Below, one piece after another: positions 1 through 64,000 of a stretch of 64,000 nt of DNA (the first letter of the stretch is position 1; each line of letters opens with the position of its first letter). The stretch lies in assembly GCA_001799715.1 (NCBI GenBank), contig MGTZ01000007.1, positions 60,162 to 124,161 of the forward strand. The letters run 5' to 3'. The notes beneath the pieces were generated by a model. That model was not told where the DNA came from, ran no database searches, and saw only the letters and a list, made by a program, of their open reading frames with translations. Source of the stretch: Elusimicrobia bacterium GWB2_63_16. Its GTDB lineage: Bacteria > Elusimicrobiota > Elusimicrobia > Elusimicrobiales > UBA9959. The position numbers were made by a program, and so were the translations under genes.

Positions 1-2
1 CC

Positions 3-932
3 TACCGCGCCGGCCTGCCGCTGGTCAACATGGAATTCGTGCAGTTCCACCCCACCTGCCTCTACCACCCGCAGGCCAAGTCCTTCCTGATCTCCGAGGC
101 GCTGCGCGGCGAGGGCGGCATATTGCGCGACGCCGACGGGCGCGCCTTCATGAAGGACTATTCCCGCTATCAGGAGCTGGCGCCGCGCGACATCGTGGCG
201 CGGGCCATAGACTCCGAGCTCAAGCGCACCGGCGCCGACCACGTCTACCTGGACATGACGCACCTCAAGCCGGCCTTCCTGCGGCGCCGCTTTCCGATGA
301 TACACGCCAAATGCCTGGCGCTTGGCATCGATATGACGCGGGCCCCTATCCCCGTGGTGCCGGCGGCCCACTTCTTCTGCGGCGGCATCGGTACCGACGA
401 CCATGGCCGCACCGCCATGCCCGGCCTTTACGCCGTCGGCGAGGTGGCGCATACCGGCCTGCACGGCGCCAACCGCCTGGCCTCCAACTCGCTGCTCGAG
501 GCCTGCGTCTTCGCCCACAGGGCGGCGCAAGCCGTAAAAGGGGACCGCGTAGCCCGCCGCCCCTCCGGCCGGCCGCTGCACTGGACCACCGGCAACGCGC
601 GCCCCTCCGACGAGGCAGTCATCATCAAGCATAACTGGGACGAGATCCGCACGCTGATGTGGAACTACGTGGGCATAGTGCGCAGCGACAAGCGCCTGGC
701 CCGGGCCAGCGCCCGCGTGAAGGTGATCTCCGCCGAGATCGTGAAATATTACTGGGACTTCCTGCCCACCCGCGACCTGCTGGAACTGCGCAACATCGCC
801 TGCCTCGCCGACGTCATCATCCGCTCCGCCCGCTCCCGCAAGGAGAGCCGGGGCCTGCACTACACGGTGGACTACCCGGCGGCCTCGCCGAAGTTCGCCA
901 GGCCCACGGTCATAGACCGCTACGGCCGGTAA
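3..932 (+). CDS. nadB: L-aspartate oxidase, C-terminal part (runs off left edge)
   Basis: Open frame continues to the left edge ([23 protein letters not shown]...); NadB-like [35 protein letters not shown] motifs. Confidence 0.93.
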
Positions 933-953
933 GCGGCCGGGGCCGCCATTCTT

Positions 954-3770
954 ATGGACAAGATCATCATCAACGGCGCGCGTTCGCACAACCTCAAGAA
1001 CTTAAGCCTCGAACTGCCCAAGAACAAGCTGGTGGTGATCACCGGCCTGTCGGGATCGGGCAAAAGCACCCTGGCCTTCGATACGGTCTACGCCGAGGGC
1101 CAGCGCCGCTACGTGGAATCCCTCTCGGCCTACGCCCGGCAGTTCCTGGAGCAGATGGACAAGCCCGACGTGGATTCGATAGAGGGCCTTTCCCCGGCCA
1201 TCGCCATCCAGCAGCACCACCCCTCCAAGAACCCCCGCTCCACCGTGGGCACCGTCACCGAGATCTACGATTACCTGCGCCTCCTGTTCGCCAAGGCCGG
1301 GCGCCCCTTCTGCCCCTCCTGCCATAAGCCCATCAAGGCCTGGTCGGCCCAGGGCATCACCGCGGAGATCGCGGCCAAGTACGCGGGCCGCAAGGTGCGG
1401 CTCTTCGCCCCGCTGATACGCGGCCGCAGCGGCACCTACGAGGAATTGTTCGCCCGCCTGAAGAAGGCCGGCTTCGCCAAGGTCAAGGTGGACGACAAGG
1501 TGTTCTCCCTGGAGACGCCCCCGGACCTGAAGCGCTACGTGAAGCACGACATAGATCTCTTTGTGGACGAGTTCACCGTCTCCGCCGGCGACCGCGAGCG
1601 CCTCAGCGAGGCCGTGGAGCTGGCGCTGGGGCAGTCCAAGGGCCTGCTCTCGGCCGAAGAGCCCGGTAAACCGGCCGACCTCTACAGCGAGAAGAACGCC
1701 TGCCCGTCCTGCGGCATCAGCTTCCCCGAACTGGAGCCGCGCCTGTTCTCGTTCAATTCCCCCCACGGCGCCTGCCCCGAATGCGACGGCCTGGGCATAA
1801 AGATAGAGATAGACCCCGACCTGGTGGTGCCGGACAAGACCAAGTCCGTCAACGACGGGGCGCTGGAGGCCTGGGCCAACCCCGTCACCACGCGCACCCA
1901 CCGCTGGAAAGGCTCCTGGTCCGGCTACTACGCGGACATGCTCAAGACCGCCGCCGAGGCCAACGGCATAGACCTGGACAAGCCGTGGAAGGACCTGCCC
2001 AAGGCCCACCGCGACATGCTGTTCAACGGCGCCGGGGATTTCGAAGGCGTGATCACCAACCTCAAGCGCCGGCACACGGAGAGCGAGTCCGATTTCGTAA
2101 AGGAAGAGATCTATACCAAGTTCATGCAGGAGACGGTCTGCCCTTCGTGCAAAGGACTGCGCCTCAAGCCCGAGGCCCTGAGCGTGATCGTGGACGGCAG
2201 GAACATAGCCCAGATGGCCGCGCTGCCCATAGCCGCCGCCCTGAAGGCCATGACCGCCCCCGACCTGAGCGCCACGGAGCGGACCATCGCCCGCCTTATC
2301 CTCAAGGAAATAAATTCCCGCCTGAACTTCCTCAACGACGTCGGCCTGGGCTACATCTCCATGGACCGCCGCTCCGAAACCCTGTCCGGCGGCGAGGCCC
2401 AGCGCATACAGCTGGCCACACAGATAGGCTCCGGCCTGACCGGCGTGCTGTACGTGCTCGACGAGCCCACCATCGGTCTGCACCAGCGCGACAACGCCAA
2501 GCTCATCGGCACCCTCAAGGCGCTGCGCGACATCGGCAATACGCTGCTGGTGGTAGAGCACGACGAGGCCGTCATCCGCGGCGCCGACCACATAGTGGAC
2601 CTCGGCCCCGGCGCGGGCCTGGCCGGCGGCTATATAGTGGCGCAGGGCACCCCCGAGGAGATAGTAAAGAACCCCAAGTCCGTCACCGGCCCCTACCTGA
2701 GCGGGGCGCGCTCCACCACGCTCAGGCGCGAACCGCGGGCCCACTCCGGCAAGTTCCTGGAATTCACGGGGGCGAAGCAGTTCAATCTCAAGGACATCGA
2801 CGTCAAGATCCCGCTGGGACTGTTCGTCAGCATCTGCGGCGTGTCCGGCTCCGGCAAATCAACGCTGCTCTACGAGATCGTGTACAAGGCGCTGGCGCGC
2901 GAGCTCTACAAGTCCAAGGAGACGCCCGGCGCCTTCCGCGCCATGAAGGGCGCCTCCGGCATAGACAAGGTCATCATCGTAGACCAGTCCCCCATCGGCC
3001 GCACGCCGCGCTCCAACCCGTCCACTTACAGCGGCGTGTTCAACCATATCCGCGACCTGTTCGCGGCGCTGCCCGAGGCCAAGCGGCGCGGCTACGAGCC
3101 GGGGCGCTTCTCGTTCAACGTCAAGGGCGGCCGCTGCGAAGCCTGCCAGGGCGACGGCACCATCAAGATCCAGATGCAGTTCCTGCCCGACGTCTACGTG
3201 AAGTGCGAGGAATGCGGCGGCCACCGGTTCAACGAGGACACCCTGGCCGTTAAGTTCAAGGGCAGGAGCATCGCCGACGTGCTGGCGCTGTCCGTGGGCG
3301 AGGCCGCGGAACTGTTCGCCGACATCCCGCGCATCGCCAAGATCCTGTCCACGCTCAGCGAAGTGGGGCTGGACTACCTGAAACTGGGCCAGAGCGCCAC
3401 CACCCTCTCCGGCGGCGAGGCCCAGCGCCTCAAGCTGGCCGAGCAGCTGGCGCGCCGCGCCACCGGCCGCACCCTGTACATCCTCGACGAGCCCACCACC
3501 GGCCTGCACTTCGCCGACGTGGAGAAGCTGCTGAAAGTGCTGCACCGCCTCTCCGAAGCGGGCAACACCGTGCTGGTCATCGAGCATAACCTCGACGTGA
3601 TCGCCGCCTCCGACTGGCTTATAGAGCTGGGCCCCGAGGGCGGCGACGCCGGCGGCCGGCTGGTCTACTCCGGCCCGGTGGCCGACGTGGTGAAGGCGCG
3701 CGGCTCGCATACCGGTTTCTACCTTAAGGAGCACCTGGGCGGCCTGAAGAAAAAGGCCGCCGCCCGCTGA
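954..3770 (+). CDS. uvrA: Excinuclease ABC subunit A
   Basis: 938 aa; two ABC ATPase modules, GLSGSGKST and GVSGSGKST Walker A, LSGGEAQR signatures, CxxC zinc motifs. Confidence 0.98.
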
Positions 3771-4984
3771 TGACCGCCCCCGCCCCCTCCGAGCCCCGCC
3801 GCAGGGTACTGCTGGTAGCCCCGCGCTTCCCCTTCCCGTCGCTCAGCGGCGGCGAAAAGTGGACGGCCTCGCTCGCGCGCGGCCTGGCGCGGCGGCACGA
3901 AGTCTCGCTGTTCTCCTTCGCGGTGCGCGGAGCCGAGGCGCAGCAGACGGCGCTCGCCATGAGCCTGGAGGGCCGGGAGCTGAACAAGGTCTACCTGCTG
4001 CCCAGGCCGGCGTCCGCCGCCGGGCAGGGCCTGCCGCTGCTGCCGGCCATGTACTGGTCCCCTGAAGCGGCGGAGCGCCTGGCCGAGGCCGCCGCGGAGA
4101 CGCGGGCCGAGGTGGTGCACATACTCTTCTCGGAGATGGCCTGCTACGCCGCGGCCCTCCCCCCCGCCCTGCCCGCAGTCTACACCGAGATAGACTCAAG
4201 CTACCTCTACCCGTGGAAGTATTACCTGCGCGAGACGGCCGGCCTGCAGGGCTATCTGATGCTCCGCGAGTTCTTCAGGGGCAGGGCATACGCCCGCCGC
4301 CATTACGGCCGCTTCGCGGCGGCCACGGCCATCACCGCCAGCGACGGCGCGGATATACAGCCTTACCTGCGCTCCCCGCTGGCCGCCGTAACGCCCAACG
4401 CGGTGGGTCCGGAGGAGTTCGCCCCCGCCGCGCCCCCCGAGCGCAAGGACGGGGAGATCCTTTTCGTGGGCCATTACCCGCATTACCCCAACGAGGACGC
4501 AGCCCTGCGGCTGGCCCGGCGCATCTTCCCGCTGGTCAAGGCGGAGCGCCCCGACGCCACGCTAGTCCTGGCCGGCTCCTGTCCCACGGCCGTAGTCAAA
4601 GCCCTCGCCGGGGCCTACACTGCCGTGCCAGGCACGGTTGCAGACCTGAGGCCCGCCCTGTGGCGCGCGCAGGTCTTCGCCGCCCCGGTGCGCTACGGCC
4701 TGGGCGCCAAAGGCAAGATCCTCGAGGCTTTCGCCGCCGGCCTGCCGGTAGTCGCCTCCCGCGAGGCCGCCGCCGGCATAGAGGGCGCGATAGACGGCGA
4801 ACACCTGCTCGCCGCCGCATCTGACCGGGAGTTCGCGGCAGCCGCGGCCCGCCTGCTGGGCGACCCGGCCCTGCGCGGGCGCCTCGCCGCCGCCGCGCTA
4901 GACCTGGTAAAGAAAAGATTCTCTTTCTCTGATGTGGTCTCGTCGGTCAGCGGCGTCTACGCCAAGGTGCTCGATGGCCGTTAA
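3770..4984 (+). CDS. Glycosyltransferase, GT4/group 1-like
   Basis: 404 aa; N-term RVLLVAPRFPFPSLSGGEKW, C-term GAKGKILEAFAAGLPVVAS; start overlaps uvrA stop. Confidence 0.85.
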   Translation: MTAPAPSEPRRRVLLVAPRFPFPSLSGGEKWTASLARGLARRHEVSLFSFAVRGAEAQQTALAMSLEGRELNKVYLLPRPASAAGQGLPLLPAMYWSPEAAERLAEAAAETRAEVVHILFSEMACYAAALPPALPAVYTEIDSSYLYPWKYYLRETAGLQGYLMLREFFRGRAYARRHYGRFAAATAITASDGADIQPYLRSPLAAVTPNAVGPEEFAPAAPPERKDGEILFVGHYPHYPNEDAALRLARRIFPLVKAERPDATLVLAGSCPTAVVKALAGAYTAVPGTVADLRPALWRAQVFAAPVRYGLGAKGKILEAFAAGLPVVASREAAAGIEGAIDGEHLLAAASDREFAAAAARLLGDPALRGRLAAAALDLVKKRFSFSDVVSSVSGVYAKVLDGR

Positions 4985-5852
4985 TTCGCTGCATATTGAG
5001 CTGCTGCACGCCTGCCCGCTCTCCTGCGCGGCCTGCGACCACAGACTGCGCGGCGGGGCCAGGCTGCCGCGCGCCGCGCTGGACGCGGTACTGCGCGACC
5101 CCGCTTTCTCGGGCCTGCGGCTGGCCTCTTTCTCCGGCGGAGAGCCGCTGCTCTACCCGGGCCTGGCAAAAGTCCTCACCGCGGCGGCGCGGGCCTGGCC
5201 GGACGCCGCCCTGGTGCTGCTCACCTCGCTGTACCTGCCGGGCAAGGCCCTCTCCCTGCTGCGCCGGCTGCCGCCCGCCGTGCTGCGCCGTCTGCATATA
5301 GGTTCCTCGCTGGACGGGCCCGGTCCCGTTCACGACGCCCTGCGCGGCCGCCCCGGGGCTTTCGCCGCCCTGCGGATGGCCCTGGCGAAAATCAAGCGGG
5401 AGTTCCCCGGAGTTTCCGCGGGCCTGACCTTTACCGCCACCAGCCGCAACGCCGCCGTCTTCCACGAAACCTGGAACGAGGCCCGGGCCATGGGAGTACC
5501 GCTCGGAGTCCAGTTCCTGGTCCCCAACGACAACACCGCCGGATTGGAGCTGGACGCGGCTGCGCGCAAGGCCCTCTCCGCCGGGCTGCGCCGGGCGCTG
5601 GAGGCAACCGCGTCCGCTTCCCCCCAGGCCGCCGACCTGCGCCAGGCCCTCGGTTTTCTCGGCGGCGGCCCCACGGCGGCCTGCGGCGCCGGCGTCACCT
5701 TCCTGATGCTGGCCCCCGAGGGAGAGTTCTACCTTTGCCCTTTCCACAAGGAGATCAAGGCCCCGCTGAACGCCCCCGGCGCCCTGCGCCCCCCGGCCGC
5801 CGGCTACCGCGGCAGGTTCTGCGCGGAATGCTTCCTGCGCTGCGCCCAGTGA
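4974..5852 (+). CDS. Radical SAM protein
   Basis: CPLSCAAC (CxxxCxxC) and SFSGGEPLLYPGL; likely start MAVNSLHIE inside the listed ORF; C-terminal Cys cluster. Confidence 0.85.
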   Translation: MAVNSLHIELLHACPLSCAACDHRLRGGARLPRAALDAVLRDPAFSGLRLASFSGGEPLLYPGLAKVLTAAARAWPDAALVLLTSLYLPGKALSLLRRLPPAVLRRLHIGSSLDGPGPVHDALRGRPGAFAALRMALAKIKREFPGVSAGLTFTATSRNAAVFHETWNEARAMGVPLGVQFLVPNDNTAGLELDAAARKALSAGLRRALEATASASPQAADLRQALGFLGGGPTAACGAGVTFLMLAPEGEFYLCPFHKEIKAPLNAPGALRPPAAGYRGRFCAECFLRCAQ

Positions 5853-5870
5853 ACTTGCCCACCAATTAAA

Positions 5871-5892
5871 GATCCCCGGCCAACCGGGGATC
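5871..5892. terminator. Perfect hairpin between convergent radical SAM genes
   Basis: gatccccgg-ccaa-ccggggatc. Confidence 0.6.
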
Positions 5893-5926
5893 TGCGAAGG
5901 ACCTGTTCAGTTAAGACTGGGCAAGG

Positions 5927-7351
5927 TCAGGCGGCCGGCTTGCCTTTTCGCCGAAAGCGGTCTAAAAACAAAGCCATGAAGCCGCGCTCCTGCCCGAGCG
6001 GGCTGTAGAGGTTGATGGCGTCCCTGCGCAGATGCGCGATGAACATGATGGGGAGGTTCCAGAGGAATTCCGCCCACCAGGCCTTCTTCCAATGGGAGGG
6101 CAACCGGCGCAGGATGGACGGCAGGGAATAGAACTTCTTGTAATACTTCATGTAGCCGCGGAAGAATTCCTCGTCGGTCAGGTCGGGCCCGGACATTTTG
6201 TAATCGGGGTAGGCGCCTGGCTTATAAAGCCACCAGCGCGGCCGCCGGAGCAGGCCTTTCTCCAGCAGTTCGCGGTAGGTGCGCGTGCCGGGCAGCGGCG
6301 TCAGCGCCCACCAGGCGGTATAGGGCACCTTCGCGCTTGTGAGGAACTCGTAGACCCGCCTGAACTGGCCCGGCGAGCCGGTGCCGGGCTGGAACACCAT
6401 GCTGGCCAGTACGGAAATGCCATGACGGGAAAAAGCGGCCAGCTGCCGCCGGTACTGGTCCGTCCTGTTGAAAGACTTGTTGAACTCCGAAAGCGTCTCG
6501 TCGCAGAGGGCCTCCATGCCCACCGTGATAGAGCGGCAGCCGCTGCGCTCGGCCAGCTCCAGCAGTTCCTCGTCGTCGGCGCAGTCCATGGTGGCGTTGC
6601 CCGCCCACACCACCTTGAGCGGGATTAGCGCCCGCAGCAGCTCTTTGGCCCGGGCCGGGTCGCCGAAAAGATTATTATCGGCGAAGGAGCAGCCGCGCGC
6701 GCCGAGCGCCTTTATCTCCGCTATCACCTCGGGCACCGGCCTCACCCTGTAGCCCGCGCCCAGGAAAGGGGTGACGGAACAGAAAGAGCAGTTATGGGGG
6801 CAGCCGCGCGAGGTTTCTATCGAGTAAGTGGGCAGCGGGATGATCCTGGAGAGGAGGGGGCCGCCGCGCGAAGTGTAATAAAGTTTTTTATCTATCAGGT
6901 CGTAGCGCGGCACGGGCCAGCCCGCCATGGACGGGCGCGGCAGGCCTTTATAGGTCTTCTGCGGCGCGCCGGCGCGGAGATCTTCGATGAAGCGCGGCCA
7001 GGTCTCCTCAGCCTCCCCCACGATCACCGTGTCGGCGTGGGCGAGCGCCTCTTCGGGCTCCATGCTGACATGGATGCCGCCCATCACCACGTACGCCCCG
7101 CGGCGGCGGAACTCGTCGGCTATGTCGTAGGCCCGCGCTATGGACTTGGTATAGCCGGTGATGCCGACGAGGTCGGGCCCCGAGGCGTAATCGATCTCCT
7201 GCAGCATGTCGATGCAGATCTCCACCTGGTCGCGGGGCGGGACCAGGGCCGCGAGGCAGGGCAGGGTATTGGCCGGGGTAAAGCCGACGCGCGTCTTGTC
7301 CACGCTGCCGTCGCTGCGGTACCTGGCGGGCTCAATTAGCAAAATTTTCAT
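5927..7351 (-). CDS. B12-binding domain radical SAM protein
   Basis: 474 aa; N-term MKILLIEPARYRSD..., VVMGGIHVSMEPEEAL, CPHNCSFCSV. Confidence 0.9.
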   Translation of the reverse strand: MKILLIEPARYRSDGSVDKTRVGFTPANTLPCLAALVPPRDQVEICIDMLQEIDYASGPDLVGITGYTKSIARAYDIADEFRRRGAYVVMGGIHVSMEPEEALAHADTVIVGEAEETWPRFIEDLRAGAPQKTYKGLPRPSMAGWPVPRYDLIDKKLYYTSRGGPLLSRIIPLPTYSIETSRGCPHNCSFCSVTPFLGAGYRVRPVPEVIAEIKALGARGCSFADNNLFGDPARAKELLRALIPLKVVWAGNATMDCADDEELLELAERSGCRSITVGMEALCDETLSEFNKSFNRTDQYRRQLAAFSRHGISVLASMVFQPGTGSPGQFRRVYEFLTSAKVPYTAWWALTPLPGTRTYRELLEKGLLRRPRWWLYKPGAYPDYKMSGPDLTDEEFFRGYMKYYKKFYSLPSILRRLPSHWKKAWWAEFLWNLPIMFIAHLRRDAINLYSPLGQERGFMALFLDRFRRKGKPAA

Positions 7352-7387
7352 CGTTAGCAGGAAGGCTTCGCCGCGCGCCCGCGCGGG

Positions 7388-8401
7388 CTACAGGAAAAAC
7401 CTCGGCTTCTGGTTCCAGATTATTGTTTCGGGCTGTACTATGGCTATAGCCTGCACCCCGCGCCGCAGCCGCCAGGCGTCTGCCGCCGCTACCCCGCGCG
7501 AAAGCAGCAGCGCGGCGGCGGCCGCTCCCTCCCACCAGGCCAGCTTGCGCAGGCGGCCCAGGTAGCGGCCGCGCCAGCTCCGGCTGAGCTCCTGCGAGGC
7601 GGCCAGCAGCGCGGGCGAAATGAACTCTCCCCCCCGGCCGCAGAAAGCGGCGGCCACCGACCATTTATCCACCCCGGTAAAAGGAGACCTGACCGTGCCG
7701 CTGATCTTAAAAGTCTTGTCCTGCGCCGCGAGGGCGGCTATGATGTCGCCCGACTTCACCTCCAGCCCCGCTATGGCCGCCCGCCGCTCCCCGGTCAGGT
7801 CCTCGGGGATCTTGAAAGCGATAAAGATCATCAACTGCACCAGCCCGGAGTTGGCCCGGGCCCAGTCATAGACGGCGCCCGCGGAGGCCAAGTTGGATTT
7901 GTTTACGGTCATGTTGAAATAGCAGGAAAGCCCGCCGGCCGCGCGCACCATTTCCGCGAATCGCTGCCGCAGGGGATTGAGCGCGGCCTCGTCCTTGCCC
8001 GTCCAGCCTTCGCGGTTCTGCAGGGAATCCACGTGCAGACAGACCCCGGCCAGGCCCTCGGCCTTGTACGAGGCCAGCAGGGCAGGGGTCAAGAGCTCGC
8101 CGTTGGTAACCAGGAAGGGGTGGAAGCCGGATTGTTTGATGTAGCGTATCACTTCGGGCAGGTGCGGATAGCAAAGCGGGTCTCCGCCGGCCACGGCGAT
8201 GACGTCGGCGTTGACCTTCTGTTTTATCGCGTCTATTTCGGCCAGCACGGCCCCCAGCGGCTTGTGCTCGCCGGAGTTATTGGTGGAGAAGCAGCCCGTG
8301 CAGCGCATATTGCACTCTTTGGTGGGCTCCAGCCAGGTGATTATCGTGTCCAAGGCGGTCCAGGGAAGGCTGTATTTTAAATCGGCCGGAGGAATACTCA
8401 T
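7388..8401 (-). CDS. Radical SAM protein (HpnH/SPASM-like)
   Basis: 337 aa; CNMRCTGC, AGGDPLCYPHL. Confidence 0.88.
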   Translation of the reverse strand: MSIPPADLKYSLPWTALDTIITWLEPTKECNMRCTGCFSTNNSGEHKPLGAVLAEIDAIKQKVNADVIAVAGGDPLCYPHLPEVIRYIKQSGFHPFLVTNGELLTPALLASYKAEGLAGVCLHVDSLQNREGWTGKDEAALNPLRQRFAEMVRAAGGLSCYFNMTVNKSNLASAGAVYDWARANSGLVQLMIFIAFKIPEDLTGERRAAIAGLEVKSGDIIAALAAQDKTFKISGTVRSPFTGVDKWSVAAAFCGRGGEFISPALLAASQELSRSWRGRYLGRLRKLAWWEGAAAAALLLSRGVAAADAWRLRRGVQAIAIVQPETIIWNQKPRFFL

Positions 8402-8419
8402 TGAAGTTGATAGCGTCTC

Positions 8420-9268
8420 TTAATGCAACCTATAGATAAGTACGGCGACCAAATACACGTTGGTAAAACCAAAAACCCACTCATAGTATAGCCGGGCCCG
8501 CGGTTTCAATGTCAGGAAGGAAAAAACTGCCAAGGAGGCAGAGAGAAAGCCCCCTCCGTACTCCCCCTGCACAAGGGAAACCATCGCCGCCGCGGTCAGC
8601 AGGACAATAACAAGCAGCACTGAAGCCGGTACCCCCAGAACGGCCGGGAAGGTCCAAACCCCCGCTTCGCGGTCCCCTGTTACATCTCGGATGTCCGCAA
8701 GAACATTCAGGCAAAAAAGCAGAATGAGGAAATGGATGGAAGACTTCAGTACAGGAATAAAAATGGAGACAGAGAAACCGTATTGGTAAATTACCGGGGC
8801 GAGGATGCCGACAGTCCAGAAATTCAGCATATTCGCCAGCACTTTCAAACCAGGGATAGCCTTAAACCGCTTCGGGAAAAGGCGAGGATCGCTATAAACA
8901 ATCATGACCACTGCCGCGTACATCAGCAGTTGCAGAAAGCCCGCCGCCGCCAGTATATAGACTGGCACGGCCGCCGCCGCCAGCAGGCGCCATGAACTGT
9001 GTCGTACCACCCTGCCTCCGGGGATATTTACCACATCCTCCCTGTTGCGAAAACGCGCGTCGTAGGCATAAATTAATTCATAAAGAGCGAAGAACGACAA
9101 GGCGCAGAGAACGGATCCGGTTGAGATACGACCCGAAACCATGATGGTCGTGTTAAGATAAAGCAGGAACGAAGCCAGCGGCAGCGCCGTGCGGTACCTC
9201 AAGTAAAGGTCCAGTAGACTGTAGCTCATATCTCTTGACATAATGCCGTTTCCAAGTTGCCGGCGCAT
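8420..9268 (-). CDS. UbiA-like prenyltransferase family membrane protein
   Basis: Multi-TM; second Asp motif DIRDVTGDREAGVWTFPAVLG as in UbiA; first motif degenerate (YDARFRNRED). ATG at 9268 preferred over the TTG at 9277; a start further inside (MSYSLLD) is also possible. Confidence 0.75.
   Translation of the reverse strand: MRRQLGNGIMSRDMSYSLLDLYLRYRTALPLASFLLYLNTTIMVSGRISTGSVLCALSFFALYELIYAYDARFRNREDVVNIPGGRVVRHSSWRLLAAAAVPVYILAAAGFLQLLMYAAVVMIVYSDPRLFPKRFKAIPGLKVLANMLNFWTVGILAPVIYQYGFSVSIFIPVLKSSIHFLILLFCLNVLADIRDVTGDREAGVWTFPAVLGVPASVLLVIVLLTAAAMVSLVQGEYGGGFLSASLAVFSFLTLKPRARLYYEWVFGFTNVYLVAVLIYRLH
9174..9198. repeat. 25-bp direct repeat, copy 1
   Basis: gccagcggcagcgccgtgcggtacc, identical to 9323-9347. 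Confidence 0.95.
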
Positions 9269-9282
9269 TGCTTCCAATTGTA

Positions 9283-9378
9283 CTAAATGCGGTTTGCGGT
9301 ATTGAGATACCGCAGAAAAGCGGCCAGCGGCAGCGCCGTGCGGTACCAGAAAATAATATCCATAAATTCGGCTGTCAT
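9283..9378 (-). pseudogene. Relic of a second UbiA-like gene (N-terminus only)
   Basis: MTAEFMDIIFWYRTALPLAAFLRYLNTANRI* versus MSYSLLDLYLRYRTALPLASFLLYLNTTIM of the adjacent gene. Confidence 0.7.
9323..9347. repeat. 25-bp direct repeat, copy 2
   Basis: identical to 9174-9198. Confidence 0.95.
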
Positions 9379-9728
9379 CTCCGTCGCCGGCCCTTTAAGC
9401 CCGCGTTGATTTGGTAATTGTAACAAATACTGTTTATAATTTTAGTCTGCCGCGGCGCGGGCGCCTCAGGCAAGGCTGCGCTCCGCTCCGGCGACAAAAG
9501 AATTAAATATTCCCTTTGAAAAAGCTCGCTGCTGCCCCTGCCGCTGTTTTTTATAACGGCCTACCTGCTCAGCGGCGGCCGCCGGCCCTCCGGCGCCGAA
9601 GACTGTCTCTCGGTCTCGTCCATCCGCCTGTTCCTCAACGGCCGTTTTTTCATGATGCTCTACACCAGCGGGACGGACCGCTGACCGCTGAATTTCAAGA
9701 CTTACGGCCGGCCCCGGACGACCTTTGA

Positions 9729-9734
9729 TATAAT
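9729..9734 (+). promoter_or_regulatory. Candidate -10 element for 9741 gene
   Basis: TATAAT, 6 nt before ATG. Confidence 0.5.
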
Positions 9735-9740
9735 CTGACT

Positions 9741-10496
9741 ATGGGGAAAGCAGACCTGGACAAACTTTGGGCGCTGGCGCGGGCCGAGTGGCGGCTGCGC
9801 CAGCAGAGCACCTTTTTCGGCTTCCTGTGGACCCTGCTCAACCCCGCCCTGATGTTCGCCGTCCTTTACGGCCTCTTCGTCAAATGGCTCGGCCGCGCCC
9901 AGGGCGACTACGCCGTCTTCCTGCTGATAGGCCTCGTCGAGTGGAACTTCTTCGCCTCCGCCACCTCCTACGCCCTGTCCAGCCTGCTGCGCCGCGGCCC
10001 GCTGCTTAAAAGCTACCCCCTGCCGCTGGAAGTCCCCGTCCTCGCCGCCGTGCTCAGCGTCTATTTTTCCCATTTGCTCGAGCTCGCCGCCCTCGGCCTG
10101 ATACTCGCCTGGTTCCAGGCGCCGCCTTCTTTTCCCTGGCTCTGGGTGCTCGTGATAGACGCCGCCTACCTGGGCCTGGCCGCCGGGGCCGGCCTGCTGC
10201 TGGCCGGGCTTTACGTCTTCTTCTCGGACCTGGAACGCATCTGGAACCTGGTCCTCACCGCCGGCTTCTTCCTCACGCCGGTCTTCTACCCCCTCTCGGT
10301 GCTCGCCCCAGACAAGGGAGCGCTGCTTAAGGCCAACCCGCTCACGGCAGTGATAGAAAGCGCCAGGCTGGTTTTCTCCGGTTCCGCCCCGCGCCCCGGC
10401 GACCTGGGGCTGACGGCGCTATGGGCCGCCGCCGCGCTGGCCGCGGGCTTGGCCCTGCTGCGCTTCAAGCGGCGGGCCATAGAGGACGCCCTGTGA
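9741..10496 (+). CDS. ABC-2 type polysaccharide/polyol-phosphate export permease
   Basis: 251 aa; N-term LRQQSTFFGFLWTLLNPALMFAVLYGLFVKW, multi-TM. Confidence 0.9.
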   Translation: MGKADLDKLWALARAEWRLRQQSTFFGFLWTLLNPALMFAVLYGLFVKWLGRAQGDYAVFLLIGLVEWNFFASATSYALSSLLRRGPLLKSYPLPLEVPVLAAVLSVYFSHLLELAALGLILAWFQAPPSFPWLWVLVIDAAYLGLAAGAGLLLAGLYVFFSDLERIWNLVLTAGFFLTPVFYPLSVLAPDKGALLKANPLTAVIESARLVFSGSAPRPGDLGLTALWAAAALAAGLALLRFKRRAIEDAL

Positions 10497-12082
10497 CCGG
10501 CCTCGCCGTAAAGAATATCTCCAAGACCTACCGGGTTGAGCTGCCCCGGGAGGACGCGCTCTCGGTGCTGATGCGCTTCTTCAGCGGCCGCTCCCCGTCG
10601 CGCCCCTTCAACGCCCTCGACGGCGTCTCTTTCGACCTGAAACCGGGACGCGCGCTGGCGCTCTGCGGCCCCAACGGCTCCGGCAAGACCACCCTGCTCA
10701 AGATCCTCGCCGGCATTACTTCCCCCTGCTCCGGCGAGGTCGCCTTCGCCGGTAAAACGGCCTGCCTGCTGGGCTTCGCCTCCATCCTGCAGGACCGCCT
10801 GAGCGTGAAGGAGAACGCCCGCCTCTGCGCCGTCTTCTTCGGCCTGCCTGGCGCCCCCGCCGAAGCGGCGGAGCGGGTGCTGGCGGCCTCCGGGCTGGCG
10901 CATTTGCGCAATGCCCGCGCAGGCGAGCTTTCGGCCGGCATGAAGCTGCGCCTGCCCTTCATGGCCGCGCTGGCCTGCGGCGCTGACCTGTTCCTTATCG
11001 ACGAGACCCTGGCCGTGGGAGACGCGGCCTTCCGCGACCTGTGCCTGGCCCGCCTGCGGGAGCTCAAACGCGCCGGGGCCATGCTGGTTTTCGCCACGCA
11101 CGACCAGGCCCTCGCCAAAGGCCTGGCCGACGAGGCGCTGGTGCTGGAAGCCGGAAGGCTCGTCTTTTCCGGCGCGGCGGCGGCCCTGCCCCACCACGGG
11201 GCAAAAGAGCCGCCCGGTACCGCCTTCCGCCGCGGTCTGGAGCGGTACGCCGTCCTTTATGAAAAACTGAAGGCCGCCGGCTACGCGCTGCAAGAAGCCC
11301 CGCCCGCCTCCGACGAAGAACTGCTGCTGGTCCACACTCCGGGCTGGCTCGCGCGACTCAAGAACAACGAGCTTTCCCCCGCCGAAGAAGAGGCGCTGGC
11401 GCTGCCCCTCTCTAAACATATCCTGCCCCTGTCCTGGCGCCTGGCTGGCGGCACCCTGGCCGCGGCCCGCGCCGCGCTCTCGTCGGGCCTGGGGATCTTC
11501 CCGCCGGGCGGCGGCCACCACGCCTTCCCCGACCGGGGCGAAGGGTTCTGCCCGGTCAACGACATAGCCGTGGCGGCGCGGGCGCTGCTGAAAGAGGGCC
11601 TGGTCAAAAGGCCAGCCGTCATAGACCTCGACGCCCACCAGGGCAACGGCACGGCCTTCATCTTTGCCGACGGCGAGGTGCGGACTTTCTCCGCCCATAA
11701 GGCGGGCGGCTACCCGCCGCAGCGGGTACGCTCGTCGATGGACGCCGAGATCCCCGACGGCTCCGGCGACGCCGTTTACCTGGCGGCGGTTAAAAAAGGA
11801 ATAAAGGATTTTCTGGAACTGGCGAAACCCGACTTCGTCTTCGCCCTCTGCACGGCCGACGCCTACGAAAAAGACCCGCTGGGCGGGCTGAAGGTTTCGG
11901 CTGAAGGGCTGGAGGAAAGGGACAGATTCGTCTTCGGCACCCTGTCGGAGAAAAAGCTGCCAGTCTGCCTGATACTGGGCGGGGCCTACAGCGAACCGGC
12001 GGAAGCCGCCGGCATAAATTTCAACACTATACAGGCCGCGGCCGCGGCCTGCGCGTCATTCAACAAGATCGTAAGCGTATAG
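10493..12082 (+). CDS. ABC transporter ATPase fused to histone-deacetylase-fold domain
   Basis: GTG start overlaps permease stop (GTGA). N-term: GPNGSGKTT, LFLIDETLAVGD. C-term: PGGGHHAFPDRGEGFCPVNDIAVAA, VIDLDAHQGNGTA, TADAYEKDPLGGL, GGAYS. Confidence 0.92.
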   Translation: MTGLAVKNISKTYRVELPREDALSVLMRFFSGRSPSRPFNALDGVSFDLKPGRALALCGPNGSGKTTLLKILAGITSPCSGEVAFAGKTACLLGFASILQDRLSVKENARLCAVFFGLPGAPAEAAERVLAASGLAHLRNARAGELSAGMKLRLPFMAALACGADLFLIDETLAVGDAAFRDLCLARLRELKRAGAMLVFATHDQALAKGLADEALVLEAGRLVFSGAAAALPHHGAKEPPGTAFRRGLERYAVLYEKLKAAGYALQEAPPASDEELLLVHTPGWLARLKNNELSPAEEEALALPLSKHILPLSWRLAGGTLAAARAALSSGLGIFPPGGGHHAFPDRGEGFCPVNDIAVAARALLKEGLVKRPAVIDLDAHQGNGTAFIFADGEVRTFSAHKAGGYPPQRVRSSMDAEIPDGSGDAVYLAAVKKGIKDFLELAKPDFVFALCTADAYEKDPLGGLKVSAEGLEERDRFVFGTLSEKKLPVCLILGGAYSEPAEAAGINFNTIQAAAAACASFNKIVSV

Positions 12083-12892
12083 CCGGTAGAGCAGCGCCCT
12101 CGAAGCGAAGGCCGGAGCCATGAAAGACTCGGTGCCCGAGCCGTCGCCCAGCGCCAGGCGCCCCGCCCAGTAGGCCGCCGTCGGGCCGGTCAGGTCCTTC
12201 TTCACCTTCAGCTTCCAGCCCGTATTTTTACTGGCCTCCAGGTATTCCCGCTCGGCGTGAATTTTAGTGACGTAGGCTTTGTCGGCCTGCCGCGCGTAGG
12301 CACGGCCCCGCGCATGGGCCTCGTTGCGAACCCAGGCAATGATCACCAGCCGCGCCCCCGGCCTGGCGGCCCGCGCCGTCTGCGAAAAGAAGAGGGCCAG
12401 GTCGGGCACGTGCTCGGTGGACTCGCAGGCCCAGACGCGGTCGAAGGAACCGGGCTTGAAAGGCAGGGCCAGCATGGAGGCCCTGGAAAATCTCACGCGC
12501 CCGCCCAGCCCCCGCCCTTTGGCGGCGGCGCGGGCAGCGGCGGCCTGGTAGGAGGAAACGGTCACGCCTCTGATGGCGAGGCCCGGGCATTTTCCGGCGA
12601 GCAGCAGGCTGGAGCCGCCCCGGCCGCAGCCGGCGTCGAGCAGCGCCATGCCGGGGCGGGGATTACGCAGGTATTTAAAGCCCAGCTCGGACAGGGCCGT
12701 CTCGGAGGCGTGGATGAGGGCCTTGCCGGCGGCGCCGCTTTTTTTGAGGCGCCGCAGAAAAGCGGCCTTGCCATAGACCAGCCCGTTGTGATGATGGATG
12801 ACGCCGTCCGGGGCGAGGCGCCAGTTGAAATCCCGGCGCTTGGCGTCGTACAGGGCGGCGACTTTTTTAAGCCACGGAGCGGTAGTTTTCAC
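12056..12892 (-). CDS. SAM methyltransferase resembling geranyl diphosphate 2-C-methyltransferase
   Basis: 278 aa, GTG start. FNWRLAPDGVIHHHNGL, LLDAGCGRGGSSLLLA, CESTEHVPDLALFFSQ, KIHAEREYLEA. Confidence 0.75.
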   Translation of the reverse strand: MKTTAPWLKKVAALYDAKRRDFNWRLAPDGVIHHHNGLVYGKAAFLRRLKKSGAAGKALIHASETALSELGFKYLRNPRPGMALLDAGCGRGGSSLLLAGKCPGLAIRGVTVSSYQAAAARAAAKGRGLGGRVRFSRASMLALPFKPGSFDRVWACESTEHVPDLALFFSQTARAARPGARLVIIAWVRNEAHARGRAYARQADKAYVTKIHAEREYLEASKNTGWKLKVKKDLTGPTAAYWAGRLALGDGSGTESFMAPAFASRALLYRLYAYDLVE

Positions 12893-13416
12893 GGTGTTCC
12901 CTTTTGCAGCGCCGCCGAGAGCGCGGCCGCCAGGCGTTCGGCTGAAGCGCGCGGAGAGGCCTCCAGCCCCCTGAGCCTGGCGGGCAGGGCCAGCAGCGCG
13001 GGGAGGGCGGCCATTTCCCCGGCGAAAGCGGCGTGCAGGCGCAGGGCGGCGGGAGCGGGCAGGCGGCCCGCCCCCGAAAAAAGAAAATGGCGGGAGTAAT
13101 TCCCCAGGGCCATGGCGAAGTTCAGCGTCATCGGCCTGTCCATGCCCGGCAGCAGGACACCGCGGCGCACGAAGTCTGCTGTTATTTGCTGCGAGGCCTG
13201 CCAGCAGCGCAGCGCCAGGGCCAGGTCCCGGCGCAGGGCCGCGGGGAGGGAGGCGGGCAGGCCTGTTTCCGCCGGCACGGGCCGGCGGCACAGGGCGCGG
13301 GCGGGAGAGAAGAAAGCCTCCTCGGCGGTGCTGCTGTCGCCGGGAAAAGGGGCGCTCCCCAGCCTGGCCTTGTGCCAGGAGCGGACCTTGGCCGCGCCGG
13401 GAAACAGTTCGCTCAT
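12889..13416 (-). CDS. Hypothetical protein (orphan in operon)
   Basis: 175 aa from MSELFPGAAKVRSW; overlaps both neighbours by 4 nt (ATGA, GTGA). Confidence 0.7.
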   Translation of the reverse strand: MSELFPGAAKVRSWHKARLGSAPFPGDSSTAEEAFFSPARALCRRPVPAETGLPASLPAALRRDLALALRCWQASQQITADFVRRGVLLPGMDRPMTLNFAMALGNYSRHFLFSGAGRLPAPAALRLHAAFAGEMAALPALLALPARLRGLEASPRASAERLAAALSAALQKGTP

Positions 13417-14141
13417 GCCCGGCAGGCCTCGCGGATGGCCGCCAGCCGCTTCGGGCAGACCGCGCGGGAGCGGTCCGCGCCAAGGCAAACGGCGCCGCGC
13501 AGCCCTACGATATCGGGGCCGAGCTTTTTCAGGGCGGGCAGGTGCCGTTCGGCCACGGAGCCGGCCAGGGCCGTGCCCAGTCCGGCGGCGCGCGCCAGCG
13601 CCAGGAAACCCGCCAGCTCGCGGAGCGTCATATTGTCGAAAAGGCAGCGCCCGTCCTTGAGCGCCGTGTCGAGCATCACTATGTCGGCCCCCGCCTTTCG
13701 GGCGGCCCGCACCAGCGCCCGCGGCGAGAGCCCGCCGAAGCGGCGCCAGTCGGCGTAGCCGGAAATTACCGCCCGCGCGCGCGGGTTCGCGTTTTTAACG
13801 CCTTTCACCACCGCCCCGGCCAGGGCCTCGGCCTGCGCGCCGGCCTTCACCTGGTAAAGCCCGCCTTTCACATAATCGGCCCCGATAGCCGCCGCGGCGT
13901 AGGCGGCCAGGGCCGCCGTGCCCGGCTTGAAGTCCAGGTCGCCGATGGCGGCGCTGAACTTTACGGGGAAGCGCTTCAGTTCTTTGATGACCGCCGACAG
14001 CACCCAGGGGAAATTAGCGCCGAGCGAGCCCTCTTTGACGTTCTTGAGGTCCAGTATATCGGCGCCGCCGCGGGCCACTATGCGCGCCTCGCGTATATCG
14101 ACGGGACTGACCAGCAGTTTTATCCTATTTGTTCCTGTCAT
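13413..14141 (-). CDS. (5-formylfuran-3-yl)methyl phosphate synthase-like (MfnB / DUF556)
   Basis: LLVSPVDIREARIVARGGADILDLKNVKEGSLGANFPWV, MLDTALKDG, DIVGLRGAVC. Confidence 0.9.
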   Translation of the reverse strand: MTGTNRIKLLVSPVDIREARIVARGGADILDLKNVKEGSLGANFPWVLSAVIKELKRFPVKFSAAIGDLDFKPGTAALAAYAAAAIGADYVKGGLYQVKAGAQAEALAGAVVKGVKNANPRARAVISGYADWRRFGGLSPRALVRAARKAGADIVMLDTALKDGRCLFDNMTLRELAGFLALARAAGLGTALAGSVAERHLPALKKLGPDIVGLRGAVCLGADRSRAVCPKRLAAIREACRA

Positions 14142-15198
14142 AAGCCATGTAGCGTCCGAGGCCGCCGAAGAATTCCCTGTATTTCCGCCCCAGCGGGAAA
14201 GCCTCTATATTCTTGAGCGCCCTGCCGTAAAACACGCCTATCAGCCGGCGGTTTTCGCGCAGGGCCCCGCTGGCGCGCACTATATCTATAACATTTTTGA
14301 GGCGCCCGGCGGAAATGCGCGCGTCGCCCAGCGCGGAGCGCAATTCGCGCCGGCAGGCCGCCGGGGCCAGCTCCAGAGCCTTCAGGTAAAGGTAGGTATA
14401 GCGCCCTGCGGTGATGTCGTCGGCCAGCGGCTTGCCCCATTGCGCGCTGCGCGGAAAAAGGTTCAGTTCGTCGCCGTGCAAATGATAGGCCATGCCCAGC
14501 CAGGAGCCCGCTTTTTCGAAGAGCGGCAGCTGCTCACGGGAGGCGCCGCCCAGCAGCGCCCCCATTCTGAACGGGCCGTTGAAGGAGAGGAAACGGATGC
14601 GGTCCCAGGTCATGGCCAGGTACTCCCGCGGCGACGGCCGCCGGCGCGACGCGGTCCAGTAAAGTTCCAGGGCCTGCCCGTAGCCGTAGGCGAAGATCTC
14701 CCTTGAGAGGGAAGACAGTATTTCCAGCCTGCGCCAGTCCTCCAGCCGCAGCCCGGGATCGAGGAAAGCGCGGTAGGCCCAGTTATAGGCGGCCTGGTAG
14801 GCGAGATAGGCTTTATTCGCGCCGTAGAGCTTGTGGGTGGCCGGCCCGCCGCGCCGGGTGTCGGAGCCGTCTATCAGATCGTCGAAGCTGACGGTGGAGG
14901 CCTCCATCAGCTCTATGGCCCCGAGTACCGCGGAGTAAGACCCCGGCTTTTTGCCGAAGGCGCGCAGCAGCTCGTGCGTGATCAGCGGGCGCAGCATTTT
15001 CCCGGGGCGCTCCAGATAAAGGCGGGCCGGCAGGCAGACGGCCCGGCGCAGCGCGGCCGCGCGCCCGGGAGAAGGCGCCCCCCCCGGCCAGGCAGCCGGC
15101 AGGCGGCGCGGGAAAGCTTCAAGGGAAGCGGCGGCCGCCGCGGCGCTGGCCAGCCGCAGGGAAGTGTTTTCAGCTTTCGCCGCCGCGCTCTGTTTCAA
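14125..15198 (-). CDS. Polyprenyl synthetase-like protein with degenerate second Asp-rich motif
   Basis: First motif SFDDLIDGSDTRRGGPATH; second motif position reads YHLHGDELNLF; GKPLADDITAGRYT. Confidence 0.82.
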   Translation of the reverse strand: MKQSAAAKAENTSLRLASAAAAAASLEAFPRRLPAAWPGGAPSPGRAAALRRAVCLPARLYLERPGKMLRPLITHELLRAFGKKPGSYSAVLGAIELMEASTVSFDDLIDGSDTRRGGPATHKLYGANKAYLAYQAAYNWAYRAFLDPGLRLEDWRRLEILSSLSREIFAYGYGQALELYWTASRRRPSPREYLAMTWDRIRFLSFNGPFRMGALLGGASREQLPLFEKAGSWLGMAYHLHGDELNLFPRSAQWGKPLADDITAGRYTYLYLKALELAPAACRRELRSALGDARISAGRLKNVIDIVRASGALRENRRLIGVFYGRALKNIEAFPLGRKYREFFGGLGRYMAYDRNK

Positions 15199-16227
15199 TT
15201 AAAAAGTCCTTCGGCCCAGCGCCTGGATGAATTCGGCTATCAGCCGCCCGCCCGGCGGGCGCATGGCCGGCAGCAGGCTTTTTTCAAAAACGGCGGCGGC
15301 GGCGGCGGTCAGGGCCTGCGCCCTGGCCCGGCAGGCGGCCGGCGCGCCCGAAGCCAGGATGGCGCGCCGCGCGGCCGCCACGGCGGCGGCGGACTTGGCG
15401 GCGGGCGGCAGAGAATACAGCCGCGCCAGGCGGCGCGCCGCGGCGGGCGGCAGGCGCCTGAAGGCCTCCAGCGCCACCAGGGTGCGCTTGCCCTCGAGTA
15501 TATCGTTGCCGGGAGCCTTGCCGAAAAGGCCGGTCCCGTCGTTCTCGGCGTCCAGCACGTCGTCGGTGATCTGGAAGGCCGCGCCCAGCAGCCGGCCGAA
15601 TTCGCGGATGGCAGCGGACTGGCCGCGCGCGCCGGCCAGCTCGGCCCCGAGCAGGCACGGCACGGTCACCGTATAGAACGCGGTCTTGCGCTCCGCGATG
15701 CGCAGGTAGGCTCCGGGGGTGAATTTTTCAAGCGGGATCTCCCTGGCCTCGATATCGAGGTGCTGGCCCCCCAGGGTGACTTCGGTAGCTTCGGCAAAAA
15801 TAGCGCGCACCCGGCCGTATTCGCCCGCCGGCAGGCGGCAGTAGACGTAGAGCATGTCGAAGACGCAGTCGTGCAGCATGTCCAGCGCGTTGAGGGCGCG
15901 CGGCAGGCCGTAGCGCAGGTGCAGGGCCGGCAGGCCGCGGCGCAGCTGTCCGCCGTCGAGGATATCGTCGCGGCCGAGGCCCCAGTCTTCCAGCAGCTGG
16001 TAGGCCGAGGCCACCTTGAGCGCCGGCCCGGGGCGCCCGCCGTAAGCCCGCGCGAAGAGCAGCGCCAGCGCCGGGCGCAGGGCCTTGCCGCGGCGGTAAG
16101 GGTAATCCTTCACGCAGGCCCGCATGGCGGGCGGCAGCGGGGCCGTCCGCTTTTCCAGGTAGGCCCGCACGTGGCGGAACACGCCGTCGCGGCAGGAGGA
16201 AAGGAAAAGTTCGAGCTGTGTTTTCAT
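15199..16227 (-). CDS. Polyprenyl diphosphate synthase
   Basis: RRGKALRPAL, DDILDGGQLRRG, AFQITDDVLD, GNDILEGKRTL; start MKTQLELF. Confidence 0.9.
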   Translation of the reverse strand: MKTQLELFLSSCRDGVFRHVRAYLEKRTAPLPPAMRACVKDYPYRRGKALRPALALLFARAYGGRPGPALKVASAYQLLEDWGLGRDDILDGGQLRRGLPALHLRYGLPRALNALDMLHDCVFDMLYVYCRLPAGEYGRVRAIFAEATEVTLGGQHLDIEAREIPLEKFTPGAYLRIAERKTAFYTVTVPCLLGAELAGARGQSAAIREFGRLLGAAFQITDDVLDAENDGTGLFGKAPGNDILEGKRTLVALEAFRRLPPAAARRLARLYSLPPAAKSAAAVAAARRAILASGAPAACRARAQALTAAAAAVFEKSLLPAMRPPGGRLIAEFIQALGRRTF

Positions 16228-16301
16228 GGTTGGCAGCGCAGCCGCGGAATATATTATAGGACTATTGCGGCAGGGATAAAAAGCCGGCCCGACGCAGGCT
16301 C

Positions 16302-17057
16302 CTACTCCGCTCTGACCAGGGTGCCGCAAGCGCGGCCGCCGGAAAGGAATTTCAGCAGTTCGCCAGGCCGCCTGCCGTCCGCGATAAAACTGTCAACGCC
16401 CAGGGCATTAAGCCTGGCCAGTTCCGCCGCCTTGCCGGCCATGCCGCCGCTGACGTCGCCGGGGGAAGGGCGGCAGATCTTTCTGAACAGCTTCAAACCG
16501 GCGGCGTTCAGCTCGCCGATCACCTTGCCTCCGGGCCCCGTCAACCCTTGCGCGGCCGTAAAGAATACCGCCAGCCGGGGTTTGAAGGCCGCGGCCAGCT
16601 CCGCCGCTATGGCGTCGCTGGAAACCACCCTGAACCCGCCGCCGCAAGGAAAAAGGTCGCTGTTGACCACGGGGACGCAGCCGCGGGCCAGCAGGGAGGA
16701 AAGCCGGCGTGTGGCCGACAGGACAAGCCGCCCCCGTTTAAGGGCAAAGACCTCGCAGCCCGGGCAGCTTACGGCCTTTACACCGGCCGCCAGCAGTTCG
16801 GCTACGAACAGGCCGTGCAGCTCCCTGAGCGAAGCCTTTATCTCCGTCACCGGGGCGGCGCCCCGCCTTATCCGTCCGTCCAGGTAACCGTACCTCACGG
16901 CAGGCGGCTTGCCGTACGAGCCGGTACCATGGGTCAGAATGAGCGGCTCGTCCAACAGGGCAATGGCCGCGGCCAGGCGGGCCGCGGCGCGGCGGTCGAA
17001 AACGGGTTTCTGCCCCGCGCGGGTTATGGAGCTGCCGCCGGCTTTAATTACTAGCAT
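16302..17057 (-). CDS. Amino-acid-kinase-superfamily kinase, isopentenyl phosphate kinase-like
   Basis: 251 aa; MLVIKAGGSSIT, LILTHGTGSYGKP, VVSSDAIAAELA, GDVSGGMAGK, GTLV. Confidence 0.78.
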   Translation of the reverse strand: MLVIKAGGSSITRAGQKPVFDRRAAARLAAAIALLDEPLILTHGTGSYGKPPAVRYGYLDGRIRRGAAPVTEIKASLRELHGLFVAELLAAGVKAVSCPGCEVFALKRGRLVLSATRRLSSLLARGCVPVVNSDLFPCGGGFRVVSSDAIAAELAAAFKPRLAVFFTAAQGLTGPGGKVIGELNAAGLKLFRKICRPSPGDVSGGMAGKAAELARLNALGVDSFIADGRRPGELLKFLSGGRACGTLVRAE

Positions 17058-17080
17058 GGAAAAATGTTATAAAATTCTGT
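17058..17080. promoter_or_regulatory. 23-bp divergent intergenic region with palindromic TTATAA
   Basis: gaaaaatgttataaaattctgt lies between the two start codons; TATAAA on plus, TATAAC on minus. Confidence 0.5.
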
Positions 17081-18016
17081 ATGAGCGCGGCAGAAAAAAA
17101 ACTCTACTGGGGAGACAGGGGAATGCGGAACCTGTCGGCCGGGGCCAGGCTGGATATGGCCGTGCTCAAGGCCAGGCTGGCCGCCCGGCGGCCAGGCGTG
17201 CCTCATTCCCTTTTTCTCGGCCTGACGGCCCGCTGCGACCTGGCCTGCCGCCACTGCAAGTACTCCGGCAGGGCCGGGACCAAAGATATGCCGCGCGCCC
17301 TGCTGCGCCGCCTGCTCGCGGCCGCCGCCAGGGCCGGCGTACCCCGGGTGGTCTTCTTCGGGGGCGAGCCGCTGCTGTACCCGGGCCTGGAAGAGGCCGC
17401 GGCTTTCGCCTCCAGGCTGGGACTGTTCACCGAGTTGGACACTAACGGCCAGACCCTCTCCCCAGACCGCGCCCGCGCGCTGGCCGCCGCGGGCCTCTCC
17501 TGCACCATGATCAGCCTTCATTCCGCCAATGCCGCCCGTCACGACGCCCTGTCCGGGCGCGGCTCCTTCGCCCGGGCCGCCGCCGCCATCGGAGCGTCCC
17601 GCGCCGCCGGGCTCATCACCTATATCTCCTCCTGCGTCTTCTCCGCTTCGCTCGCCGGGAAGGAACTGGCCGGCCTGCTGGCCTATGCCAGGCGGGCCGG
17701 GGCCCACGGGGCGCGCCTGCTGGCCTACTCGCCCCCGGCGGGCCGCGATCCGCTGCCGTCCCGGCTGGCCGGCCGTCTGGCGAGGCTGTCCCCCGAAGGT
17801 TACGCCAGGACCTGCGCCCTGCCCGGCGGCGGCTGCGCGGCCACGGCCGGAGACGTGCTGTACTGCGGCCCCGGCGGCGAGGTGCGCCGCTGTCCCTACG
17901 CCGGCGCCGCCCTGGGCAATGCCGGCCGCCGCGGCCTCGCGGCTTTCCTGCGGCCGCGCCCCGCGACTCCCGCCCCCGTTTTCCCCTGCCAAGGCGGCCG
18001 CAGTTTGCTAAAATAA
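17081..18016 (+). CDS. Radical SAM protein with C-terminal Cys residues (SPASM-like)
   Basis: 311 aa; CDLACRHC, VFFGGEPLLYPGLEEA, late Cys cluster. Confidence 0.87.
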   Translation: MSAAEKKLYWGDRGMRNLSAGARLDMAVLKARLAARRPGVPHSLFLGLTARCDLACRHCKYSGRAGTKDMPRALLRRLLAAAARAGVPRVVFFGGEPLLYPGLEEAAAFASRLGLFTELDTNGQTLSPDRARALAAAGLSCTMISLHSANAARHDALSGRGSFARAAAAIGASRAAGLITYISSCVFSASLAGKELAGLLAYARRAGAHGARLLAYSPPAGRDPLPSRLAGRLARLSPEGYARTCALPGGGCAATAGDVLYCGPGGEVRRCPYAGAALGNAGRRGLAAFLRPRPATPAPVFPCQGGRSLLK

Positions 18017-18020
18017 AACC

Positions 18021-18305
18021 ATGCCGGAAAACAAGAAGAACCCGCTGATACTCGAGTCGGTAACCTGGCGCAAGACCGGCGACGAGGCCGTTATACTGGA
18101 CCTCGAGAGTTCCAATTATTATTCAGCCAACGAAACCGGCACCTTCGTCTGGGAACAGTTCAGCGCCGGCAAGAAGCCGGAGAAGATCGCCGAAGGCCTC
18201 GCCGAGGAGTACGGCATCGCTCCCGCGCAGGCGCGGCGCGACGTGGAAGATTTCCTCAGGGACCTCGCCAAATTCAAGATAGTTCGCCCGGAGGCGGCCA
18301 AATGA
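18021..18305 (+). CDS. PqqD-family protein (RiPP recognition element-like)
   Basis: 94 aa; AVILDLESSNYYSANETGTFVWEQF...IAEGLAEEY. Confidence 0.85.
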   Translation: MPENKKNPLILESVTWRKTGDEAVILDLESSNYYSANETGTFVWEQFSAGKKPEKIAEGLAEEYGIAPAQARRDVEDFLRDLAKFKIVRPEAAK

Positions 18306-18406
18306 AACAGCAGAAGAAAACCCGGCAGAAGCCGCGCAAGTACCAGAAGCCCCAGCTCCGTTCCCACGGGAAGATAAGTGAAGTCGCTTCCGCCTTCAAA
18401 CCTTAA
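18302..18406 (+). CDS. Candidate RiPP precursor peptide (not in ORF track)
   Basis: 34 aa MKQQKKTRQKPRKYQKPQLRSHGKISEVASAFKP; ATGA overlap with the PqqD gene; YQKPQL = YxxPxL. Confidence 0.6.
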   Translation: MKQQKKTRQKPRKYQKPQLRSHGKISEVASAFKP

Positions 18407-19361
18407 AACCAGAACTGCCTTCCTGTTCCCCGGTTCAGGCAGCCAGTACCCCGGCATGGGCCGGGAACTGTACCGCCGGGTACCAGCGGTGCGCGCCGCC
18501 CTCGACGCGCTGCCGCCGCAGTCCTCCCACGGACTGCGGGACATCATGTTCTACGGCCCGGAGAGCAAACTGTTCCCGCCGGTAGACTCTCCCACCCCCT
18601 CCCTCTTCTTCGAAGCCACCGTGGCGCTGTCGCTCTCGGTGGCGGCCGCCTTGCGCGCCTCCGGAGCGAGGCCGGACTGCGCCGCGGGCCGCAGCGTCGG
18701 CGAGTTCGCGGCCTTCGCCTTCGCCGGCGCCGTCGCCCCCGGCTTCTGCTTCAGGGCCATACGCGAGTTCTCCAGGCTGGGCCAGCGCAACTGCCTGGAA
18801 CGGCCCAGCGTGCTGCTGACGGTATACGGGGCCGGCAGGTCGGACCTGCAAAAAGCCTGCGCGGCGCTGGCCCGCGGCGGGCGGGTCTGCGAACTGGTTA
18901 ATTTCTACTCCCGCCTCAACGCCGGCGTGGCCGGGATGGACGCCGCCCTGGCCGCCCCCTTCAGGGCGCTGCTGCCGAAGCGCGCGCGCGTTAAGGCCTG
19001 CAGAGAGGTCGGGGCCTTTCACACCTCCCTTTTCGCCGATACCGCGTCGTCCGTGGCCGGCCTGGCCGCCGCGGAGACCTTCAACAGACCTTCCTGCGGC
19101 CTCTATTGCGCCAGCGACGCCCGCCGGGCGGCCGCCCCGTCCAGGCTGCGCTCGCGCTTCGCCAGGGCCGTGGACGGCCCTGTACTGTGGGAGGAGACGC
19201 TGCGCGCCATGCTGCGCGACGGCGTGCGCACTTTCGTGGAGCTGGCCCCCGGCGCGATGCTGACGGAATTCATCTGCGACCTGCCGCCCGGCGCGGAGGT
19301 GCTGCGCACCGACACGCCCGAAAATTACGCCGCGACCCTGGCGAGGCTGGTGAAAGAATGA
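18378..19361 (+). CDS. Malonyl/acyl-CoA:ACP acyltransferase-like (FabD fold)
   Basis: FPGSGSQYPGMGRELY, GRSVGEFAAFAFAGA, GAFHTSLF, ELAPGAMLTEF; GTG start. Confidence 0.85.
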   Translation: MKSLPPSNLKTRTAFLFPGSGSQYPGMGRELYRRVPAVRAALDALPPQSSHGLRDIMFYGPESKLFPPVDSPTPSLFFEATVALSLSVAAALRASGARPDCAAGRSVGEFAAFAFAGAVAPGFCFRAIREFSRLGQRNCLERPSVLLTVYGAGRSDLQKACAALARGGRVCELVNFYSRLNAGVAGMDAALAAPFRALLPKRARVKACREVGAFHTSLFADTASSVAGLAAAETFNRPSCGLYCASDARRAAAPSRLRSRFARAVDGPVLWEETLRAMLRDGVRTFVELAPGAMLTEFICDLPPGAEVLRTDTPENYAATLARLVKE

Positions 19362-20359
19362 AGACCGCCCCGACGCTAAGACTGAACCTCTCCGGCTGCG
19401 CCGTAGAGTTCGCCTGCGGCGACCGGGAGCTCGCCGCGGCCGTGGCGGCGGACTTCTCCGCTTTCCCCTCCGGCGGCGGCGGGGACCCCGTCAGGATAGA
19501 AGCCAGGCTGGAAGCCGTAAACCGCCCCGAGCTGGCCCTGTTGCGGAGCCGGCGCTACAGCGTTCTGCCCGCCCGCCCCGGCCTGCGCCGGATCTGGTAC
19601 CCCGAGGGCGCCCTCTGCGAGTATGACTATGCCGCCCGCTCGGCCCTGATACGCGCCGCCGGCGGCTCCCTGCTGAAGGAGCTCTCCTACCTGCTGATAC
19701 TCTCGCGGGCCGGCGAAGAACTGGACCGGCGCGGGCTGCACCGCCTGCACGCCGGGGCGCTGGGCCGGGGCGGCCGGGCGCACTTGTTCTGCGGGCCGCA
19801 GGGTACCGGCAAGACCACGCTGCTGCTGGAACTGCTCAAGGACCGGGACTTCAGCCTTCTCTCCGATGACACCCCGCTGGTCGCGAGGGACGGGACCGTG
19901 CTGGCCTTCCCGGTCCGCGTCGGCCTCGGGCTGGACAGCCCCCACCTGCCTGAGCTCGGGGAGTTAAGGAAATTCGAACGGCGGCATTACCCGCCCAAAC
20001 GTCTCCTGGACATCGGCCCGGCCGGCATCCGGGTTTCGCCGCAGCTGCCGCCTGGCGGGATATTCCTGCTGCGCCGCGCCGCCGCCCCCCGCATAAGCCC
20101 CGCGGGGCGCGGCGCCGCCGCCGTAGAACTCCTGCGCTCGCTGGCGCTGGGCTGCGGCACGCCGCAGCTGGCGGAATATTTCCTCAGGCCGGATCCAGCC
20201 GACGCGGCAAGCAAGGCCGGAATACTCTTCTCCCGGCTGCGCGCCGCGCGCGCGCTGCTGGCCAGGGCTGATTTTTATGTTTTCGAGGTCGGCCCGGACC
20301 GGGCCAAGAACGCCGCGGCCTTCAAGTCTTTCCTGAACACCGGCACCGCCGCGGCCTGA
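19358..20359 (+). CDS. HPr kinase-like P-loop protein
   Basis: RLHAGALGRGGRAHLFCGPQGTGKTTLLLELL, FSLLSDDTPLV; ATGA overlap with acyltransferase stop. Confidence 0.8.
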   Translation: MKTAPTLRLNLSGCAVEFACGDRELAAAVAADFSAFPSGGGGDPVRIEARLEAVNRPELALLRSRRYSVLPARPGLRRIWYPEGALCEYDYAARSALIRAAGGSLLKELSYLLILSRAGEELDRRGLHRLHAGALGRGGRAHLFCGPQGTGKTTLLLELLKDRDFSLLSDDTPLVARDGTVLAFPVRVGLGLDSPHLPELGELRKFERRHYPPKRLLDIGPAGIRVSPQLPPGGIFLLRRAAAPRISPAGRGAAAVELLRSLALGCGTPQLAEYFLRPDPADAASKAGILFSRLRAARALLARADFYVFEVGPDRAKNAAAFKSFLNTGTAAA

Positions 20360-21347
20360 GACTTCCCGAAGCTTTCTCGACAAGTCCTTCAATAAAACCC
20401 GCCGCCCAGCCCGCGGCGTAGCAGCCGTGCAGGGCCGGGTATAGCGGCACCAGTGCCGGTCTCACCGCAAGGGGCGCCGCCGAGAGCGCGGCCGCCAGCA
20501 AAGAAACCGTTAAATATATCCCGGCGGCCGCGGCCAGCAGGCCCGGGGCGTAAGCCGCGGCCGGCACCGCGCCGGCCAGCGCCGCCGGGGGCAGCAGCGT
20601 GAAAGCGGAGAACCCCCGCGGGCTCAGCGCCGTGATCTGCCCTCTCCCCCTGCCCGAGCAGAACACCTGGCGCAGGAAAGCCGCCGGGCTCGCGCGCCGC
20701 CGGTGCACCAGATTGAGATCCCCGCTGAGCGCCATGCGCGCGCCGGCCGCCGCCATGCGGTTGAGCAGCAGGTTCTCCTCGGCGCTGCTCAGATGGCCTT
20801 CGAAAGACAGCGCATGCGCGCGCAGAAAGGCGTTATCCAGCGCCAGGTTGCAGAGTATGAATTTTTCCGGCCCGGCGGCCGCCGTGCCGCGCGCCGGGGA
20901 GAAGCGCGAGGTAAAGGGCCCGCCGCCCCAGGGGCCGGAGAGCAGGGCGTAAACGGCGGTCTCGAAATAGCCCGCCTCGCGGTGCGGCGCCTGGCCGCCG
21001 CCGAAGACCGAGACTCCCGGGTTGGCCCCTATCAGGGCGGCCAGGCGGTCGAGGTAGCCGGGCGGCACTTCTGTATCGTCGTCGAGAAAACACAGCCAGC
21101 GTCCGGCCGCCCTCGCCGCCAGCAGGCCCCGGGCCTCGCCGCGGCAGGCGCGGCGCAGCTGCACCGGTTTCAATTCCGGCCACGCGGCATAGCGCTCCAG
21201 CAGCGCCGCCGAGGCCGGGTCCTCCCCGTCTATACCCACCAGGATCTCCCCCGCGGGCCCGGCGCGCCTCAGGCTCTCCAGGCAGGCCTCCAGCAGGGCC
21301 GGCCGGCCGCGCGTGATAATGATCACGCTGATACCGCCGGCGCTCAC
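20322..21347 (-). CDS. GT2 family glycosyltransferase, membrane anchored
   Basis: ISVIIITRGRPALLEACLESL, WLCFLDDDTEVPPGYL, C-terminal TMs. Confidence 0.85.
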   Translation of the reverse strand: MSAGGISVIIITRGRPALLEACLESLRRAGPAGEILVGIDGEDPASAALLERYAAWPELKPVQLRRACRGEARGLLAARAAGRWLCFLDDDTEVPPGYLDRLAALIGANPGVSVFGGGQAPHREAGYFETAVYALLSGPWGGGPFTSRFSPARGTAAAGPEKFILCNLALDNAFLRAHALSFEGHLSSAEENLLLNRMAAAGARMALSGDLNLVHRRRASPAAFLRQVFCSGRGRGQITALSPRGFSAFTLLPPAALAGAVPAAAYAPGLLAAAAGIYLTVSLLAAALSAAPLAVRPALVPLYPALHGCYAAGWAAGFIEGLVEKASGSLRPRRCRCSGKT

Positions 21348-24300
21348 GCCCCCTCCATCAGCGCCGCCGTCTGCGCCGCGACGAACTCGTAATTAACGCC
21401 GCAGGCCCCGCCGGCCCGGAAGTCCGGCCACGACGGGCCGTCGCCGAATTGCGCGCGGTAGGCCGCGCCGAGCTCGTGCGGGCGGGAGAAGGCCGGCGCG
21501 TCGCCGGCGGCGAGCAGCAGGCGCAGGCCGGCCGCGCGGGTATAGAAATAATGGGGAGGCATGGTCCCCCAGAGCGAGCGCCAGGAAGCGGAGAAATGCG
21601 CCGCCGCCAGACGGGCCGCCGCGGCGGTAGCGGCCTTGGACCGCGCCGCTGGCCGCGGCGCGCCGTACAGGAACAATCCGCCGTCCTCCGGCGAGGTGCC
21701 GGCGGCGGGGACCAGCAGGTCCTGCCAGAACAGCGGGTTATTGAGATAGGGCAGGCCGGCCAGGGTCAGGAAGGACGAGCGCGAAAGCAGCAGCGGCGCC
21801 GGCGAGAAGTAAGGCGTGCCCAGCCTGGCCGCGCCATAGGCCGCCGCGGCTTTTAAAAAACCTGCCTTGTCTCCCGCCAGGTCATCCGGCAGCAGCACGT
21901 AGACGCGGTACAGGGAATCCAGGACAACTGCGGTCCCCGCCCCGGCGTCCCTGGCGAGGGCGGCGCAGGAGGCCTCGAAAACGTGGGTGTTGAACCAGGC
22001 CGGGTTCGCCGGCGCCGCGACGGTGGCCGCCTCGGCTGCGGGCGGGCAGGCGGCGTGCAGGGAGGAGAAGGCCTCGAAGGCGGCAGCGCCGGGATCACCG
22101 GCGCCAGCGAGGTCCGCCCCTATGCTGCGGGCGTAGTCTCGGCGGGAACCCCGGGCCGGAGACGCCGTGTCCAGGTACCGCCGCACGTCCACCATCCCTT
22201 TCTGGCAATTGCGGCTCCGGAAGGCGGGCGGCAGGCCGGTGGCGTAGAAATGAGTCAGCAGCAGCGTATAGGCATAGAAAGCTTCCGTCAGGTCGGCCGC
22301 CGCGGCCCCGCTGGCAGCCGCGGGCTTGATCCCGGGCCCGGCGAGCAGGCGGGAAGCGGCGGAGAACTCCGCGCCTTTGACACCCCAGGCCGACATGAAG
22401 GCGGAGAAATGCGCCGCCGGCGCGCTCAGCACCTCTCCGGTGAAAGGGAAGACAGCGCGGAACAGGCGCAGGCGGCGGCGCAGCGCGCGCCAGGAGGCCC
22501 AATCGGCGGCCGGCGCGGCCGGCGCGCCGAGCAGGGCGAGGTCCATATCGCTCAGGCCGGCCACCCAGTCCCCGGCGGCCATGCCGCGGTAGAGGTAAAG
22601 CGAACCGCCGCGGCCGGGGCGCAGCAGCGCCGCGGCGGCCCGCGCCGCCGCCAGGTAATACAGGCGGTACAGCCAGGCCAGCGGCGGCAGGCCGGCGGTA
22701 GCCGCCGCGAAGCGGAACAGCAGCGCCCTGGCCCTGGACGGCGCCGGGCGGGCCGCAGGCGGGGTCCAGCGCTCCCCGTTCACGAAAACATCCACGGCCT
22801 TCAACCGCGCGCCCGGAGCCGCCACCAGCCCCGGATAGGGCGCGCCGCTGATCTCCGCCCCGCGCAGGACCACCCGGCCGGCCGACACCCGCAGGCCGCC
22901 CTTGGCCCCGCCGCTGGAGCGCAGGCCGCTGGCGTGCAGGGAAAGGCCGGACAGGGCGGCGGCATAATCGCGGGCGGCTATCCGCAGGTCCTCCGCTCGC
23001 ACCGCGGTAACGCCGGCCGTCAGCAGCCCTCCGGCCCCGGAGGCGTAAACGCCGCGCAGCACGGCGCCGCGGCAGTCGAGATCCAGCGCCGCCCCCCCGC
23101 CGGCCTCCAGCGAGCAGCCGGTGAGGCTCAGCGAGGCGGCTCCGCGCGCGTATACGGCGTCGGCGGAGGAGGTGAAGGAGGAGCCTGCCGCGCGCAGGCG
23201 CGCGCCGCCCGCCAGCGAAACGGCCGGGGCGCCGGAACTGTCGGCAGAAAAGCGCTCCAGGGAAACGCTGGCAGTCCCGCCGGCGGCCAGCGCGGCGTGC
23301 GCGCCCCCGGAACGGCAGGAAAAAGCGAAAAGCCTCGAGGAACCGAAGAGTTCGAAAGAGGGCCCGGCATTGCCCGAGAAAGAACAGCCAGCCGCCTCCA
23401 CGGCCGCCCGGCCGGACAGGGCGGCTCCCGACCCGTTGCCGGGGAAGGCGCAGCCTTCCGCCGACGCGCCGGCCCGGCCGGAGAGCCGCAGCGGCGCGCC
23501 GGCATTGTTTTCAAAGCGGCAGCGGTACAGCCGGGCCCTGGCCTTGCCGGAAATTTCCGCCCCTTCATGGTTGCCGGCAAAGACGCAGCCGGAGGCGGCC
23601 AGCGCGGCGCGGCCGGAGAGGCACAGCGCGGACCCGCCGTCGGAAAAGGCGCAGCCGGAGGCTGAGAAGTTCATAAAACCGGCGGCCGCCTGGCCCGAGA
23701 CTTCGGCCGCGGCCCCGCCGCAGCGCTCCGCCAGGCCGCCGCAGGCCAGCAGCACGGCATGGTCCCCGGCGAGCAGCGCCGGTCCCGCCAGGCCGGTAAA
23801 AGAGCAGTTGTCCAGCGTGGCGCCGGCGGCCCCGTAGAACTCGGCGCCGCGGGCGCCTCCGGAGACGGCGCAGCTTTCCGCCAGCGCGGAGGCGTTATCC
23901 CGGGCCGAGAAGGCGCAGGCCGCGGAGCCGGACAGACGGGCGTGCGAGAGGGTCAGGCGGCCGCCGCCCAGCGCGTAGATACCGGCGAAAGCGGGGCCGC
24001 CGGCGTTAACCGGCGCGGCGGCGGTCCCGGCGGCGTGGAACTCGCCGTAGACCAGCAGTTTGGCGCCGGCGCTCTCCAGGGAGCGCGCCTCGCCATCCAG
24101 CCCGGCGCGCAATACGGGAAAGAACCAGGGCTCGCGCCGCTCGAAGACTATCTCGGTGCCCGGGAGAGCGGTAACGCGCGCACCGGCGGCCACCGTCAGG
24201 TAATCGGCCACCACTACGCGGCCGCTCCAGGTCTCGTCGGCCGTTATCCTGCCGCTCTTGACGGAGCAGGCCCCGGCGGCGGGAACGCCGCCGCTGGGGC

Positions 24301-24793
24301 GCGCGGGCAGGGCGGCCAGCCGCAGCAAAAATGGATAGAGGAGAGCTTCCCAGCGCAGGTAAAGCGGGTTCAGCGTCCAGGCGGGCAGCAGGGGCCTGGC
24401 GGCCGAGAACAGTGCCGCGGCGGCGGCGGCGGTGAGATATAAAAGTTTATTGGCTACCGCTCCGTAGAGGGACAGGAACAGGGCGCGGGTCGATCGCCGC
24501 TCCAGGGGATAGCGCAGTCCGCCGCGCTCCAGCGCCACGGCCAGGCCGGCTGGCTCGTAGGCCGACGGCGGCCAGTCCGGCAGGAAATTGGCGTCCCCCT
24601 TGGTAAGCAACCGGCGCCGCCCGCCGGCCACGGCGTTGATCAGCACGCGGTGCAGCACGTAGCCCGCCGGGCGGCCGCCGGCCCACTTCACCAGGAGGGC
24701 CAGGTCGCCGGGCCGCGGTTCTTCCGGGGCGCAGGGACGCACTACCGCCGCGTCTCCCGGCTCGAGCAGGAAGCGCATGGAATGTCCCAGCAC
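21344..24793 (-). CDS. S26-type peptidase + parallel beta-helix repeat + nucleotidyltransferase-like fusion
   Basis: 1149 aa. GHSMRFLLEPGDAAVVRP...GYVLHRVL...LLTKGDAN; many short Gly/Ala/Cys beta-helix coils; LYRGMAAGDWVAGLSDMDLALLG near C-terminus. Confidence 0.72.
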   Translation of the reverse strand: MLGHSMRFLLEPGDAAVVRPCAPEEPRPGDLALLVKWAGGRPAGYVLHRVLINAVAGGRRRLLTKGDANFLPDWPPSAYEPAGLAVALERGGLRYPLERRSTRALFLSLYGAVANKLLYLTAAAAAALFSAARPLLPAWTLNPLYLRWEALLYPFLLRLAALPARPSGGVPAAGACSVKSGRITADETWSGRVVVADYLTVAAGARVTALPGTEIVFERREPWFFPVLRAGLDGEARSLESAGAKLLVYGEFHAAGTAAAPVNAGGPAFAGIYALGGGRLTLSHARLSGSAACAFSARDNASALAESCAVSGGARGAEFYGAAGATLDNCSFTGLAGPALLAGDHAVLLACGGLAERCGGAAAEVSGQAAAGFMNFSASGCAFSDGGSALCLSGRAALAASGCVFAGNHEGAEISGKARARLYRCRFENNAGAPLRLSGRAGASAEGCAFPGNGSGAALSGRAAVEAAGCSFSGNAGPSFELFGSSRLFAFSCRSGGAHAALAAGGTASVSLERFSADSSGAPAVSLAGGARLRAAGSSFTSSADAVYARGAASLSLTGCSLEAGGGAALDLDCRGAVLRGVYASGAGGLLTAGVTAVRAEDLRIAARDYAAALSGLSLHASGLRSSGGAKGGLRVSAGRVVLRGAEISGAPYPGLVAAPGARLKAVDVFVNGERWTPPAARPAPSRARALLFRFAAATAGLPPLAWLYRLYYLAAARAAAALLRPGRGGSLYLYRGMAAGDWVAGLSDMDLALLGAPAAPAADWASWRALRRRLRLFRAVFPFTGEVLSAPAAHFSAFMSAWGVKGAEFSAASRLLAGPGIKPAAASGAAAADLTEAFYAYTLLLTHFYATGLPPAFRSRNCQKGMVDVRRYLDTASPARGSRRDYARSIGADLAGAGDPGAAAFEAFSSLHAACPPAAEAATVAAPANPAWFNTHVFEASCAALARDAGAGTAVVLDSLYRVYVLLPDDLAGDKAGFLKAAAAYGAARLGTPYFSPAPLLLSRSSFLTLAGLPYLNNPLFWQDLLVPAAGTSPEDGGLFLYGAPRPAARSKAATAAAARLAAAHFSASWRSLWGTMPPHYFYTRAAGLRLLLAAGDAPAFSRPHELGAAYRAQFGDGPSWPDFRAGGACGVNYEFVAAQTAALMEGA

Positions 24794-24827
24794 CGGATAT
24801 ATTCTTTCCAGACAGGCTCCTGGCGGC

Positions 24828-25634
24828 TCAGGCTTTCTTTACCAGCTTGCGGCCGTCGCTTTCAAGATGGGGATCGATCTCGTCGAGGAACTCCAGGGCC
24901 TTGCGGCACCATTTGTCCACGAACACCGCGCGGTTCTTCTCGGCCCAGGCGTAAAAATGGTCGTGCCCGCCGAAGCTGGCGTGGTGGCGGTGCCAGACGA
25001 ACACGCCCTTGGCGGCCTTCAGTTTCCAGCCGGCCTGGCGCAGGCGCAGGCAGTAATCGAAATCCTCGAAGCAGCCGGTGCCGAAGCGCTCGTCGAGGTT
25101 GCCCACGCTCTCGAAGGCCTCGCGGCGCAGCAGGAAGCAGAAGCCCACCAGGCGGTGCACCTCGTAGGCGTCACGGCCGAACCGCAGGCTCATCGCCTGC
25201 GCGAAGACGCGCAGCGCGTCCGGGTCCTTCTCCACCTTCGGGGCCAGCACCACGCGCTGTACCCCGACGGTGCGGTTGGTCACCGGGCCGCAGGCCCCGG
25301 CGGCGGGGTCGCGGTCCAGGCAGTCGGCCAGGCCCCGCAGCCCCCCTTCGTAAAAAGCCACGTCGCTGTTGACCACGGCGAGATACTTGCCGCGGGCGGC
25401 CTTCAGGCCGGCGTTGACCGCCCTGGCGAAGCCGAGGTTGGTCTTATGGCGGATCTTGACGGCGCCGCGCAGGCCGGCGATGTAGCGGCGCGTCTCCGGG
25501 CCGGAGCCGTTGTCCACGAGGATGAGTTCGTAAAGCCCGCGCGCCGTGCGCCGCAGGCTCTCCACGCAGGCCCGCAGGTCCGCGGGAGCGTTATAGACCG
25601 GGATGATGACGCTGATCAGGGGTTTGGCTCTCAT
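24828..25634 (-). CDS. GT2 family glycosyltransferase
   Basis: LISVIIPVYNAPADLRACVESLRRT, NLGFARAVNAGLKAARGKYLAVVNSDV. Confidence 0.92.
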   Translation of the reverse strand: MRAKPLISVIIPVYNAPADLRACVESLRRTARGLYELILVDNGSGPETRRYIAGLRGAVKIRHKTNLGFARAVNAGLKAARGKYLAVVNSDVAFYEGGLRGLADCLDRDPAAGACGPVTNRTVGVQRVVLAPKVEKDPDALRVFAQAMSLRFGRDAYEVHRLVGFCFLLRREAFESVGNLDERFGTGCFEDFDYCLRLRQAGWKLKAAKGVFVWHRHHASFGGHDHFYAWAEKNRAVFVDKWCRKALEFLDEIDPHLESDGRKLVKKA

Positions 25635-25688
25635 TTTTTTATGCGGCGCCGCCCGCTGCGGCCGCCGTAAATATTATAGAATTTTCCA

Positions 25689-27419
25689 ATGACGGCCGCG
25701 GAGAAACCTGGACTATACCTGCTCTTCGCGGCGCTAGCGGCGGCCTGCGCGCTCGCGGTCCACCTGCCCTTCGCCTCGGACGAGCTGCTGTGGGACGACG
25801 GGCAGTACCTGGCCGGCAACCCTTTCGCCACGGACTGCGCCAGCCTGGGCTCGGCCCTGAACCCGCTGAACCTGGTCCGCGTGCTCCCGGTCCCCATGAG
25901 CTCCCGCCCCGTAGTGAACGCCTCCCTGATCGCCGACGCCTGCGGCGGGCTCGGCCCGCGGGGCATGAAGGCCACCAACGCGCTGCTGCACGCCGGCAAC
26001 AGCGCCCTGGTCTTCTTGCTGCTGTTTCTCCTCTCTAACTCCGCGCCCGGCGCGCTGTTCGGCGCGCTGGTCTACGCCGTACACCCGGCCTCCGCGGAGA
26101 CCATCCATATAGTGGTCTTCCGCTCCCATTTGCTCGGTTCTTTCTTCTTTCTCTCGGGCCTGCTGGCCTCCCTCTTTTACGCCAGGCGGCCTTCAGCCGC
26201 GGCCGGCCTGGCCTCCGCCGCCTGCCTGCTGCTCGGCGCGCTCAGCGTGGAGACGGCCGTGGTGCTGCCGTTGGCCGCCGCGCTGGTTATCTTCGCCGAT
26301 TCAGGCAGGGCCGGCCTGCGGCGGGCGCTGCCGCTGCTGGCGGCCGCCGTGCTGCTGCTGGGCTTCTATGCCTGGTTCCGCGCCCCCCGCTCCGGCTACA
26401 GCCTGCCCGGCAGCACGCCGGGCATAAGCGCCCCTTCTCCGCTCTACCCGGCCGCCCTGCTGCCGCCGGACCGGCCGGCGCGCGCCGTCTGGAGCCTGCC
26501 GCCGCCCTGGCGCGAAGTTTACGAGAGCAGGACGGCCAATCTCTACACTATGTCCCTGGTGGCGCTGACAGACCTGCGCGACCTGCTGCTCCCCTGCGGG
26601 CTGAGCGCGGACTACGCCCCGCGGGTGCTGCGCTCTTTCGCCGAGGGGGCCCTGCCGCTGGCGGGGGCCCTGGCCGCGCTGGCCGCCGGAGTTTTTCTCT
26701 ACGCCCGCCGCCGGCTCGCCGGCCTGGCGCTGCTGCTCATAGCCGCCGGCCTGCTGCCGGCCCTCAATCTCTGGCCGGCCTATAACCTGAAAGCCGACCG
26801 ATACCTGTACCTGCCCCTGGCCGGCGCGGCCCTGCTGGCGGCCGCCGGCCTGCGCTACGCGCTGGGCAGCCGTTACCGCGTACCGCTGCTGGGAGCGGCG
26901 GGCCTGTGGCTGGCCGGCCTGGCCGGCGCGGCGCTGCTGCGCGGGCCGCAATTCAGCGACGACCTGGCGCTGTTCTCCGCCGCGGCCGCCGCCGCTCCGG
27001 GCTCGCCCAGAGCGCGCCTCAACCTGGGGGCGGCCCACCTGCGCGCCGGGGACTGCGCCGGCGGCGTACAGGCTTTCCGCGAGGCCGCAGGGCTGGACCC
27101 CGCCGCCGCCCACCCCCGCCTGCGCCTGGCCTACGCCCTGGCCGGCTGCGGCTCCGGCGGGGAAGCCGCCGCTTTGCTGGAAACTTATCCGCCGGACGCC
27201 GACTCAGCCTACCTGCGGGGCTTGCTGAAACTAAAGACCGACAGGGCCGGGGCGGCGGCGCTGCTGCGCCTGGCGCTGGAGGCCTCGCCCGGCCGCCGGG
27301 ATTTCCGGCTGGCGCTGCTGCTGGCCGAAAACAAGGAACCCGCCGGAAAGGACGGGCGGGAGGCCGAGGAGCTGCGGGCTTTCCGCGAGACCCTGGTAAA
27401 AGCCGGATTATTTTTTTGA
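25689..27419 (+). CDS. TMTC-like multi-TM protein with C-terminal TPRs
   Basis: WDDGQYLAGNPF, MKATNALLHAGNSALVF, AVHPASAETIHIVVFRSHLLG; TPR-like tail. Confidence 0.75.
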   Translation: MTAAEKPGLYLLFAALAAACALAVHLPFASDELLWDDGQYLAGNPFATDCASLGSALNPLNLVRVLPVPMSSRPVVNASLIADACGGLGPRGMKATNALLHAGNSALVFLLLFLLSNSAPGALFGALVYAVHPASAETIHIVVFRSHLLGSFFFLSGLLASLFYARRPSAAAGLASAACLLLGALSVETAVVLPLAAALVIFADSGRAGLRRALPLLAAAVLLLGFYAWFRAPRSGYSLPGSTPGISAPSPLYPAALLPPDRPARAVWSLPPPWREVYESRTANLYTMSLVALTDLRDLLLPCGLSADYAPRVLRSFAEGALPLAGALAALAAGVFLYARRRLAGLALLLIAAGLLPALNLWPAYNLKADRYLYLPLAGAALLAAAGLRYALGSRYRVPLLGAAGLWLAGLAGAALLRGPQFSDDLALFSAAAAAAPGSPRARLNLGAAHLRAGDCAGGVQAFREAAGLDPAAAHPRLRLAYALAGCGSGGEAAALLETYPPDADSAYLRGLLKLKTDRAGAAALLRLALEASPGRRDFRLALLLAENKEPAGKDGREAEELRAFRETLVKAGLFF

Positions 27420-28280
27420 ACCGAAGTTGGTGAAGGAAAAGGAAGAGAGCTGCACCGGCTTGAAGTTGAAGCTGGCCGACGGCTCCCCCATCGGCATCCC
27501 GTCGGCGCCGGGGCTGGAATACTTCTTAAGCCAGGCCTCCCATTTCTGCCCGAAATCAGCACCCTCGCGCGTCCTGTAGTTCTTCCACAGCGCGTCGTCC
27601 GTCTTTTCCCCCGCCCTGAGGGCCTCGCAGAAGGCCTTGAACTGCACGCGCGTGTGCGGCTTGTTGAGGTACAGCACGGCCCCGTAGGATTGCAGATACC
27701 AGTCGGCGATCTGGTTGTCGGACTGCAGCTGGTCCAGCTTGACGCCGAAGAAAGTGCCGAACGGCAGGCGGCGCTCCGGCGGGAAATAGGCCAGCGCCCG
27801 GCTCCAGGCGCCGCCCTCCGGGAACACGGATTCCTCCATGTACACGGCCAGGCCCTCGTTGAGCCACTGCGGCGGGTACTTGAGCTTCTCGGCGAAGTAG
27901 CTCTCGAAATAGAGGTGCGTCAGCTCGTGCGCGATAACCGCCTTTAGCTTCTGCATGTCGCCGGTGTCGTAGACCACGATGGTCTTTTTGGCGACGAAGG
28001 CCAGGCCCTTGGACCAGCGCGGCGGCTTGAACTCGCCTTTGAGGTAGGAGTCCTGCGAGGAGTAGATGTAGATCTTGGTGCGCTCGCGCACCATCCACGG
28101 CGCGAACATGGCCAGGTTCAGCCGCATCGAGGAGTACATGCGCTCCATCTCCAGCGAGACGGAGGCCGGGGACCACACGGATTCGTGCAGGATCTCGAAG
28201 TGGGGCGAGGTCTTGTGATGCCAGTCGACGGGGGCCGCGGTGGCGAGGGAGACGGAGAGCAGCAGCAGGGAGGAGAGCAT
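27408..28280 (-). CDS. Secreted peptidase MA-like gluzincin
   Basis: Signal peptide; HELTHLYFESYF...WLNEGLAVYMEE. Confidence 0.85.
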   Translation of the reverse strand: MLSSLLLLSVSLATAAPVDWHHKTSPHFEILHESVWSPASVSLEMERMYSSMRLNLAMFAPWMVRERTKIYIYSSQDSYLKGEFKPPRWSKGLAFVAKKTIVVYDTGDMQKLKAVIAHELTHLYFESYFAEKLKYPPQWLNEGLAVYMEESVFPEGGAWSRALAYFPPERRLPFGTFFGVKLDQLQSDNQIADWYLQSYGAVLYLNKPHTRVQFKAFCEALRAGEKTDDALWKNYRTREGADFGQKWEAWLKKYSSPGADGMPMGEPSASFNFKPVQLSSFSFTNFGSKK

Positions 28281-28290
28281 GGGCGCCTCC

Positions 28291-28602
28291 TTAATCCTGG
28301 GTCACCGTTACATTCACTTGCTGGCCGACGCGCGTAAAATTGACCGTGGCTCCCTCGATATTGACGGAACCTGAGGACGGGATAGACGCAGAATTGGGGT
28401 AGGTGATGAAATTCCACCGGGTAAACTGCTCCCCGGCCACCCACTGGGAATGCGAGGCCGACTTGCTGGCGCGGTAGTTGCGGGAGGCCAGCACGTAGCG
28501 GGCCAGCACCCACTTCATGACCATCACCGCGATCATGGAGAGGATCACGGAAATGACCAGGGTCTGGACCAGCACTATGCCTTTTTTCCACCCTCGTTTC
28601 AT
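28291..28602 (-). CDS. PilX-like minor pilin
   Basis: KKGIVLVQTLVISVILSMIAVMVMKW N-terminus; in pilin gene run. Confidence 0.65.
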   Translation of the reverse strand: MKRGWKKGIVLVQTLVISVILSMIAVMVMKWVLARYVLASRNYRASKSASHSQWVAGEQFTRWNFITYPNSASIPSSGSVNIEGATVNFTRVGQQVNVTVTQD

Positions 28603-28656
28603 ATATTCATAGTCTAGCAGAGAAACCCCCCGACGGCAAGGGCGCGGCTGGAGGGC

Positions 28657-29358
28657 CTAGGGCCTGGAGACCGAAGCGGCGATCACGGTATCGAGCGAGA
28701 AGTCCACGTCGCGCTGCGAGGCGGCCATGCCGCGGGCGGAGGCGTCCCAGAAAGAGCGCAGGCGCACCCGCACGGTGGCGGAATCGTTGATGCGCTCCGC
28801 TGAGCGGCGGGAGAAGATGCTCTGGCCGGGCAGGGGGGGCACGACGTGCTGGGAAAGTTTGAGGACGGTCTGGCCGCCCATGTTCAGGCCGCAGGAGCCT
28901 GGCGGCACCGGGTAAACCCCGTTCCACACCGGGGAGCCAGCCTGGCCGCAGGGGATGTTGGAAACCGGCAGGTTGGCGGTGTGATAAAAAAGGGCCTGGG
29001 TGCCGGGCAGAGCCGTGTCGTTGCCCAGGCAGAAATGGTGCCAGGCCGGCCGGGTGACGGCCGCGGCGGCCAGGTTAACGGGGTAACAGCCGGTGAGCCT
29101 GTCCACGTTGGTGGCGAAATCCAGCACGTTGCCCTGCGCGCCGAAGGCCGGAGAGTCCAAGCGCGTGGCCGCGCTCAAATTGTTCTGTATGGCGCGCATG
29201 CCCAGCAGCAGCGTGCTCTTCACCGCGTTCCCCCGGTAGTTCTGCAGCATATGCCGGTGCGCGGTGGAATAGATCGTGGCCATGGAGGCGGCCATGAAAC
29301 TGAAGATGAAGATGGCCACCATCAGCTCTACGAGTGTAAATGCCCGGCGTTTTTCCAT
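28657..29358 (-). CDS. Type IV prepilin (PilW-like)
   Basis: MEKRRAFTLVELMVAIFIFSF prepilin motif. Confidence 0.85.
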   Translation of the reverse strand: MEKRRAFTLVELMVAIFIFSFMAASMATIYSTAHRHMLQNYRGNAVKSTLLLGMRAIQNNLSAATRLDSPAFGAQGNVLDFATNVDRLTGCYPVNLAAAAVTRPAWHHFCLGNDTALPGTQALFYHTANLPVSNIPCGQAGSPVWNGVYPVPPGSCGLNMGGQTVLKLSQHVVPPLPGQSIFSRRSAERINDSATVRVRLRSFWDASARGMAASQRDVDFSLDTVIAASVSRP

Positions 29359-29360
29359 TT

Positions 29361-29804
29361 TCAATCCGTATAGCTGAGCTGGAACGTGACCCGTTTGCAG
29401 GCCAGCGGATAATCGGGCGGGCTGCCCAGGCCGAAACCGCAGTCGTAGCTGGCGACGTTGTAGGTGAAGCTCCCGCCGTTCTCGATAGGCGTGTCGGCGA
29501 GCAGCGAGGTGATGGTGTGGTTGCCGTTGCGCAGCGCCCATTGGCCGGAGGGGTCCGCGGCCCAGCGCCCGGGGACGGCGCCCGGGGAATAATTGGGATC
29601 GCTCGGGGCGACGCTGACGTAGACTTTCAGCGCCTGCTGGGCCTGGCGCAGGGCCATGGCCGCGGCGTCGCGTTTGTCCGCCCTGGCGTCGGCGACGAAG
29701 CTGGACAGGACCACGGAGAAGACGGCGCTGGCGGTCATGGCCGCGATCACCGTGGCCATCACTACCTCCACCAGCGTCTGTCCGGGGCGTCCGCGCGTCT
29801 TCAT
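29361..29804 (-). CDS. Type IV prepilin (PilV-like)
   Basis: MKTRGRPGQTLVEVVMATVIAAM. Confidence 0.82.
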   Translation of the reverse strand: MKTRGRPGQTLVEVVMATVIAAMTASAVFSVVLSSFVADARADKRDAAAMALRQAQQALKVYVSVAPSDPNYSPGAVPGRWAADPSGQWALRNGNHTITSLLADTPIENGGSFTYNVASYDCGFGLGSPPDYPLACKRVTFQLSYTD

Positions 29805-29805
29805 A

Positions 29806-30297
29806 TCAGAACCTGGGGCAGGAGGGCACGCTGGTGCCGCTGGCCGAGCAGCTGCCATTGAGATCGAAAGAGTAGTTCCAGGTGTTGTACGGGGAGTTGC
29901 CGCCGTTGCGCCGGGTGCAGGCCGCCCCTCCGCCGCAAGAGGCCTGGCCTACCTGGTAGATGTAGTAGGAGGCGCCGCCGGGGCCGGTGCCCCATTGCTG
30001 GGCGGCCACGTACTGGCAGCGCACCAGGCGGCAGGCCGACCTGTCGGTGGTCTGGCAATTGGTAGTGTTGCAGCTGTCGGTCATGAAACCGGACAGGTTT
30101 TCCGCCGCGGTCGGGTGGTCTATCTTGTACATGCGGTAGGCGTTGGCGAGCATATGCCCTATGGCGACGGCGTCGCTGGCGCGCGAAGTCTCCACGGTCT
30201 TGAGGTAGTGGGGCACGCCCACCGAGGCGAGGATGCCCATAATGAACACGACCACCAGCAGTTCTATCAGCGTAAAGCCTTTTCTGACGGGTTTCAT
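29806..30297 (-). CDS. Type IV major pilin-like
   Basis: MKPVRKGFTLIELLVVVFIMGILASVGVPHYL; Cys-rich C-terminus. Confidence 0.9.
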   Translation of the reverse strand: MKPVRKGFTLIELLVVVFIMGILASVGVPHYLKTVETSRASDAVAIGHMLANAYRMYKIDHPTAAENLSGFMTDSCNTTNCQTTDRSACRLVRCQYVAAQQWGTGPGGASYYIYQVGQASCGGGAACTRRNGGNSPYNTWNYSFDLNGSCSASGTSVPSCPRF

Positions 30298-30316
30298 ATT
30301 TTCCTCCCGGCGCGGT

Positions 30317-31540
30317 TTAGCCGGCGCCGATCTGCGAGAGCTGGAAGATGGGCATGAAGATGCTCATCACGATGACGGCCACGATGCCGCCGACGCCCAC
30401 GACCAGGATGGGGTCGATCATGGCCGAGAAGCGGCGCAGCCACTGGTCGATCTGCTCCTGATAGTACTTCGAAAGCACCACGATGATGTCCGGCAGCTTG
30501 CCCGACTCCTCGCCCATCCACATCATCTCCGTCACCATGGGCGGGAAGATGCCGGTCTTCTTGAAGGACTCGGAGATGGAGCGGCCGCTGGCGATGTCGT
30601 TCTTGGCCTGCTTGAGCGCGCCCTGGAAGATCAGGTTCTTCTTGAAGGCGCCCTCGAGCACCGAGACGGCGTTGAGGATACTGACGCCCGAGCGGATCAG
30701 CGTGGCCATGGTGGTGAGCATGCGCTCTATGGCCATGGCCTTCATCAGCGCGCCGAAGAGGGGCAGGTTGAACTGGATGTGGTTCCAGGTCAGGCGGCCC
30801 GGGGGCGTGGCGATGTAGGCCCTGAAGGCGAAGACGCCGCCTATAGTGCCGACGAGCATGAGCACGAAATACTTGGTCAGGATGGAGGAGACCAGCAGCA
30901 CCATGCGGGTGACGATGGGCAGCGTCAGGCCGAAGTCCTTGAAGATGTCGGCGAAGACGGGAACGATGTAGAAGATGAAGTAGACCAGCACGCCCATGGA
31001 CATCGTGAACAGCACGGCCGGGTAGGAGACCGCGGTGACGATCTTGGACTTCACGTTCTCCTGGGATTCGCTGTAGGCGGTTATCTGCCGCAGCACGGCC
31101 GGCAGCTGGCCCGAGACCTCGCCGGCCTGCACCAGGGAGACCCAGATATCGTCGAAGACCTTGGGGTGCTTCTCGAGCGCCTTATGGAAGGCGCCGCCGG
31201 CGGAAACTTCCTTGGTGACGGCGGACAGCACGGCGCCCAGCGCCTTGTTCTCGGCGTGCTCGCTGAGCAGCGACAGCGCGCGCACGAGCGGGATGCCGCC
31301 GCCTATCAGCGTGGACATCTGCTCGCCGAAGAAGACCATTTCGCGGCCGGAGATGCTCCCCCCGCCCATCTTCTTGATGCTCATGATGCCTTTGGACTTG
31401 GTGTCCTCGGCCTGGATGGAAAGGATGAAGAGCCCCTTGGTCTGCAGGGCCTGTACCGCGCCGTCTTCGTCGTCGGCGTCCACGGCGCCGGTGGTTACCG
31501 TGCCCTGGGCGTCCTGTACCGTATAAATGAAGCGTCCCAT
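30317..31540 (-). CDS. pilC: Type IV pilus inner-membrane protein PilC
   Basis: 407 aa GspF family; FFGEQMSTLIGGGIPLVRAL, GEESGKLPDIIVVLSKYYQEQID. Confidence 0.93.
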   Translation of the reverse strand: MGRFIYTVQDAQGTVTTGAVDADDEDGAVQALQTKGLFILSIQAEDTKSKGIMSIKKMGGGSISGREMVFFGEQMSTLIGGGIPLVRALSLLSEHAENKALGAVLSAVTKEVSAGGAFHKALEKHPKVFDDIWVSLVQAGEVSGQLPAVLRQITAYSESQENVKSKIVTAVSYPAVLFTMSMGVLVYFIFYIVPVFADIFKDFGLTLPIVTRMVLLVSSILTKYFVLMLVGTIGGVFAFRAYIATPPGRLTWNHIQFNLPLFGALMKAMAIERMLTTMATLIRSGVSILNAVSVLEGAFKKNLIFQGALKQAKNDIASGRSISESFKKTGIFPPMVTEMMWMGEESGKLPDIIVVLSKYYQEQIDQWLRRFSAMIDPILVVGVGGIVAVIVMSIFMPIFQLSQIGAG

Positions 31541-31582
31541 ATATATTGAAGTCTAACAGAAAGTCGGGGTCAGTTCAAGCCC

Positions 31583-33331
31583 CTATCGCTCCGTCATCGT
31601 GATCGACAGCATGTCGTCGGCCGAGGTGACGCCGGCCAGCACCTTGCGCCAGCCGCTGGCGCGCAGGTCCCAGGCGCCGCTCTTGAGCGCCGTTTCGCGC
31701 ATCTTCGGCACGTCGGCGTCCTTGACGATGACGCGCTTGATCTCCTCGGTAATGAAGAAAACCTCGTAGATGGCCTTGCGGCCCTTGTAGCCCATGTTGA
31801 CGCACTTGGGGCAGCCGCGGGCCTTGTAGAAGGTCAGCCGCGTCAGGTCGGGCACAGGGTCGAGCCTGGATTCGCGGGCGAACATGTCGAGTTCCTCCTG
31901 CGTGGGGCGGTACGGCACCTTGCAGTCGGGGCAGAGCACGCGCACGAGGCGCTGCGCGGCCACCAGCAGCAGGGTGCTGGCCAGCAGGTAGGGTTCGATG
32001 TCCATGTCGATGAGGCGCGGGATGGCCTCGAGCGCGCTGTTGGTATGCAGCGTCGATAGCACGAGGTGGCCGGTCATGGCGGCCTTGAGGCAGGCCTCGG
32101 CCGTCTCGTTGTCGCGGGTTTCGCCGACCAGGATGACATCGGGGTCCTGGCGCAGGAAGGAGCGCAGGCCGGCCGCGAAGGTGAGGCCGATCTGGGGCCG
32201 GATCTGCACCTGGCTGATGCCCTCCATCTTGACTTCGACGGGGTCCTCCAGCGTCATGATGTTGATCTCGGGCGACTTGATGGTATTGAGGACGGCGTTG
32301 AGGGTGGTGGTCTTGCCGGAGCCCGTGGGGCCGGTCAGCAGGATCAGCCCGTGCGGGGCGGTGGCGGCCTTCAGGAAGTCCTCCTTCTGGCGCACCTCGA
32401 AGCCGATCTTGTCCACGTTGAATTCCACGTTGCCCTTGTCGAGCAGACGCATGACCAGCTTTTCGCCGAAAACGGTGGGGCAGATGCTGACGCGGGTTTC
32501 GATATTGCGGTTCTGGAACTTTATGGTGAAACTGCCGTCCTGCGGGAGGCGGCGCTCGGAGATGTCCAGCTTCGCGAGGATCTTGACGCGCGAGATGATG
32601 GCGTCGAAGAGTTCGGACTGCGGGGCGCTGCGCTCGTAGAGCGTGCCGTCGATGCGGAAGCGCAGGGCCACCTTCTCGTCGTACTTCTCCAGGTGGATGT
32701 CGCTGCAGCGCTCGCCGATGGCCTGCTTGATGATGGCGTTGACGAGCTTGATGGACTGCGCGCCCTTGCTCTCGCCGATGATGACCTTGTCCAGGTCCAG
32801 CTTGCCGTCTGAGGTGACCACGTCGGTCTCGGAGGATTCCCCCTGGCCCTCGCCGGCGCCTTTGTCGAGCACGCGGTCGATGAGACTGGTCTGCCCGGAG
32901 TAGAAGGAGTCTATGACCTTGAGGATCTGCGCCTTGGTGGAGATGAACGGCGTGATCTCCATGCCCGACACCAGCTTAAGGTTGTCGAGCATGATGATGT
33001 TGGTCGGGTCCGTCATGGCGGTGGCCAGGGTGTTGTTCTCTATGAACAGCGGCACCACGGCGTTGTCGCGGGCGAACTTCTCGGGGATCATCTTCTCCAG
33101 GCCCTGGCCCTTCTCGGGGTTCAGGATCTGGTTCTCTTTGGAGGCGTACGGGATGCCCAACTGCTTGGCCAGCGCCTGGGCCACCTGTTCCTCGGTGGCA
33201 TAGCGCAGCTTCACGAGCGCCTCGCCGATGAGGCCGCCCTGCTGCTGCTGGAACTTCAGCGCCTTCTGCAGCTTGTCTTCGTCGATCCATTTGGCCTGGA
33301 TCATTATTTCGCCGAGGAGTTTGTGGGCCAT
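31583..33331 (-). CDS. pilB: Type IV pilus assembly ATPase PilB
   Basis: 582 aa; MshEN N-domain, GPTGSGKTTTLNAVL, RSFLRQDPDVILVGETRD, CxxC pairs. Confidence 0.95.
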   Translation of the reverse strand: MAHKLLGEIMIQAKWIDEDKLQKALKFQQQQGGLIGEALVKLRYATEEQVAQALAKQLGIPYASKENQILNPEKGQGLEKMIPEKFARDNAVVPLFIENNTLATAMTDPTNIIMLDNLKLVSGMEITPFISTKAQILKVIDSFYSGQTSLIDRVLDKGAGEGQGESSETDVVTSDGKLDLDKVIIGESKGAQSIKLVNAIIKQAIGERCSDIHLEKYDEKVALRFRIDGTLYERSAPQSELFDAIISRVKILAKLDISERRLPQDGSFTIKFQNRNIETRVSICPTVFGEKLVMRLLDKGNVEFNVDKIGFEVRQKEDFLKAATAPHGLILLTGPTGSGKTTTLNAVLNTIKSPEINIMTLEDPVEVKMEGISQVQIRPQIGLTFAAGLRSFLRQDPDVILVGETRDNETAEACLKAAMTGHLVLSTLHTNSALEAIPRLIDMDIEPYLLASTLLLVAAQRLVRVLCPDCKVPYRPTQEELDMFARESRLDPVPDLTRLTFYKARGCPKCVNMGYKGRKAIYEVFFITEEIKRVIVKDADVPKMRETALKSGAWDLRASGWRKVLAGVTSADDMLSITMTER

Positions 33332-33402
33332 AGTAAGTTGTTTTCCCCGCCTAATGCCGCGGGCTCCCTAAGGAGCCCGGGGCGGCGCAGGCTGCGCCGG
33401 GA

Positions 33403-35115
33403 CTAGTCTACCAGTATCGTGGGCGTCAGGAAGATAACCAGGTCGGTGTTGGTGCGCCTGGAGCTGACGCTGGTGAACAGCCAGCCGATGATCGGAATGT
33501 AGCCGAGCAGCGGGACCTTCTTGACTGTCTTGCTCTCGGTGGAGGCCAGCATGCCGCCGATGACCACGGTCTGGCCGTTCTTGACGCGCACCATGGTGGA
33601 GGCGCCGCGGCTGACGGGGTCGTAGACGGTGGAGCCCTGGACGGTGATAGCCGAGGCGACCATGTCCGAGTAGGCGGGCTGCACCACCATCGTGATATAA
33701 CCTTCCTTATTGACCTGGGGCGTCACCTTGAGGATAAGGCCGATGCGGCGGCGCTCGGCGCCGGTGGAGCTGGAACCCGAAGAACCTCCGGCCGAGGAGA
33801 CCGTGCTCTGGGCGCCCATCGCCGCGTCCTTGGAGATGGTGATCAGGGCGGTCTTGTTGTTCATCGCGACGATCTTGGGCTTGCCGAGGTAGCGGCCCTC
33901 GCCCTTGGAGATCAGCGCGCGGAAGATGGCCTGCAGCTGGGCGAGGCTGAAGATGCCGTAGTAGACGCCCTTGGAACTCTGTTGGCCGGTGGAGTAGATC
34001 GGGTCTATGGTGCCGCCGCCGCTGCTGCTGCTGCTGTCCGAGGAGGTCTCGCCGATGTCGCTGGTGTTCGGGAAGAACATCTTCCACTGGTCGCCGGAAT
34101 AGAAGCCCGGGCGCAGGCCGTAGTCGGTCAGGCGGGCGGGGCCGGCGAAATAAGCCATCTCGCCGCGGCTGCCGCCCCACTCGATGCCGAGCTCGTTCAT
34201 GCGGTCGGTGTTGATCTCTACGATCTGGGCCTCTATCAGGATCTGCGGGGCCTTCTTGTCGAGCTCGGAGAGGATCTGCTCAACCTGCGGGAATACTTCG
34301 GGCACGTCGGTGATGATCAGGGTGTTGGTGCGGGGGTCCACCGCCAGCTTGCCGTTCTTCTTGGACAGCACGCTGCGCACGATATTGATGATGGCGATGG
34401 GGCTATCCTTCTCGCCCTGGCCCTGCTGCTGCTGCTGCTGGCCGCTGCTCTGGTCGCCGGCGGGGCTGTTGGCTCCGGAGGAGGTGTCCTGCGCGGTGAT
34501 GGAGGCTATCTCCTCGCCTATCGAGGTGATGGGGATGAGCGGGATGTAGTTCAGGGTATAGATCTTGGTGATCAGGTTGGGCATGTCCACGGAGCGCTTC
34601 TGCACCACGTAAGTGTTGCTCTTGCCGATGCGCTGGTAGGTCAGGCCTTTCACGCGCAGCAGCAGTTCCAGCGCCTCGCGCACGGTGGTCTTGCGCAGGA
34701 ACACGGTGATCGTCTTGGCCTCGAGGCCCTCGGTGATAATGAAGTTGACCTTGGACTGGGCCGAAACCACGTCCAGGAAGGTGGAGAGCGGCGCGCCCTT
34801 GAGGCGGATAGGACCGATCTTGCGGTCGAGCGGCGAGACCGACTCGGCCTCCTCGTACATCGGGGCTTCCTTGGGAACCCCGCCGATCTGCACGGAATCA
34901 AGCGAGGAGCCGGGGGCCTGGCCCTGGGGCATCGCGGCTGGCGGAGGAGCGTCGGAGCCGCCGTCCAGTATCGGGCCGCCCTCGTCGCCTGCCGGGCCCT
35001 GCAGGTCCTGGGCGAAATCCTTGTCCGCGGCGCCCTGTGCGTAGAGCGAAGCGACCGGGAAGAGCAGCGGCTCGGCGGTCAGGGTAAACGCGAGTAAAAT
35101 TTTTATAATCTTCAT
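33403..35115 (-). CDS. pilQ: Type IV pilus secretin PilQ
   Basis: 570 aa; signal peptide, STN/secretin N domains, C-terminal VIGGMLASTESKTVKKVPLLGYIPIIGWLF. Confidence 0.93.
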   Translation of the reverse strand: MKIIKILLAFTLTAEPLLFPVASLYAQGAADKDFAQDLQGPAGDEGGPILDGGSDAPPPAAMPQGQAPGSSLDSVQIGGVPKEAPMYEEAESVSPLDRKIGPIRLKGAPLSTFLDVVSAQSKVNFIITEGLEAKTITVFLRKTTVREALELLLRVKGLTYQRIGKSNTYVVQKRSVDMPNLITKIYTLNYIPLIPITSIGEEIASITAQDTSSGANSPAGDQSSGQQQQQQGQGEKDSPIAIINIVRSVLSKKNGKLAVDPRTNTLIITDVPEVFPQVEQILSELDKKAPQILIEAQIVEINTDRMNELGIEWGGSRGEMAYFAGPARLTDYGLRPGFYSGDQWKMFFPNTSDIGETSSDSSSSSGGGTIDPIYSTGQQSSKGVYYGIFSLAQLQAIFRALISKGEGRYLGKPKIVAMNNKTALITISKDAAMGAQSTVSSAGGSSGSSSTGAERRRIGLILKVTPQVNKEGYITMVVQPAYSDMVASAITVQGSTVYDPVSRGASTMVRVKNGQTVVIGGMLASTESKTVKKVPLLGYIPIIGWLFTSVSSRRTNTDLVIFLTPTILVD

Positions 35116-35179
35116 AATACGCCTCCGTTCCGGAATACCAGTACTTATTATATGTTAAGCCCCGCCCAAAGACCAGCGG

Positions 35180-35887
35180 CTATTTCAGCACCTTACGGAA
35201 TTTCTTACCTTTGTAGTCGCAGATGATGTAATCCGCGCCCACCTTCACTATCTTGACGCCGCGCACGGTCTGGCCGGCGGTGTACATGTCGCCGTTGATG
35301 ATCGCCGCGCTGCCGACTATGCCCTGCAGCACCACACGGGTCTCGGGCCCCGGCTCCCTGGGCTTATACCGTTCGGCGTTCTGGACCATCCGTTCCGCTT
35401 CCGCGCGCCGCATGGCTTCGTCGCGGAGTCGCTTGTAGTCGTCCGGGGAGAAGGTGGGATCCCTTTCGCTCTGGGGGGCGTAATGGGAGATCGATTTTGG
35501 GACCGTGGAGCCCTCGACGCCCTGCTGAGCGGCGGCCTCGGGCTGCGCGGCGGACTGAGCTTCAGGCGCGGGCTCCGGTTGCACGGCCGGCGGCTGAACC
35601 GGCGCCGTGGAGAGGGCCGTGGCGGCGGCCGAAGGCGGCCTCTGCGCGGGGGCGGCGGTCTCCGGGGCGGGTTGCGCGGCGGGCTGGGCGGCGGGGGCTT
35701 TTTCCGCCGGCTGCGCGGCCGGCGCGCCGCCTTCGGACTGGAAGACCGGCGCCGTACCCGGGCCCTGCGAGATCTCGGCGGAAACCTGTTTCTTGCTGTT
35801 GCTCCACCAGTTATAGAACAGGAAGGAGGGCACGGCCAGCACGGCGGCCATCAGCAGCCAGGCGAGGAGGGACGTGAAGCTTTTCAT
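35180..35887 (-). CDS. pilP: PilP-like lipoprotein/TM protein with Ala/Pro-rich linker
   Basis: Operon position between pilO-like and pilQ; C-terminal GIVGSAAIINGDMYTAGQTVRGVKIVKVG. Confidence 0.75.
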   Translation of the reverse strand: MKSFTSLLAWLLMAAVLAVPSFLFYNWWSNSKKQVSAEISQGPGTAPVFQSEGGAPAAQPAEKAPAAQPAAQPAPETAAPAQRPPSAAATALSTAPVQPPAVQPEPAPEAQSAAQPEAAAQQGVEGSTVPKSISHYAPQSERDPTFSPDDYKRLRDEAMRRAEAERMVQNAERYKPREPGPETRVVLQGIVGSAAIINGDMYTAGQTVRGVKIVKVGADYIICDYKGKKFRKVLK

Positions 35888-35888
35888 G

Positions 35889-36482
35889 TCAGAGTCCCCC
35901 TCCGCGCGGGAAAACGGTGGAGATGTTGAGCGTGACCTTGACGGTACCCGCGCCGCCCTCCATGCGCTCCATGTTCAGGTCGGTTATGACCAGGAAGATC
36001 GGCGAGTTCTCTATCTCGGCGAGCCACTTGCCCATCTTGTGATAGGTCGTCACGGTGGAGACCTCGCGGGAGACCACCAGGTAGGAACCTATTTCGGTCT
36101 CGCGCTGAGCGCTCTGAGATTCTACGGAGACGCCGGTGGTCTTGGCGCTGTTGTTGATGATATAGCTCAGCCAGTCGTCCTTGTCCTTGAGCAGCGGCAG
36201 CCGGCGGTGCAGGGCTGTAACGCGGGTTTTCACGCCGTCGTACTCCTCGGCGTAATTGGAGACCACGGTCATGTTGGCGATGCTCTTTACGGTCTTGGAA
36301 AGCTTGCCGCTGATAGGGCTGTAGATGCCGGCGTAAAGGATGAGCAGGGACGGCACCGCTATGATCAGCGGGCGCTTGAAAGGCTCTATGCCCTTCTCGC
36401 CGTAGATTATGACTACGTTGGCGAAAAGGTCCTTGAAGTAGGCCGTGGCCTTCTCGATAAGGGCTGCTATCTGTGGCGGCAT
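35889..36482 (-). CDS. pilO: PilO-like protein
   Basis: Single TM near N-term, TVTTYHKMGKWLAEIENSPIFLVITDLNM. Confidence 0.78.
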   Translation of the reverse strand: MPPQIAALIEKATAYFKDLFANVVIIYGEKGIEPFKRPLIIAVPSLLILYAGIYSPISGKLSKTVKSIANMTVVSNYAEEYDGVKTRVTALHRRLPLLKDKDDWLSYIINNSAKTTGVSVESQSAQRETEIGSYLVVSREVSTVTTYHKMGKWLAEIENSPIFLVITDLNMERMEGGAGTVKVTLNISTVFPRGGGL

Positions 36483-36485
36483 AAA

Positions 36486-38048
36486 CTATTTCCTCTTGCG
36501 CGTGCACATCACCGAGAATTCGCTGGTCATCCTGCCGGCCGGCTGGAAGCCGCCGGCGTCGGGCCCGGTAGGGGCCGCGGATTCCGTGGTGCTGTCTATG
36601 CCGCCCATCGGCGGCGTGTAGACCTTGAACTCCTCGGCGGCCTTGAGGGCTTTGGTAAAATTGTCCACCAGGCGGCCCTTCACCTCGCCGCGGGTGTAGG
36701 TGGAGCCGGAGATGCGCAGCTCCTTCAAACCGCTCTGCCCCTCCGAGAAGTTGAAAGGATTGGTATAGGTTATCACGCCGACCCAGAGGTCGGACGGGAT
36801 GTGGTCCGCGATAGCCGCCAGCTTCGGCGCCAGCGGGTCCACTTCCGAGACCAGGACATCCAGCGTCTGCGCGCTGACCTGCATATCGTCGATCTTGCCG
36901 CGTATGGTGCCCGCGTCCATACCGTTGAGCTCGGGCACGTTCATGACCCTGGCCCGCAGTGTGGCTACCTTGGAAGACGCCATGAGGAGACGGCCCTGCG
37001 CCAACAGCGTCAGCAGCAGCAGCAGCCCGCCCAGCACGAAAGTGATGTTCCAGACATAGCTCTGCACCTGGCGCTCCAGGTTGGCGGCGGTGCTGACCCC
37101 GGAGATGTCGGGCGAGGCCGGCCCGCCCGTGCGCCCGCGCAGCGCCGCGGCCGCGGCCAGCAGCGCGGCGGAATCGTTGTCCTTGAGGCCGCACAGCTTG
37201 CCGGCCTCCCAGGTCTCCACCGGAATGGGGGCAGCTTCCTTCTCGGCCACCGGCTTCCACAGGTCGACGCCGTCGCCGCTGAGCATGACGGCCTTGTAAT
37301 CCTTGCCGCCCACGTAACGGTCCACGAACTGCATGGCGCCCTTGATGTCCAGGCGCTTGCGGTCGCTCATGCCGCCGCCGGATTCGCTCTCCGTCTCGCG
37401 GTAGAGCACCGGGCAGCCGAGGTGCGAGAAGACCAGGTAAGTGGAATTGGCGCTGAAATGGATGTAGCCCCTGGCGTCGTGGTCCTTGGGGTCCAGGAAG
37501 CCGAAGACGCGCTCCAGGGACTGCGGGGTGATCTCTACGGCGGCCAGCGACAGCCCGGCGGCCTTGACCGTCTCCGTCAGGAACTCCACGCTCTTGCGCT
37601 GCGTCAGTCCGAACAGCACGCCCAGCTTCTTGCCGCCCTCGGTAGGCACGGCGGCGAAATCGTAAACGACCTCCTCGAAGGAGACCGGGATGTACTTCTT
37701 GGACTCCAGCGGGATGGACTTGCTCCAGAACCGGCGCTCCACGAGGGGCATCACGAAATAGCGCAGGATGGCGAACTGCGGGGACAGGGTGACCACCGCC
37801 GTGGAGGAATCCCAGCTGACCTTCTTGACGGCCTGCTTGAAAGGGGCTAGCCAGGACGCTTTCTCGCTGAAGAACTCATGGTTCAGCGAGAGCGGGCGCA
37901 GCATGCCCTCCTTCACCGGGAAGTCAGTGGGGATCTTGATGAGGTGCTCGGGCTCCGGCTTGGAGTCCTTGCCCAGCCTGATCTGGGCTATGCAGATCTC
38001 CTTGGGGGAGATATAAATGCCCAGGTGTTTTGGTGCCGCTTTAGCCAT
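36486..38048 (-). CDS. PilM-PilN fusion
   Basis: 520 aa; actin-like PilM N-half (LGIYISPKEICIAQIRLG), then TM segment and coiled coil as in PilN. Confidence 0.8.
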   Translation of the reverse strand: MAKAAPKHLGIYISPKEICIAQIRLGKDSKPEPEHLIKIPTDFPVKEGMLRPLSLNHEFFSEKASWLAPFKQAVKKVSWDSSTAVVTLSPQFAILRYFVMPLVERRFWSKSIPLESKKYIPVSFEEVVYDFAAVPTEGGKKLGVLFGLTQRKSVEFLTETVKAAGLSLAAVEITPQSLERVFGFLDPKDHDARGYIHFSANSTYLVFSHLGCPVLYRETESESGGGMSDRKRLDIKGAMQFVDRYVGGKDYKAVMLSGDGVDLWKPVAEKEAAPIPVETWEAGKLCGLKDNDSAALLAAAAALRGRTGGPASPDISGVSTAANLERQVQSYVWNITFVLGGLLLLLTLLAQGRLLMASSKVATLRARVMNVPELNGMDAGTIRGKIDDMQVSAQTLDVLVSEVDPLAPKLAAIADHIPSDLWVGVITYTNPFNFSEGQSGLKELRISGSTYTRGEVKGRLVDNFTKALKAAEEFKVYTPPMGGIDSTTESAAPTGPDAGGFQPAGRMTSEFSVMCTRKRK

Positions 38049-38096
38049 AACTTTATAATTCTACAATAAAAGACCGCCCGCCGTAGCCGCGCGCGC

Positions 38097-39923
38097 CTAT
38101 TGGTTGCCCGCCAGCTTTATTTCCACCATCGGCTTGGTGGCCTCGCTTACCTTGGAACTGAGCTCCATGCGAGCCTGGTCTATGCTGTACTTCTCCGAAA
38201 GTATGGAGGCTATCTTGTTGACCCTGGTCTCGGCCACCGCCTCGGCGTTGGCCTCGCCCGAGTAAGCGTAACCGATGAGCCGGATATTGGCCATCGGATA
38301 ATAGCCCATCGTTTCCGCCACCTGGGCCAGGCGCTTGCCGCTGGCCGCGGTGAGGGCGTTGTTCTCCATGAAATAGATGCGGTAGCTGACCTGCCCGGAG
38401 AGTTCCCCCTGCCCGGCGGCGTCCCCCGCGGGGGCGGCCGGTTCCCCGGCCGGCGGCGCGGCTTCCTCTTCGGCGGCCGGCGCGGCCTTCTTCCTGGCCG
38501 GGGCTTTCTTAGCGGCCTTTTTGGGAACGGCCCTGCCCTTCTTGGCGGGCGCGGCCTTCAGCACTTTCCCCGAGGCCCCGCCTTTCACGCCTTTGCCCAG
38601 GGACCTGGACTTGAGGCCGGTGGCGGAGACGTTCTCCCGGACCGAGGCCTTCTGGGCGGCGGCCCTGCTCTGCGCGGCCTTCTCCTCCTCGGGCGTGGGA
38701 CGTATCACCAGCAGGCGGCTCAGGGAGGTTTCCTTGCCCTCGTTGTCCGCGGCGGTGACGGTGAACATGTAGCGGCCGGAGGGATACGGCGCGCCGAAGA
38801 ATTTCTTGCGGCCGTTCCAGAAACTCTGGTTGTACTGCGAGCCGGAGCCGGACATCTCCTGCAGCAGCAGGCGGCTGCGGTCGGCCTGGATCTCGAAGAT
38901 CTGGAACTTCCAGCTCGGCTGCCCGACCGGCGATTCGAAGGCGGAGAACTCCACTATCGCCCCCTCATTCTCGTGTACCGAGATGGCCGTGGGGTAGATG
39001 CCCAGCGAAACCTTGGGGCCCTTCGTCTGCAGGTCCTCGAGGTCCTTGAGGCGGGGCGCCTTATCATAGTCAAAGAGTATTATTATTCCGCTTATGCTGG
39101 TAAGCTCCTTGGGGAAGCGCACTTCCGTGCCGGTCAGGTTCACCTCGAGGCGGGCCTTGGAGACGCCGCGCGACTCGAAATAGGAGTTGAGCGCCAGCGC
39201 CCGGCGTATGCTCTTTATCTTCACGTCGCCTTCGGCCGAGCCCTCGGGCAGCAGCAGCACGTTGGCCTTGCCGAGCGTGAAGAGCAGGCCGGAAAGCAGG
39301 CCCAGGTACCTGTCCGTGCCGGCCTTGAAGCTGGTCTCGGAAGCGAAGAAATAGTTCGGGTCCAGCGTCAGGGCCCTGGGCATGCCGTCGCCGCCCATAT
39401 AGACCTTTACGGGGTTGGAGCGGCTCAGTTCCAGCAGGATGTCCCTGCGCATCTGCGCTATCTTCGAAGAGATCTTTTCCGCCACGCGCTCGCGCTGGGC
39501 GGCGTCGTCGTCGCGCCTGTCCGCCGCCTCCTCCTCCTCGTCGCGGGGCGAGGGGCGGGCGCCCAGCGGGGTCTGGCGCTTCTCCTCGGCGGTGCGCGGC
39601 GCGGAGACCTCGGTCAGCGTGGTCGGCTCGGCCCCGCGGTCCTTTACGGTGTTCACGCCGGTGTTCATGCGCAGCGTGATCTTGGAGATGTAATCGTTGG
39701 CCAGGGCCTTCTCGGACGGGCTGCCCTTTACGAGGATGTCCATGAAGCGGTCCATGGCCTCGGTATCCTCGCCCTCGTGGTAAAGCCGTATGGCCTGCTC
39801 CATGGAGCGGCTGATGCCGCTCCTGGCCGCCTGGGCGGCCAGGTCCGCGCAGAGCGGCCCTGCGGCAGTTAAAAGCAGGGCCAGCAGGCCTGGCAGAGTA
39901 AATTTAAGGGCTCTTGTTTTCAT
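38097..39923 (-). CDS. Secreted protein with OmpA-like C-terminal domain and Lys/Ala/Pro linker
   Basis: 608 aa; signal peptide; C-term ANIRLIGYAYSGEANAEAVAETRVNKIASIL. Confidence 0.7.
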   Translation of the reverse strand: MKTRALKFTLPGLLALLLTAAGPLCADLAAQAARSGISRSMEQAIRLYHEGEDTEAMDRFMDILVKGSPSEKALANDYISKITLRMNTGVNTVKDRGAEPTTLTEVSAPRTAEEKRQTPLGARPSPRDEEEEAADRRDDDAAQRERVAEKISSKIAQMRRDILLELSRSNPVKVYMGGDGMPRALTLDPNYFFASETSFKAGTDRYLGLLSGLLFTLGKANVLLLPEGSAEGDVKIKSIRRALALNSYFESRGVSKARLEVNLTGTEVRFPKELTSISGIIILFDYDKAPRLKDLEDLQTKGPKVSLGIYPTAISVHENEGAIVEFSAFESPVGQPSWKFQIFEIQADRSRLLLQEMSGSGSQYNQSFWNGRKKFFGAPYPSGRYMFTVTAADNEGKETSLSRLLVIRPTPEEEKAAQSRAAAQKASVRENVSATGLKSRSLGKGVKGGASGKVLKAAPAKKGRAVPKKAAKKAPARKKAAPAAEEEAAPPAGEPAAPAGDAAGQGELSGQVSYRIYFMENNALTAASGKRLAQVAETMGYYPMANIRLIGYAYSGEANAEAVAETRVNKIASILSEKYSIDQARMELSSKVSEATKPMVEIKLAGNQ

Positions 39924-39998
39924 GTTACTGTTCCTGCCGAAATCGTTTATCCGCTTTATATTTAACCTTTTCCTGTTTACCTAATTATTGCAGGAATG

Positions 39999-42632
39999 TT
40001 ACAGATTCGTCTCGCGCGCGGCGGCGGCCTGCTCAAGCGCCTTCAGCCGCGCCGCCACTCCGGCGTTGCCGGGCTCCTGCTGCAGGAAGCGGGTCCAGAC
40101 CGCCCTGGCGGCCCCGAGGTTCCCCTCCCTCTCGTGGATGACGGCCAGGCCGTAGCGGGCGTTATTATCCGCGTCGTTATCGCGCAGAATAGCCTCCAGC
40201 TGGGCCCTGGCCTCTGGCAGGCGGTCCGCCCTGAAATAGAGCCTGGCCCGCAGGGCGCGCGCGGGGACGGAATACGGCGCGGCGGCGGCGAGCGCGTCGG
40301 CCTCCCGGAGCGCGGCCGCCGGCACAGGCTGCGCGGCCGCGGCGGCCTCTACGCGCCTGTAGGCGGCCAGCCACTGCAGGGCCGGGTCGTTCCGGATCTT
40401 TAGCTGTTTGGAGACGCCTTCCAGGTTCTGCACGAGCATCGTATTGGCGGGCTCGGCCATGGCCCCGGAGGCGTAGGCCTTGTGCGCCTCGTGGTACTTG
40501 CGCAGCAGCGTGTAAAAATAGCCCAGCGTGTTCCACAGGTTGGAGTCGCCGGGGTAAACCCTGACGGCCTCTCCGAAGTCCGCGACCGCTGCCGCGGCCA
40601 CGGCCGTCCTGTCTGGGGCGGAGAGATAGATCTCGGCCAGGGCCTGCCAGGCCATTGGGTTCAGCGGGTTTATCACCGAGGAGACTTTAATGTTCCTGAG
40701 CGCCTCTTCCGCGCGGCCCAGGCGCTTGTGCATGATGCCCAGGTTGAAATAGATCTCGTCGTAACCGGCGTTGGCCTTCAGCGCCTCGCCGTAGGCCCAG
40801 GCGCCTTTCTCGAGGTCCCCGGAGCGCACGAGGGCGTTGCCGTACTCGTAATTCGTGTTGACCTCGCGGGAGTGCGCTTCCCAGGCGGCCCGCAGGTGCT
40901 GCACCGCCGCCGGGATGGCGTTGGCGCGCATGGCGCGGAAACCGTTGAAATAGTGGAAGTCTCGCATGAACTGCCGCTGCCAGAGCCAGGCCCCGGCCAG
41001 GCAACAGAGTATCAGCGCCCAGGCCAGCGCGGTCCCGGCCCGCGGGCGCCGCCAGGGCGGGTACTGCGTAACTCCGGAAGTCTTGCGCGCCAGCGCGCCG
41101 GCCAGCCACCAGAAGGCCATGGCGGGCACCGCGAAATGCAGGGAAACGTTGAGCATGTTGTCGGCCAGCGCCCCGACCAGCCCCGCCGCCAGCGGGACCG
41201 CGTCGTAGCGGGCCGCCTCTCCGGCGGAGCGGTAGTAGCGCCAGAAGCCGTAGAAGAGGACGGCCAGCAGCCAGAAGTAGACCCCCAGCCCGGCCAGGCC
41301 GGCCTGCGACCACTGCTCCAGGATCTCGTTATGGGCGTTGTTGGCGTGCGTGCGCAGGTGGCGCACCGCCGGGAAATTGGCCACCAGCCGCCCCTGGTAG
41401 AACGGGTAGAACAGTTCGAACTGCCCCCAGCCCTTGCCCAGCAGCGGGTTCTCCAGCCCCATCTGCCAGGCGCTGGTCCAGATGAGCAGGCGCTGGTGGA
41501 AGGAGGAGTACGTGCGGCCCTGGTCGCCGGAGAGGCCCAGCGCCGCCGGGGTGCCTATGCCGGACGCGGCCTCGTGCACGCGGTCGACCAGGCCGGAGGA
41601 GAAGGGCTTGAGGGAATCGGAGGGCCAGGCTGCCACCATCAGCAGCCCGCCGGCGATGAGCGGATAGAGGAACTTCTTGTTGCGCCGCAGCTGGGCCCGC
41701 TGCGCGCCGAAGGCGAACAGGAAGGCGAAGGCGGCCGCGGCGCCGAGCCAGGACGAGCGCGTCAGGCTGGCCATCAGCATGCCGAGGTAGGAAAAGACCA
41801 CCAGGCCGTAGAACCAGCGTTTGACGGCGGTGTCCGCCTTCATCAGCAGCGAGGCCGCCAGCGGCAGGAAGAGCACCACGTAGGTCGAGATGAAGTTGGG
41901 GTTGCCGAAAGTGGAGACCGAGCGGTTGCCGTACGGGTTGAGCAGTTTGGCCCAGATCACCTCGAGACGGAAATATTCCAGTATGCCGTAGAGCGAGGCG
42001 ATAGCCCCCGCCGCCATCGCCAGGTGCAGTATATCCTCCTGCCGGCAGCGGCGGATCAGCAGCCAGACGGCCGTGAAGCCCGCCGTCCAGACGAGGAAGC
42101 CGTAAGGATCGAACAGGCGCGCGAAGAGACCTTCGCCGGAGAGGGGCAGCTTCAGCCACGGAAAAAGGAACCACAGCGCCCCCCACCCCAGCACAAAAGC
42201 CAGCCATTTCCCGGCGGGCACGGCGTCGTCCCCGCCGGCGTAAGGGATGCTGAGGGCGAGGTAGAAGACGGCCGCGCAGTTGACCAGGAAGAAGAGGCCG
42301 ACCCTCAGGCCCTCGGACGCTATCGCCGGGCGGAAGAACGGGGCGTGCCCGAACCAGGCCCAGGCGAAGGAGGCGAGGTAGACCAGGCAAAGCGCGGCCA
42401 GCGGCGCCGCAAGGGCGGTGCGCGGCAGCGCCCAGGCCTTGCGCCGGGCCGATTCGTAAAGGAAGAGAGCGGCGGCCCCGAGCACCGCTGCGTTGAGGAT
42501 GGCTATCTGCAGGTAGTAGGGGTTGCGGGTCAGGCCGGTGAAGAACAGCAGCGGCGACACAAAGAACGCCGCCGCCAGCATGAAAACCAGCGGCGCGCGC
42601 GGAACGGGCAGTTCTTTGTCGGTATTCTGCAT
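39999..42632 (-). CDS. O-antigen ligase/polymerase-like membrane protein with TPRs
   Basis: 877 aa; multi-TM, GNPNFISTYVVLFLPLAASLL, GKGWGQFELFYPFYQ, C-terminal TPRs. Confidence 0.85.
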   Translation of the reverse strand: MQNTDKELPVPRAPLVFMLAAAFFVSPLLFFTGLTRNPYYLQIAILNAAVLGAAALFLYESARRKAWALPRTALAAPLAALCLVYLASFAWAWFGHAPFFRPAIASEGLRVGLFFLVNCAAVFYLALSIPYAGGDDAVPAGKWLAFVLGWGALWFLFPWLKLPLSGEGLFARLFDPYGFLVWTAGFTAVWLLIRRCRQEDILHLAMAAGAIASLYGILEYFRLEVIWAKLLNPYGNRSVSTFGNPNFISTYVVLFLPLAASLLMKADTAVKRWFYGLVVFSYLGMLMASLTRSSWLGAAAAFAFLFAFGAQRAQLRRNKKFLYPLIAGGLLMVAAWPSDSLKPFSSGLVDRVHEAASGIGTPAALGLSGDQGRTYSSFHQRLLIWTSAWQMGLENPLLGKGWGQFELFYPFYQGRLVANFPAVRHLRTHANNAHNEILEQWSQAGLAGLGVYFWLLAVLFYGFWRYYRSAGEAARYDAVPLAAGLVGALADNMLNVSLHFAVPAMAFWWLAGALARKTSGVTQYPPWRRPRAGTALAWALILCCLAGAWLWQRQFMRDFHYFNGFRAMRANAIPAAVQHLRAAWEAHSREVNTNYEYGNALVRSGDLEKGAWAYGEALKANAGYDEIYFNLGIMHKRLGRAEEALRNIKVSSVINPLNPMAWQALAEIYLSAPDRTAVAAAAVADFGEAVRVYPGDSNLWNTLGYFYTLLRKYHEAHKAYASGAMAEPANTMLVQNLEGVSKQLKIRNDPALQWLAAYRRVEAAAAAQPVPAAALREADALAAAAPYSVPARALRARLYFRADRLPEARAQLEAILRDNDADNNARYGLAVIHEREGNLGAARAVWTRFLQQEPGNAGVAARLKALEQAAAARETNL

Positions 42633-42647
42633 TTTTTCGGCGGGCGG

Positions 42648-45080
42648 CTAATCCAGGCCCACTATCCTGACCCCTTCCTTGTTCTTCCGCGCCTCTTTGG
42701 CCAGGTTCGGGTTGCGCTCATAGACCACCTGCAGGTTGCGCCTGGCCTGCTCGAAATTGGGGTCCTTCTCCAGGGCCAGCCGGTAGTTGCCCGCCGCCTC
42801 CCGGTACTTGCCCTGCGCGAACTGCACGTTGGCCAGCAGCGTGTAGGCTTCGGCGCTGCCGTGGTCGTGGTCCTTGCGGAAGCATTTCCAGGCCGACACG
42901 TTGTTCTGGTACTCGCGCTCGGCGGACTTGAAGTCCTGGCGCATGATATGGATCTGGGCCTTGCGGAAATAGTTCGGGGAATACACCGGGTCCAGGTGCT
43001 CGTAAAGGTTATAGCGGGCCATCGCCTTATCGAGGAACTCGGCCGCCTCCTTCTGTTTGCCCTGGCGCATCAGGTGGTCGTGCATTTTCAGGTAGAGGTT
43101 GCCCACCTGATGGTGCATCTGCACGTAGTTGGGCGCTATGCTGCGCACGTACTCGTAGGAATCCATGGCCCGCTCGTAGTCGTCGCGCGGCTTGTCCTTC
43201 TCGTCCCCCCATTCCGGCCTGTAGCCCCGTTCCATGTTGAAGCGGTCGTTGAAGACGTTGCCGGTGAAGTAATAGGGCATGATGAAGAACCGGTTGAGCG
43301 TATTCACCTTCTTGTAGTAGGTGATCGCGTCCTCCCATTTGCCCTGCTTGGAGAAGAAGATGGCCATGTTGTGGTAGACGTCGCCCTTGAACCAGCCCCA
43401 GAAGTAGTACATCGGGAACAGGGTGAGCAGTATCACCACCGGCACGGCCGCGGAGACGCCCTTGAGCATGACGCCGGCGAAAGCGTAGACCGCGTAGCCC
43501 ACGCAGAGCAGCATCAGCGCCCAGGCTATGTGCCACTGCAGGATCTCGCCGTCGGCGATATAGTTGCGCAGCGGCCCCTGCAGCACGGAGAATTCGCTGA
43601 GCACCAGGTAGGCGGCGTAGAGCACGGCGGCCAGGCCGGCCGCGCGGGCTATCCAGACGCCCCACATGTAGGCCCCGTCGTCCCCGACGGCCTTTTCCCC
43701 GGCCGTCTTCGCCGGCTGGCCCGCTTCTTTGTAATGCAGTTCCCACAGCGCGTGGCCGCGGGCCAGGTTGATGATCACGCCGGGCAGCAGGCCCAGGTAG
43801 ACGCCGGAAGAAACGAAGCGCATGCTGACGTCCGTGAAATTATGCGCGAGCATGCCCAGCAGGGCCACCAGGTAGCCCAGCAGGTCGTAGGCCACCGGGG
43901 GCGGCCTCGCGCCTTTCAGACCGGAAGTATATACGTTCAGTCCGCGCAGGCCAACCGTGGTCACGAAAATGATTATCCACAGGTAGAGGCCGAAACCGAT
44001 AAGGCCGTTGTCCATCCACTGCTCGATATGCTCGTTCTCGGCGTGGTCGGTCTCGGTATTGTGCTTGCCCTCGATGTGGAAGATCTCGGGGCGGCGGTAG
44101 GCCGGGTAGATCACCTTGAAACTGCCCACGCCGATGCCCGTCAGCGGATGGGTCTCTACCATCTCCCAGGTAGACAGCCAGGTGTTTATGCGGAAGCTGT
44201 AGGAGGCCGCGTTGCCGATGAGGTAGATGGCCAGCGCCGCCGCCACCGGGATCAGCGAGGCCAGGCCCAGGAAAACGCCGCGGCTCACGGGCAGTTTGTC
44301 GCGCAGGAAGAAGTAGCCGTAGAAGATGGCGAACAGGAAGAACGAGATGCCCAGCCCCAGCACGGCGCCTTTGGTCTGCGTGCCGTAGATGCAGATCAGG
44401 TTCATTATTATCAGCGGCACCAGCAGTATGGACTTTCGCTTGAGCCACTGCGTTACGATGATGGGCAGGATCAGCACCAGGAAATTGCCGAAGAAGTTGG
44501 GATTGCCGTAGGTGGAGAAGACGCGCTGGCTGAACGCCCAGCGCCAGACGAACGGGTCCAGCATGGGGCCGACGTCCTTGGACGGGGAAAGGCGGGTATC
44601 GAGGAATTGCAGCATGCCGTAGAGCACGGCGATGTAAGCCGTGACGATCAGCACCTTGGTCAGCCGGTCTATGGCCTCGGCCGTGAATTCCCGGATGACG
44701 ATCAGCGTGACCGACATGTACAACAGGTAGCGCACGAAGTCGTCCACGCTGGGGCCCTTGTAGGGCGCGCTGACGAAAGACACCACGACACAGAGCAGGT
44801 AGGCGAAGAAAGGCGCCAGGAAGATGAAGTCCTCGCGGCGGAAAGCCCGGCGGCCCTCCAGCACCAGCAGCGACACCCACAGGCCCAGCAGGCCGAAGCC
44901 GCCCATCTGCAGCAGCGTTATCTTGACCTGGGCGGAGTCGTAGGTGCGCAGGTAGAAGGTATCCGAGATCAGCAGGTAGAGCATCGGCAGCCACCACCAG
45001 ATGGCTTTTCTGGCGAAGCTTACCCCGGGGGCGAAACTGATGCCGTCTTCTGCTGCCGGAAGTATGGTTTTTTTTGACAT
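42648..45080 (-). CDS. O-antigen ligase/polymerase-like membrane protein with TPRs
   Basis: 810 aa; GNPNFFGNFLVLILPIIVTQWL, GIGVGSFKVIYPAYR; paralogous layout to the 39999 gene. Confidence 0.85.
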   Translation of the reverse strand: MSKKTILPAAEDGISFAPGVSFARKAIWWWLPMLYLLISDTFYLRTYDSAQVKITLLQMGGFGLLGLWVSLLVLEGRRAFRREDFIFLAPFFAYLLCVVVSFVSAPYKGPSVDDFVRYLLYMSVTLIVIREFTAEAIDRLTKVLIVTAYIAVLYGMLQFLDTRLSPSKDVGPMLDPFVWRWAFSQRVFSTYGNPNFFGNFLVLILPIIVTQWLKRKSILLVPLIIMNLICIYGTQTKGAVLGLGISFFLFAIFYGYFFLRDKLPVSRGVFLGLASLIPVAAALAIYLIGNAASYSFRINTWLSTWEMVETHPLTGIGVGSFKVIYPAYRRPEIFHIEGKHNTETDHAENEHIEQWMDNGLIGFGLYLWIIIFVTTVGLRGLNVYTSGLKGARPPPVAYDLLGYLVALLGMLAHNFTDVSMRFVSSGVYLGLLPGVIINLARGHALWELHYKEAGQPAKTAGEKAVGDDGAYMWGVWIARAAGLAAVLYAAYLVLSEFSVLQGPLRNYIADGEILQWHIAWALMLLCVGYAVYAFAGVMLKGVSAAVPVVILLTLFPMYYFWGWFKGDVYHNMAIFFSKQGKWEDAITYYKKVNTLNRFFIMPYYFTGNVFNDRFNMERGYRPEWGDEKDKPRDDYERAMDSYEYVRSIAPNYVQMHHQVGNLYLKMHDHLMRQGKQKEAAEFLDKAMARYNLYEHLDPVYSPNYFRKAQIHIMRQDFKSAEREYQNNVSAWKCFRKDHDHGSAEAYTLLANVQFAQGKYREAAGNYRLALEKDPNFEQARRNLQVVYERNPNLAKEARKNKEGVRIVGLD

Positions 45081-45137
45081 GATTACGGAAGGAACCGCGG
45101 AAGGAACTGCCAAACCCCTGTACCCTGAAAAATTTCA

Positions 45138-45209
45138 GCCGAGGATGGGACTTGAACCCACAACCTGTCGCTTACGAAGCGAATGCTCTACCAATTGAGC
45201 TACCTCGGC
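45138..45209 (-). tRNA. tRNA-Thr(CGT)
   Basis: Cloverleaf GCCGAGG...TTCGC-TTCGTAA-GCGAC...GTGGG TTCAAGT CCCAT CCTCGGC; anticodon CGT; no CCA encoded. Confidence 0.9.
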
Positions 45210-45367
45210 AACTCCATAATTATATAGTAATTTTAATCGGAAATCAAAAATACCATGGATAAACGGGGCCGGGCGGAAGCCGGCGCACGGACCGCGAGGG
45301 CGGTTGCGGTTGTACCGGGCCGGCAGAATTTGTAATATTTCGGGATTCTGCAACTTTAGGGAGGACT

Positions 45368-46837
45368 ATGGAAGCACTGTTCAGGAAAAAGTCACTGTCG
45401 GCGCTGATGGAGCAGACCAAGGACAAGGAGCATGCGCTCAAGCGCGTGCTGGGACCGCTCAACCTCACGCTGCTGGGCATCGGCGGCATCATCGGCGCCG
45501 GCATCTTCGTCCTGACCGGCCAGGCGGCCGCGCAGTACGCCGGCCCCGCCATCGTCATCTCGTTCATCATCTCGGCCGTAGGCTGCGCCTTCGCGGGCCT
45601 CTGCTACGCCGAGTTCGCCTCCATGATCCCGATCGCGGGCTCCGCCTATACTTATTCTTACGCGACCATAGGCGAGCTGCTGGCCTGGATCATAGGCTGG
45701 GACCTGATCCTGGAATACCTCTTCGGGGCCGCCGCGGTGTCGGTGGGCTGGAGCGGCTACGTGGTCAGCTTCCTTAAGGACTTCGGCGTCACCATCCCGG
45801 CCGCGCTGTCCAGCGCGCCGTTCTCCTTCGACCACATACACGGCTGGGCGGCCACCGGCGGCATCATCAACCTGCCGGCGGTGCTGATCATCGCGCTGGT
45901 CACCGGCCTGCTGGTGGTAGGCATACAGGAGTCCGCCACCGTCAACGACTTCGCGGTGTTCGCGAAGGTGACCGTGGTGATACTCTTCATAGCCTTCGGA
46001 GTGTCCTACATCAACGCCGATAACTGGAGGCCTTTCATCCCGGAGAACTCCGGCACTTTCGGCCAGTACGGCTGGAGCGGCATCTTGCGGGGCGCCGGCG
46101 TGATCTTCTTCGCCTATATCGGGTTCGACGCCGTTTCCACCGCCGCGCAGGAAGCCAAGAACCCCCAGCGCGACATGCCGATAGGCATCCTCGCCTCCCT
46201 CGCGATCTGCACCGTGCTCTACATAGCGGTGGCGCTGGTGCTGACCGGCATAGTGAAGTTCGACCAGCTCAACGTCCCGGACCCGATAGCGGTGGGCGTG
46301 AACGCCGCCGGCCCGGGCCTGTTCTGGCTGCGCAAGTTCATCAAGATAGGCGCCATCGCCGGCCTCTCCTCGGTGATGCTGGTGCTGCTGCTGGGCCAGC
46401 CGCGTATCTTCTACGCGATGTCTATCGACGGCCTGCTGCCGAAGTTCTTCTCCAACGTGCACCCGAAGTTCAGGACGCCCCACGTGACCACGATGGTGAC
46501 CGGCGCTGCCGCGGCGGTGCTGGGAGGCCTGTTCCCGATCGGCGCCCTCGGCGAGATGGTGTCCATAGGCACGCTGCTGGCCTTCGCCATAGTCTGCGCC
46601 AGCATCATCGTGCTGCGCCGCACCCACCCGGACCTGCCGCGCCCGTTCAAGACGCCGCTGGTGCCGCTGGTGCCGGCCCTCGGCGTGCTCATCACCGTCG
46701 GGCAGATGTTCATGCTGCCGCTGGCCACCTGGCTGCGGCTGATAGTCTGGATGGCCATCGGCATCGCCATCTATTTCTTCTACGGCCGCCACAACAGCAA
46801 GCTGGCGACCGCGAAGACGGACGACTGGAACAAGTAA
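45368..46837 (+). CDS. APC family amino acid permease
   Basis: 489 aa; GIGGIIGAGIFVLTGQAA, multi-TM; good Shine-Dalgarno (AGGGAGG). Confidence 0.95.
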   Translation: MEALFRKKSLSALMEQTKDKEHALKRVLGPLNLTLLGIGGIIGAGIFVLTGQAAAQYAGPAIVISFIISAVGCAFAGLCYAEFASMIPIAGSAYTYSYATIGELLAWIIGWDLILEYLFGAAAVSVGWSGYVVSFLKDFGVTIPAALSSAPFSFDHIHGWAATGGIINLPAVLIIALVTGLLVVGIQESATVNDFAVFAKVTVVILFIAFGVSYINADNWRPFIPENSGTFGQYGWSGILRGAGVIFFAYIGFDAVSTAAQEAKNPQRDMPIGILASLAICTVLYIAVALVLTGIVKFDQLNVPDPIAVGVNAAGPGLFWLRKFIKIGAIAGLSSVMLVLLLGQPRIFYAMSIDGLLPKFFSNVHPKFRTPHVTTMVTGAAAAVLGGLFPIGALGEMVSIGTLLAFAIVCASIIVLRRTHPDLPRPFKTPLVPLVPALGVLITVGQMFMLPLATWLRLIVWMAIGIAIYFFYGRHNSKLATAKTDDWNK

Positions 46838-46858
46838 GCTCTCCCCCCGCAAATGAAG

Positions 46859-46888
46859 CGGCCGCCGGTTTTAGCCGGCGGCCGTTTT
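46859..46888. terminator. Rho-independent terminator
   Basis: cggccgccgg-ttttag-ccggcggccg-tttt. Confidence 0.8.
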
Positions 46889-46907
46889 CATCTTGCCCTC
46901 GCGACCT

Positions 46908-47891
46908 TTACTTCTTCGCGGCGGCGGACATCGAGTACAGCTTGTCCGTGGCGCCTTTGATGCCGTTGGTCACGTCGGCCACCATCTTCGGGTCCCAGTC
47001 CTTCTTCTCCACGCGCAGGAACGAGGTCTTGTCCACGCGGTTGTCGAAGCGGCCTATCGGCAGGTGGTACTTCTTGCCGTCCCTGGCGATGGTGATGGTG
47101 CCGGGGACTTCGGAGTTCTTCTCCAGGTAGTCCATGTCGTCGCAGCCGTAGTCGTTGAGCATCACTTCCATCGGCACGCCGTGGTGCAGGATGGAGCCCG
47201 GGTCGTTGGGGTTGGTGCGGGCGGTGTTCTTGCGGCGGCTCTCCTCGGGGGTCACCCAGACGTAGAGGATGACGGCGCGCCTGAGGATCTCCGGGTCCAG
47301 TTCCCTGAGGGAGTACTGGTAGCCCAGCGGGTCCTGCAGCGGGAAGGAGGACTTGTCGGGACCGCCGCGGGCGGCCTCTATCACTATGGTCTTACCCTCG
47401 AAGGAGGCGGGGTAGGCGGCGTGCTTCTCGTCGAGCATCGCGCGGGCCTCGGGCTCCAGGGCGGCGGCCACGGTCTTCCAGGTGGCGGCGTCCAGACCGG
47501 CCAGGCGCGGGGCGATCTTGGCCTTCTCGCCGGCCTTATCGATGCGCTTCATAAGCAGGTCGGCGGCGGACTCGGCCTTCACCACGTTCTTCTTCATCAG
47601 GTCGTGGTAGTCCTCGTTGAGCAGGTGGATGAGCGTGCCCCAGTCCTTGGTGTCGATGAAAGGGCGGTCGCCGGACTTGAAGAACAGGCGGTTCTTGCCG
47701 AGCTTCGCCAGCTCGTCGTCGGCGCGGCGCATCATGTGCACGTAGGGAAAGTCGTCGAGCTGCAGGTTGGAGCCTATGTGGAACTCTTTCTGGAGCCTCT
47801 CGGGCTCTACGTTGGCCAGGAAGCGCCTGACCTCGGATTTGCCGGAAGCCGGCAGGGCCAGGAGCAGAACTATATCGAATGTGTCGCTCAT
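46908..47891 (-). CDS. P-loop kinase-like protein of unknown function
   Basis: 327 aa; VLLLALPASGKSEVRRFL near the N-terminus. Confidence 0.7.
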   Translation of the reverse strand: MSDTFDIVLLLALPASGKSEVRRFLANVEPERLQKEFHIGSNLQLDDFPYVHMMRRADDELAKLGKNRLFFKSGDRPFIDTKDWGTLIHLLNEDYHDLMKKNVVKAESAADLLMKRIDKAGEKAKIAPRLAGLDAATWKTVAAALEPEARAMLDEKHAAYPASFEGKTIVIEAARGGPDKSSFPLQDPLGYQYSLRELDPEILRRAVILYVWVTPEESRRKNTARTNPNDPGSILHHGVPMEVMLNDYGCDDMDYLEKNSEVPGTITIARDGKKYHLPIGRFDNRVDKTSFLRVEKKDWDPKMVADVTNGIKGATDKLYSMSAAAKK

Positions 47892-48008
47892 TGTTTCCTC
47901 CTAACAGAATTTGCTGTTTAGATTTTAGACAATATCCGCCAACTATTCAAGGAAACCCGCCCATTGCCCCCCCTGCCCGCTACCGCTATAATAGGTAGCA
48001 TCGACCCT

Positions 48009-49415
48009 ATGCCCCAAACCGACACGCCGCGACCTTTCCTCATCCGCGAGAGCTGGATGTCCCGCCTCTGGCTGCCGGCCCTCCCCGCTGCCCTGCTCTT
48101 CTCCGCCGCCTTCTACTACATGCTGCCCCTGGCCGCCCCGGAAGAAGCAAGGACCGGCGCCGCGCTGGCGCTGGGGACGGCGGCGGCCCTGCTGCTGGTC
48201 TACCGGCAGAAGCGGGAGCACCTGGCCCGTCATATTGCCGAAGCGGAGCTGCTCGGCTTCAGCTGGACCGTAAAAGGCTGCCTGTGGAACCCGGCCGGCG
48301 CGCCGGAGCTGCGATTGCACCTCCCTCAGGGCGACCCCGAGGAGGACAGGCTGCTGGCGGACCTGGTAAAAATATGCGGCCACCCGTACGGGGACGCCCG
48401 GCGCCTGCTGCGGCGGGCCGGAGGACCGGCCCTGGCCGCGGCCGCCGCTATCACCCTCGGTTTGGGCAAAGCCCCTTGGCTGATGCCGTTCCTGGCGCCG
48501 CTGTTCGGCCTGGCCGCGCTGGTCTTCCTCCTCTCCCGGGGCGAAGCCCTGTTCGACCGGCTGGAGCGCGGCCTTTCCGCCCGCGAGGCGCTGGCCACGC
48601 TGTCGACGGAAGCCGATTACCGCCAGTGGAATTTCCTCAGCCTGGAGGCCAAGCGGGACCTGGCCGGCCGTCTCCCCGCCATGAAGGAAGCGATAGACCG
48701 CGTCCTGCGCGGCGAAGCCGGGCTGGCGGCGGGCTCCGCCGTGCTGGAGGTCGGCGCGGCCGGCGGCTTCCTGTGGAAGCATATACCGGAGGAGCTCCGG
48801 GCAAACTGGAGTCAGGCGGAAAAGGACCCGCACGCCTCCCTCTACGCCCGGCGCCACTGCAACGGAGCGCGCTTCCATTTAGCCGACGTCAAATCCCTGC
48901 CCTTTCCGGCCGCCTCCTTCGACGCGGTGGTCGGGCTGGAATGCTTCGACTCGCTCTCGCTGGAAGACCTCGGCCGCTTCCTGGCCGAAGCCGCCCGCGT
49001 ATTGAAACCGGGCGGACGGCTGGTACATCTCAAGGATTTTCCCGACTGGCCGGGCTCGGCCATCGCGGCGCGGCTCAACGCCTTCGGCCTGCGGGCGCTG
49101 CGGCGGGAGCCGGTGAGCCTGGACGGGAAACTTGAATTGCGCTTCGTCCCCCTAGGCGCGGCGGACATAGAAGAACTCGCGCGGGCGGCGGGCCGCGAGG
49201 CCGGCCCTACCGCGCCGTACGCCAGGGCGCTGGCCACCGTTTACTCCGCCGGCGCGGACTCCGACCGGCGCTTCAGGCTGCCCATGTTCGTCTCCGCCCT
49301 GGCGCTGCGCGAGACCTTTCTCGCAGCCGGCTTCGAACTTGTCAGCGACTCTCTGGGCCCGGGCGCCGGCCGGCCGGAAGTCATGGCGCACATCGTGGCC
49401 CGCAGGCCCGCTTAA
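48009..49415 (+). CDS. Membrane-anchored class I SAM methyltransferase
   Basis: Two N-term TMs; VLEVGAAGGFLWKHI, SFDAVVGLECFDSLS, LKPGGRLVHLKDF; start MPQTDTPRPF. Confidence 0.75.
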   Translation: MPQTDTPRPFLIRESWMSRLWLPALPAALLFSAAFYYMLPLAAPEEARTGAALALGTAAALLLVYRQKREHLARHIAEAELLGFSWTVKGCLWNPAGAPELRLHLPQGDPEEDRLLADLVKICGHPYGDARRLLRRAGGPALAAAAAITLGLGKAPWLMPFLAPLFGLAALVFLLSRGEALFDRLERGLSAREALATLSTEADYRQWNFLSLEAKRDLAGRLPAMKEAIDRVLRGEAGLAAGSAVLEVGAAGGFLWKHIPEELRANWSQAEKDPHASLYARRHCNGARFHLADVKSLPFPAASFDAVVGLECFDSLSLEDLGRFLAEAARVLKPGGRLVHLKDFPDWPGSAIAARLNAFGLRALRREPVSLDGKLELRFVPLGAADIEELARAAGREAGPTAPYARALATVYSAGADSDRRFRLPMFVSALALRETFLAAGFELVSDSLGPGAGRPEVMAHIVARRPA

Positions 49416-49430
49416 GTCCGCCTTTTTTTA

Positions 49431-49436
49431 TATAAT
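49431..49436 (+). promoter_or_regulatory. Candidate -10 element for 49443 gene
   Basis: TATAAT, 6 nt before ATG. Confidence 0.5.
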
Positions 49437-49442
49437 CCCCAT

Positions 49443-50369
49443 ATGACCCCTCTCGAAATAATGTGGACCGTTTTCGCCGTCACCGCTACCGCCCTGTTCG
49501 TGGCGGACATAAAGCTCTCGGCCGGCCGGGCCCACGAAATAGGCCGCAAAGAAGCCATGCTGCTCTGCGCCTTCTGGATACTGGTCGCCTCCGTCTTCGG
49601 CGTGCTGACCGGCTACATGCTGGGTTTCGACCGCATGGTCGAGTTCTTCACGGCTTATACCATAGAGTACTCCCTCTCTATGGATAACATGTTCGTCTTC
49701 ATCATGATCTTCTCGTACTTCGGGGTACCCAAGAAGTACCAGCCGAAGATCCTGACCTGGGGCATCCTGGGCGCCGTCTTCATGCGCCTGGTACTGATCT
49801 TCGCCGGCGTGGGGCTCATCAACCGGTTCCACTGGCTCATCTACGTCTTCGGCGCCGTCCTGATACTGACCGCCATAAAGATGCTGGTCCACAAGGACGG
49901 TGAGATGGATCCCGGCAAGAACCCGCTGCTCAGACTGCTCGGGAAGATAATGCCCATAGACAAGGAAGCCTCCGGCGGAGAATTCTTCGTCAAGAAGGCG
50001 GTCTGGCACGCTACCCCCCTCTTCGCCACCCTGGTGGTCATCGAGACCACCGACCTGGTCTTCGCGGTGGACTCCATCCCGGCCGTGCTGGCCATCTCGC
50101 GCGAGCCCTTCATCGTCTACACCTCCAACGTCTTCGCCGTAGTCGGCCTGCGCTCGCTGTACTTCCTGCTGGCCTCGGTGATGGACCTGTTCCGCTTCCT
50201 CAAGTTCGGCATAGCCGTCATTCTCTTCTACGTAGGCGTAAAGATGACCATCTCGGGCTACTACAAGATAGACCCCCTCATCTCGCTGGGCGTGGTGCTG
50301 GGCATACTGGCGGCCGCCATACTGATGTCCGTGCTCATCAAACCCGAGCCCGCGGAGCCCAAGGCCTAA
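49443..50369 (+). CDS. TerC/Alx family membrane protein
   Basis: 308 aa; EYSLSMDNMFVFIMIFSYFGVP, VIETTDLVFAVDSIPAVLAIS. Confidence 0.95.
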   Translation: MTPLEIMWTVFAVTATALFVADIKLSAGRAHEIGRKEAMLLCAFWILVASVFGVLTGYMLGFDRMVEFFTAYTIEYSLSMDNMFVFIMIFSYFGVPKKYQPKILTWGILGAVFMRLVLIFAGVGLINRFHWLIYVFGAVLILTAIKMLVHKDGEMDPGKNPLLRLLGKIMPIDKEASGGEFFVKKAVWHATPLFATLVVIETTDLVFAVDSIPAVLAISREPFIVYTSNVFAVVGLRSLYFLLASVMDLFRFLKFGIAVILFYVGVKMTISGYYKIDPLISLGVVLGILAAAILMSVLIKPEPAEPKA

Positions 50370-50384
50370 CCCGCCTCCCGCAGG

Positions 50385-50415
50385 AAAAAAGCCCCGGCTT
50401 GCCGGGGCTTTTTTT
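50385..50415. terminator. Rho-independent terminator
   Basis: aaaaaagccccggc-ttg-ccggggcttttttt. Confidence 0.85.
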
Positions 50416-50439
50416 GTATATTATCAGCGGGGGATAATT

Positions 50440-53085
50440 ACGAAAAAAGACAACGCCGCGGACTGGCATAAGAAAGACGCCGCCGCGCTTTTCAAAGAGC
50501 TCGGCACCTCCGCCGGCGGACTCTCCGCCGCCGAGGCCGCGCTGCGCCTCGCCAAATACGGTCCCAACGCCCTTAAGGAAAAACCCAGGCGCTCCCCGTT
50601 GGCCATGCTCCTCGACCAGTTCCGGGATTTCATGATCCTGGTGCTGATAGCGGCCGCCGTAGTTTCCGGCCTGATAGGCGAGATGCTGGACACGGTAATA
50701 ATCCTCGCGATAGTGCTGCTGAACGCCGTCATGGGCTTCGCCCAGGAATACCGCGCTCAGAAGGCCATGGAAGCGCTCAAGCGCATGGCCGCCCCGTCGG
50801 CCTCGGTGCTGCGCGGCGGCGCGCCCGCCCTTGTCCCAGCCGCGTCCCTGGTGCCCGGCGACCTGGTGCTGCTGGAGGCCGGCAGCGTGGTGCCGGCCGA
50901 CCTGCGCCTGACGGACTGCGCCTCGCTCAAGACCGAGGAAGCCGCGCTGACCGGCGAATCCCTTTCCGTGGAGAAACACGCGCTGCCCATTCCCGAGGAC
51001 AACTTGCCGCTGGGCGACAGGCTCAACATGGCCTTCAGCGGCACGGCCGTCTCCTACGGCCGGGGCCGCGGCGTGGTAACGGCCACGGGCATGGGCACCG
51101 AACTCGGCAAGATAGCCGGCATGCTGCAGGACGAGGCGGAAGTGCAGACCCCGCTGCAGCGGCGCCTGACGGCGTTCGGGCGCAAGCTGGCCTGGGGCAT
51201 ACTGGGCATCTGCGCCATAGTTTTCACGGCCGGCCTGGCGCGCGGCGAGCCTCCGGCCCTGATGTTCCTGACTGCGGTGTCGCTGGCGGTGGCGGCCATT
51301 CCGGAGGCGCTGCCCGCCGTGATGAGCATCGCCCTGGCGCTGGGCGCCGCCAAGATGGTGCGCCAGAACGCGCTGGTGCGCAAGCTGCTGGCCGTGGAGA
51401 CGCTGGGCTCGATAACGCATATCTGCTCCGACAAGACCGGCACGCTGACGCAGAACAAAATGACGGCGCAGGAGCTCTGTCTGGACGGCAAGCCGCTGAA
51501 AGCAGGCGACCCCGTCCCCCCCGCCCTGCAGCCGCTGCACGCCATCCTGCTCAAGGCCGGCGCGCTCAACAACGATTCCCGCCGCGGCCCCGACGGCTGG
51601 CTGGGCGACCCGACGGAGACCGCGCTATGCGCCCTGGCCGAGGCCGGCGGTTTGGCCAAGGCGGACCTGGACGCCGCGCACCCGCGCCTGGCGGAACTGC
51701 CTTTCGACTCGGAGCGCAAGATGATGACTACGCTGCACTCCGGCGCGCTGGACGCGGGCGGCGGAGTTTTTTTCTCCGTCACCAAAGGAGCGGCCGAGAG
51801 CCTGCTGGACAACTCCGCCTCCTTCCTGGCCCCCGGCGCCGGCGCGGACGGCATGCGCGCGGCCGCCGAAGAGATGGCCGCCCGCGGCCTGCGGGTGCTG
51901 GGGCTGGCTTACCGGCGTTGGGACGCCCTGCCGGGCAAGGAAAACCCCGGTACGGAGAAGGACCTGGTATTTATAGGCCTGATAGCCCTCGAGGACCCGC
52001 CCCGGCCCGAAGCGGCGGCCGCCGTGGCGGAATGCGGCGAGGCCGGCATCATTCCCGTGATGATAACCGGTGACCACCCCGTTACGGCGCGCAATATAGC
52101 CGAGCGGCTGGGCATCATAGCGCCTGGAGACGCCGGGGCCATGCTGACGGGCCGGGAGCTGGACGCGCTGGGCGACGAGGAGTTCGAACGCAGGGTAGAG
52201 GAGGTAAGGGTCTACGCCAGGGTGGCGCCGGAGCAGAAGCTGCGCATAGTCAAAACGCTGCAGAAGAACGGGCACTTCGCCGCGATGACAGGCGACGGCG
52301 TCAACGACGCCCCGGCGCTAAAGCGCGCCGACATCGGCGTGGCCATGGGCATCACGGGCACGGACGTCTCCAAGGAAGCGGCCCACATGATACTGCTCGA
52401 CGACAACTTCGCCACCATCGTCAAGGCAGTAAAGGAAGGGCGCAGGATCTACGACAATATCCGGCGTTTCATCCGCTACATCCTCGCCTGCAACTCGGGC
52501 GAGATCTGGACCATTTTCCTCGCGCCTTTCCTGGGCCTGCCCATACCGCTGCTGCCCATACAGATACTGTGGATAAACCTGATCACCGACGGGCTGCCCG
52601 GGCTGGCGCTGGCCTCCGAGCCGGCGGAGCCGGACATCATGCGCCGCCCCCCCCGCAACCCGGGTGAAAGCATCTTCTCCGGCGGACTGGGCGCCCACGT
52701 GCTGTGGGTGGGCCTGCTGATAGCCGGGGTCTGCCTGGCGGCCCAGTACTGGGGCCTGAGCACGGGGCGCGGCCACTGGCAGACCATAGTCTTCACCGTG
52801 CTCTGCCTCAGCCAGCTGGGGCAGGCGCTGGCCATACGCTCGGAGCGGCGCACGCTCTGGGAACTCGGCCTGTTCAGCAACCGCCCCCTGCTGGGCGCGG
52901 TCTGCCTTACGGCCGGCCTGCAGGGCCTGGTCATCTACGTGCCCTGGCTCAATACCCTGTTCCGCACCTCGCCGCTCTCGGCCGCCGAGCTCGGGCTGGC
53001 GCTGGCCCTCTCGGCCGCGGTATTCCTGGCCGTAGAAGCGGAGAAACTTGTGCGCCGGCGGCTGACGGCCGCCCGAGCCAAATAA
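50440..53085 (+). CDS. P-type cation-transporting ATPase (Ca2+-type), non-canonical start
   Basis: CSDKTGTLTQNKM, TGDGVNDAPALKRADIGVAMG; N-domain DWHKKDAAALFKELGTSAGGLSAAEAALRLAKYGPNAL lies upstream of the first TTG at 50599. Confidence 0.93.
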   Translation, partial: TKKDNAADWHKKDAAALFKELGTSAGGLSAAEAALRLAKYGPNALKEKPRRSPLAMLLDQFRDFMILVLIAAAVVSGLIGEMLDTVIILAIVLLNAVMGFAQEYRAQKAMEALKRMAAPSASVLRGGAPALVPAASLVPGDLVLLEAGSVVPADLRLTDCASLKTEEAALTGESLSVEKHALPIPEDNLPLGDRLNMAFSGTAVSYGRGRGVVTATGMGTELGKIAGMLQDEAEVQTPLQRRLTAFGRKLAWGILGICAIVFTAGLARGEPPALMFLTAVSLAVAAIPEALPAVMSIALALGAAKMVRQNALVRKLLAVETLGSITHICSDKTGTLTQNKMTAQELCLDGKPLKAGDPVPPALQPLHAILLKAGALNNDSRRGPDGWLGDPTETALCALAEAGGLAKADLDAAHPRLAELPFDSERKMMTTLHSGALDAGGGVFFSVTKGAAESLLDNSASFLAPGAGADGMRAAAEEMAARGLRVLGLAYRRWDALPGKENPGTEKDLVFIGLIALEDPPRPEAAAAVAECGEAGIIPVMITGDHPVTARNIAERLGIIAPGDAGAMLTGRELDALGDEEFERRVEEVRVYARVAPEQKLRIVKTLQKNGHFAAMTGDGVNDAPALKRADIGVAMGITGTDVSKEAAHMILLDDNFATIVKAVKEGRRIYDNIRRFIRYILACNSGEIWTIFLAPFLGLPIPLLPIQILWINLITDGLPGLALASEPAEPDIMRRPPRNPGESIFSGGLGAHVLWVGLLIAGVCLAAQYWGLSTGRGHWQTIVFTVLCLSQLGQALAIRSERRTLWELGLFSNRPLLGAVCLTAGLQGLVIYVPWLNTLFRTSPLSAAELGLALALSAAVFLAVEAEKLVRRRLTAARAK

Positions 53086-53113
53086 AAAAGCCCCGGTCTC
53101 CCGGGGCTTTTTT
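53084..53113. terminator. Bidirectional terminator between convergent genes
   Basis: aaaaaagccccgg-tct-cccggggctttttt. Confidence 0.85.
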
Positions 53114-53126
53114 GACCGCTTGAGAA

Positions 53127-53888
53127 TTATTTCTTAACTTCTTCCTTCTTGGCTTCCTCTTTCTTCGGCTCTTCCTTCTTGGCCTCGGGCTTCGCGGGAG
53201 CCTTCGGCATGGCCGCGGGAACCTCTTCCTTGGGGATCTCGAGCAGTTCCACCTCGAAGACCAGCGTGGCGCCGCCGGGGATGGTGCCGCCCGCGCCCTG
53301 GTCGCCGTAAGCGGTGTCGGAGGGGCAGACCAGCTTGGCCTTGCCGCCCACCTTTATCTTCTGCACGCCCTCGGTCCAGCAGGGGATCACGCCGCCCAGC
53401 GGGAACTCGGCCGGCTGGCCGCGCTCCACCGAGGAGTCGAACACCTTGCCGTCGGGGAAGGTGCCGTGGTAGTGCACCTTTACCATGTCGGTCGCCTTGG
53501 GCAGAGCGCCCTTGCCTTCCTTCACGGGAATGACGATCACGCCGGAGGGCAGCTTCTTGGCGCCCTTCTCCTTGGCCATTTTCTCCAGGAAAGGCTTGGC
53601 GGCTTCCTTCTGCTTGGCCACGATGGCCTCCTGCTTCTTGGCCAGGTAGGCGTTTAGCTTCATGCCGTAGGTCTCGTCGGCCTTGGACTTCTGGCCGGCG
53701 AGGGACTCGGAGAAGCCCTGCACGATGTACTTGGTTTCTTCGGGGGTGAACTCGAACTGCTTGATCTTGGAGCTGACGGCCTGCCCCAGGAAATAAAGGG
53801 TCTTCTGGTCTTCCGTCATCTCGGCGTCTGCGGCGAAGGCCGGGGCGGCGATCAGACAGGCTATTGCGATTAACATGTTTCTCTTCAT
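53127..53888 (-). CDS. FKBP-type peptidyl-prolyl isomerase, secreted
   Basis: KVHYHGTFPDGKVFDSSVERGQPAEFPLGGVIPCWTEGVQ; KEE-rich tail. Confidence 0.95.
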   Translation of the reverse strand: MKRNMLIAIACLIAAPAFAADAEMTEDQKTLYFLGQAVSSKIKQFEFTPEETKYIVQGFSESLAGQKSKADETYGMKLNAYLAKKQEAIVAKQKEAAKPFLEKMAKEKGAKKLPSGVIVIPVKEGKGALPKATDMVKVHYHGTFPDGKVFDSSVERGQPAEFPLGGVIPCWTEGVQKIKVGGKAKLVCPSDTAYGDQGAGGTIPGGATLVFEVELLEIPKEEVPAAMPKAPAKPEAKKEEPKKEEAKKEEVKK

Positions 53889-53966
53889 GTGGTTGTCTCC
53901 TCCTGCTGTGTCTTGCGGATATATTACAAATTTTGGCGCCCCCGCTAAAGCGGCGCGGGCGCGGCC

Positions 53967-56144
<2,178 letters not shown>

Positions 56145-56150
56145 AGGCGT

Positions 56151-56156
56151 ATTATA
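56151..56156 (-). promoter_or_regulatory. Candidate -10 element for 53967-56144 gene
   Basis: TATAAT on minus strand, 6 nt before ATG. Confidence 0.5.
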
Positions 56157-56193
56157 TTATTTTAAATTCCCTCGCACCCCTATAAACACGAAA

Positions 56194-56213
56194 CCCCAGA
56201 CTTTCGTCCGGGG
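56194..56213 (-). terminator. Hairpin downstream of tRNA(CAT)
   Basis: Minus strand CCCCGGAC-GAAA-GTCTGGGG then TTTCG. Confidence 0.55.
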
Positions 56214-56254
56214 CCGGTCCTGATATTTCTAGTTCCAGGTTCGAATCTCTTAAA

Positions 56255-56331
56255 TGGTTGCGGGGGTTGGATTTGAACCAACGACCTCAAGGTTATGGGC
56301 CTTGCGAGCTACCAGGCTGCTCTACCCCGCA
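56255..56331 (-). tRNA. tRNA-Met(CAT), initiator-like, CCA encoded
   Basis: TGCGGGGTAGAGCAGCCTGGTAGCTCGCAAGGCCCATAACCTTGAGGTCGTTGGTTCAAATCCAACCCCCGCAACCA. Confidence 0.85.
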
Positions 56332-56573
56332 CATGTATTATAGCACAGGTGCGGAGACAATAGCAACGTTCTCCGACGATAAAACAGGGCTTTACAACTT
56401 TTCAGTTTCCTCCCCCCGACTCAAAAAAGTGATCAGCAGAATGATGGTGATCGGATTTGTGATCGGTTCGCGGAAAAACCCTAGAGAGTGATACCTAGTG
56501 ATGCCTGCTGATTAGCTGATTACTTAGGCCATTAGCTCGGATCCTGGGGGAAACCAATCTGCCTACAGCAGCA

Positions 56574-57851
56574 TCAGATTTTCGGCACATATACTAAAAC
56601 AATGCCTGGCACAGATAGGACGCTATATTTACCAGTGTTTATCTCAAATATCACCAACCTGTCCTTGCCCTTAAGCAAAATCCGATTGTTCCCCAGCCAG
56701 CCTGCGAATCCTGCACCTTCCATACTCGGAATGGCTTCGATAAGTTTCCCCGCCTTATCAAATATTTGTATCGCAGGGGTCGCTTCCGCCAACGAGCTGA
56801 TGCGGGCGCTTGTTTCGACATCAACAGTCTCAGCCCCAATATGATCTGCGCCCCAGCGAATAAGCTTATCATAAGGATAATCTGCGGTAACCTGGAGGAC
56901 AAATTTCTCTCCTGATGGTGAGAACGCCATCGCGGAAACAGAAAAGTTAACATCGACCTTGGCATTATCATAACGTTGAAATTCGTCGTACACATTGACG
57001 CCGGCGCCACCAGAACTTAGCACTACCGCCTGGTCGCTTAACCAGTTCGCCCAACCGCAACAGGCATTGTCCGCGTAACCGCCAAGCACGGTATTATCCG
57101 GGGCGATGTCGGCGACGCTCAGGCTGGTGGGCAATGCTTTTCCTGCATCACATCGCCAATTATTAAAAGTATAGAGTAGATTCTCTTCAGTTCGTGATTG
57201 AGTCTGCCCCTCGACGAACGACTTGAATATAAATTTCGAGTCAAATATTCCTCCGGGCACCTCAACAACACCCTTTGCACAACTTTCAGAGCAGGCTCCG
57301 GTGGAACACTTACAGACTGGATATTCTTTCCGCAGTATTTCCCTTACCCCCGTCAAAGCGGAGTGTTTGCGCAGAGTAAAGACCGTCAGCACTTCGGTTT
57401 CGTTCGAAGAATCCTCCCCACCGCCAGTAAAATAGTTGCAGTTAGAGGCCACATAATATACACCTTTTCTTTCAGAAAGGAAGACCTTGGTTTCCTCCCA
57501 TGCCTTATCGCTCTTGTGCTGTGTACATCCGCTATGCAGCTCATTTAGCGGGATCTCTTTTTTACCGTTCCATAATAAAAGTGGGCCCTCATAGGAATCC
57601 GAGAGCAGCAATTCTTGGTGCTGATTCGCCACCATCCTCAACCAAGTGTCTTTGCGCCTGGAGCCGGCAAGTGGCGTAATTGGAATGGTTTTAATAATGG
57701 TAGATTTTTCCAGACTGTATTCGGCGAAAGTGCCATCTTCAAAAGAAAGATAGACATTCGGAGACGAAGCCGGAGCAGCGCATACGGCGACCACCGCGCC
57801 GAACAACAGAAACGACAACGAGATTATCATTACAACATAAAGGCGATTCAT
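56574..57851 (-). CDS. Secreted hypothetical protein, possibly beta-propeller
   Basis: 425 aa; signal peptide, Cys-rich, repeated FxxxGKL/FSPSGEKF-like segments; lower GC than flanks. Confidence 0.6.
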   Translation of the reverse strand: MNRLYVVMIISLSFLLFGAVVAVCAAPASSPNVYLSFEDGTFAEYSLEKSTIIKTIPITPLAGSRRKDTWLRMVANQHQELLLSDSYEGPLLLWNGKKEIPLNELHSGCTQHKSDKAWEETKVFLSERKGVYYVASNCNYFTGGGEDSSNETEVLTVFTLRKHSALTGVREILRKEYPVCKCSTGACSESCAKGVVEVPGGIFDSKFIFKSFVEGQTQSRTEENLLYTFNNWRCDAGKALPTSLSVADIAPDNTVLGGYADNACCGWANWLSDQAVVLSSGGAGVNVYDEFQRYDNAKVDVNFSVSAMAFSPSGEKFVLQVTADYPYDKLIRWGADHIGAETVDVETSARISSLAEATPAIQIFDKAGKLIEAIPSMEGAGFAGWLGNNRILLKGKDRLVIFEINTGKYSVLSVPGIVLVYVPKI

Positions 57852-57893
57852 ATTTACCTTCCCTCAAGAGGGCAAATGTAAGTTATTAAAACG

Positions 57894-58895
57894 CTATTTA
57901 AGCAAATACTTTGTGGTCTTATGCTTTCCTTCTGTAAAGATTACCCCGGCTTTAAGCAGGGGCTTCAGAGCATAATGCGCGCCGGGGGCGGTTACGCGCA
58001 GGGCACGGGCTATTCCCCGGATACCCAACGGCCCACGCTCGCACAACGTGCGTAAAAGTTTTTCCTGGCGCAAGGTCAGCGACACTGACAGACCTTTATC
58101 CTTCAAGCCGAGCGCGGCCATGCGGCCTTGCACTCGCTCAAGAGTTTCGAGCACGGCTTCGGACATAAACTCCAGCCAGGAGCCCAAATCCTCCCCCTCT
58201 ACCTGTACGCGCTGAAGGGCTTTTATGTACAAGGCACGGTTCTCTAGCAATATTTCGTCCAGAGCGAAGACATGGAGAGTATCAAAACCAGCCCTATAGA
58301 GCTGCCAGGTGGCCAATGCCCGGGCTACACGGCCATTGCCGTCACGAAAAGGATGGATTCCGACAAAGCGCAGATGAAGGATGGCTGAAGAGAAAACAGC
58401 AGGCAGATCTTTGGCTTCAGTATCGAGCCAATGCAGCAAATCACGCATAAGGCCGGGAACCTGCTTCCATGGGGCGCCCACATGCAGGCCTGCCCGCACA
58501 TCCAACCGCCGGTAAGCGCCTACGGGACCATCGTCGCAGGCCCCCTCGCCCATAAGCTTATGCAGAAATAAAACGTCTTTCTCGGTAACATGAGCGGCCT
58601 TCTCCCGCTTTTGCAGCCACTCCAGCGCAGCAAGATAGTTCTGGGCCATGCGCACGTCTTTATTAGGGTAACCAAGAGCCTTTTTCCCCTCCATCAGGCC
58701 CTTTACGGCCTCAAGGGATAACGTACAACCCTCTATAGCGGTTGAACCCCAAGCGGCGCGGGCCATGGCGTCTTTTACCAAGGAAGGCACCCAGGGAACC
58801 TTTACGGCAGAGGCACGGATCTGCTCTTTAATCTCAGTTATGCTTTCCAGGAGGCGATAGACCCGGGCTGGGACTTTAAATTCAGGCTTGTACAT
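57894..58895 (-). CDS. Fic/DOC family protein
   Basis: HPFRDGNGRVARALATWQLYRAG; C-terminal winged-helix-like. Confidence 0.93.
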   Translation of the reverse strand: MYKPEFKVPARVYRLLESITEIKEQIRASAVKVPWVPSLVKDAMARAAWGSTAIEGCTLSLEAVKGLMEGKKALGYPNKDVRMAQNYLAALEWLQKREKAAHVTEKDVLFLHKLMGEGACDDGPVGAYRRLDVRAGLHVGAPWKQVPGLMRDLLHWLDTEAKDLPAVFSSAILHLRFVGIHPFRDGNGRVARALATWQLYRAGFDTLHVFALDEILLENRALYIKALQRVQVEGEDLGSWLEFMSEAVLETLERVQGRMAALGLKDKGLSVSLTLRQEKLLRTLCERGPLGIRGIARALRVTAPGAHYALKPLLKAGVIFTEGKHKTTKYLLK

Positions 58896-59075
58896 GCATA
58901 AAGTTTACATAAAGTTATTCGTAAAGTCAAAAGCAATATTGACTTAGGCAGCATAGCACTCATTCGGACAAAGCACGACCCTGATTCATCCAAAAGTGAT
59001 CGGTTGGAAATAGTGATCGGATTTATGATCGCCTCTAGGTCTGTCTAGCGACTTCTCCTGATTCCTCAAGAGAAC

Positions 59076-59099
59076 AAAAAAGCACGACTCTCGTCGTGC
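59076..59099 (-). terminator. Rho-independent terminator
   Basis: Minus strand GCACGAC-GAGA-GTCGTGC-TTTTTT. Confidence 0.7.
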
Positions 59100-59139
59100 T
59101 GATGCCTTCTGATATGTACTGATTCCCCTACTCGACTCG

Positions 59140-59170
59140 CTTGCGAGATACCAGGTTGCTCTACCCCGCA
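59140..59170 (-). pseudogene. tRNA 5-prime half relic
   Basis: TGCGGGGTAGAGCAACCTGGTATCTCGCAAG matches the first 31 nt of tRNA at 56255-56331 with 2 differences. Confidence 0.75.
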
Positions 59171-59313
59171 CACATATTATGGCACAAGGTTCCGGCAGTT
59201 GCAACATTTCTCGTCGGAAAAACCCGCGTTTCCATGACGGTGATGTCCTGTATTCACCCGCAAGAGTGATCGGCCCTGACGCCTGATAAAGCGGCGCGAC
59301 ACTTACGCCGCCC

Positions 59314-59844
59314 TCAGAGTCCGCGGCTGTCGTAGGCCCAGTGCAGCAGCGCCTGGCGCTGGCGCGGGCGGCAGCTCTTTTCGCCCGGCGCGCAATTGGC
59401 CTTTACCTGGGAAAGGTGGCGCTTGATGGCTAGCCAGCGTTTTATCTGGCGGTCGTCCTCCCCCGGCAGCCGCCGCCCCAGGTAGTAGCGGCAATACCAC
59501 TGGAACCAGCCGCGCGGGTCGTCGGGATGGATCCAGCCCTTATCCCGTCACACCTTCAGCGGCTGGCTGGCGTTCACGCCGAAATAGTTAAGCGCCGGGT
59601 CGTGCCGCTCAGGTGAAAGTTTCGCGCCTTTGAACCAGGACGCGGGGAATTCATCCCTGCAGTCGGTCAGGTACTTCCCTCCGAACACGCCCAGCCGCAG
59701 CATCTGCGCCGGGGTCAGTTCCGGCGCGAATTCCGGCGCGAATTCCGGCGCGAAGTCCTTTCCCGTCGGGGCCGTTAGCTCATAGCGGTACCCCTTCTGC
59801 ATCTTGTCGTTGACGACGATAAAGCGTGCAGCGTTTTTTTTCAT
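59314..59844 (-). pseudogene. Hypothetical protein gene with in-frame TGA
   Basis: 98-aa ORF, TGA at 59548-59550, then 77 more open codons in the same frame ([26 protein letters not shown]...). Confidence 0.75.
59719..59754. repeat. 3 x 12-bp tandem repeat (APEF coding)
   Basis: ttccggcgcgaa x3. Confidence 0.9.
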
Positions 59845-59895
59845 TGGCGCGCACCCTGGCCAGAGTCGGGGCCGGGCAGCAAGGCGAGGAGACGG

Positions 59896-61071
59896 CTACT
59901 TCTGCAGTTCGAAAGTATCCACGACGTCGCCGGCCTTGTCGTAGACCGTCATCTTCAGGTACTTGTCCTTCACGTCAAAGACGGCGAAATGGTAGACCGG
60001 CAGGAACTTGGCGGACCAGTCCTCGTTGCGGCGCTGTATGTAGAGCGGCGAGCCGCCGCCGGCCAGCGTGAGGTAGGTTATCCCCCCTGCCTGGTCCACC
60101 AGGCCTTCCTTCACCGGGTGCGTGCGCTCGTAATTGTGGTCGTGGCCCTGCAGCACCAGGTCCACCTTGTACTTGTGCAGCAGCGGCTCCAGCGCGGCCA
60201 CCAGCTCTTCGGTGGGGCCGTGCGCGCCGGTGGAATAGAGCGGCTCGTGCACCACCACGAACTTCCAGGTTTTATCGGCGGACTTGGAGAGGAAGCGCTC
60301 CAGCCACTTGTACTGTTTGGAACCTGGCGCCAGCTCCGGGGCGAACCTGGCGCCGTAGAAGGCGTTAGTATCGAGCACGAAGAACCGCGCGTGGGCCACA
60401 TCGAAGAAATAGTAATGGGGCGGCAGGCCGGTCAGGGGCGTGCTGTGGAACGGCGTGAAGTTGGCCCTCAGGAAGCCCTTGCCCGCCGGCACCTTCAGGT
60501 CGCGGCCGTAGTCGTGGTTGCCCAGCGCCAGGAAGAACGGCGCGCGCGCCAGCAGCGGCGCGTAGGGCTGGAAGTATTCCTCGTCGGCCATTTCCTCCAG
60601 GCCCTCGGACAGCACGTCGCCGGTATGCAGCACGAAGTCAGGGCTGAACTTCTGCATCTGCGCGGCCAGCGCCAGCTGCTCCCCGGAGCCGGAGCCCGAA
60701 TCCCCGAAGGCGAGGAAATTGAAGTAGGGCTTGTCCTCTCCGCGGAAGGTGGTGAAGGAGCCCTCGAAGGCCTTGTAGACGGCGGTGCTGGATTCAGCGG
60801 GCAGGTACAGGCGGTAGCAGTGAGTGGTGTCGGGCAGCAGGCCGAACAGCGGCACCTTTTGTTCTTTCACGGCCGTGGTAGGGGTCAGGAAGCGCTCGCA
60901 GTCCGGAGCCGCGCCGTAGGACAGCCAGGCCTGGCTGGCCGCGTCCACCCTGAAGCGCAAGGTGACCATGTCACGCGTCATGTTCTCCAGGTAGGGGCCG
61001 CGCTCCAGCCGCGCGGCGAGGGCCGGCGCGCAGCAGAGCGCGAGCAGCGGCAGCGCGGCCAGCCGCCTCAC
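59896..61071 (-). CDS. Secreted metallophosphoesterase
   Basis: FLAFGDSGSG, HTGDVLSEG, LGNHDYG, LQGHDHNYERT. Confidence 0.93.
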   Translation of the reverse strand: MRRLAALPLLALCCAPALAARLERGPYLENMTRDMVTLRFRVDAASQAWLSYGAAPDCERFLTPTTAVKEQKVPLFGLLPDTTHCYRLYLPAESSTAVYKAFEGSFTTFRGEDKPYFNFLAFGDSGSGSGEQLALAAQMQKFSPDFVLHTGDVLSEGLEEMADEEYFQPYAPLLARAPFFLALGNHDYGRDLKVPAGKGFLRANFTPFHSTPLTGLPPHYYFFDVAHARFFVLDTNAFYGARFAPELAPGSKQYKWLERFLSKSADKTWKFVVVHEPLYSTGAHGPTEELVAALEPLLHKYKVDLVLQGHDHNYERTHPVKEGLVDQAGGITYLTLAGGGSPLYIQRRNEDWSAKFLPVYHFAVFDVKDKYLKMTVYDKAGDVVDTFELQK

Positions 61072-62810
61072 TTGGCGGGTCCCTTGGAGAACAGCTCGGT
61101 CACCTTGAAGTTTACGGCGTCGATGACGCCGCGGTCGGTGATGCGCAGCTCGGGGATGGGCGGCAGCGTGAGGAAAGCCATGGCCATGAACGGGTCGCTT
61201 AGCCGCGAGCCCAGCGCCCTGGCGGTCTCTCCGAGGCGCTTGAGCTTCTCGCGCACGAATTCGGAGCTGCGGTCGCTCATCAGGCCGGCCACTGGCAGCG
61301 GCAGGGCTTCGAGCACCTGGCCGTTGAGGGCGGCCACTATGCCGCCCTGCATCTTGACCACCTGCACGGCGGCGGTGTACATGTCCCCGTCGTGCGTGCC
61401 GATGACCACGATATTATGCGAGTCGTGCGAGACCGAGGAGGCGATGGCGCCTTTCTTGAGGCCGAAGCCTTTCACCAGGCCCAACGCTATGCGGCCGCTG
61501 GCCATGTGGCGTTCTATCACGGCGATCTTGAGGATGTCGCGGTCGGTGTCGGAGGACACGTAGCCGCCGTCCTGCTTGACCTTCTCCACGCTCATCTTTG
61601 TGACGATCTGGTCGGGAATGACGTTGATGACCTTGGCGTAAGGGCCCTGCGCCTTCAGCGCGAAGTCCTCGTGCTCTATCCACTTCACGTTCACGGTGCC
61701 GCGGGTCTTGCCCTCGTAGTCCTTGATGACGCCGGGGGTGATCTTGCGGTCGCTGGCCACCAGCTTGCCCTGCTTGAACACCTTGGTGATCTTGAGGTTC
61801 TTGAGGTCCTGCAGGATCACCAGGTCGGCCTGGTAGCCGGGAGCGATGGCGCCGAGGTTCTTGAGGCCGAAGTATTCTGCGGTGTTGATAGTGGCCATCT
61901 GTATGGCGCGTATCGGGTCCACGCCCAGCTTCACGGCCGTGCGCACCAGGTAGTCGATATGCCCCTGCTTTTCGATGTCCTCCAGGTGGCGGTCGTCGGT
62001 GACGAAGATGAACTTACGGGAGTTCTCGGAGTTGACCAGCGGCAGCAGGCCCTTGAGGTTCTTGGCGGCCGTGCCCTCGCGGATCATGATATACATGCCG
62101 GCCCGCAGTTTTTCGCGGGCCTCGGCCACGTCGGTGCACTCGTGGTCGCTCTTGATGCCGGCCGAGACGTAGGCGTAGAGCTGCTTGTCCTTGAGCATCG
62201 GGGCGTGGCCGTCTATCACTTTGTTTTTCGCGATCGCTATCTTCTCCAGCACCCCCTTGTCCCGGCCCAGCACGCCGGGATAATTCATCATCTCGCCTAT
62301 GCCCAGCACGCGCTCGTCGCCCAGCAGCAGCGACAGGTCGTGGGCGTCCAGCTCGGCGCCGGCGGTCTCGAGGTGGGTGGCGGGAACGCACGAGGGCAGC
62401 ATCACGTAGACGCCCAGCATGGCGTTGAGGCTCGAGGAGAGCATGTACTTGATGCCGTCGAGGCCCAGCACGTTGGCGATCTCGTGCGGGTCGATGACCA
62501 CGGAGGTGGTGCCGCAGGGCAGCACGGTGCGGGCGAACTCGGGCACCTTCACCATGGAGCTTTCTATATGCACGTGGCCGTCTATGAAGCCGGGGGCGAG
62601 GTAGGCGCCCTTGAGGTCCATGGTCTGCTTGGCCTTGTAGTCGCCGAAGCCGACCACCTTGCCGCCGTGGATGGCCACATGGGTGCGGTGTATGTCTCCG
62701 GAGAAAGTGTTGACCACCCGGGCGTTCTTAAGCAGCAGGTCCACGCGCTTGGCGCCGCCCGAGATCTCTATCGTGTTCCTGAGGTTTTCAAGGTTGGAAT
62801 CTTTTTCCAT
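61068..62810 (-). CDS. ade: Adenine deaminase
   Basis: 580 aa from MEKDSNLENL; APGFIDGHVHIESSMV, TTSVVIDPHEIANV, SVSHDSHNIVVIG. Confidence 0.95.
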   Translation of the reverse strand: MEKDSNLENLRNTIEISGGAKRVDLLLKNARVVNTFSGDIHRTHVAIHGGKVVGFGDYKAKQTMDLKGAYLAPGFIDGHVHIESSMVKVPEFARTVLPCGTTSVVIDPHEIANVLGLDGIKYMLSSSLNAMLGVYVMLPSCVPATHLETAGAELDAHDLSLLLGDERVLGIGEMMNYPGVLGRDKGVLEKIAIAKNKVIDGHAPMLKDKQLYAYVSAGIKSDHECTDVAEAREKLRAGMYIMIREGTAAKNLKGLLPLVNSENSRKFIFVTDDRHLEDIEKQGHIDYLVRTAVKLGVDPIRAIQMATINTAEYFGLKNLGAIAPGYQADLVILQDLKNLKITKVFKQGKLVASDRKITPGVIKDYEGKTRGTVNVKWIEHEDFALKAQGPYAKVINVIPDQIVTKMSVEKVKQDGGYVSSDTDRDILKIAVIERHMASGRIALGLVKGFGLKKGAIASSVSHDSHNIVVIGTHDGDMYTAAVQVVKMQGGIVAALNGQVLEALPLPVAGLMSDRSSEFVREKLKRLGETARALGSRLSDPFMAMAFLTLPPIPELRITDRGVIDAVNFKVTELFSKGPAK

Positions 62811-62943
62811 ATAGCCACCGCCTCTTATAATTTGATTTTTAATTCTACATATTATGCGCCCCCCCCGCAAAGAGCTAAACCCCGTAATTTTGTATCATAC
62901 ACTGACGCCGGGGCAGATAGGCGTCAGGGGCGGGTTTACGATC

Positions 62944-64000
62944 ATGAAATCATTTTCCAAATCCACTAAAGTCTCCATAACGGCCGCCGCGCTGGCGGTG
63001 CCGGTCCTGGTCCTTGGCTGGCTGCTCTACCAGAACATAGCGCATTGGCGCGCGGTCAACGCGCAGCTCAGACTGGCGCAGGCCGCGTCGTTCGCCGCGG
63101 AAGAGCTCTATTCCTCCATCCTGGAGGCGGAGTCGGCGTCGCGCAGGTACGCCATCACGGGCAACCAGGCCGCCCTTGCCGCCTTCGACTCGGCTGTCAA
63201 CGGGATGCAGCGGGCCCGAACGAGATTCACGCGCAATAAAGAAGGGCACCCCGAACACACGCGCCTCGCGGGCAAAGTTCTTACCCTGGTGGAACGGCGC
63301 AAGGCGAGCCTGGAGGATTTCGTGCTGACCCGGCGTACCCGGGGCTTTAACGCGGCCGCGGCCAGGGCCACGGCGGGCGGCGGGGCCGAGATTACCGCCG
63401 AGCTGAAGGCCGCGCTCGACGAACTGCAGCGCGCCGACGGCGCTTACATAATCGCCCTGGAGGCGCAGGCCAGTTCCGGCATGGCCCAGCGCAACCGCCT
63501 GATCAACATCATTTTCCTCGCCGCCTTCCTGGGCATAGCCTGGGCGCTCGCCGCCGCGGTGCGCGCGGGACGCCTGCACCGCGAGACCGGCGAACGGCTG
63601 GCCGAGGAGCACGCGCGCCTGCAGGGCGTGCTGGATTCGGCCCGCCAACTTTCCATCATCGCCACCGACCTCGAAGGCCGGATAACGCTGTTCAGCCCGG
63701 GCGCGGAGCACCTGCTGGGCTACCGGGCGCCCGAAATACTGGGCAACACGCCGGCGGTCATTCACCTGCCCGAAGAGACGGAGGCCCGCGGAAAAGAGCT
63801 GGCCGCCAGCCTGGGCAAGCCGGTAACGGGGTTCGATATTTTCGTAGCCATGGCCCGCGGCGGCAGCCTGGACAACAGGGAATGGACCTACGTGCGCAAG
63901 GACGGCTCGCGCGTGCCGGTAGACCTGACCATCACGGCGCTGCGGGACCAGAACGGACGCGTCAACGGTTTCCTCGGAGTGGCGGCGGACATCTCGACGC
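62944..64000 (+). CDS. Membrane sensor with periplasmic CHASE3-like region and PAS domain (runs off right edge)
   Basis: Not in ORF track; open from ATG to window end: MKSFSKSTKVSITAAALAVPVLVLGWLLYQN..., PAS region LEGRITLFSPGAEHLLGYRAPEILG. Confidence 0.85.
   Translation, partial: MKSFSKSTKVSITAAALAVPVLVLGWLLYQNIAHWRAVNAQLRLAQAASFAAEELYSSILEAESASRRYAITGNQAALAAFDSAVNGMQRARTRFTRNKEGHPEHTRLAGKVLTLVERRKASLEDFVLTRRTRGFNAAAARATAGGGAEITAELKAALDELQRADGAYIIALEAQASSGMAQRNRLINIIFLAAFLGIAWALAAAVRAGRLHRETGERLAEEHARLQGVLDSARQLSIIATDLEGRITLFSPGAEHLLGYRAPEILGNTPAVIHLPEETEARGKELAASLGKPVTGFDIFVAMARGGSLDNREWTYVRKDGSRVPVDLTITALRDQNGRVNGFLGVAADIST

Follow-up and report, generated by a model that had tools for sequence, protein, structure and literature searches.

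The 64,000-nucleotide stretch of Elusimicrobia bacterium GWB2_63_16 analysed here (the window) encodes a protein in which a Wzt-type ABC exporter ATPase is fused to a domain with the fold and the complete set of catalytic residues of a histone deacetylase (HDAC). Both are known kinds of part; for their combination, an ABC ATPase–HDAC fusion, we found no description in the literature searched. Our best explanation, to which we give about an even chance of being right, is export-coupled deacylation: a class IV-like HDAC carried on the ATPase of a Wzm/Wzt-type glycan exporter would act on the exported molecule. The features on which the argument draws are collected in Table 1.

Table 1. Features of the fusion protein, its neighbourhood and related loci. 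Positions without a locus prefix refer to the window.
Feature	Position	Strand	Basis or remark
GT4 glycosyltransferase	3770..4984	+	PF13692 E 7e-21; conserved upstream of permease
Radical SAM (rSAM) protein	4932..5852	+	PF04055 E 4e-7; present in most loci
ABC-2 type permease (Wzm-like), fusion partner	9741..10496	+	ABC2_membrane PF01061 E 6e-16
Wzt-type ABC ATPase (NBD), fusion residues 1-237	10493..11203	+	PF00005, fold, motifs
Class IV-like HDAC-fold zinc deacylase domain (predicted), residues 239-529	11207..12082	+	PF00850, 9rje, VcHdaH fold
Catalytic His dyad H342-H343	11516..11521	+	Alignment of 16 fusions
DLDAH: D378, zinc ligands D380 and H382	11624..11638	+	Alignment of 16 fusions
Zinc ligand D456	11858..11860	+	Alignment of 16 fusions
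Catalytic Y499	11987..11989	+	Alignment of 16 fusions
PqqD-like peptide chaperone, recurrent locus	18021..18305	+	PF05402 E 3e-19; beside fusion in G031
FabD/MdcH-like acyltransferase, recurrent locus	18378..19361	+	PF00698 E 3e-17
HPr-kinase-like protein	19370..20359	+	Name by sequence inspection; weak P-loop match AAA_33 E 3e-4; conserved beside acyltransferase
Lone HDAC, G045	L117:7393-8298		ATG overlaps uvrA stop; without beta-1, without exporter
HDAC-less exporter ATPase, G049	L159:9046-9762		Ends at 238 aa; same syntenic operon
Wzt-type ATPase with DegT/DnrJ/EryC1/StrS aminotransferase-like domain	L160:5851-8193 (G025), L161:9308-11632 (G014), L162:968-3031 (G031), L201, L208, L209, L211		

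The fusion occupies one open frame of 529 amino acids, as the initial annotation had it, running from a GTG start at 10493, which shares 4 nt with the end of the permease gene, to a TAG stop at 12082. The assembly from which the window derives comprises 2.87 Mb in 62 contigs and is 91% complete. It had been proposed to look for the same architecture in other genomes: the fusion recurs, uninterrupted and free of internal stops, in 15 further species of its Elusimicrobiota family (genera g1, g2 and g8), whose HDAC halves are 51–87% identical to that of the window protein. Because these species were assembled independently, the fusion is not an assembly error; a chimera is ruled out, and so is a frameshift splitting the two halves, which the initial annotation had named as fatal to the idea. 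Eleven fusion loci were seen independently among GTDB contigs, most of them titled as Elusimicrobia MAGs. Chance motif matches are ruled out by the E values and fold matches given below.

The N-terminal half is the ATPase of a Wzt-type (polysaccharide/teichoic acid) ABC exporter. ABC_tran (PF00005) matches residues 42–173 with an E value of 3e-21, far above the Pfam cut-off, and the half contains Walker A (residues 59–67, with Lys65), the signature LSAGM (146–150), Walker B (Asp170/Glu171) and the H-loop (His203). These catalytic motifs are conserved across the 16 fusions in an alignment of which one row carries a run of N in the ATPase part. Residues 3–237 of the AlphaFold model best match the WzmWzt O-antigen exporter (7k2t, Z 28.3), and the top Foldseek hits likewise place the fold nearest to Wzt and TagH. 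The leading NCBIfam families are TagH, Wzt/RfbE and DrrA, none of them above its curated cut-off. An N-terminal ABC ATPase had been recognized from the outset; its boundary, set at residues 220/221, was placed about 18 residues too early, as the ATPase fold reaches to about residue 237.

Among known exporters, a close counterpart is WzmWzt of Aquifex aeolicus (PDB 7k2t/8dne/6m96). It shares the ATPase fold and motifs with the fusion (31% identity over 231 residues), has an ABC-2 permease encoded adjacently and carries an extra C-terminal domain behind a short linker. In WzmWzt this domain is the jelly-roll, carbohydrate-binding Wzt_C, whereas the fusion has an HDAC-fold domain there. Fold and sequence place the wall teichoic acid exporter ATPase TagH/TarGH in this ATPase subfamily as well; to our knowledge, its C-terminal region is not an HDAC, unlike that of the fusion. 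Wzt_C (PF14524) gives no Pfam match in the fusion, and a complete catalytic set stands in its slot, in agreement with the earlier proposal that an HDAC-fold domain replaces the carbohydrate-binding domain. The partner permease is of the ABC-2 type, as had been stated, and in every one of the 16 fusion loci with enough upstream DNA to judge, the permease and GT4 genes precede the fusion.

The C-terminal half matches Hist_deacetyl (PF00850) at residues 250–503 (E 4e-47, again far above the cut-off). In the AlphaFold model, residues 239–522 have their best fold match in VcHdaH, a class IV enzyme (Z 30.5), with Leptospira HDAC11 at Z 29.2, and the HDAC fold claimed in the initial annotation, which was to be given up if no such match appeared, stands. 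The motifs named there were all found, from GPNGSGKTT (59–67) and Asp170-Glu171 in the ATPase to His342-His343, DLDAH (378–382), Asp456 and Tyr499 in the HDAC half. Among HDACs of solved structure, those closest in sequence are 9rje (E 4e-50), 9gz5 (2e-39) and 9gkv (4e-37), ahead of HDAC6. The first is clade A chrHDAC11-1 and the second, with 9rjd, clade B Leptospira HDAC11 (PMC13325672); 9gkv is VcHdaH of Vibrio cholerae (PMC11532494). The domain tree separates the fused and lone domains, together with class IV, from HDAC6 (support 100/100). Judged by sequence and fold, the HDAC half belongs with the class IV (HDAC11-like) deacylases. The acetylpolyamine amidohydrolases (APAHs), named alongside HDACs in the initial annotation, score lower by fold, with Z 24.8 compared with 30.5 for class IV. 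No result indicates an N-acetyl sugar as the substrate or acetyl as the group removed, both of which had been put forward.

Like the class IV structures that form its top sequence and fold matches (9rje, 9gkv/9gky and 9gz5/9rjd), the fusion has a full zinc site, a His dyad and the catalytic tyrosine. His342, His343, Asp378, Asp380, His382, Asp456 and Tyr499 are invariant in 16/16 fusions; with 66 of the 248 domain columns invariant, the chance of all seven catalytic ones falling among these is ~7e-5. Both halves are under purifying selection, with dN/dS values against the three nearest relatives of 0.18–0.21 for the ATPase and 0.14–0.20 for the HDAC domain. The full-length AlphaFold model has a mean pLDDT of 83.7 and a pTM of 0.56, which leaves the relative placement of the two halves uncertain. 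The domain-only HDAC model (pTM 0.84) has low-confidence loops near the active site (model residues 119–126 and 159–166); given the low confidence of these two loops and the lack of strand β1, the model does not prove the geometry of the zinc site.

Could the HDAC fold act as an acyl-group reader or gating module, in the manner of the carbohydrate-binding domain of Wzt, with hardly any turnover, if any at all? Its position equals that of the latter domain (PMC9445017), and the phylum has recruited other enzyme folds as non-catalytic C-terminal domains: at least seven homologous Elusimicrobiota exporters carry a DegT/StrS aminotransferase fold (PF01041) at the ATPase C-terminus, several behind a long coiled-coil-like spacer, and the position of the PLP lysine is kept in 2/7 of these domains (motif read by eye from the alignment), so that they resemble enzymes that have decayed and now serve for binding. 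Yet a general-base His dyad and a tyrosine would be needless for binding alone, and the seven catalytic residues, invariant in the fusions, are also kept in their lone relative in G045. Such invariance favours catalysis over a mere gate, and the contrast between a fully kept HDAC site and the reduced aminotransferase sites is our main argument for catalysis and not binding. We therefore consider a reader or gate improbable.

The set of C-terminal domains in the phylum extends further. One Wzt-type ATPase (L203:2152-2871, +) ends in an SGNH-hydrolase-like domain (weak Pfam match DUF4886) that, from its GNS and DxxH motifs, is apparently intact. In G180 (L204/L225), which belongs to another family, the equivalent hydrolase is the gene right after the ATPase. 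Ordinary Wzt_C domains are found in the phylum as well. We tentatively suggest a more specific and wider reading, which is possible, if short of probable: the exporter's own ATPase subunit would remove an N-acyl protecting or maturation group at the channel entry, as part of a modular Elusimicrobiota scheme in which Wzt-type ATPases handle their substrates by means of exchangeable enzyme folds (HDAC, SGNH hydrolase, aminotransferase-derived).

We compared the pocket of the HDAC half with those of the two class IV clades. Among the characterised enzymes, those of clade B are long-chain deacylases, whereas the substrates of clade A are unknown and apparently non-peptidic (PMC13325672, PMC11532494). 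Clade B is marked by a rim glutamate, Glu94, for peptide substrates and by a bulky Phe/Tyr gatekeeper, and clade A by a Thr/Ser gatekeeper and an Arg-Glu pair in the foot pocket (PMC13325672). The position of Glu94 is occupied by Ala303 in the window protein and by Ala, Leu, Gln, Ser or Val across the fusions, never by Glu; this lack of a rim glutamate is shared with clade A. The gatekeeper is Gly341 in the window protein and Gly or Ala across the fusions. Neither the clade B features nor the clade A gatekeeper were found in the 16 fusions, and hydrophobic residues stand at the clade A Arg-Glu positions of the window protein. The fusion further differs from the class IV HDACs in sitting behind an ABC ATPase and in lacking strand β1, which precedes the rim loop L1: the strand is missing in the sequence alignment, the structural alignment begins only at residue 239, and the first 18–25 residues of the class IV structures have no counterpart in the fusion. 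By comparison with the published structures (PMC13325672), the missing rim glutamate, the small gatekeeper and the absence of β1 would together create a wide site, and this points to a bulky, non-peptide substrate.

These features also bear on whether the HDAC domain deacylates protein lysines, on the exporter or on a partner, and thereby switches export on and off. The clade B class IV enzymes are indeed lysine long-chain deacylases (PMC13325672), and the HDAC domain of the fusion is the only one found in the genome of the window. Against this stand the absence, in all fusions, of the glutamate that positions the peptide backbone in clade B, and the presence in eight other fusion genomes of a strong second, lone HDAC hit; the aligned lone paralogues mostly keep the glutamate. 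A lysine-directed switch is accordingly very improbable. More generally, stand-alone class IV-like HDACs are common in the phylum and about 42–46% identical to the fusion domain; unlike the latter, they are unfused, keep β1 and mostly keep the rim glutamate.

Across 340 genomes of the phylum, the fusion was found in one family only, all other HDAC hits being stand-alone proteins of ~300 aa or lying in longer open frames. Of the latter, 20 in long open frames were inspected and had no ATPase upstream, and no second fused group was found among the 340 Elusimicrobiota genomes. A contig scan, whose patterns reach close relatives only, found the fusion in Elusimicrobiota alone, apart from loci titled 'bacterium', and 72,556 plasmids held no place covering 80% of the fusion query. 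The fused HDAC domains of the 16 species form one clade (support 100/95), whose sister (99/89) is the lone HDAC of G045. This protein keeps all catalytic residues, and the G045 genome gives no match to the permease. Conversely, G049 has the operon uvrA-GT-GT4-rSAM-permease-ATPase with an ATPase that lacks the HDAC domain. In the ATPase tree, it lies inside the fused clade, with moderate support at the closest node (86/83) and good support at the next outer one (98/95), which implies that the HDAC domain was lost in G049 and is not essential for export there. The two halves are functionally linked yet separable.

This separability fits another alternative, in which the HDAC half does serve this pathway as an active deacylase but works on a free cytoplasmic intermediate, the fusion serving only for co-expression and membrane placement, uncoupled from transport. 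An exporter without an HDAC in G049, a lone HDAC after uvrA in G045 and the similar constraint on both halves are all in line with it. What such a deacylase leaves unaccounted for is that 16 species retain one and the same fusion, always in the C-terminal slot in which Wzt handles its substrate, and we regard the uncoupled arrangement as rather unlikely, though the least so of the alternatives considered. The same observations weigh on the export-coupled reading: the HDAC domain is dispensable in G049, whose operon is otherwise the same, and it occurs without an exporter in G045. So does the finding that, on the acyl-peptides tested, class IV relatives of clade A are inactive or nearly so (PMC13325672).

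In export-coupled deacylation as we envisage it, the HDAC domain would sit at the C-terminus, where a carbohydrate-binding domain is usual. As the ATPase forms a dimer, the complex would carry two HDAC domains, placed where the channel opens to the cytoplasm. In Wzt proteins, the C-terminal domain recognises the end of the glycan to be exported, shifts in step with the ATP cycle and is able to function in trans (PMC9445017); it serves as a quality checkpoint (PMC11231755). Most likely, the HDAC domain would cleave the amide bond of an acyl group, be it acetyl or longer, either on the molecule being exported or on a precursor still bound to its carrier. The cargo is probably a glycan or glycoconjugate that the surrounding GT4/GT2/PqqD/acyltransferase locus produces. 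Removing the acyl group and passing the molecule to the pump would then form a single coupled event. The sequences establish the fusion, its conservation, the intact active sites and the purifying selection on both halves; that the domain is catalytic, which class of substrate it accepts and that it is coupled to transport we infer from them. If this is true, a passive checkpoint that reads the glycan end has become an enzyme in the Wzt slot, and product maturation is physically joined to export. The fusion would also offer a practical route to the substrates of clade A-like class IV HDACs, since candidate partners in the pathway (GT4, acyltransferase, PqqD) are encoded in its operon.

The conserved operon has the order uvrA-GT4-(rSAM)-permease-fusion. 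A second block, PqqD-acyltransferase-HPrK-like-GT2-large β-helix protein, lies downstream of the fusion; in G031, whose locus is compact, it directly adjoins the fusion, and the contig ends within the acyltransferase. A close acyltransferase homologue is present in 15/16 fusion genomes. One is also found in G049, where the exporter lacks the HDAC, and in G030, which has no exporter; this weakens the pairing of acyltransferase and HDAC as proof of an acylation/deacylation cycle. The acyltransferase of the window (18378-19361, +) is a stand-alone protein with the nucleophile motif GRSVG and not GHSxG.

Between the two blocks of the window lies a terpenoid-like cluster (12056-17057, −). It encodes a methyltransferase related to geranyl diphosphate 2-C-methyltransferase, a 4-HFC-P (methanofuran-type furan) synthase (PF04476), two polyprenyl synthases and an isopentenyl-phosphate-kinase-like protein; methyltransferase, 4-HFC-P synthase and prenyl synthase recur together in relatives. 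We did not adopt these genes as the source of the exported substrate, because they are absent from the compact G031 and G053 loci, bar one UbiA gene in G053. The terpenoid-like cluster also encodes a 199-aa protein (12889-13488, −) that has no Pfam or NCBIfam match and is conserved in relatives at 56–71% identity. Beyond the second block's HPr-kinase-like gene, an 1149-aa protein (21344-24793, −) contains a central right-handed β helix (PF13229); judged by eye, its beginning resembles S26 peptidases and a region near its end resembles nucleotidyltransferases.

Follow-up and report, generated by a model that had tools for sequence, protein, structure and literature searches.

Why should a bacterium of the Elusimicrobiota keep a gene for an MfnB-type (5-formylfuran-3-yl)methyl phosphate synthase, known to me solely for forming the furan ring in methanofuran and methylofuran synthesis, in the middle of an operon of isoprenoid genes? 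Literature searches gave no other role for MfnB, nothing relevant on MfnB in natural-product clusters, and nothing relevant on isoprenoids in Elusimicrobia. The operon belongs to Elusimicrobia bacterium GWB2_63_16 (GCA_001799715.1, contig MGTZ01000007.1), and within the 64,000-nucleotide stretch analysed here, referred to as the window, an ORF check places its six minus-strand genes at 12056-17057, where an earlier sequence-only reading had put them, together with the overlaps it described: 17 nt between PS2 and MfnB, 4 nt between MfnB and the orphan, and 4 nt between the orphan and the methyltransferase, with PS1 abutting PS2. HMM assignments agree with the family names given in that reading (AA_kinase/IPPK, polyprenyl_synt twice, 4HFCP_synth, an orphan, and geranyl-PP 2-C-methyltransferase). 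A larger island of about 5.9-25 kb encloses the operon and adds a UbiA-like gene, two radical-SAM genes and an exporter:

16302..17057, minus strand: AA-kinase, IPK-like phosphate kinase (IPPK_Arch, 107 bits)
15199..16227, minus strand: PS1, polyprenyl synthase (PF00348, 150 bits)
14125..15198, minus strand: PS2, prenyltransferase of prenyl-synthase fold (PF00348, 126 bits)
13413..14141, minus strand: MfnB-type (5-formylfuran-3-yl)methyl phosphate synthase, 242 aa (PF04476, 242 bits)
12889..13416, minus strand: orphan, 175 aa, all-helical (no Pfam or NCBIfam match)
12056..12892, minus strand: SAM methyltransferase of geranyl-PP C-methyltransferase type (NF041943, 119.5 bits)
10499..12082, plus strand: ABC ATPase with histone-deacetylase-like (HDAC) amidohydrolase domain (PF00005, 77 bits; PF00850, 161 bits)
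9741..10496, plus strand: ABC-2 exporter permease (PF01061, 59 bits)
8420..9277, minus strand: UbiA-like membrane prenyltransferase (PF01040, 28.8 bits, cut-off 34.2)
7388..8401, minus strand: radical SAM protein of the island (PF04055, 53.7 bits)
5927..7351, minus strand: B12-binding radical SAM protein (PF02310 and PF04055)

The sequence-only reading had named conservation of gene order in relatives as a check on its proposal, and ten genomes of a single Elusimicrobiota family do share the core order PS2-MfnB-orphan-methyltransferase and, after it, a pair of ABC-transporter genes in convergent orientation, with the 17-nt PS2/MfnB overlap present in 10 of 10 loci, down to 51% MfnB identity; the operon is thus not a chance arrangement. 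PS2 scores above 500 bits in 10 of the 59 family genomes, exactly those with the cassette, and none of the remaining 49 gives more than 49.5 bits, so that PS2 and its cognate MfnB, which strictly co-occur, are the tightest pair of the cassette. One might still suppose that MfnB landed beside the prenyl genes by chance or hitchhiking and is functionally unconnected to them, given that this form of the cassette is limited to ten genomes of one family, but the depth to which order and overlap are conserved, and a second MfnB-UbiA cluster that is differently arranged, make this hardly credible.

The kinase and PS1 are placed less tightly than this four-gene core, and PS1, the UbiA-like gene and the kinase shift position inside the island among loci, which means that they may serve another branch. 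The UbiA-like gene is found in 10 of 10 clusters and the IPK-like gene in nine of the ten cassette genomes, in each case sharing a contig with MfnB and lying no more than about 16 kb off, and the convergent ABC-HDAC gene adjoins the methyltransferase in every complete locus and is itself adjoined by the exporter permease gene in the loci inspected. A radical SAM gene of the 7388..8401 type lies within the cluster at L017, L018 and L027, and the B12-binding one, which among NCBIfam models comes nearest to lipid/hopanoid B12-rSAM families (each under cut-off), at L013, L014, L015 and L019. A radical-SAM/PqqD/kinase module beside the cassette was dropped as a part of it because the module also occurs in genomes without MfnB. 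At L089-L091 the same locus has UbiA, the exporter and once the methyltransferase, without MfnB or PS2, so these genes do not require the furan. This distribution, together with the glycosyltransferases and PqqD/radical-SAM module that adjoin the cassette, speaks for two parallel branches in one operon, with a prenyl chain carrying methyl branches (from PS1, PS2, the methyltransferase and UbiA) and the furan phosphate ending on different parts of a larger product, such as an exported glycolipid or peptide-lipid, and PS2 acting as a variant chain elongase; I regard this as rather unlikely, given that PS2 and MfnB strictly co-occur and overlap by the same 17 nt at all ten loci.

Is the furan gene what it appears to be? 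The protein matches PF04476 (4HFCP_synth) far above the cut-off of 22.4 bits and MJ1099 (4rc1/4u9p) at 220 bits, and it keeps the MJ1099 motifs DxKNxKEGSLGANFPW, ADYxKxGLY and MLDTAxKDG, catalytic lysine/aspartate positions included, and the capping-loop Arg; judged by its sequence it is a true PF04476 member with the MJ1099 active-site motifs, as first proposed, and does not cluster with an unrelated TIM-barrel family. Two methanofuran markers were looked for, MfnF (TIGR03123) and MfnE (NF040622). MfnF was not found in any of 11 genomes (positive control, M. jannaschii), and full-length MfnE was absent from the window genome and, across the phylum, turned up only in G082, a genome of a different but related genus. 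The missing MfnF rules out a complete methanofuran pathway elsewhere in the genome, a rival that the sequence-only reading had itself raised, and methanofuran therefore cannot account for MfnB.

G082 holds the independent cluster L025, in which MfnB, MfnE (127.5 bits), a UbiA gene (41.7 bits) and a HisA/F relative (143.6 bits) are adjacent, without MfnF, with no PS2 on the contig stretch, and with a kinase that differs from the IPK-like kinase of the cassette. As far as gene content can tell, L025 independently ties furan activation to prenyl transfer. Neither this cluster nor the UbiA-like gene and exporter of the window had figured in the sequence-only reading. Compared with methanofuran and methylofuran biosynthesis (MfnA-F; Orf22, Orf21, Orf9), the cassette shares MfnB with its conserved active-site motifs and an amino-acid-kinase-fold phosphate kinase nearby, to which G082 adds MfnE and the HisA/F relative, but it has no MfnF, the window genome has no MfnE, and prenyltransferases and an exporter occupy the place of the tyramine-glutamate coupling. 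To my knowledge, prenyltransferases play no part in the known furan cofactors. This, with the absent MfnF and MfnE, makes it very improbable that the product is a furan C1-carrier cofactor akin to methanofuran or methylofuran, with UbiA or PS2 in the place of MfnF, even if the MfnB, MfnE and HisA/F relative of L025 recall the HisA/F-type Orf17 that methylofuran requires in Methylorubrum (PMC8141765).

What, then, might join the furan to a prenyl chain? PS1 has both DDxxD motifs and aligns as a canonical trans-prenyl diphosphate synthase. PS2, which had been called a degenerate polyprenyl synthase, is altered in its second Asp-rich motif, off the DDxxD/N consensus as HGDELN in the window and GDELN in 10 of 10 loci, but its first is intact (DDLID in the window, DD[LI][IV]D across the ten loci). 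PaxC, which prenylates indole-3-glycerol phosphate as acceptor, likewise combines a DDxxD first motif with a non-consensus second motif (PMC3760044), and the PS2 pattern of DDLID plus GDELN matches it, a comparison of pattern and common fold only. The PaxC/AtmC/LtmC indole-diterpene prenyltransferases thus share with PS2 the prenyl-synthase fold, the retained DDxxD and the off-consensus second motif, and their aromatic partner is a phosphate ester, as proposed for the furan of PS2; they differ in being fungal, in using an indole acceptor and in having NDXXN where PS2 has GDELN. A second Asp-rich motif may also degenerate for other reasons.

The orphan, with its conserved motif GMDxPMTLNFAMALGNYSR, gives an AF2 model with pLDDT 83.5, for which the top Foldseek matches are nearly all prenyl-PP synthases, at E >= 0.27. 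A profile-profile comparison with PS2 lent no support to a relationship, so that with fold-consistent but non-significant Foldseek matches the orphan is not established as a prenyl-synthase relative; from the model its fold weakly resembles prenyl synthases, and it is possibly a degenerate partner subunit. The helical neighbours of extra prenyl synthases at L016, L017 and L028, considered as candidate homologues of the orphan, have a mutual identity of just 20-26%.

The kinase bears on whether the furan might instead be the donor. It resembles isopentenyl phosphate kinase (IPK) in matching the archaeal IPPK model at full length (107.3 bits; AA_kinase, 76 bits), but it falls under the NCBI equivalog cut-off of 120, and in its motif GTGS[YF]GKPPA every true member inspected has Lys at the position of His60 (GxGSFGH), which is reported for all IPKs (PMC9654404). 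The original naming as an isopentenyl phosphate kinase therefore had to be given up, at least for a standard IPK. In the window genome the MEP enzyme GcpE is present and the mevalonate marker HMG-CoA reductase was not found, which sets the IPK-like gene outside any archaeal mevalonate route. Nor is it MfnE, since it matches IPK models but no MfnE model.

MfnE converts furanmethyl phosphate to the diphosphate in methanofuran synthesis, and the IPK-like kinase could similarly make furanmethyl diphosphate for PS2 or UbiA to use as an allylic-like starter or donor, a role already suggested in the sequence-only reading. The PF00696 fold common to MfnE and the IPK-like protein, the presence in G082 of a UbiA gene beside MfnB and MfnE, the way in which the IPK-like gene tracks MfnB (the only two other PF00696 genes found in the window genome are not MfnE either) and the DDxxD retained in PS2 all leave room for such a donor, but the IPK-like protein belongs to the IPK branch, outside the MfnE family, and the PS2 motif pattern is that of PaxC, in which the aromatic phosphate is acceptor, so that I consider the donor role unlikely.

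The methyltransferase is closest to geranyl-PP 2-C-methyltransferase and other prenyl-PP C-methyltransferases (best PDB matches 4f84/3vc1, GPPMT) and keeps the N-terminal HHH motif, but it scores far under the NF041943 cut-off of 400 bits, and no terpene cyclase is seen adjacent. The UbiA-like protein, under the PF01040 cut-off in the window and at 31.1, 35.8 and 49.9 bits in orthologues, keeps the DxRDxxGDxxxG motif. UbiA-type meroterpenoid clusters similarly unite a UbiA-family gene, a prenyl synthase and an aromatic-ring-forming enzyme, but there the ring is chorismate- or polyketide-derived, whereas here the ring former is MfnB, with a furan from triose phosphate.

From these genes, the cassette genomes probably make a furan-isoprenoid hybrid that is not among the known molecules. 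The sequence-only reading had reached the same general inference, which stays the best one, as gene order proved conserved, MfnB proved genuine and no full methanofuran pathway came to light. That the furan phosphate is the acceptor, joined to a prenyl chain to give a meroterpenoid-like lipid, I hold tentatively, at a little under even chances. In this acceptor scheme MfnB, as a well-conserved enzyme, would convert two glyceraldehyde-3-phosphates to (5-formylfuran-3-yl)methyl phosphate, PS1 would make a prenyl diphosphate from MEP-derived IPP and DMAPP, and the GPPMT-like enzyme may C-methylate it; the joining of chain and furan would then fall to PS2, to which the orphan may belong as a partner subunit, to the UbiA-like enzyme, or to both, with the furan phosphate in the role played in PaxC by indole-3-glycerol phosphate. 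A monophosphate of the pathway, of either furanmethyl or a prenyl group, would be raised to the diphosphate by the IPK-like kinase, and the product would probably leave the cell through the ABC exporter, to which the deacetylase domain is fused. A fuller proposal goes on to a class of bacterial lipids not described before: the furan from MfnB would be prenylated, either by the PaxC-patterned PS2 together with the helical orphan or by UbiA, might also be C-methylated and modified by radical SAM enzymes, and would be exported. This is conceivable but rather doubtful as a whole.

If true, such a product would correspond to a prenylated quinone or a signalling meroterpenoid, with a furan as its ring, and would come from a phylum in which few natural products are known. 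The cassette raises a testable question, whether a furan phosphate is prenylated by PS2, whose second motif is GDELN, and a second conserved use of MfnB, linked to prenyltransferases and without MfnF, would mean a new furan-isoprenoid route.

When I re-read the window, the six minus-strand open reading frames that the sequence-only reading had proposed as one operon were all recovered, together with their overlaps of 4 nt (12889/12892 and 13413/13416) and 17 nt (14125/14141). In HMM scans the operon encodes an AA-kinase-fold protein whose nearest model is the archaeal isopentenyl phosphate kinase (IPK), two polyprenyl synthases (PS1 and PS2), a strong synthase of (5-formylfuran-3-yl)methyl phosphate (4-HFC-P), i.e., MfnB, one orphan, and a methyltransferase whose nearest model is geranyl-PP 2-C-methyltransferase. 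The source of the window is an Elusimicrobiota MAG with named relatives including GWA2_62_23, GWC2_64_44 and GWD2_63_28, and PF04476, the family of MfnB, is present in 11 of the 59 genomes of its family. Ten genomes share, within contig limits, the order PS2, MfnB, orphan and methyltransferase, beyond which lie, in convergent orientation, an ABC ATPase-deacetylase fusion and an ABC permease, and the 17-nt PS2/MfnB overlap is found at all ten loci. PS2 is co-inherited with this arrangement: its profile scores 530-620 bits in the ten, and no score in the remainder of the 59 searched exceeds 49.5 bits. The most divergent of the ten (locus L028, MfnB at 51%) has just a short divergent ORF in the orphan's position, while PS1, the UbiA gene and the two radical-SAM genes shift position between loci, always inside the surrounding island (about 5.9-25 kb of the window). 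The fusion gene itself (window 10499-12082, plus strand) joins an ABC ATPase to a histone-deacetylase-like domain and is retained in complete loci.

Judged by its sequence, the window MfnB is a genuine family member: it scores 242 bits against PF04476 and 220 bits against the solved enzyme of M. jannaschii, it retains the motifs DxKNxKEGSLGANFPW, ADYxKxGLY and MLDTAxKDG, and its gene is single-copy in the genome. Elsewhere, a PF04476 relative at L026 (9581-10372; 132 bits) has its first catalytic-lysine motif replaced (DVEYPASALG), lies among unrelated genes and probably has a different activity. In Methylorubrum, methylofuran is served by homologues of MfnB, MfnE and MfnF along with the HisA/HisF-family protein Orf17 (PMC8141765); MfnF was found in none of 11 genomes, the window genome included, and the M. 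jannaschii control was positive. Genome G082, from another genus of the same family, encodes an MfnB (33% identical) in a row with MfnE (127.5 bits, under the cut-off of 300), a UbiA gene and a HisA/F relative, and a search of it for MfnF likewise found none. The gene content of this row supplies an apparently independent link between furan-phosphate activation and a prenyltransferase. The G082 locus (L025, 7429-11606) has the compact order radical SAM, MfnB, MfnE, UbiA and HisA/F relative, and some 12 kb away is an ABC permease/ATPase pair resembling that of the island, in which the ATPase is without the histone-deacetylase-like domain.

The two prenyl synthases differ in their motifs, PS1 having both Asp-rich motifs and PS2 retaining DDLID and the basic motif GKxLRP with GDELN as its second motif at 10 of 10 loci. 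With its first Asp-rich motif intact and its second off-consensus, PS2 resembles PaxC (DDISD and a non-consensus NDXXN), the enzyme that prenylates indole-3-glycerol phosphate with GGPP (PMC3760044). By analogy, PaxC is the nearest functional precedent for PS2, being an enzyme of the prenyl-synthase fold whose acceptor is an aromatic phosphate. The orphan is predicted with good confidence to be all-helical, and its best Foldseek matches are nearly all prenyl-diphosphate synthases; because their E-values are 0.27 or higher, and a profile comparison with PS2 gave no match, a role as partner subunit is a suggestion from the modeled fold. Some clusters also hold a second prenyl synthase family (L016 682-1788, L017 6158-7291 and L028 12007-13095), 34-37% identical to PS2 and similar to it in the second motif (GD[EI]LN), each with an adjoining helical protein of no known family.

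The IPK-like gene is found in nine of the ten genomes, each time on the contig that carries MfnB and within about 16 kb of it; the remaining genome offers just a 5-kb contig at that site. Outside the ten it occurs in G058, on a contig terminating right before the MfnB site, and in G202, on a 1.7-kb contig; a third candidate, G239, was rejected as a weak match to a different kinase. IPKs carry His60 (PMC9654404), whereas all true IPK-like members read have Lys at this position. Just two further PF00696 proteins were matched in the window genome; neither is MfnE, and from their scores both look like housekeeping kinases. The MEP-pathway gene GcpE was found there (partial, at a contig end), and HMG-CoA reductase was searched for and not found.

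At the same locus, three MfnB-negative relatives (L089, L090 and L091) encode the exporter and UbiA together with the first module listed here, and one of the three also retains the methyltransferase.

Features adjoining the cassette in the window
17081-20359, plus strand: radical SAM, PqqD-like, acyltransferase-like and HprK-related kinase module, conserved in its position adjoining the cassette and also in MfnB-less relatives
18302-18406, plus strand: 34-aa ORF MKQQKKTRQKPRKYQKPQLRSHGKISEVASAFKP, with PqqD-like and radical-SAM genes adjoining

MfnB, PS2 and the IPK-like gene were not found within the stretch read at L089-L091, and because these loci hold the island genes without them, the furan genes look like a replaceable cassette within a variable biosynthetic island. 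Two of these islands (L089 5922-7154 and L091 7623-8846) have a nitrilase-like protein, recognized by eye, adjoining the UbiA gene. The C-terminus of the 34-aa ORF, KPxxxxHGKIS[ED]VASAFKP, is almost invariant among the loci read, and the ORF looks like a predicted precursor recognised by PqqD, its constant tail recalling the PQQ and mycofactocin systems.

The furan-isoprenoid product envisaged by the sequence-only reading thus gains from the conserved gene order, the genuine MfnB and the absence of MfnF, and is weakened at the kinase by the Lys at the IPK His60 position. In the proposed pathway MfnB would make 4-HFC-P, PS1 would supply the prenyl chain, PS2 or UbiA would couple that chain to 4-HFC-P, the methyltransferase would act on a prenyl diphosphate, and the IPK-like kinase would raise one monophosphate to a diphosphate; if that were the furan, furanmethyl diphosphate may instead be an allylic-like donor, as first proposed. 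The final product would leave the cell by export, and the likely product class, as predicted, would be new.

Follow-up and report, generated by a model that had tools for sequence, protein, structure and literature searches.

The question raised by this locus is what a protease domain, a long beta-helix and a nucleotidyltransferase (NTase) domain could be doing together in a single polypeptide. The window analysed is a 64,000-nucleotide stretch of a contig from Elusimicrobia bacterium GWB2_63_16, a member of Elusimicrobiota, an uncultured phylum known mostly from metagenomes. To our knowledge, these three domain types have not been described together. The analysis indicates that the gene is intact and conserved, and that its product probably takes part in making a surface molecule based on peptide or sugar.

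The fusion gene and its start

The minus strand carries an unbroken ORF running from 24793 to 21344. A sequence-only reading had given this frame without a strand; the frame is continuous, and all the motifs named in that reading (GHSM, GYVLHRV, KGDAN and GMAAGDWVAGLSDMDLALLG) were found in it. Homologues open with LEKxYPVLGHSM, mostly from a TTG codon. At the same position the window has CTG-GAA-AGA-ATA-TAT-CCG-GTG. AGGAG stands five bases ahead of this CTG (24811), and the frame has a stop ten codons before it, 18 codons upstream of GHSM. Because of the homologue N-termini, the AGGAG and the nearby stop, translation probably starts at CTG 24811 and yields a protein of about 1155 aa; the GTG at 24793, taken earlier as the start, is probably not the true one.

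Many long antisense ORFs are present in the window, as would be seen if the frame were open by chance in high-GC DNA. Full-length, single-frame homologues occur, however, in 13 other genomes, and further genomes hold contig-end fragments. In 13 related genomes the gene is found in the same place, between two GT2 glycosyltransferase genes that face a radical SAM-PqqD-acyltransferase-HprK group. In four pair comparisons the S26 protease domain had dN/dS values of 0.07-0.26 and the beta-helix coils 0.26-0.47, the coils being above S26 in every pair; the NTase core had 0.19-0.31. An assembly chimera or a chance frame therefore has a negligible probability and was rejected, since full-length orthologues in independent genomes, with the same gene order and under purifying selection, already refute it. 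Judged from these orthologues, the low dN/dS and the invariant motif residues of the S26 and NTase domains, neither chance nor faulty assembly accounts for the fusion.

Table 1. Coordinates of the fusion gene, its domains and motifs, and the neighbouring genes in the window
Feature	Position	Strand	Basis
S26 - beta-helix - NTase fusion gene	21344..24811	-	Continuous ORF; ~1155 aa from probable CTG start
S26 (Sec11/SipW-type) domain, residues 1-102	24506..24811	-	TIGR02228 9e-5 (below cut-off); profile vs SEC11C 5e-6
GHSM with predicted nucleophile Ser11, residues 9-12	24776..24787	-	G9, S11, M12 invariant in 17 homologues
His54 of HRV, predicted catalytic base	24650..24652	-	Invariant; aligns with SEC11C HRV
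Asp73 of TKGD, predicted third triad residue	24593..24595	-	Invariant; aligns with SEC11C TKGD
Two long helices, residues 108-166, first hydrophobic; possible membrane hairpin	24314..24490	-	AlphaFold helices; Kyte-Doolittle
Right-handed beta-helix, residues 181-673; conserved N-terminal cap 184-290, coils variable	22793..24271	-	PF13229, VIA, conservation
NTase domain and helical C-terminal half, residues 693-1155	21347..22735	-	AlphaFold pLDDT 89; AadA-type and other NTases top fold search
NTase motif RGMAAGDWVAGLSDMDL, residues 742-758	22538..22588	-	R742, G743, S754, D755, D757 invariant
GE, residues 792-793, candidate third carboxylate E793	22433..22438	-	Invariant in A1 (17 C-domains)
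GT2 glycosyltransferase GTb	20322..21347	-	PF00535 3.9e-14; overlaps fusion-gene stop codon; conserved neighbour
GT2 glycosyltransferase GTa, directly upstream of fusion gene	24828..25634	-	PF00535 3.6e-31; conserved neighbour
Radical SAM enzyme with CDLACRHC	17081..18016	+	PF04055 1.4e-19
PqqD-like (RiPP recognition element) protein	18021..18305	+	PF05402 3.1e-19, above cut-off
FabD-like acyltransferase with GRSVGE and AFH (Ser and His motifs)	18378..19361	+	PF00698 2.7e-17
HprK-related kinase, P-loop GPQGTGKTT, exact start uncertain	19361..20359	+	TIGR04352 1.9e-5, below cut-off

Three domains in one chain

Profiles and fold searches bore out the division of the protein into S26-like, beta-helix and NTase regions. 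The case that the sequence-only reading had named as refuting its proposal, a beta-helix protein with no S26 or NTase fold, did not arise; for S26 this is judged from a profile match and predicted beta structure. The three-domain architecture is well supported. The AlphaFold model of the full-length protein (pLDDT 84.9) places an all-beta region at residues 1-102, helices at 108-138 and 144-166, then the beta-helix and the C-terminal domain; its pTM of 0.55 is too low to fix the relative placement of the domains.

The N-terminal domain gave no match in Pfam. TIGR02228 of NCBIfam matched over residues 2-75 (numbered from the GTG) with 22.4 bits against a cut-off of 51.85. When a profile of 17 homologues was compared with the PDB, human SEC11C (5e-6) was followed by SEC11A (2e-5), and the SM, HRV and TKGD motifs fell in register. 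G9, S11, M12, H54, R55, G72 and D73 are invariant in the 17-homologue alignment, and the Ser-His-Asp catalytic residues stand in the expected order. The region, folded within the full-length chain, is predicted to be all-beta, with pLDDT block means of 43-85. A fold search with the full-length model listed no S26 row, but the beta-helix fills the list, hence this is no evidence against an S26 fold. On the profile match and the predicted beta secondary structure, residues 1-102 are predicted to be a Sec11/SipW-type S26 domain. It shares with the ER-type signal peptidases (MEROPS S26B, TIGR02228) the order and spacing of GxSM, HR(V) and TKGD. Unlike them, it falls short of the TIGR02228 cut-off, is joined to a beta-helix and an NTase, and has no membrane anchor before the predicted catalytic Ser, which stands at position 11 counted from the probable start. 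The fusion therefore presents a Sec11/SipW-like protease domain that lacks a leading membrane anchor. Two further, ordinary Peptidase_S26 matches are found in the same genome.

The helix at 108-138 is hydrophobic in all orthologues, with a Kyte-Doolittle peak of 1.4-2.5. This hydrophobic helix, together with the lack of a transmembrane segment at the N-terminus, suggests that the protein is probably cytosolic and membrane-associated.

The beta-helix matched PF13229 (1.8e-20, 73.6 bits, cut-off 25.9), and in the VIA fold search a phage tail protein scored Z 34.3 and AlgG 30.6; its fold matches largely act on polysaccharides, such as AlgG and PL6 lyases. The fold is shared with AlgG, NosD and tailspike proteins (Z 23-34), but those are secreted or exposed, whereas the beta-helix of the fusion has no signal and sits between two predicted catalytic domains. 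Eighteen positions are invariant in the first 107 residues, the cap. The coils have 1 invariant position among 390 aligned, compared with 18 of 102 in the S26 domain and 33 of 238 in the NTase alignment (NT1), and their number varies, the aligned block spanning 252-1084 aa across orthologues. The near-zero invariance, variable length and higher dN/dS argue for coils that serve as a scaffold and not as an enzyme.

The AlphaFold model of residues 695-1155 has a pLDDT of 89.1 and a pTM of 0.91. Foldseek gave weak E-values with it (best 0.38), the named matches being mainly AadA, AAD(9), ANT and MNT. In VIA, AadA was best (Z 8.2, 190 residues), a level that is marginal taken alone and that, according to the tool, can arise from a common arrangement; nearly all other rows were Pol-beta NTases. 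SDxD is invariant in 17 C-domains and in 24 aligned stretches of a mostly more distant set. In the hG[GS] motif the first Gly is replaced by Arg or other residues, and the second position is mostly G or S. The position of the candidate third carboxylate is D in L150, and GE is not kept outside the phylum. The domain itself had no Pfam match, while PF01909 (NTP_transf_2) matched relatives weakly, two at 0.044 and one from Calditrichia at 0.0033. Because of the fold matches, the invariant SDxD and these weak profile matches, residues 693-1155 very likely form a Pol-beta superfamily NTase. The nearest solved folds, the AadA/ANT aminoglycoside nucleotidyltransferases (rmsd 4.1), have DxD and a helical domain in common with it. 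They differ in that the fusion NTase is 14% identical, carries an extra helical half of about 200 aa, has HRG or YRG in place of GS, and lies in a non-resistance context.

Kinship with PF14907 (NTP_transf_5), which we take to be the family of the pseudomycoidin NTase, was rejected, as there was no profile match and profile comparison gave a probability of 0.8%. An internal duplication was also rejected, because profile comparison of the two halves gave nothing; the second half had a single weak structural row (6xz0, model 246-459, Z 7.1).

The conserved gene cassette

The fusion gene belongs to a seven-gene cassette that also comprises the radical SAM, PqqD-like, acyltransferase, HprK-like, GTa and GTb genes. 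Family orthologues keep this order as far as their contigs allow, with longer gaps in two genomes (G053 and G049). For the PqqD-like protein, the nearest NCBIfam model was lasso_PqqD_Strm, with 59.2 bits against a cut-off of 70. No precursor peptide ORF was found in the cassette; short conserved frames were antisense or out-of-frame shadows or lay outside it. The genome, which is 91% complete, has no lasso B2 leader peptidase (PF13471), and identity with a lasso-peptide cluster was rejected on this ground.

A second locus in the same genome (L168, G000 C21, 7318-11116) contains HprK-like, PqqD-like and radical SAM genes and a standalone S26 gene of 107 aa, with a masked run of N upstream of HprK. 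The NTase of the fusion family was not detected within 16 kb around it. The partner types are those of the cassette, but the S26 is free and not fused to a beta-helix; therefore S26 domains lacking a transmembrane segment adjoin PqqD and HprK as separate genes too.

Distribution and rearrangement in the phylum

The named organisms among the orthologous contigs are Elusimicrobia. As few candidates were scored per genome, the phylum counts are lower bounds: the NTase domain is present in at least 52 of 340 genomes (at least 25 of 100 genera), the S26 domain in at least 45 and both in at least 39. Outside the order of the window organism, S26 and NTase occur together in 19 genomes against 3.1 expected (hypergeometric 1e-15, a value that ignores phylogeny).

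The split homologues for which the sequence-only reading had suggested a search do exist. In G014 and G025 an S26-beta-helix gene is divergent from a PqqD-NTase gene, and in G093 the two are on separate contigs. GTb is fused to the NTase in other genera (G228, G186 and G192), and S26 and NTase share a single frame in another family (G194, G200, G211 and G214). Beta-helix-NTase fusions occur in G213, G305, G322 and G324, the latter three adjoining several radical SAM genes. NTase relatives outside the phylum have HprK or GT2 genes next to them, in loci that resemble surface-glycan clusters and contain ABC exporter or glycosyltransferase genes. The modules of the cassette are thus rearranged yet remain together across Elusimicrobiota, and they provide a natural fusion map (S26, beta-helix, NTase and GT2, with PqqD and HprK as neighbours) for the poorly understood PqqD/HprK cassettes.

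Some further loci were observed in the phylum. In L144 (7056-12761), next to several radical SAM genes, a frame of 1902 aa contains ten Beta_helix stretches as well as two copies of the NTase that are identical in motif sequence. In L145, L146 and L147, NTase-bearing frames (with a beta-helix detected in L145 and L146) are followed on the same strand by about five radical SAM genes in tandem. At G003 C31:4082-6217 (L152) two PF14907 NTases stand side by side, with E-values of 1e-71 and 4e-58; in most genomes of the genus one copy was found, and its weak match falls far below theirs.

Proposed function

The idea, put forward in the sequence-only reading, that a peptide or glycan may be cut, held on a scaffold and nucleotidylated by one and the same polypeptide fits the PqqD, HprK-like, radical SAM, acyltransferase and two GT2 neighbours; no precursor peptide was found. 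In lasso peptide tailoring, HPrK-type kinases phosphorylate the C-terminal Ser (PMC8498205; see also PMC7533575). In the case of pseudomycoidin, an NTase adds a hexose to the phosphate that such a kinase has placed on the peptide, and fusions of NTases to the B2 leader peptidase occur in some cases (PMC8498205). The pseudomycoidin and paeninodin loci resemble the cassette in combining PqqD (B1), an HPrK-type kinase and an NTase (PMC8498205). The cassette differs in its S26-type protease, in an NTase that is not detectably PF14907, in the missing B2 and precursor, and in the added beta-helix, radical SAM enzyme, acyltransferase and GT2s. No matching description of a PqqD/HPr-kinase/NTase/signal-peptidase system outside lasso peptides was found in the literature.

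Since the cassette has the functional set of lasso tailoring with a different protease, we favour acceptor trimming together with phosphate-based modification, at somewhat less than even confidence. From the gene content we infer the following substrates and order of steps. The PqqD-like protein would present a peptide or protein acceptor, and the HprK-like kinase would phosphorylate a hydroxyl on it. The NTase domain might then attach a nucleotidyl or phospho-sugar group at this phosphate, which the GT2s would extend, and in the cytosol the S26 domain may cleave either the acceptor itself or its leader. The beta-helix could serve as a scaffold of tunable length, keeping the two active sites tethered or carrying the chain as it grows. 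The fusion product would thus be the central protein of the cassette, a cytosolic, probably membrane-associated multi-enzyme protein. The absent precursor ORF tells against this scheme, as do the Arg at the first Gly of hG[GS], the lack of detectable PF14907 kinship and the modest NTase Z of 8.2; the low pTM and a topology read from hydrophobicity and the missing leading segment weaken it further.

Some of the same observations would suit a different acceptor, a surface glycan or lipid-linked sugar, bound by the beta-helix and given a nucleotidyl or phospho-sugar group by the NTase, with PqqD and S26 concerned just with regulation or turnover. The flanking GT2s, the GTb-NTase fusions, the glycan-like loci of NTase relatives, the polysaccharide-acting beta-helix matches and the missing precursor all point this way. 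However, PqqD, radical SAM and S26 all indicate a peptide, the S26 triad is strongly constrained, and the coils are nearly devoid of the invariant residues expected of a glycan site. We consider a glycan acceptor unlikely, though it has to be taken seriously. It is considerably less probable that S26 cuts its own chain or a beta-helix partner, as in LexA/UmuD-like autoprocessing, and so frees the NTase on a signal. Protease and cargo do share one chain in the family orthologues, and the S26 site, lacking a leading transmembrane segment, is probably cytosolic. But the split forms retain S26 with the beta-helix even where the NTase is already a free protein, the triad is Ser-His-Asp and not the Ser-Lys dyad of LexA, and no conserved interdomain cleavage site was noticed, although there was no systematic search. 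The non-canonical first position of hG[GS] would agree with S26 and NTase folds that merely bind partners, an explanation that is very improbable given that the motif residues of both domains are invariant in 17-member alignments and that SDxD is kept in the distant set.

If acceptor trimming and modification on a peptide is correct, phosphate-linked peptide glycosylation extends beyond lasso peptides, to Elusimicrobiota. A broader and more speculative proposal, which we regard as improbable as a whole, is a new class, spread through the phylum, of phosphoglycosylated or nucleotidylated peptide systems, in which protease and NTase sites would stand at the two ends of a length-tunable cytosolic beta-helix acting as a molecular ruler or assembly scaffold.

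Other genes of the window

At 27408-33331 the cassette has Peptidase MA-type, N_methyl pilin-like and 103-aa protein genes as neighbours, which are kept in many members of the genus and are followed in the window by a T2SSE ATPase gene. On the plus strand, a 553-aa ORF at 10421-12082 joins an ABC-transporter ATPase (PF00005, 3.3e-21) to a histone-deacetylase-family domain (PF00850, 4.4e-47). The product may combine an exporter ATPase with a deacetylase for sugars or amines. Full-length homologues are found in L041 (13583-15202, 48%), where an apparent ABC-2-type permease comes next, and in L048 (3487-5067, 70%).
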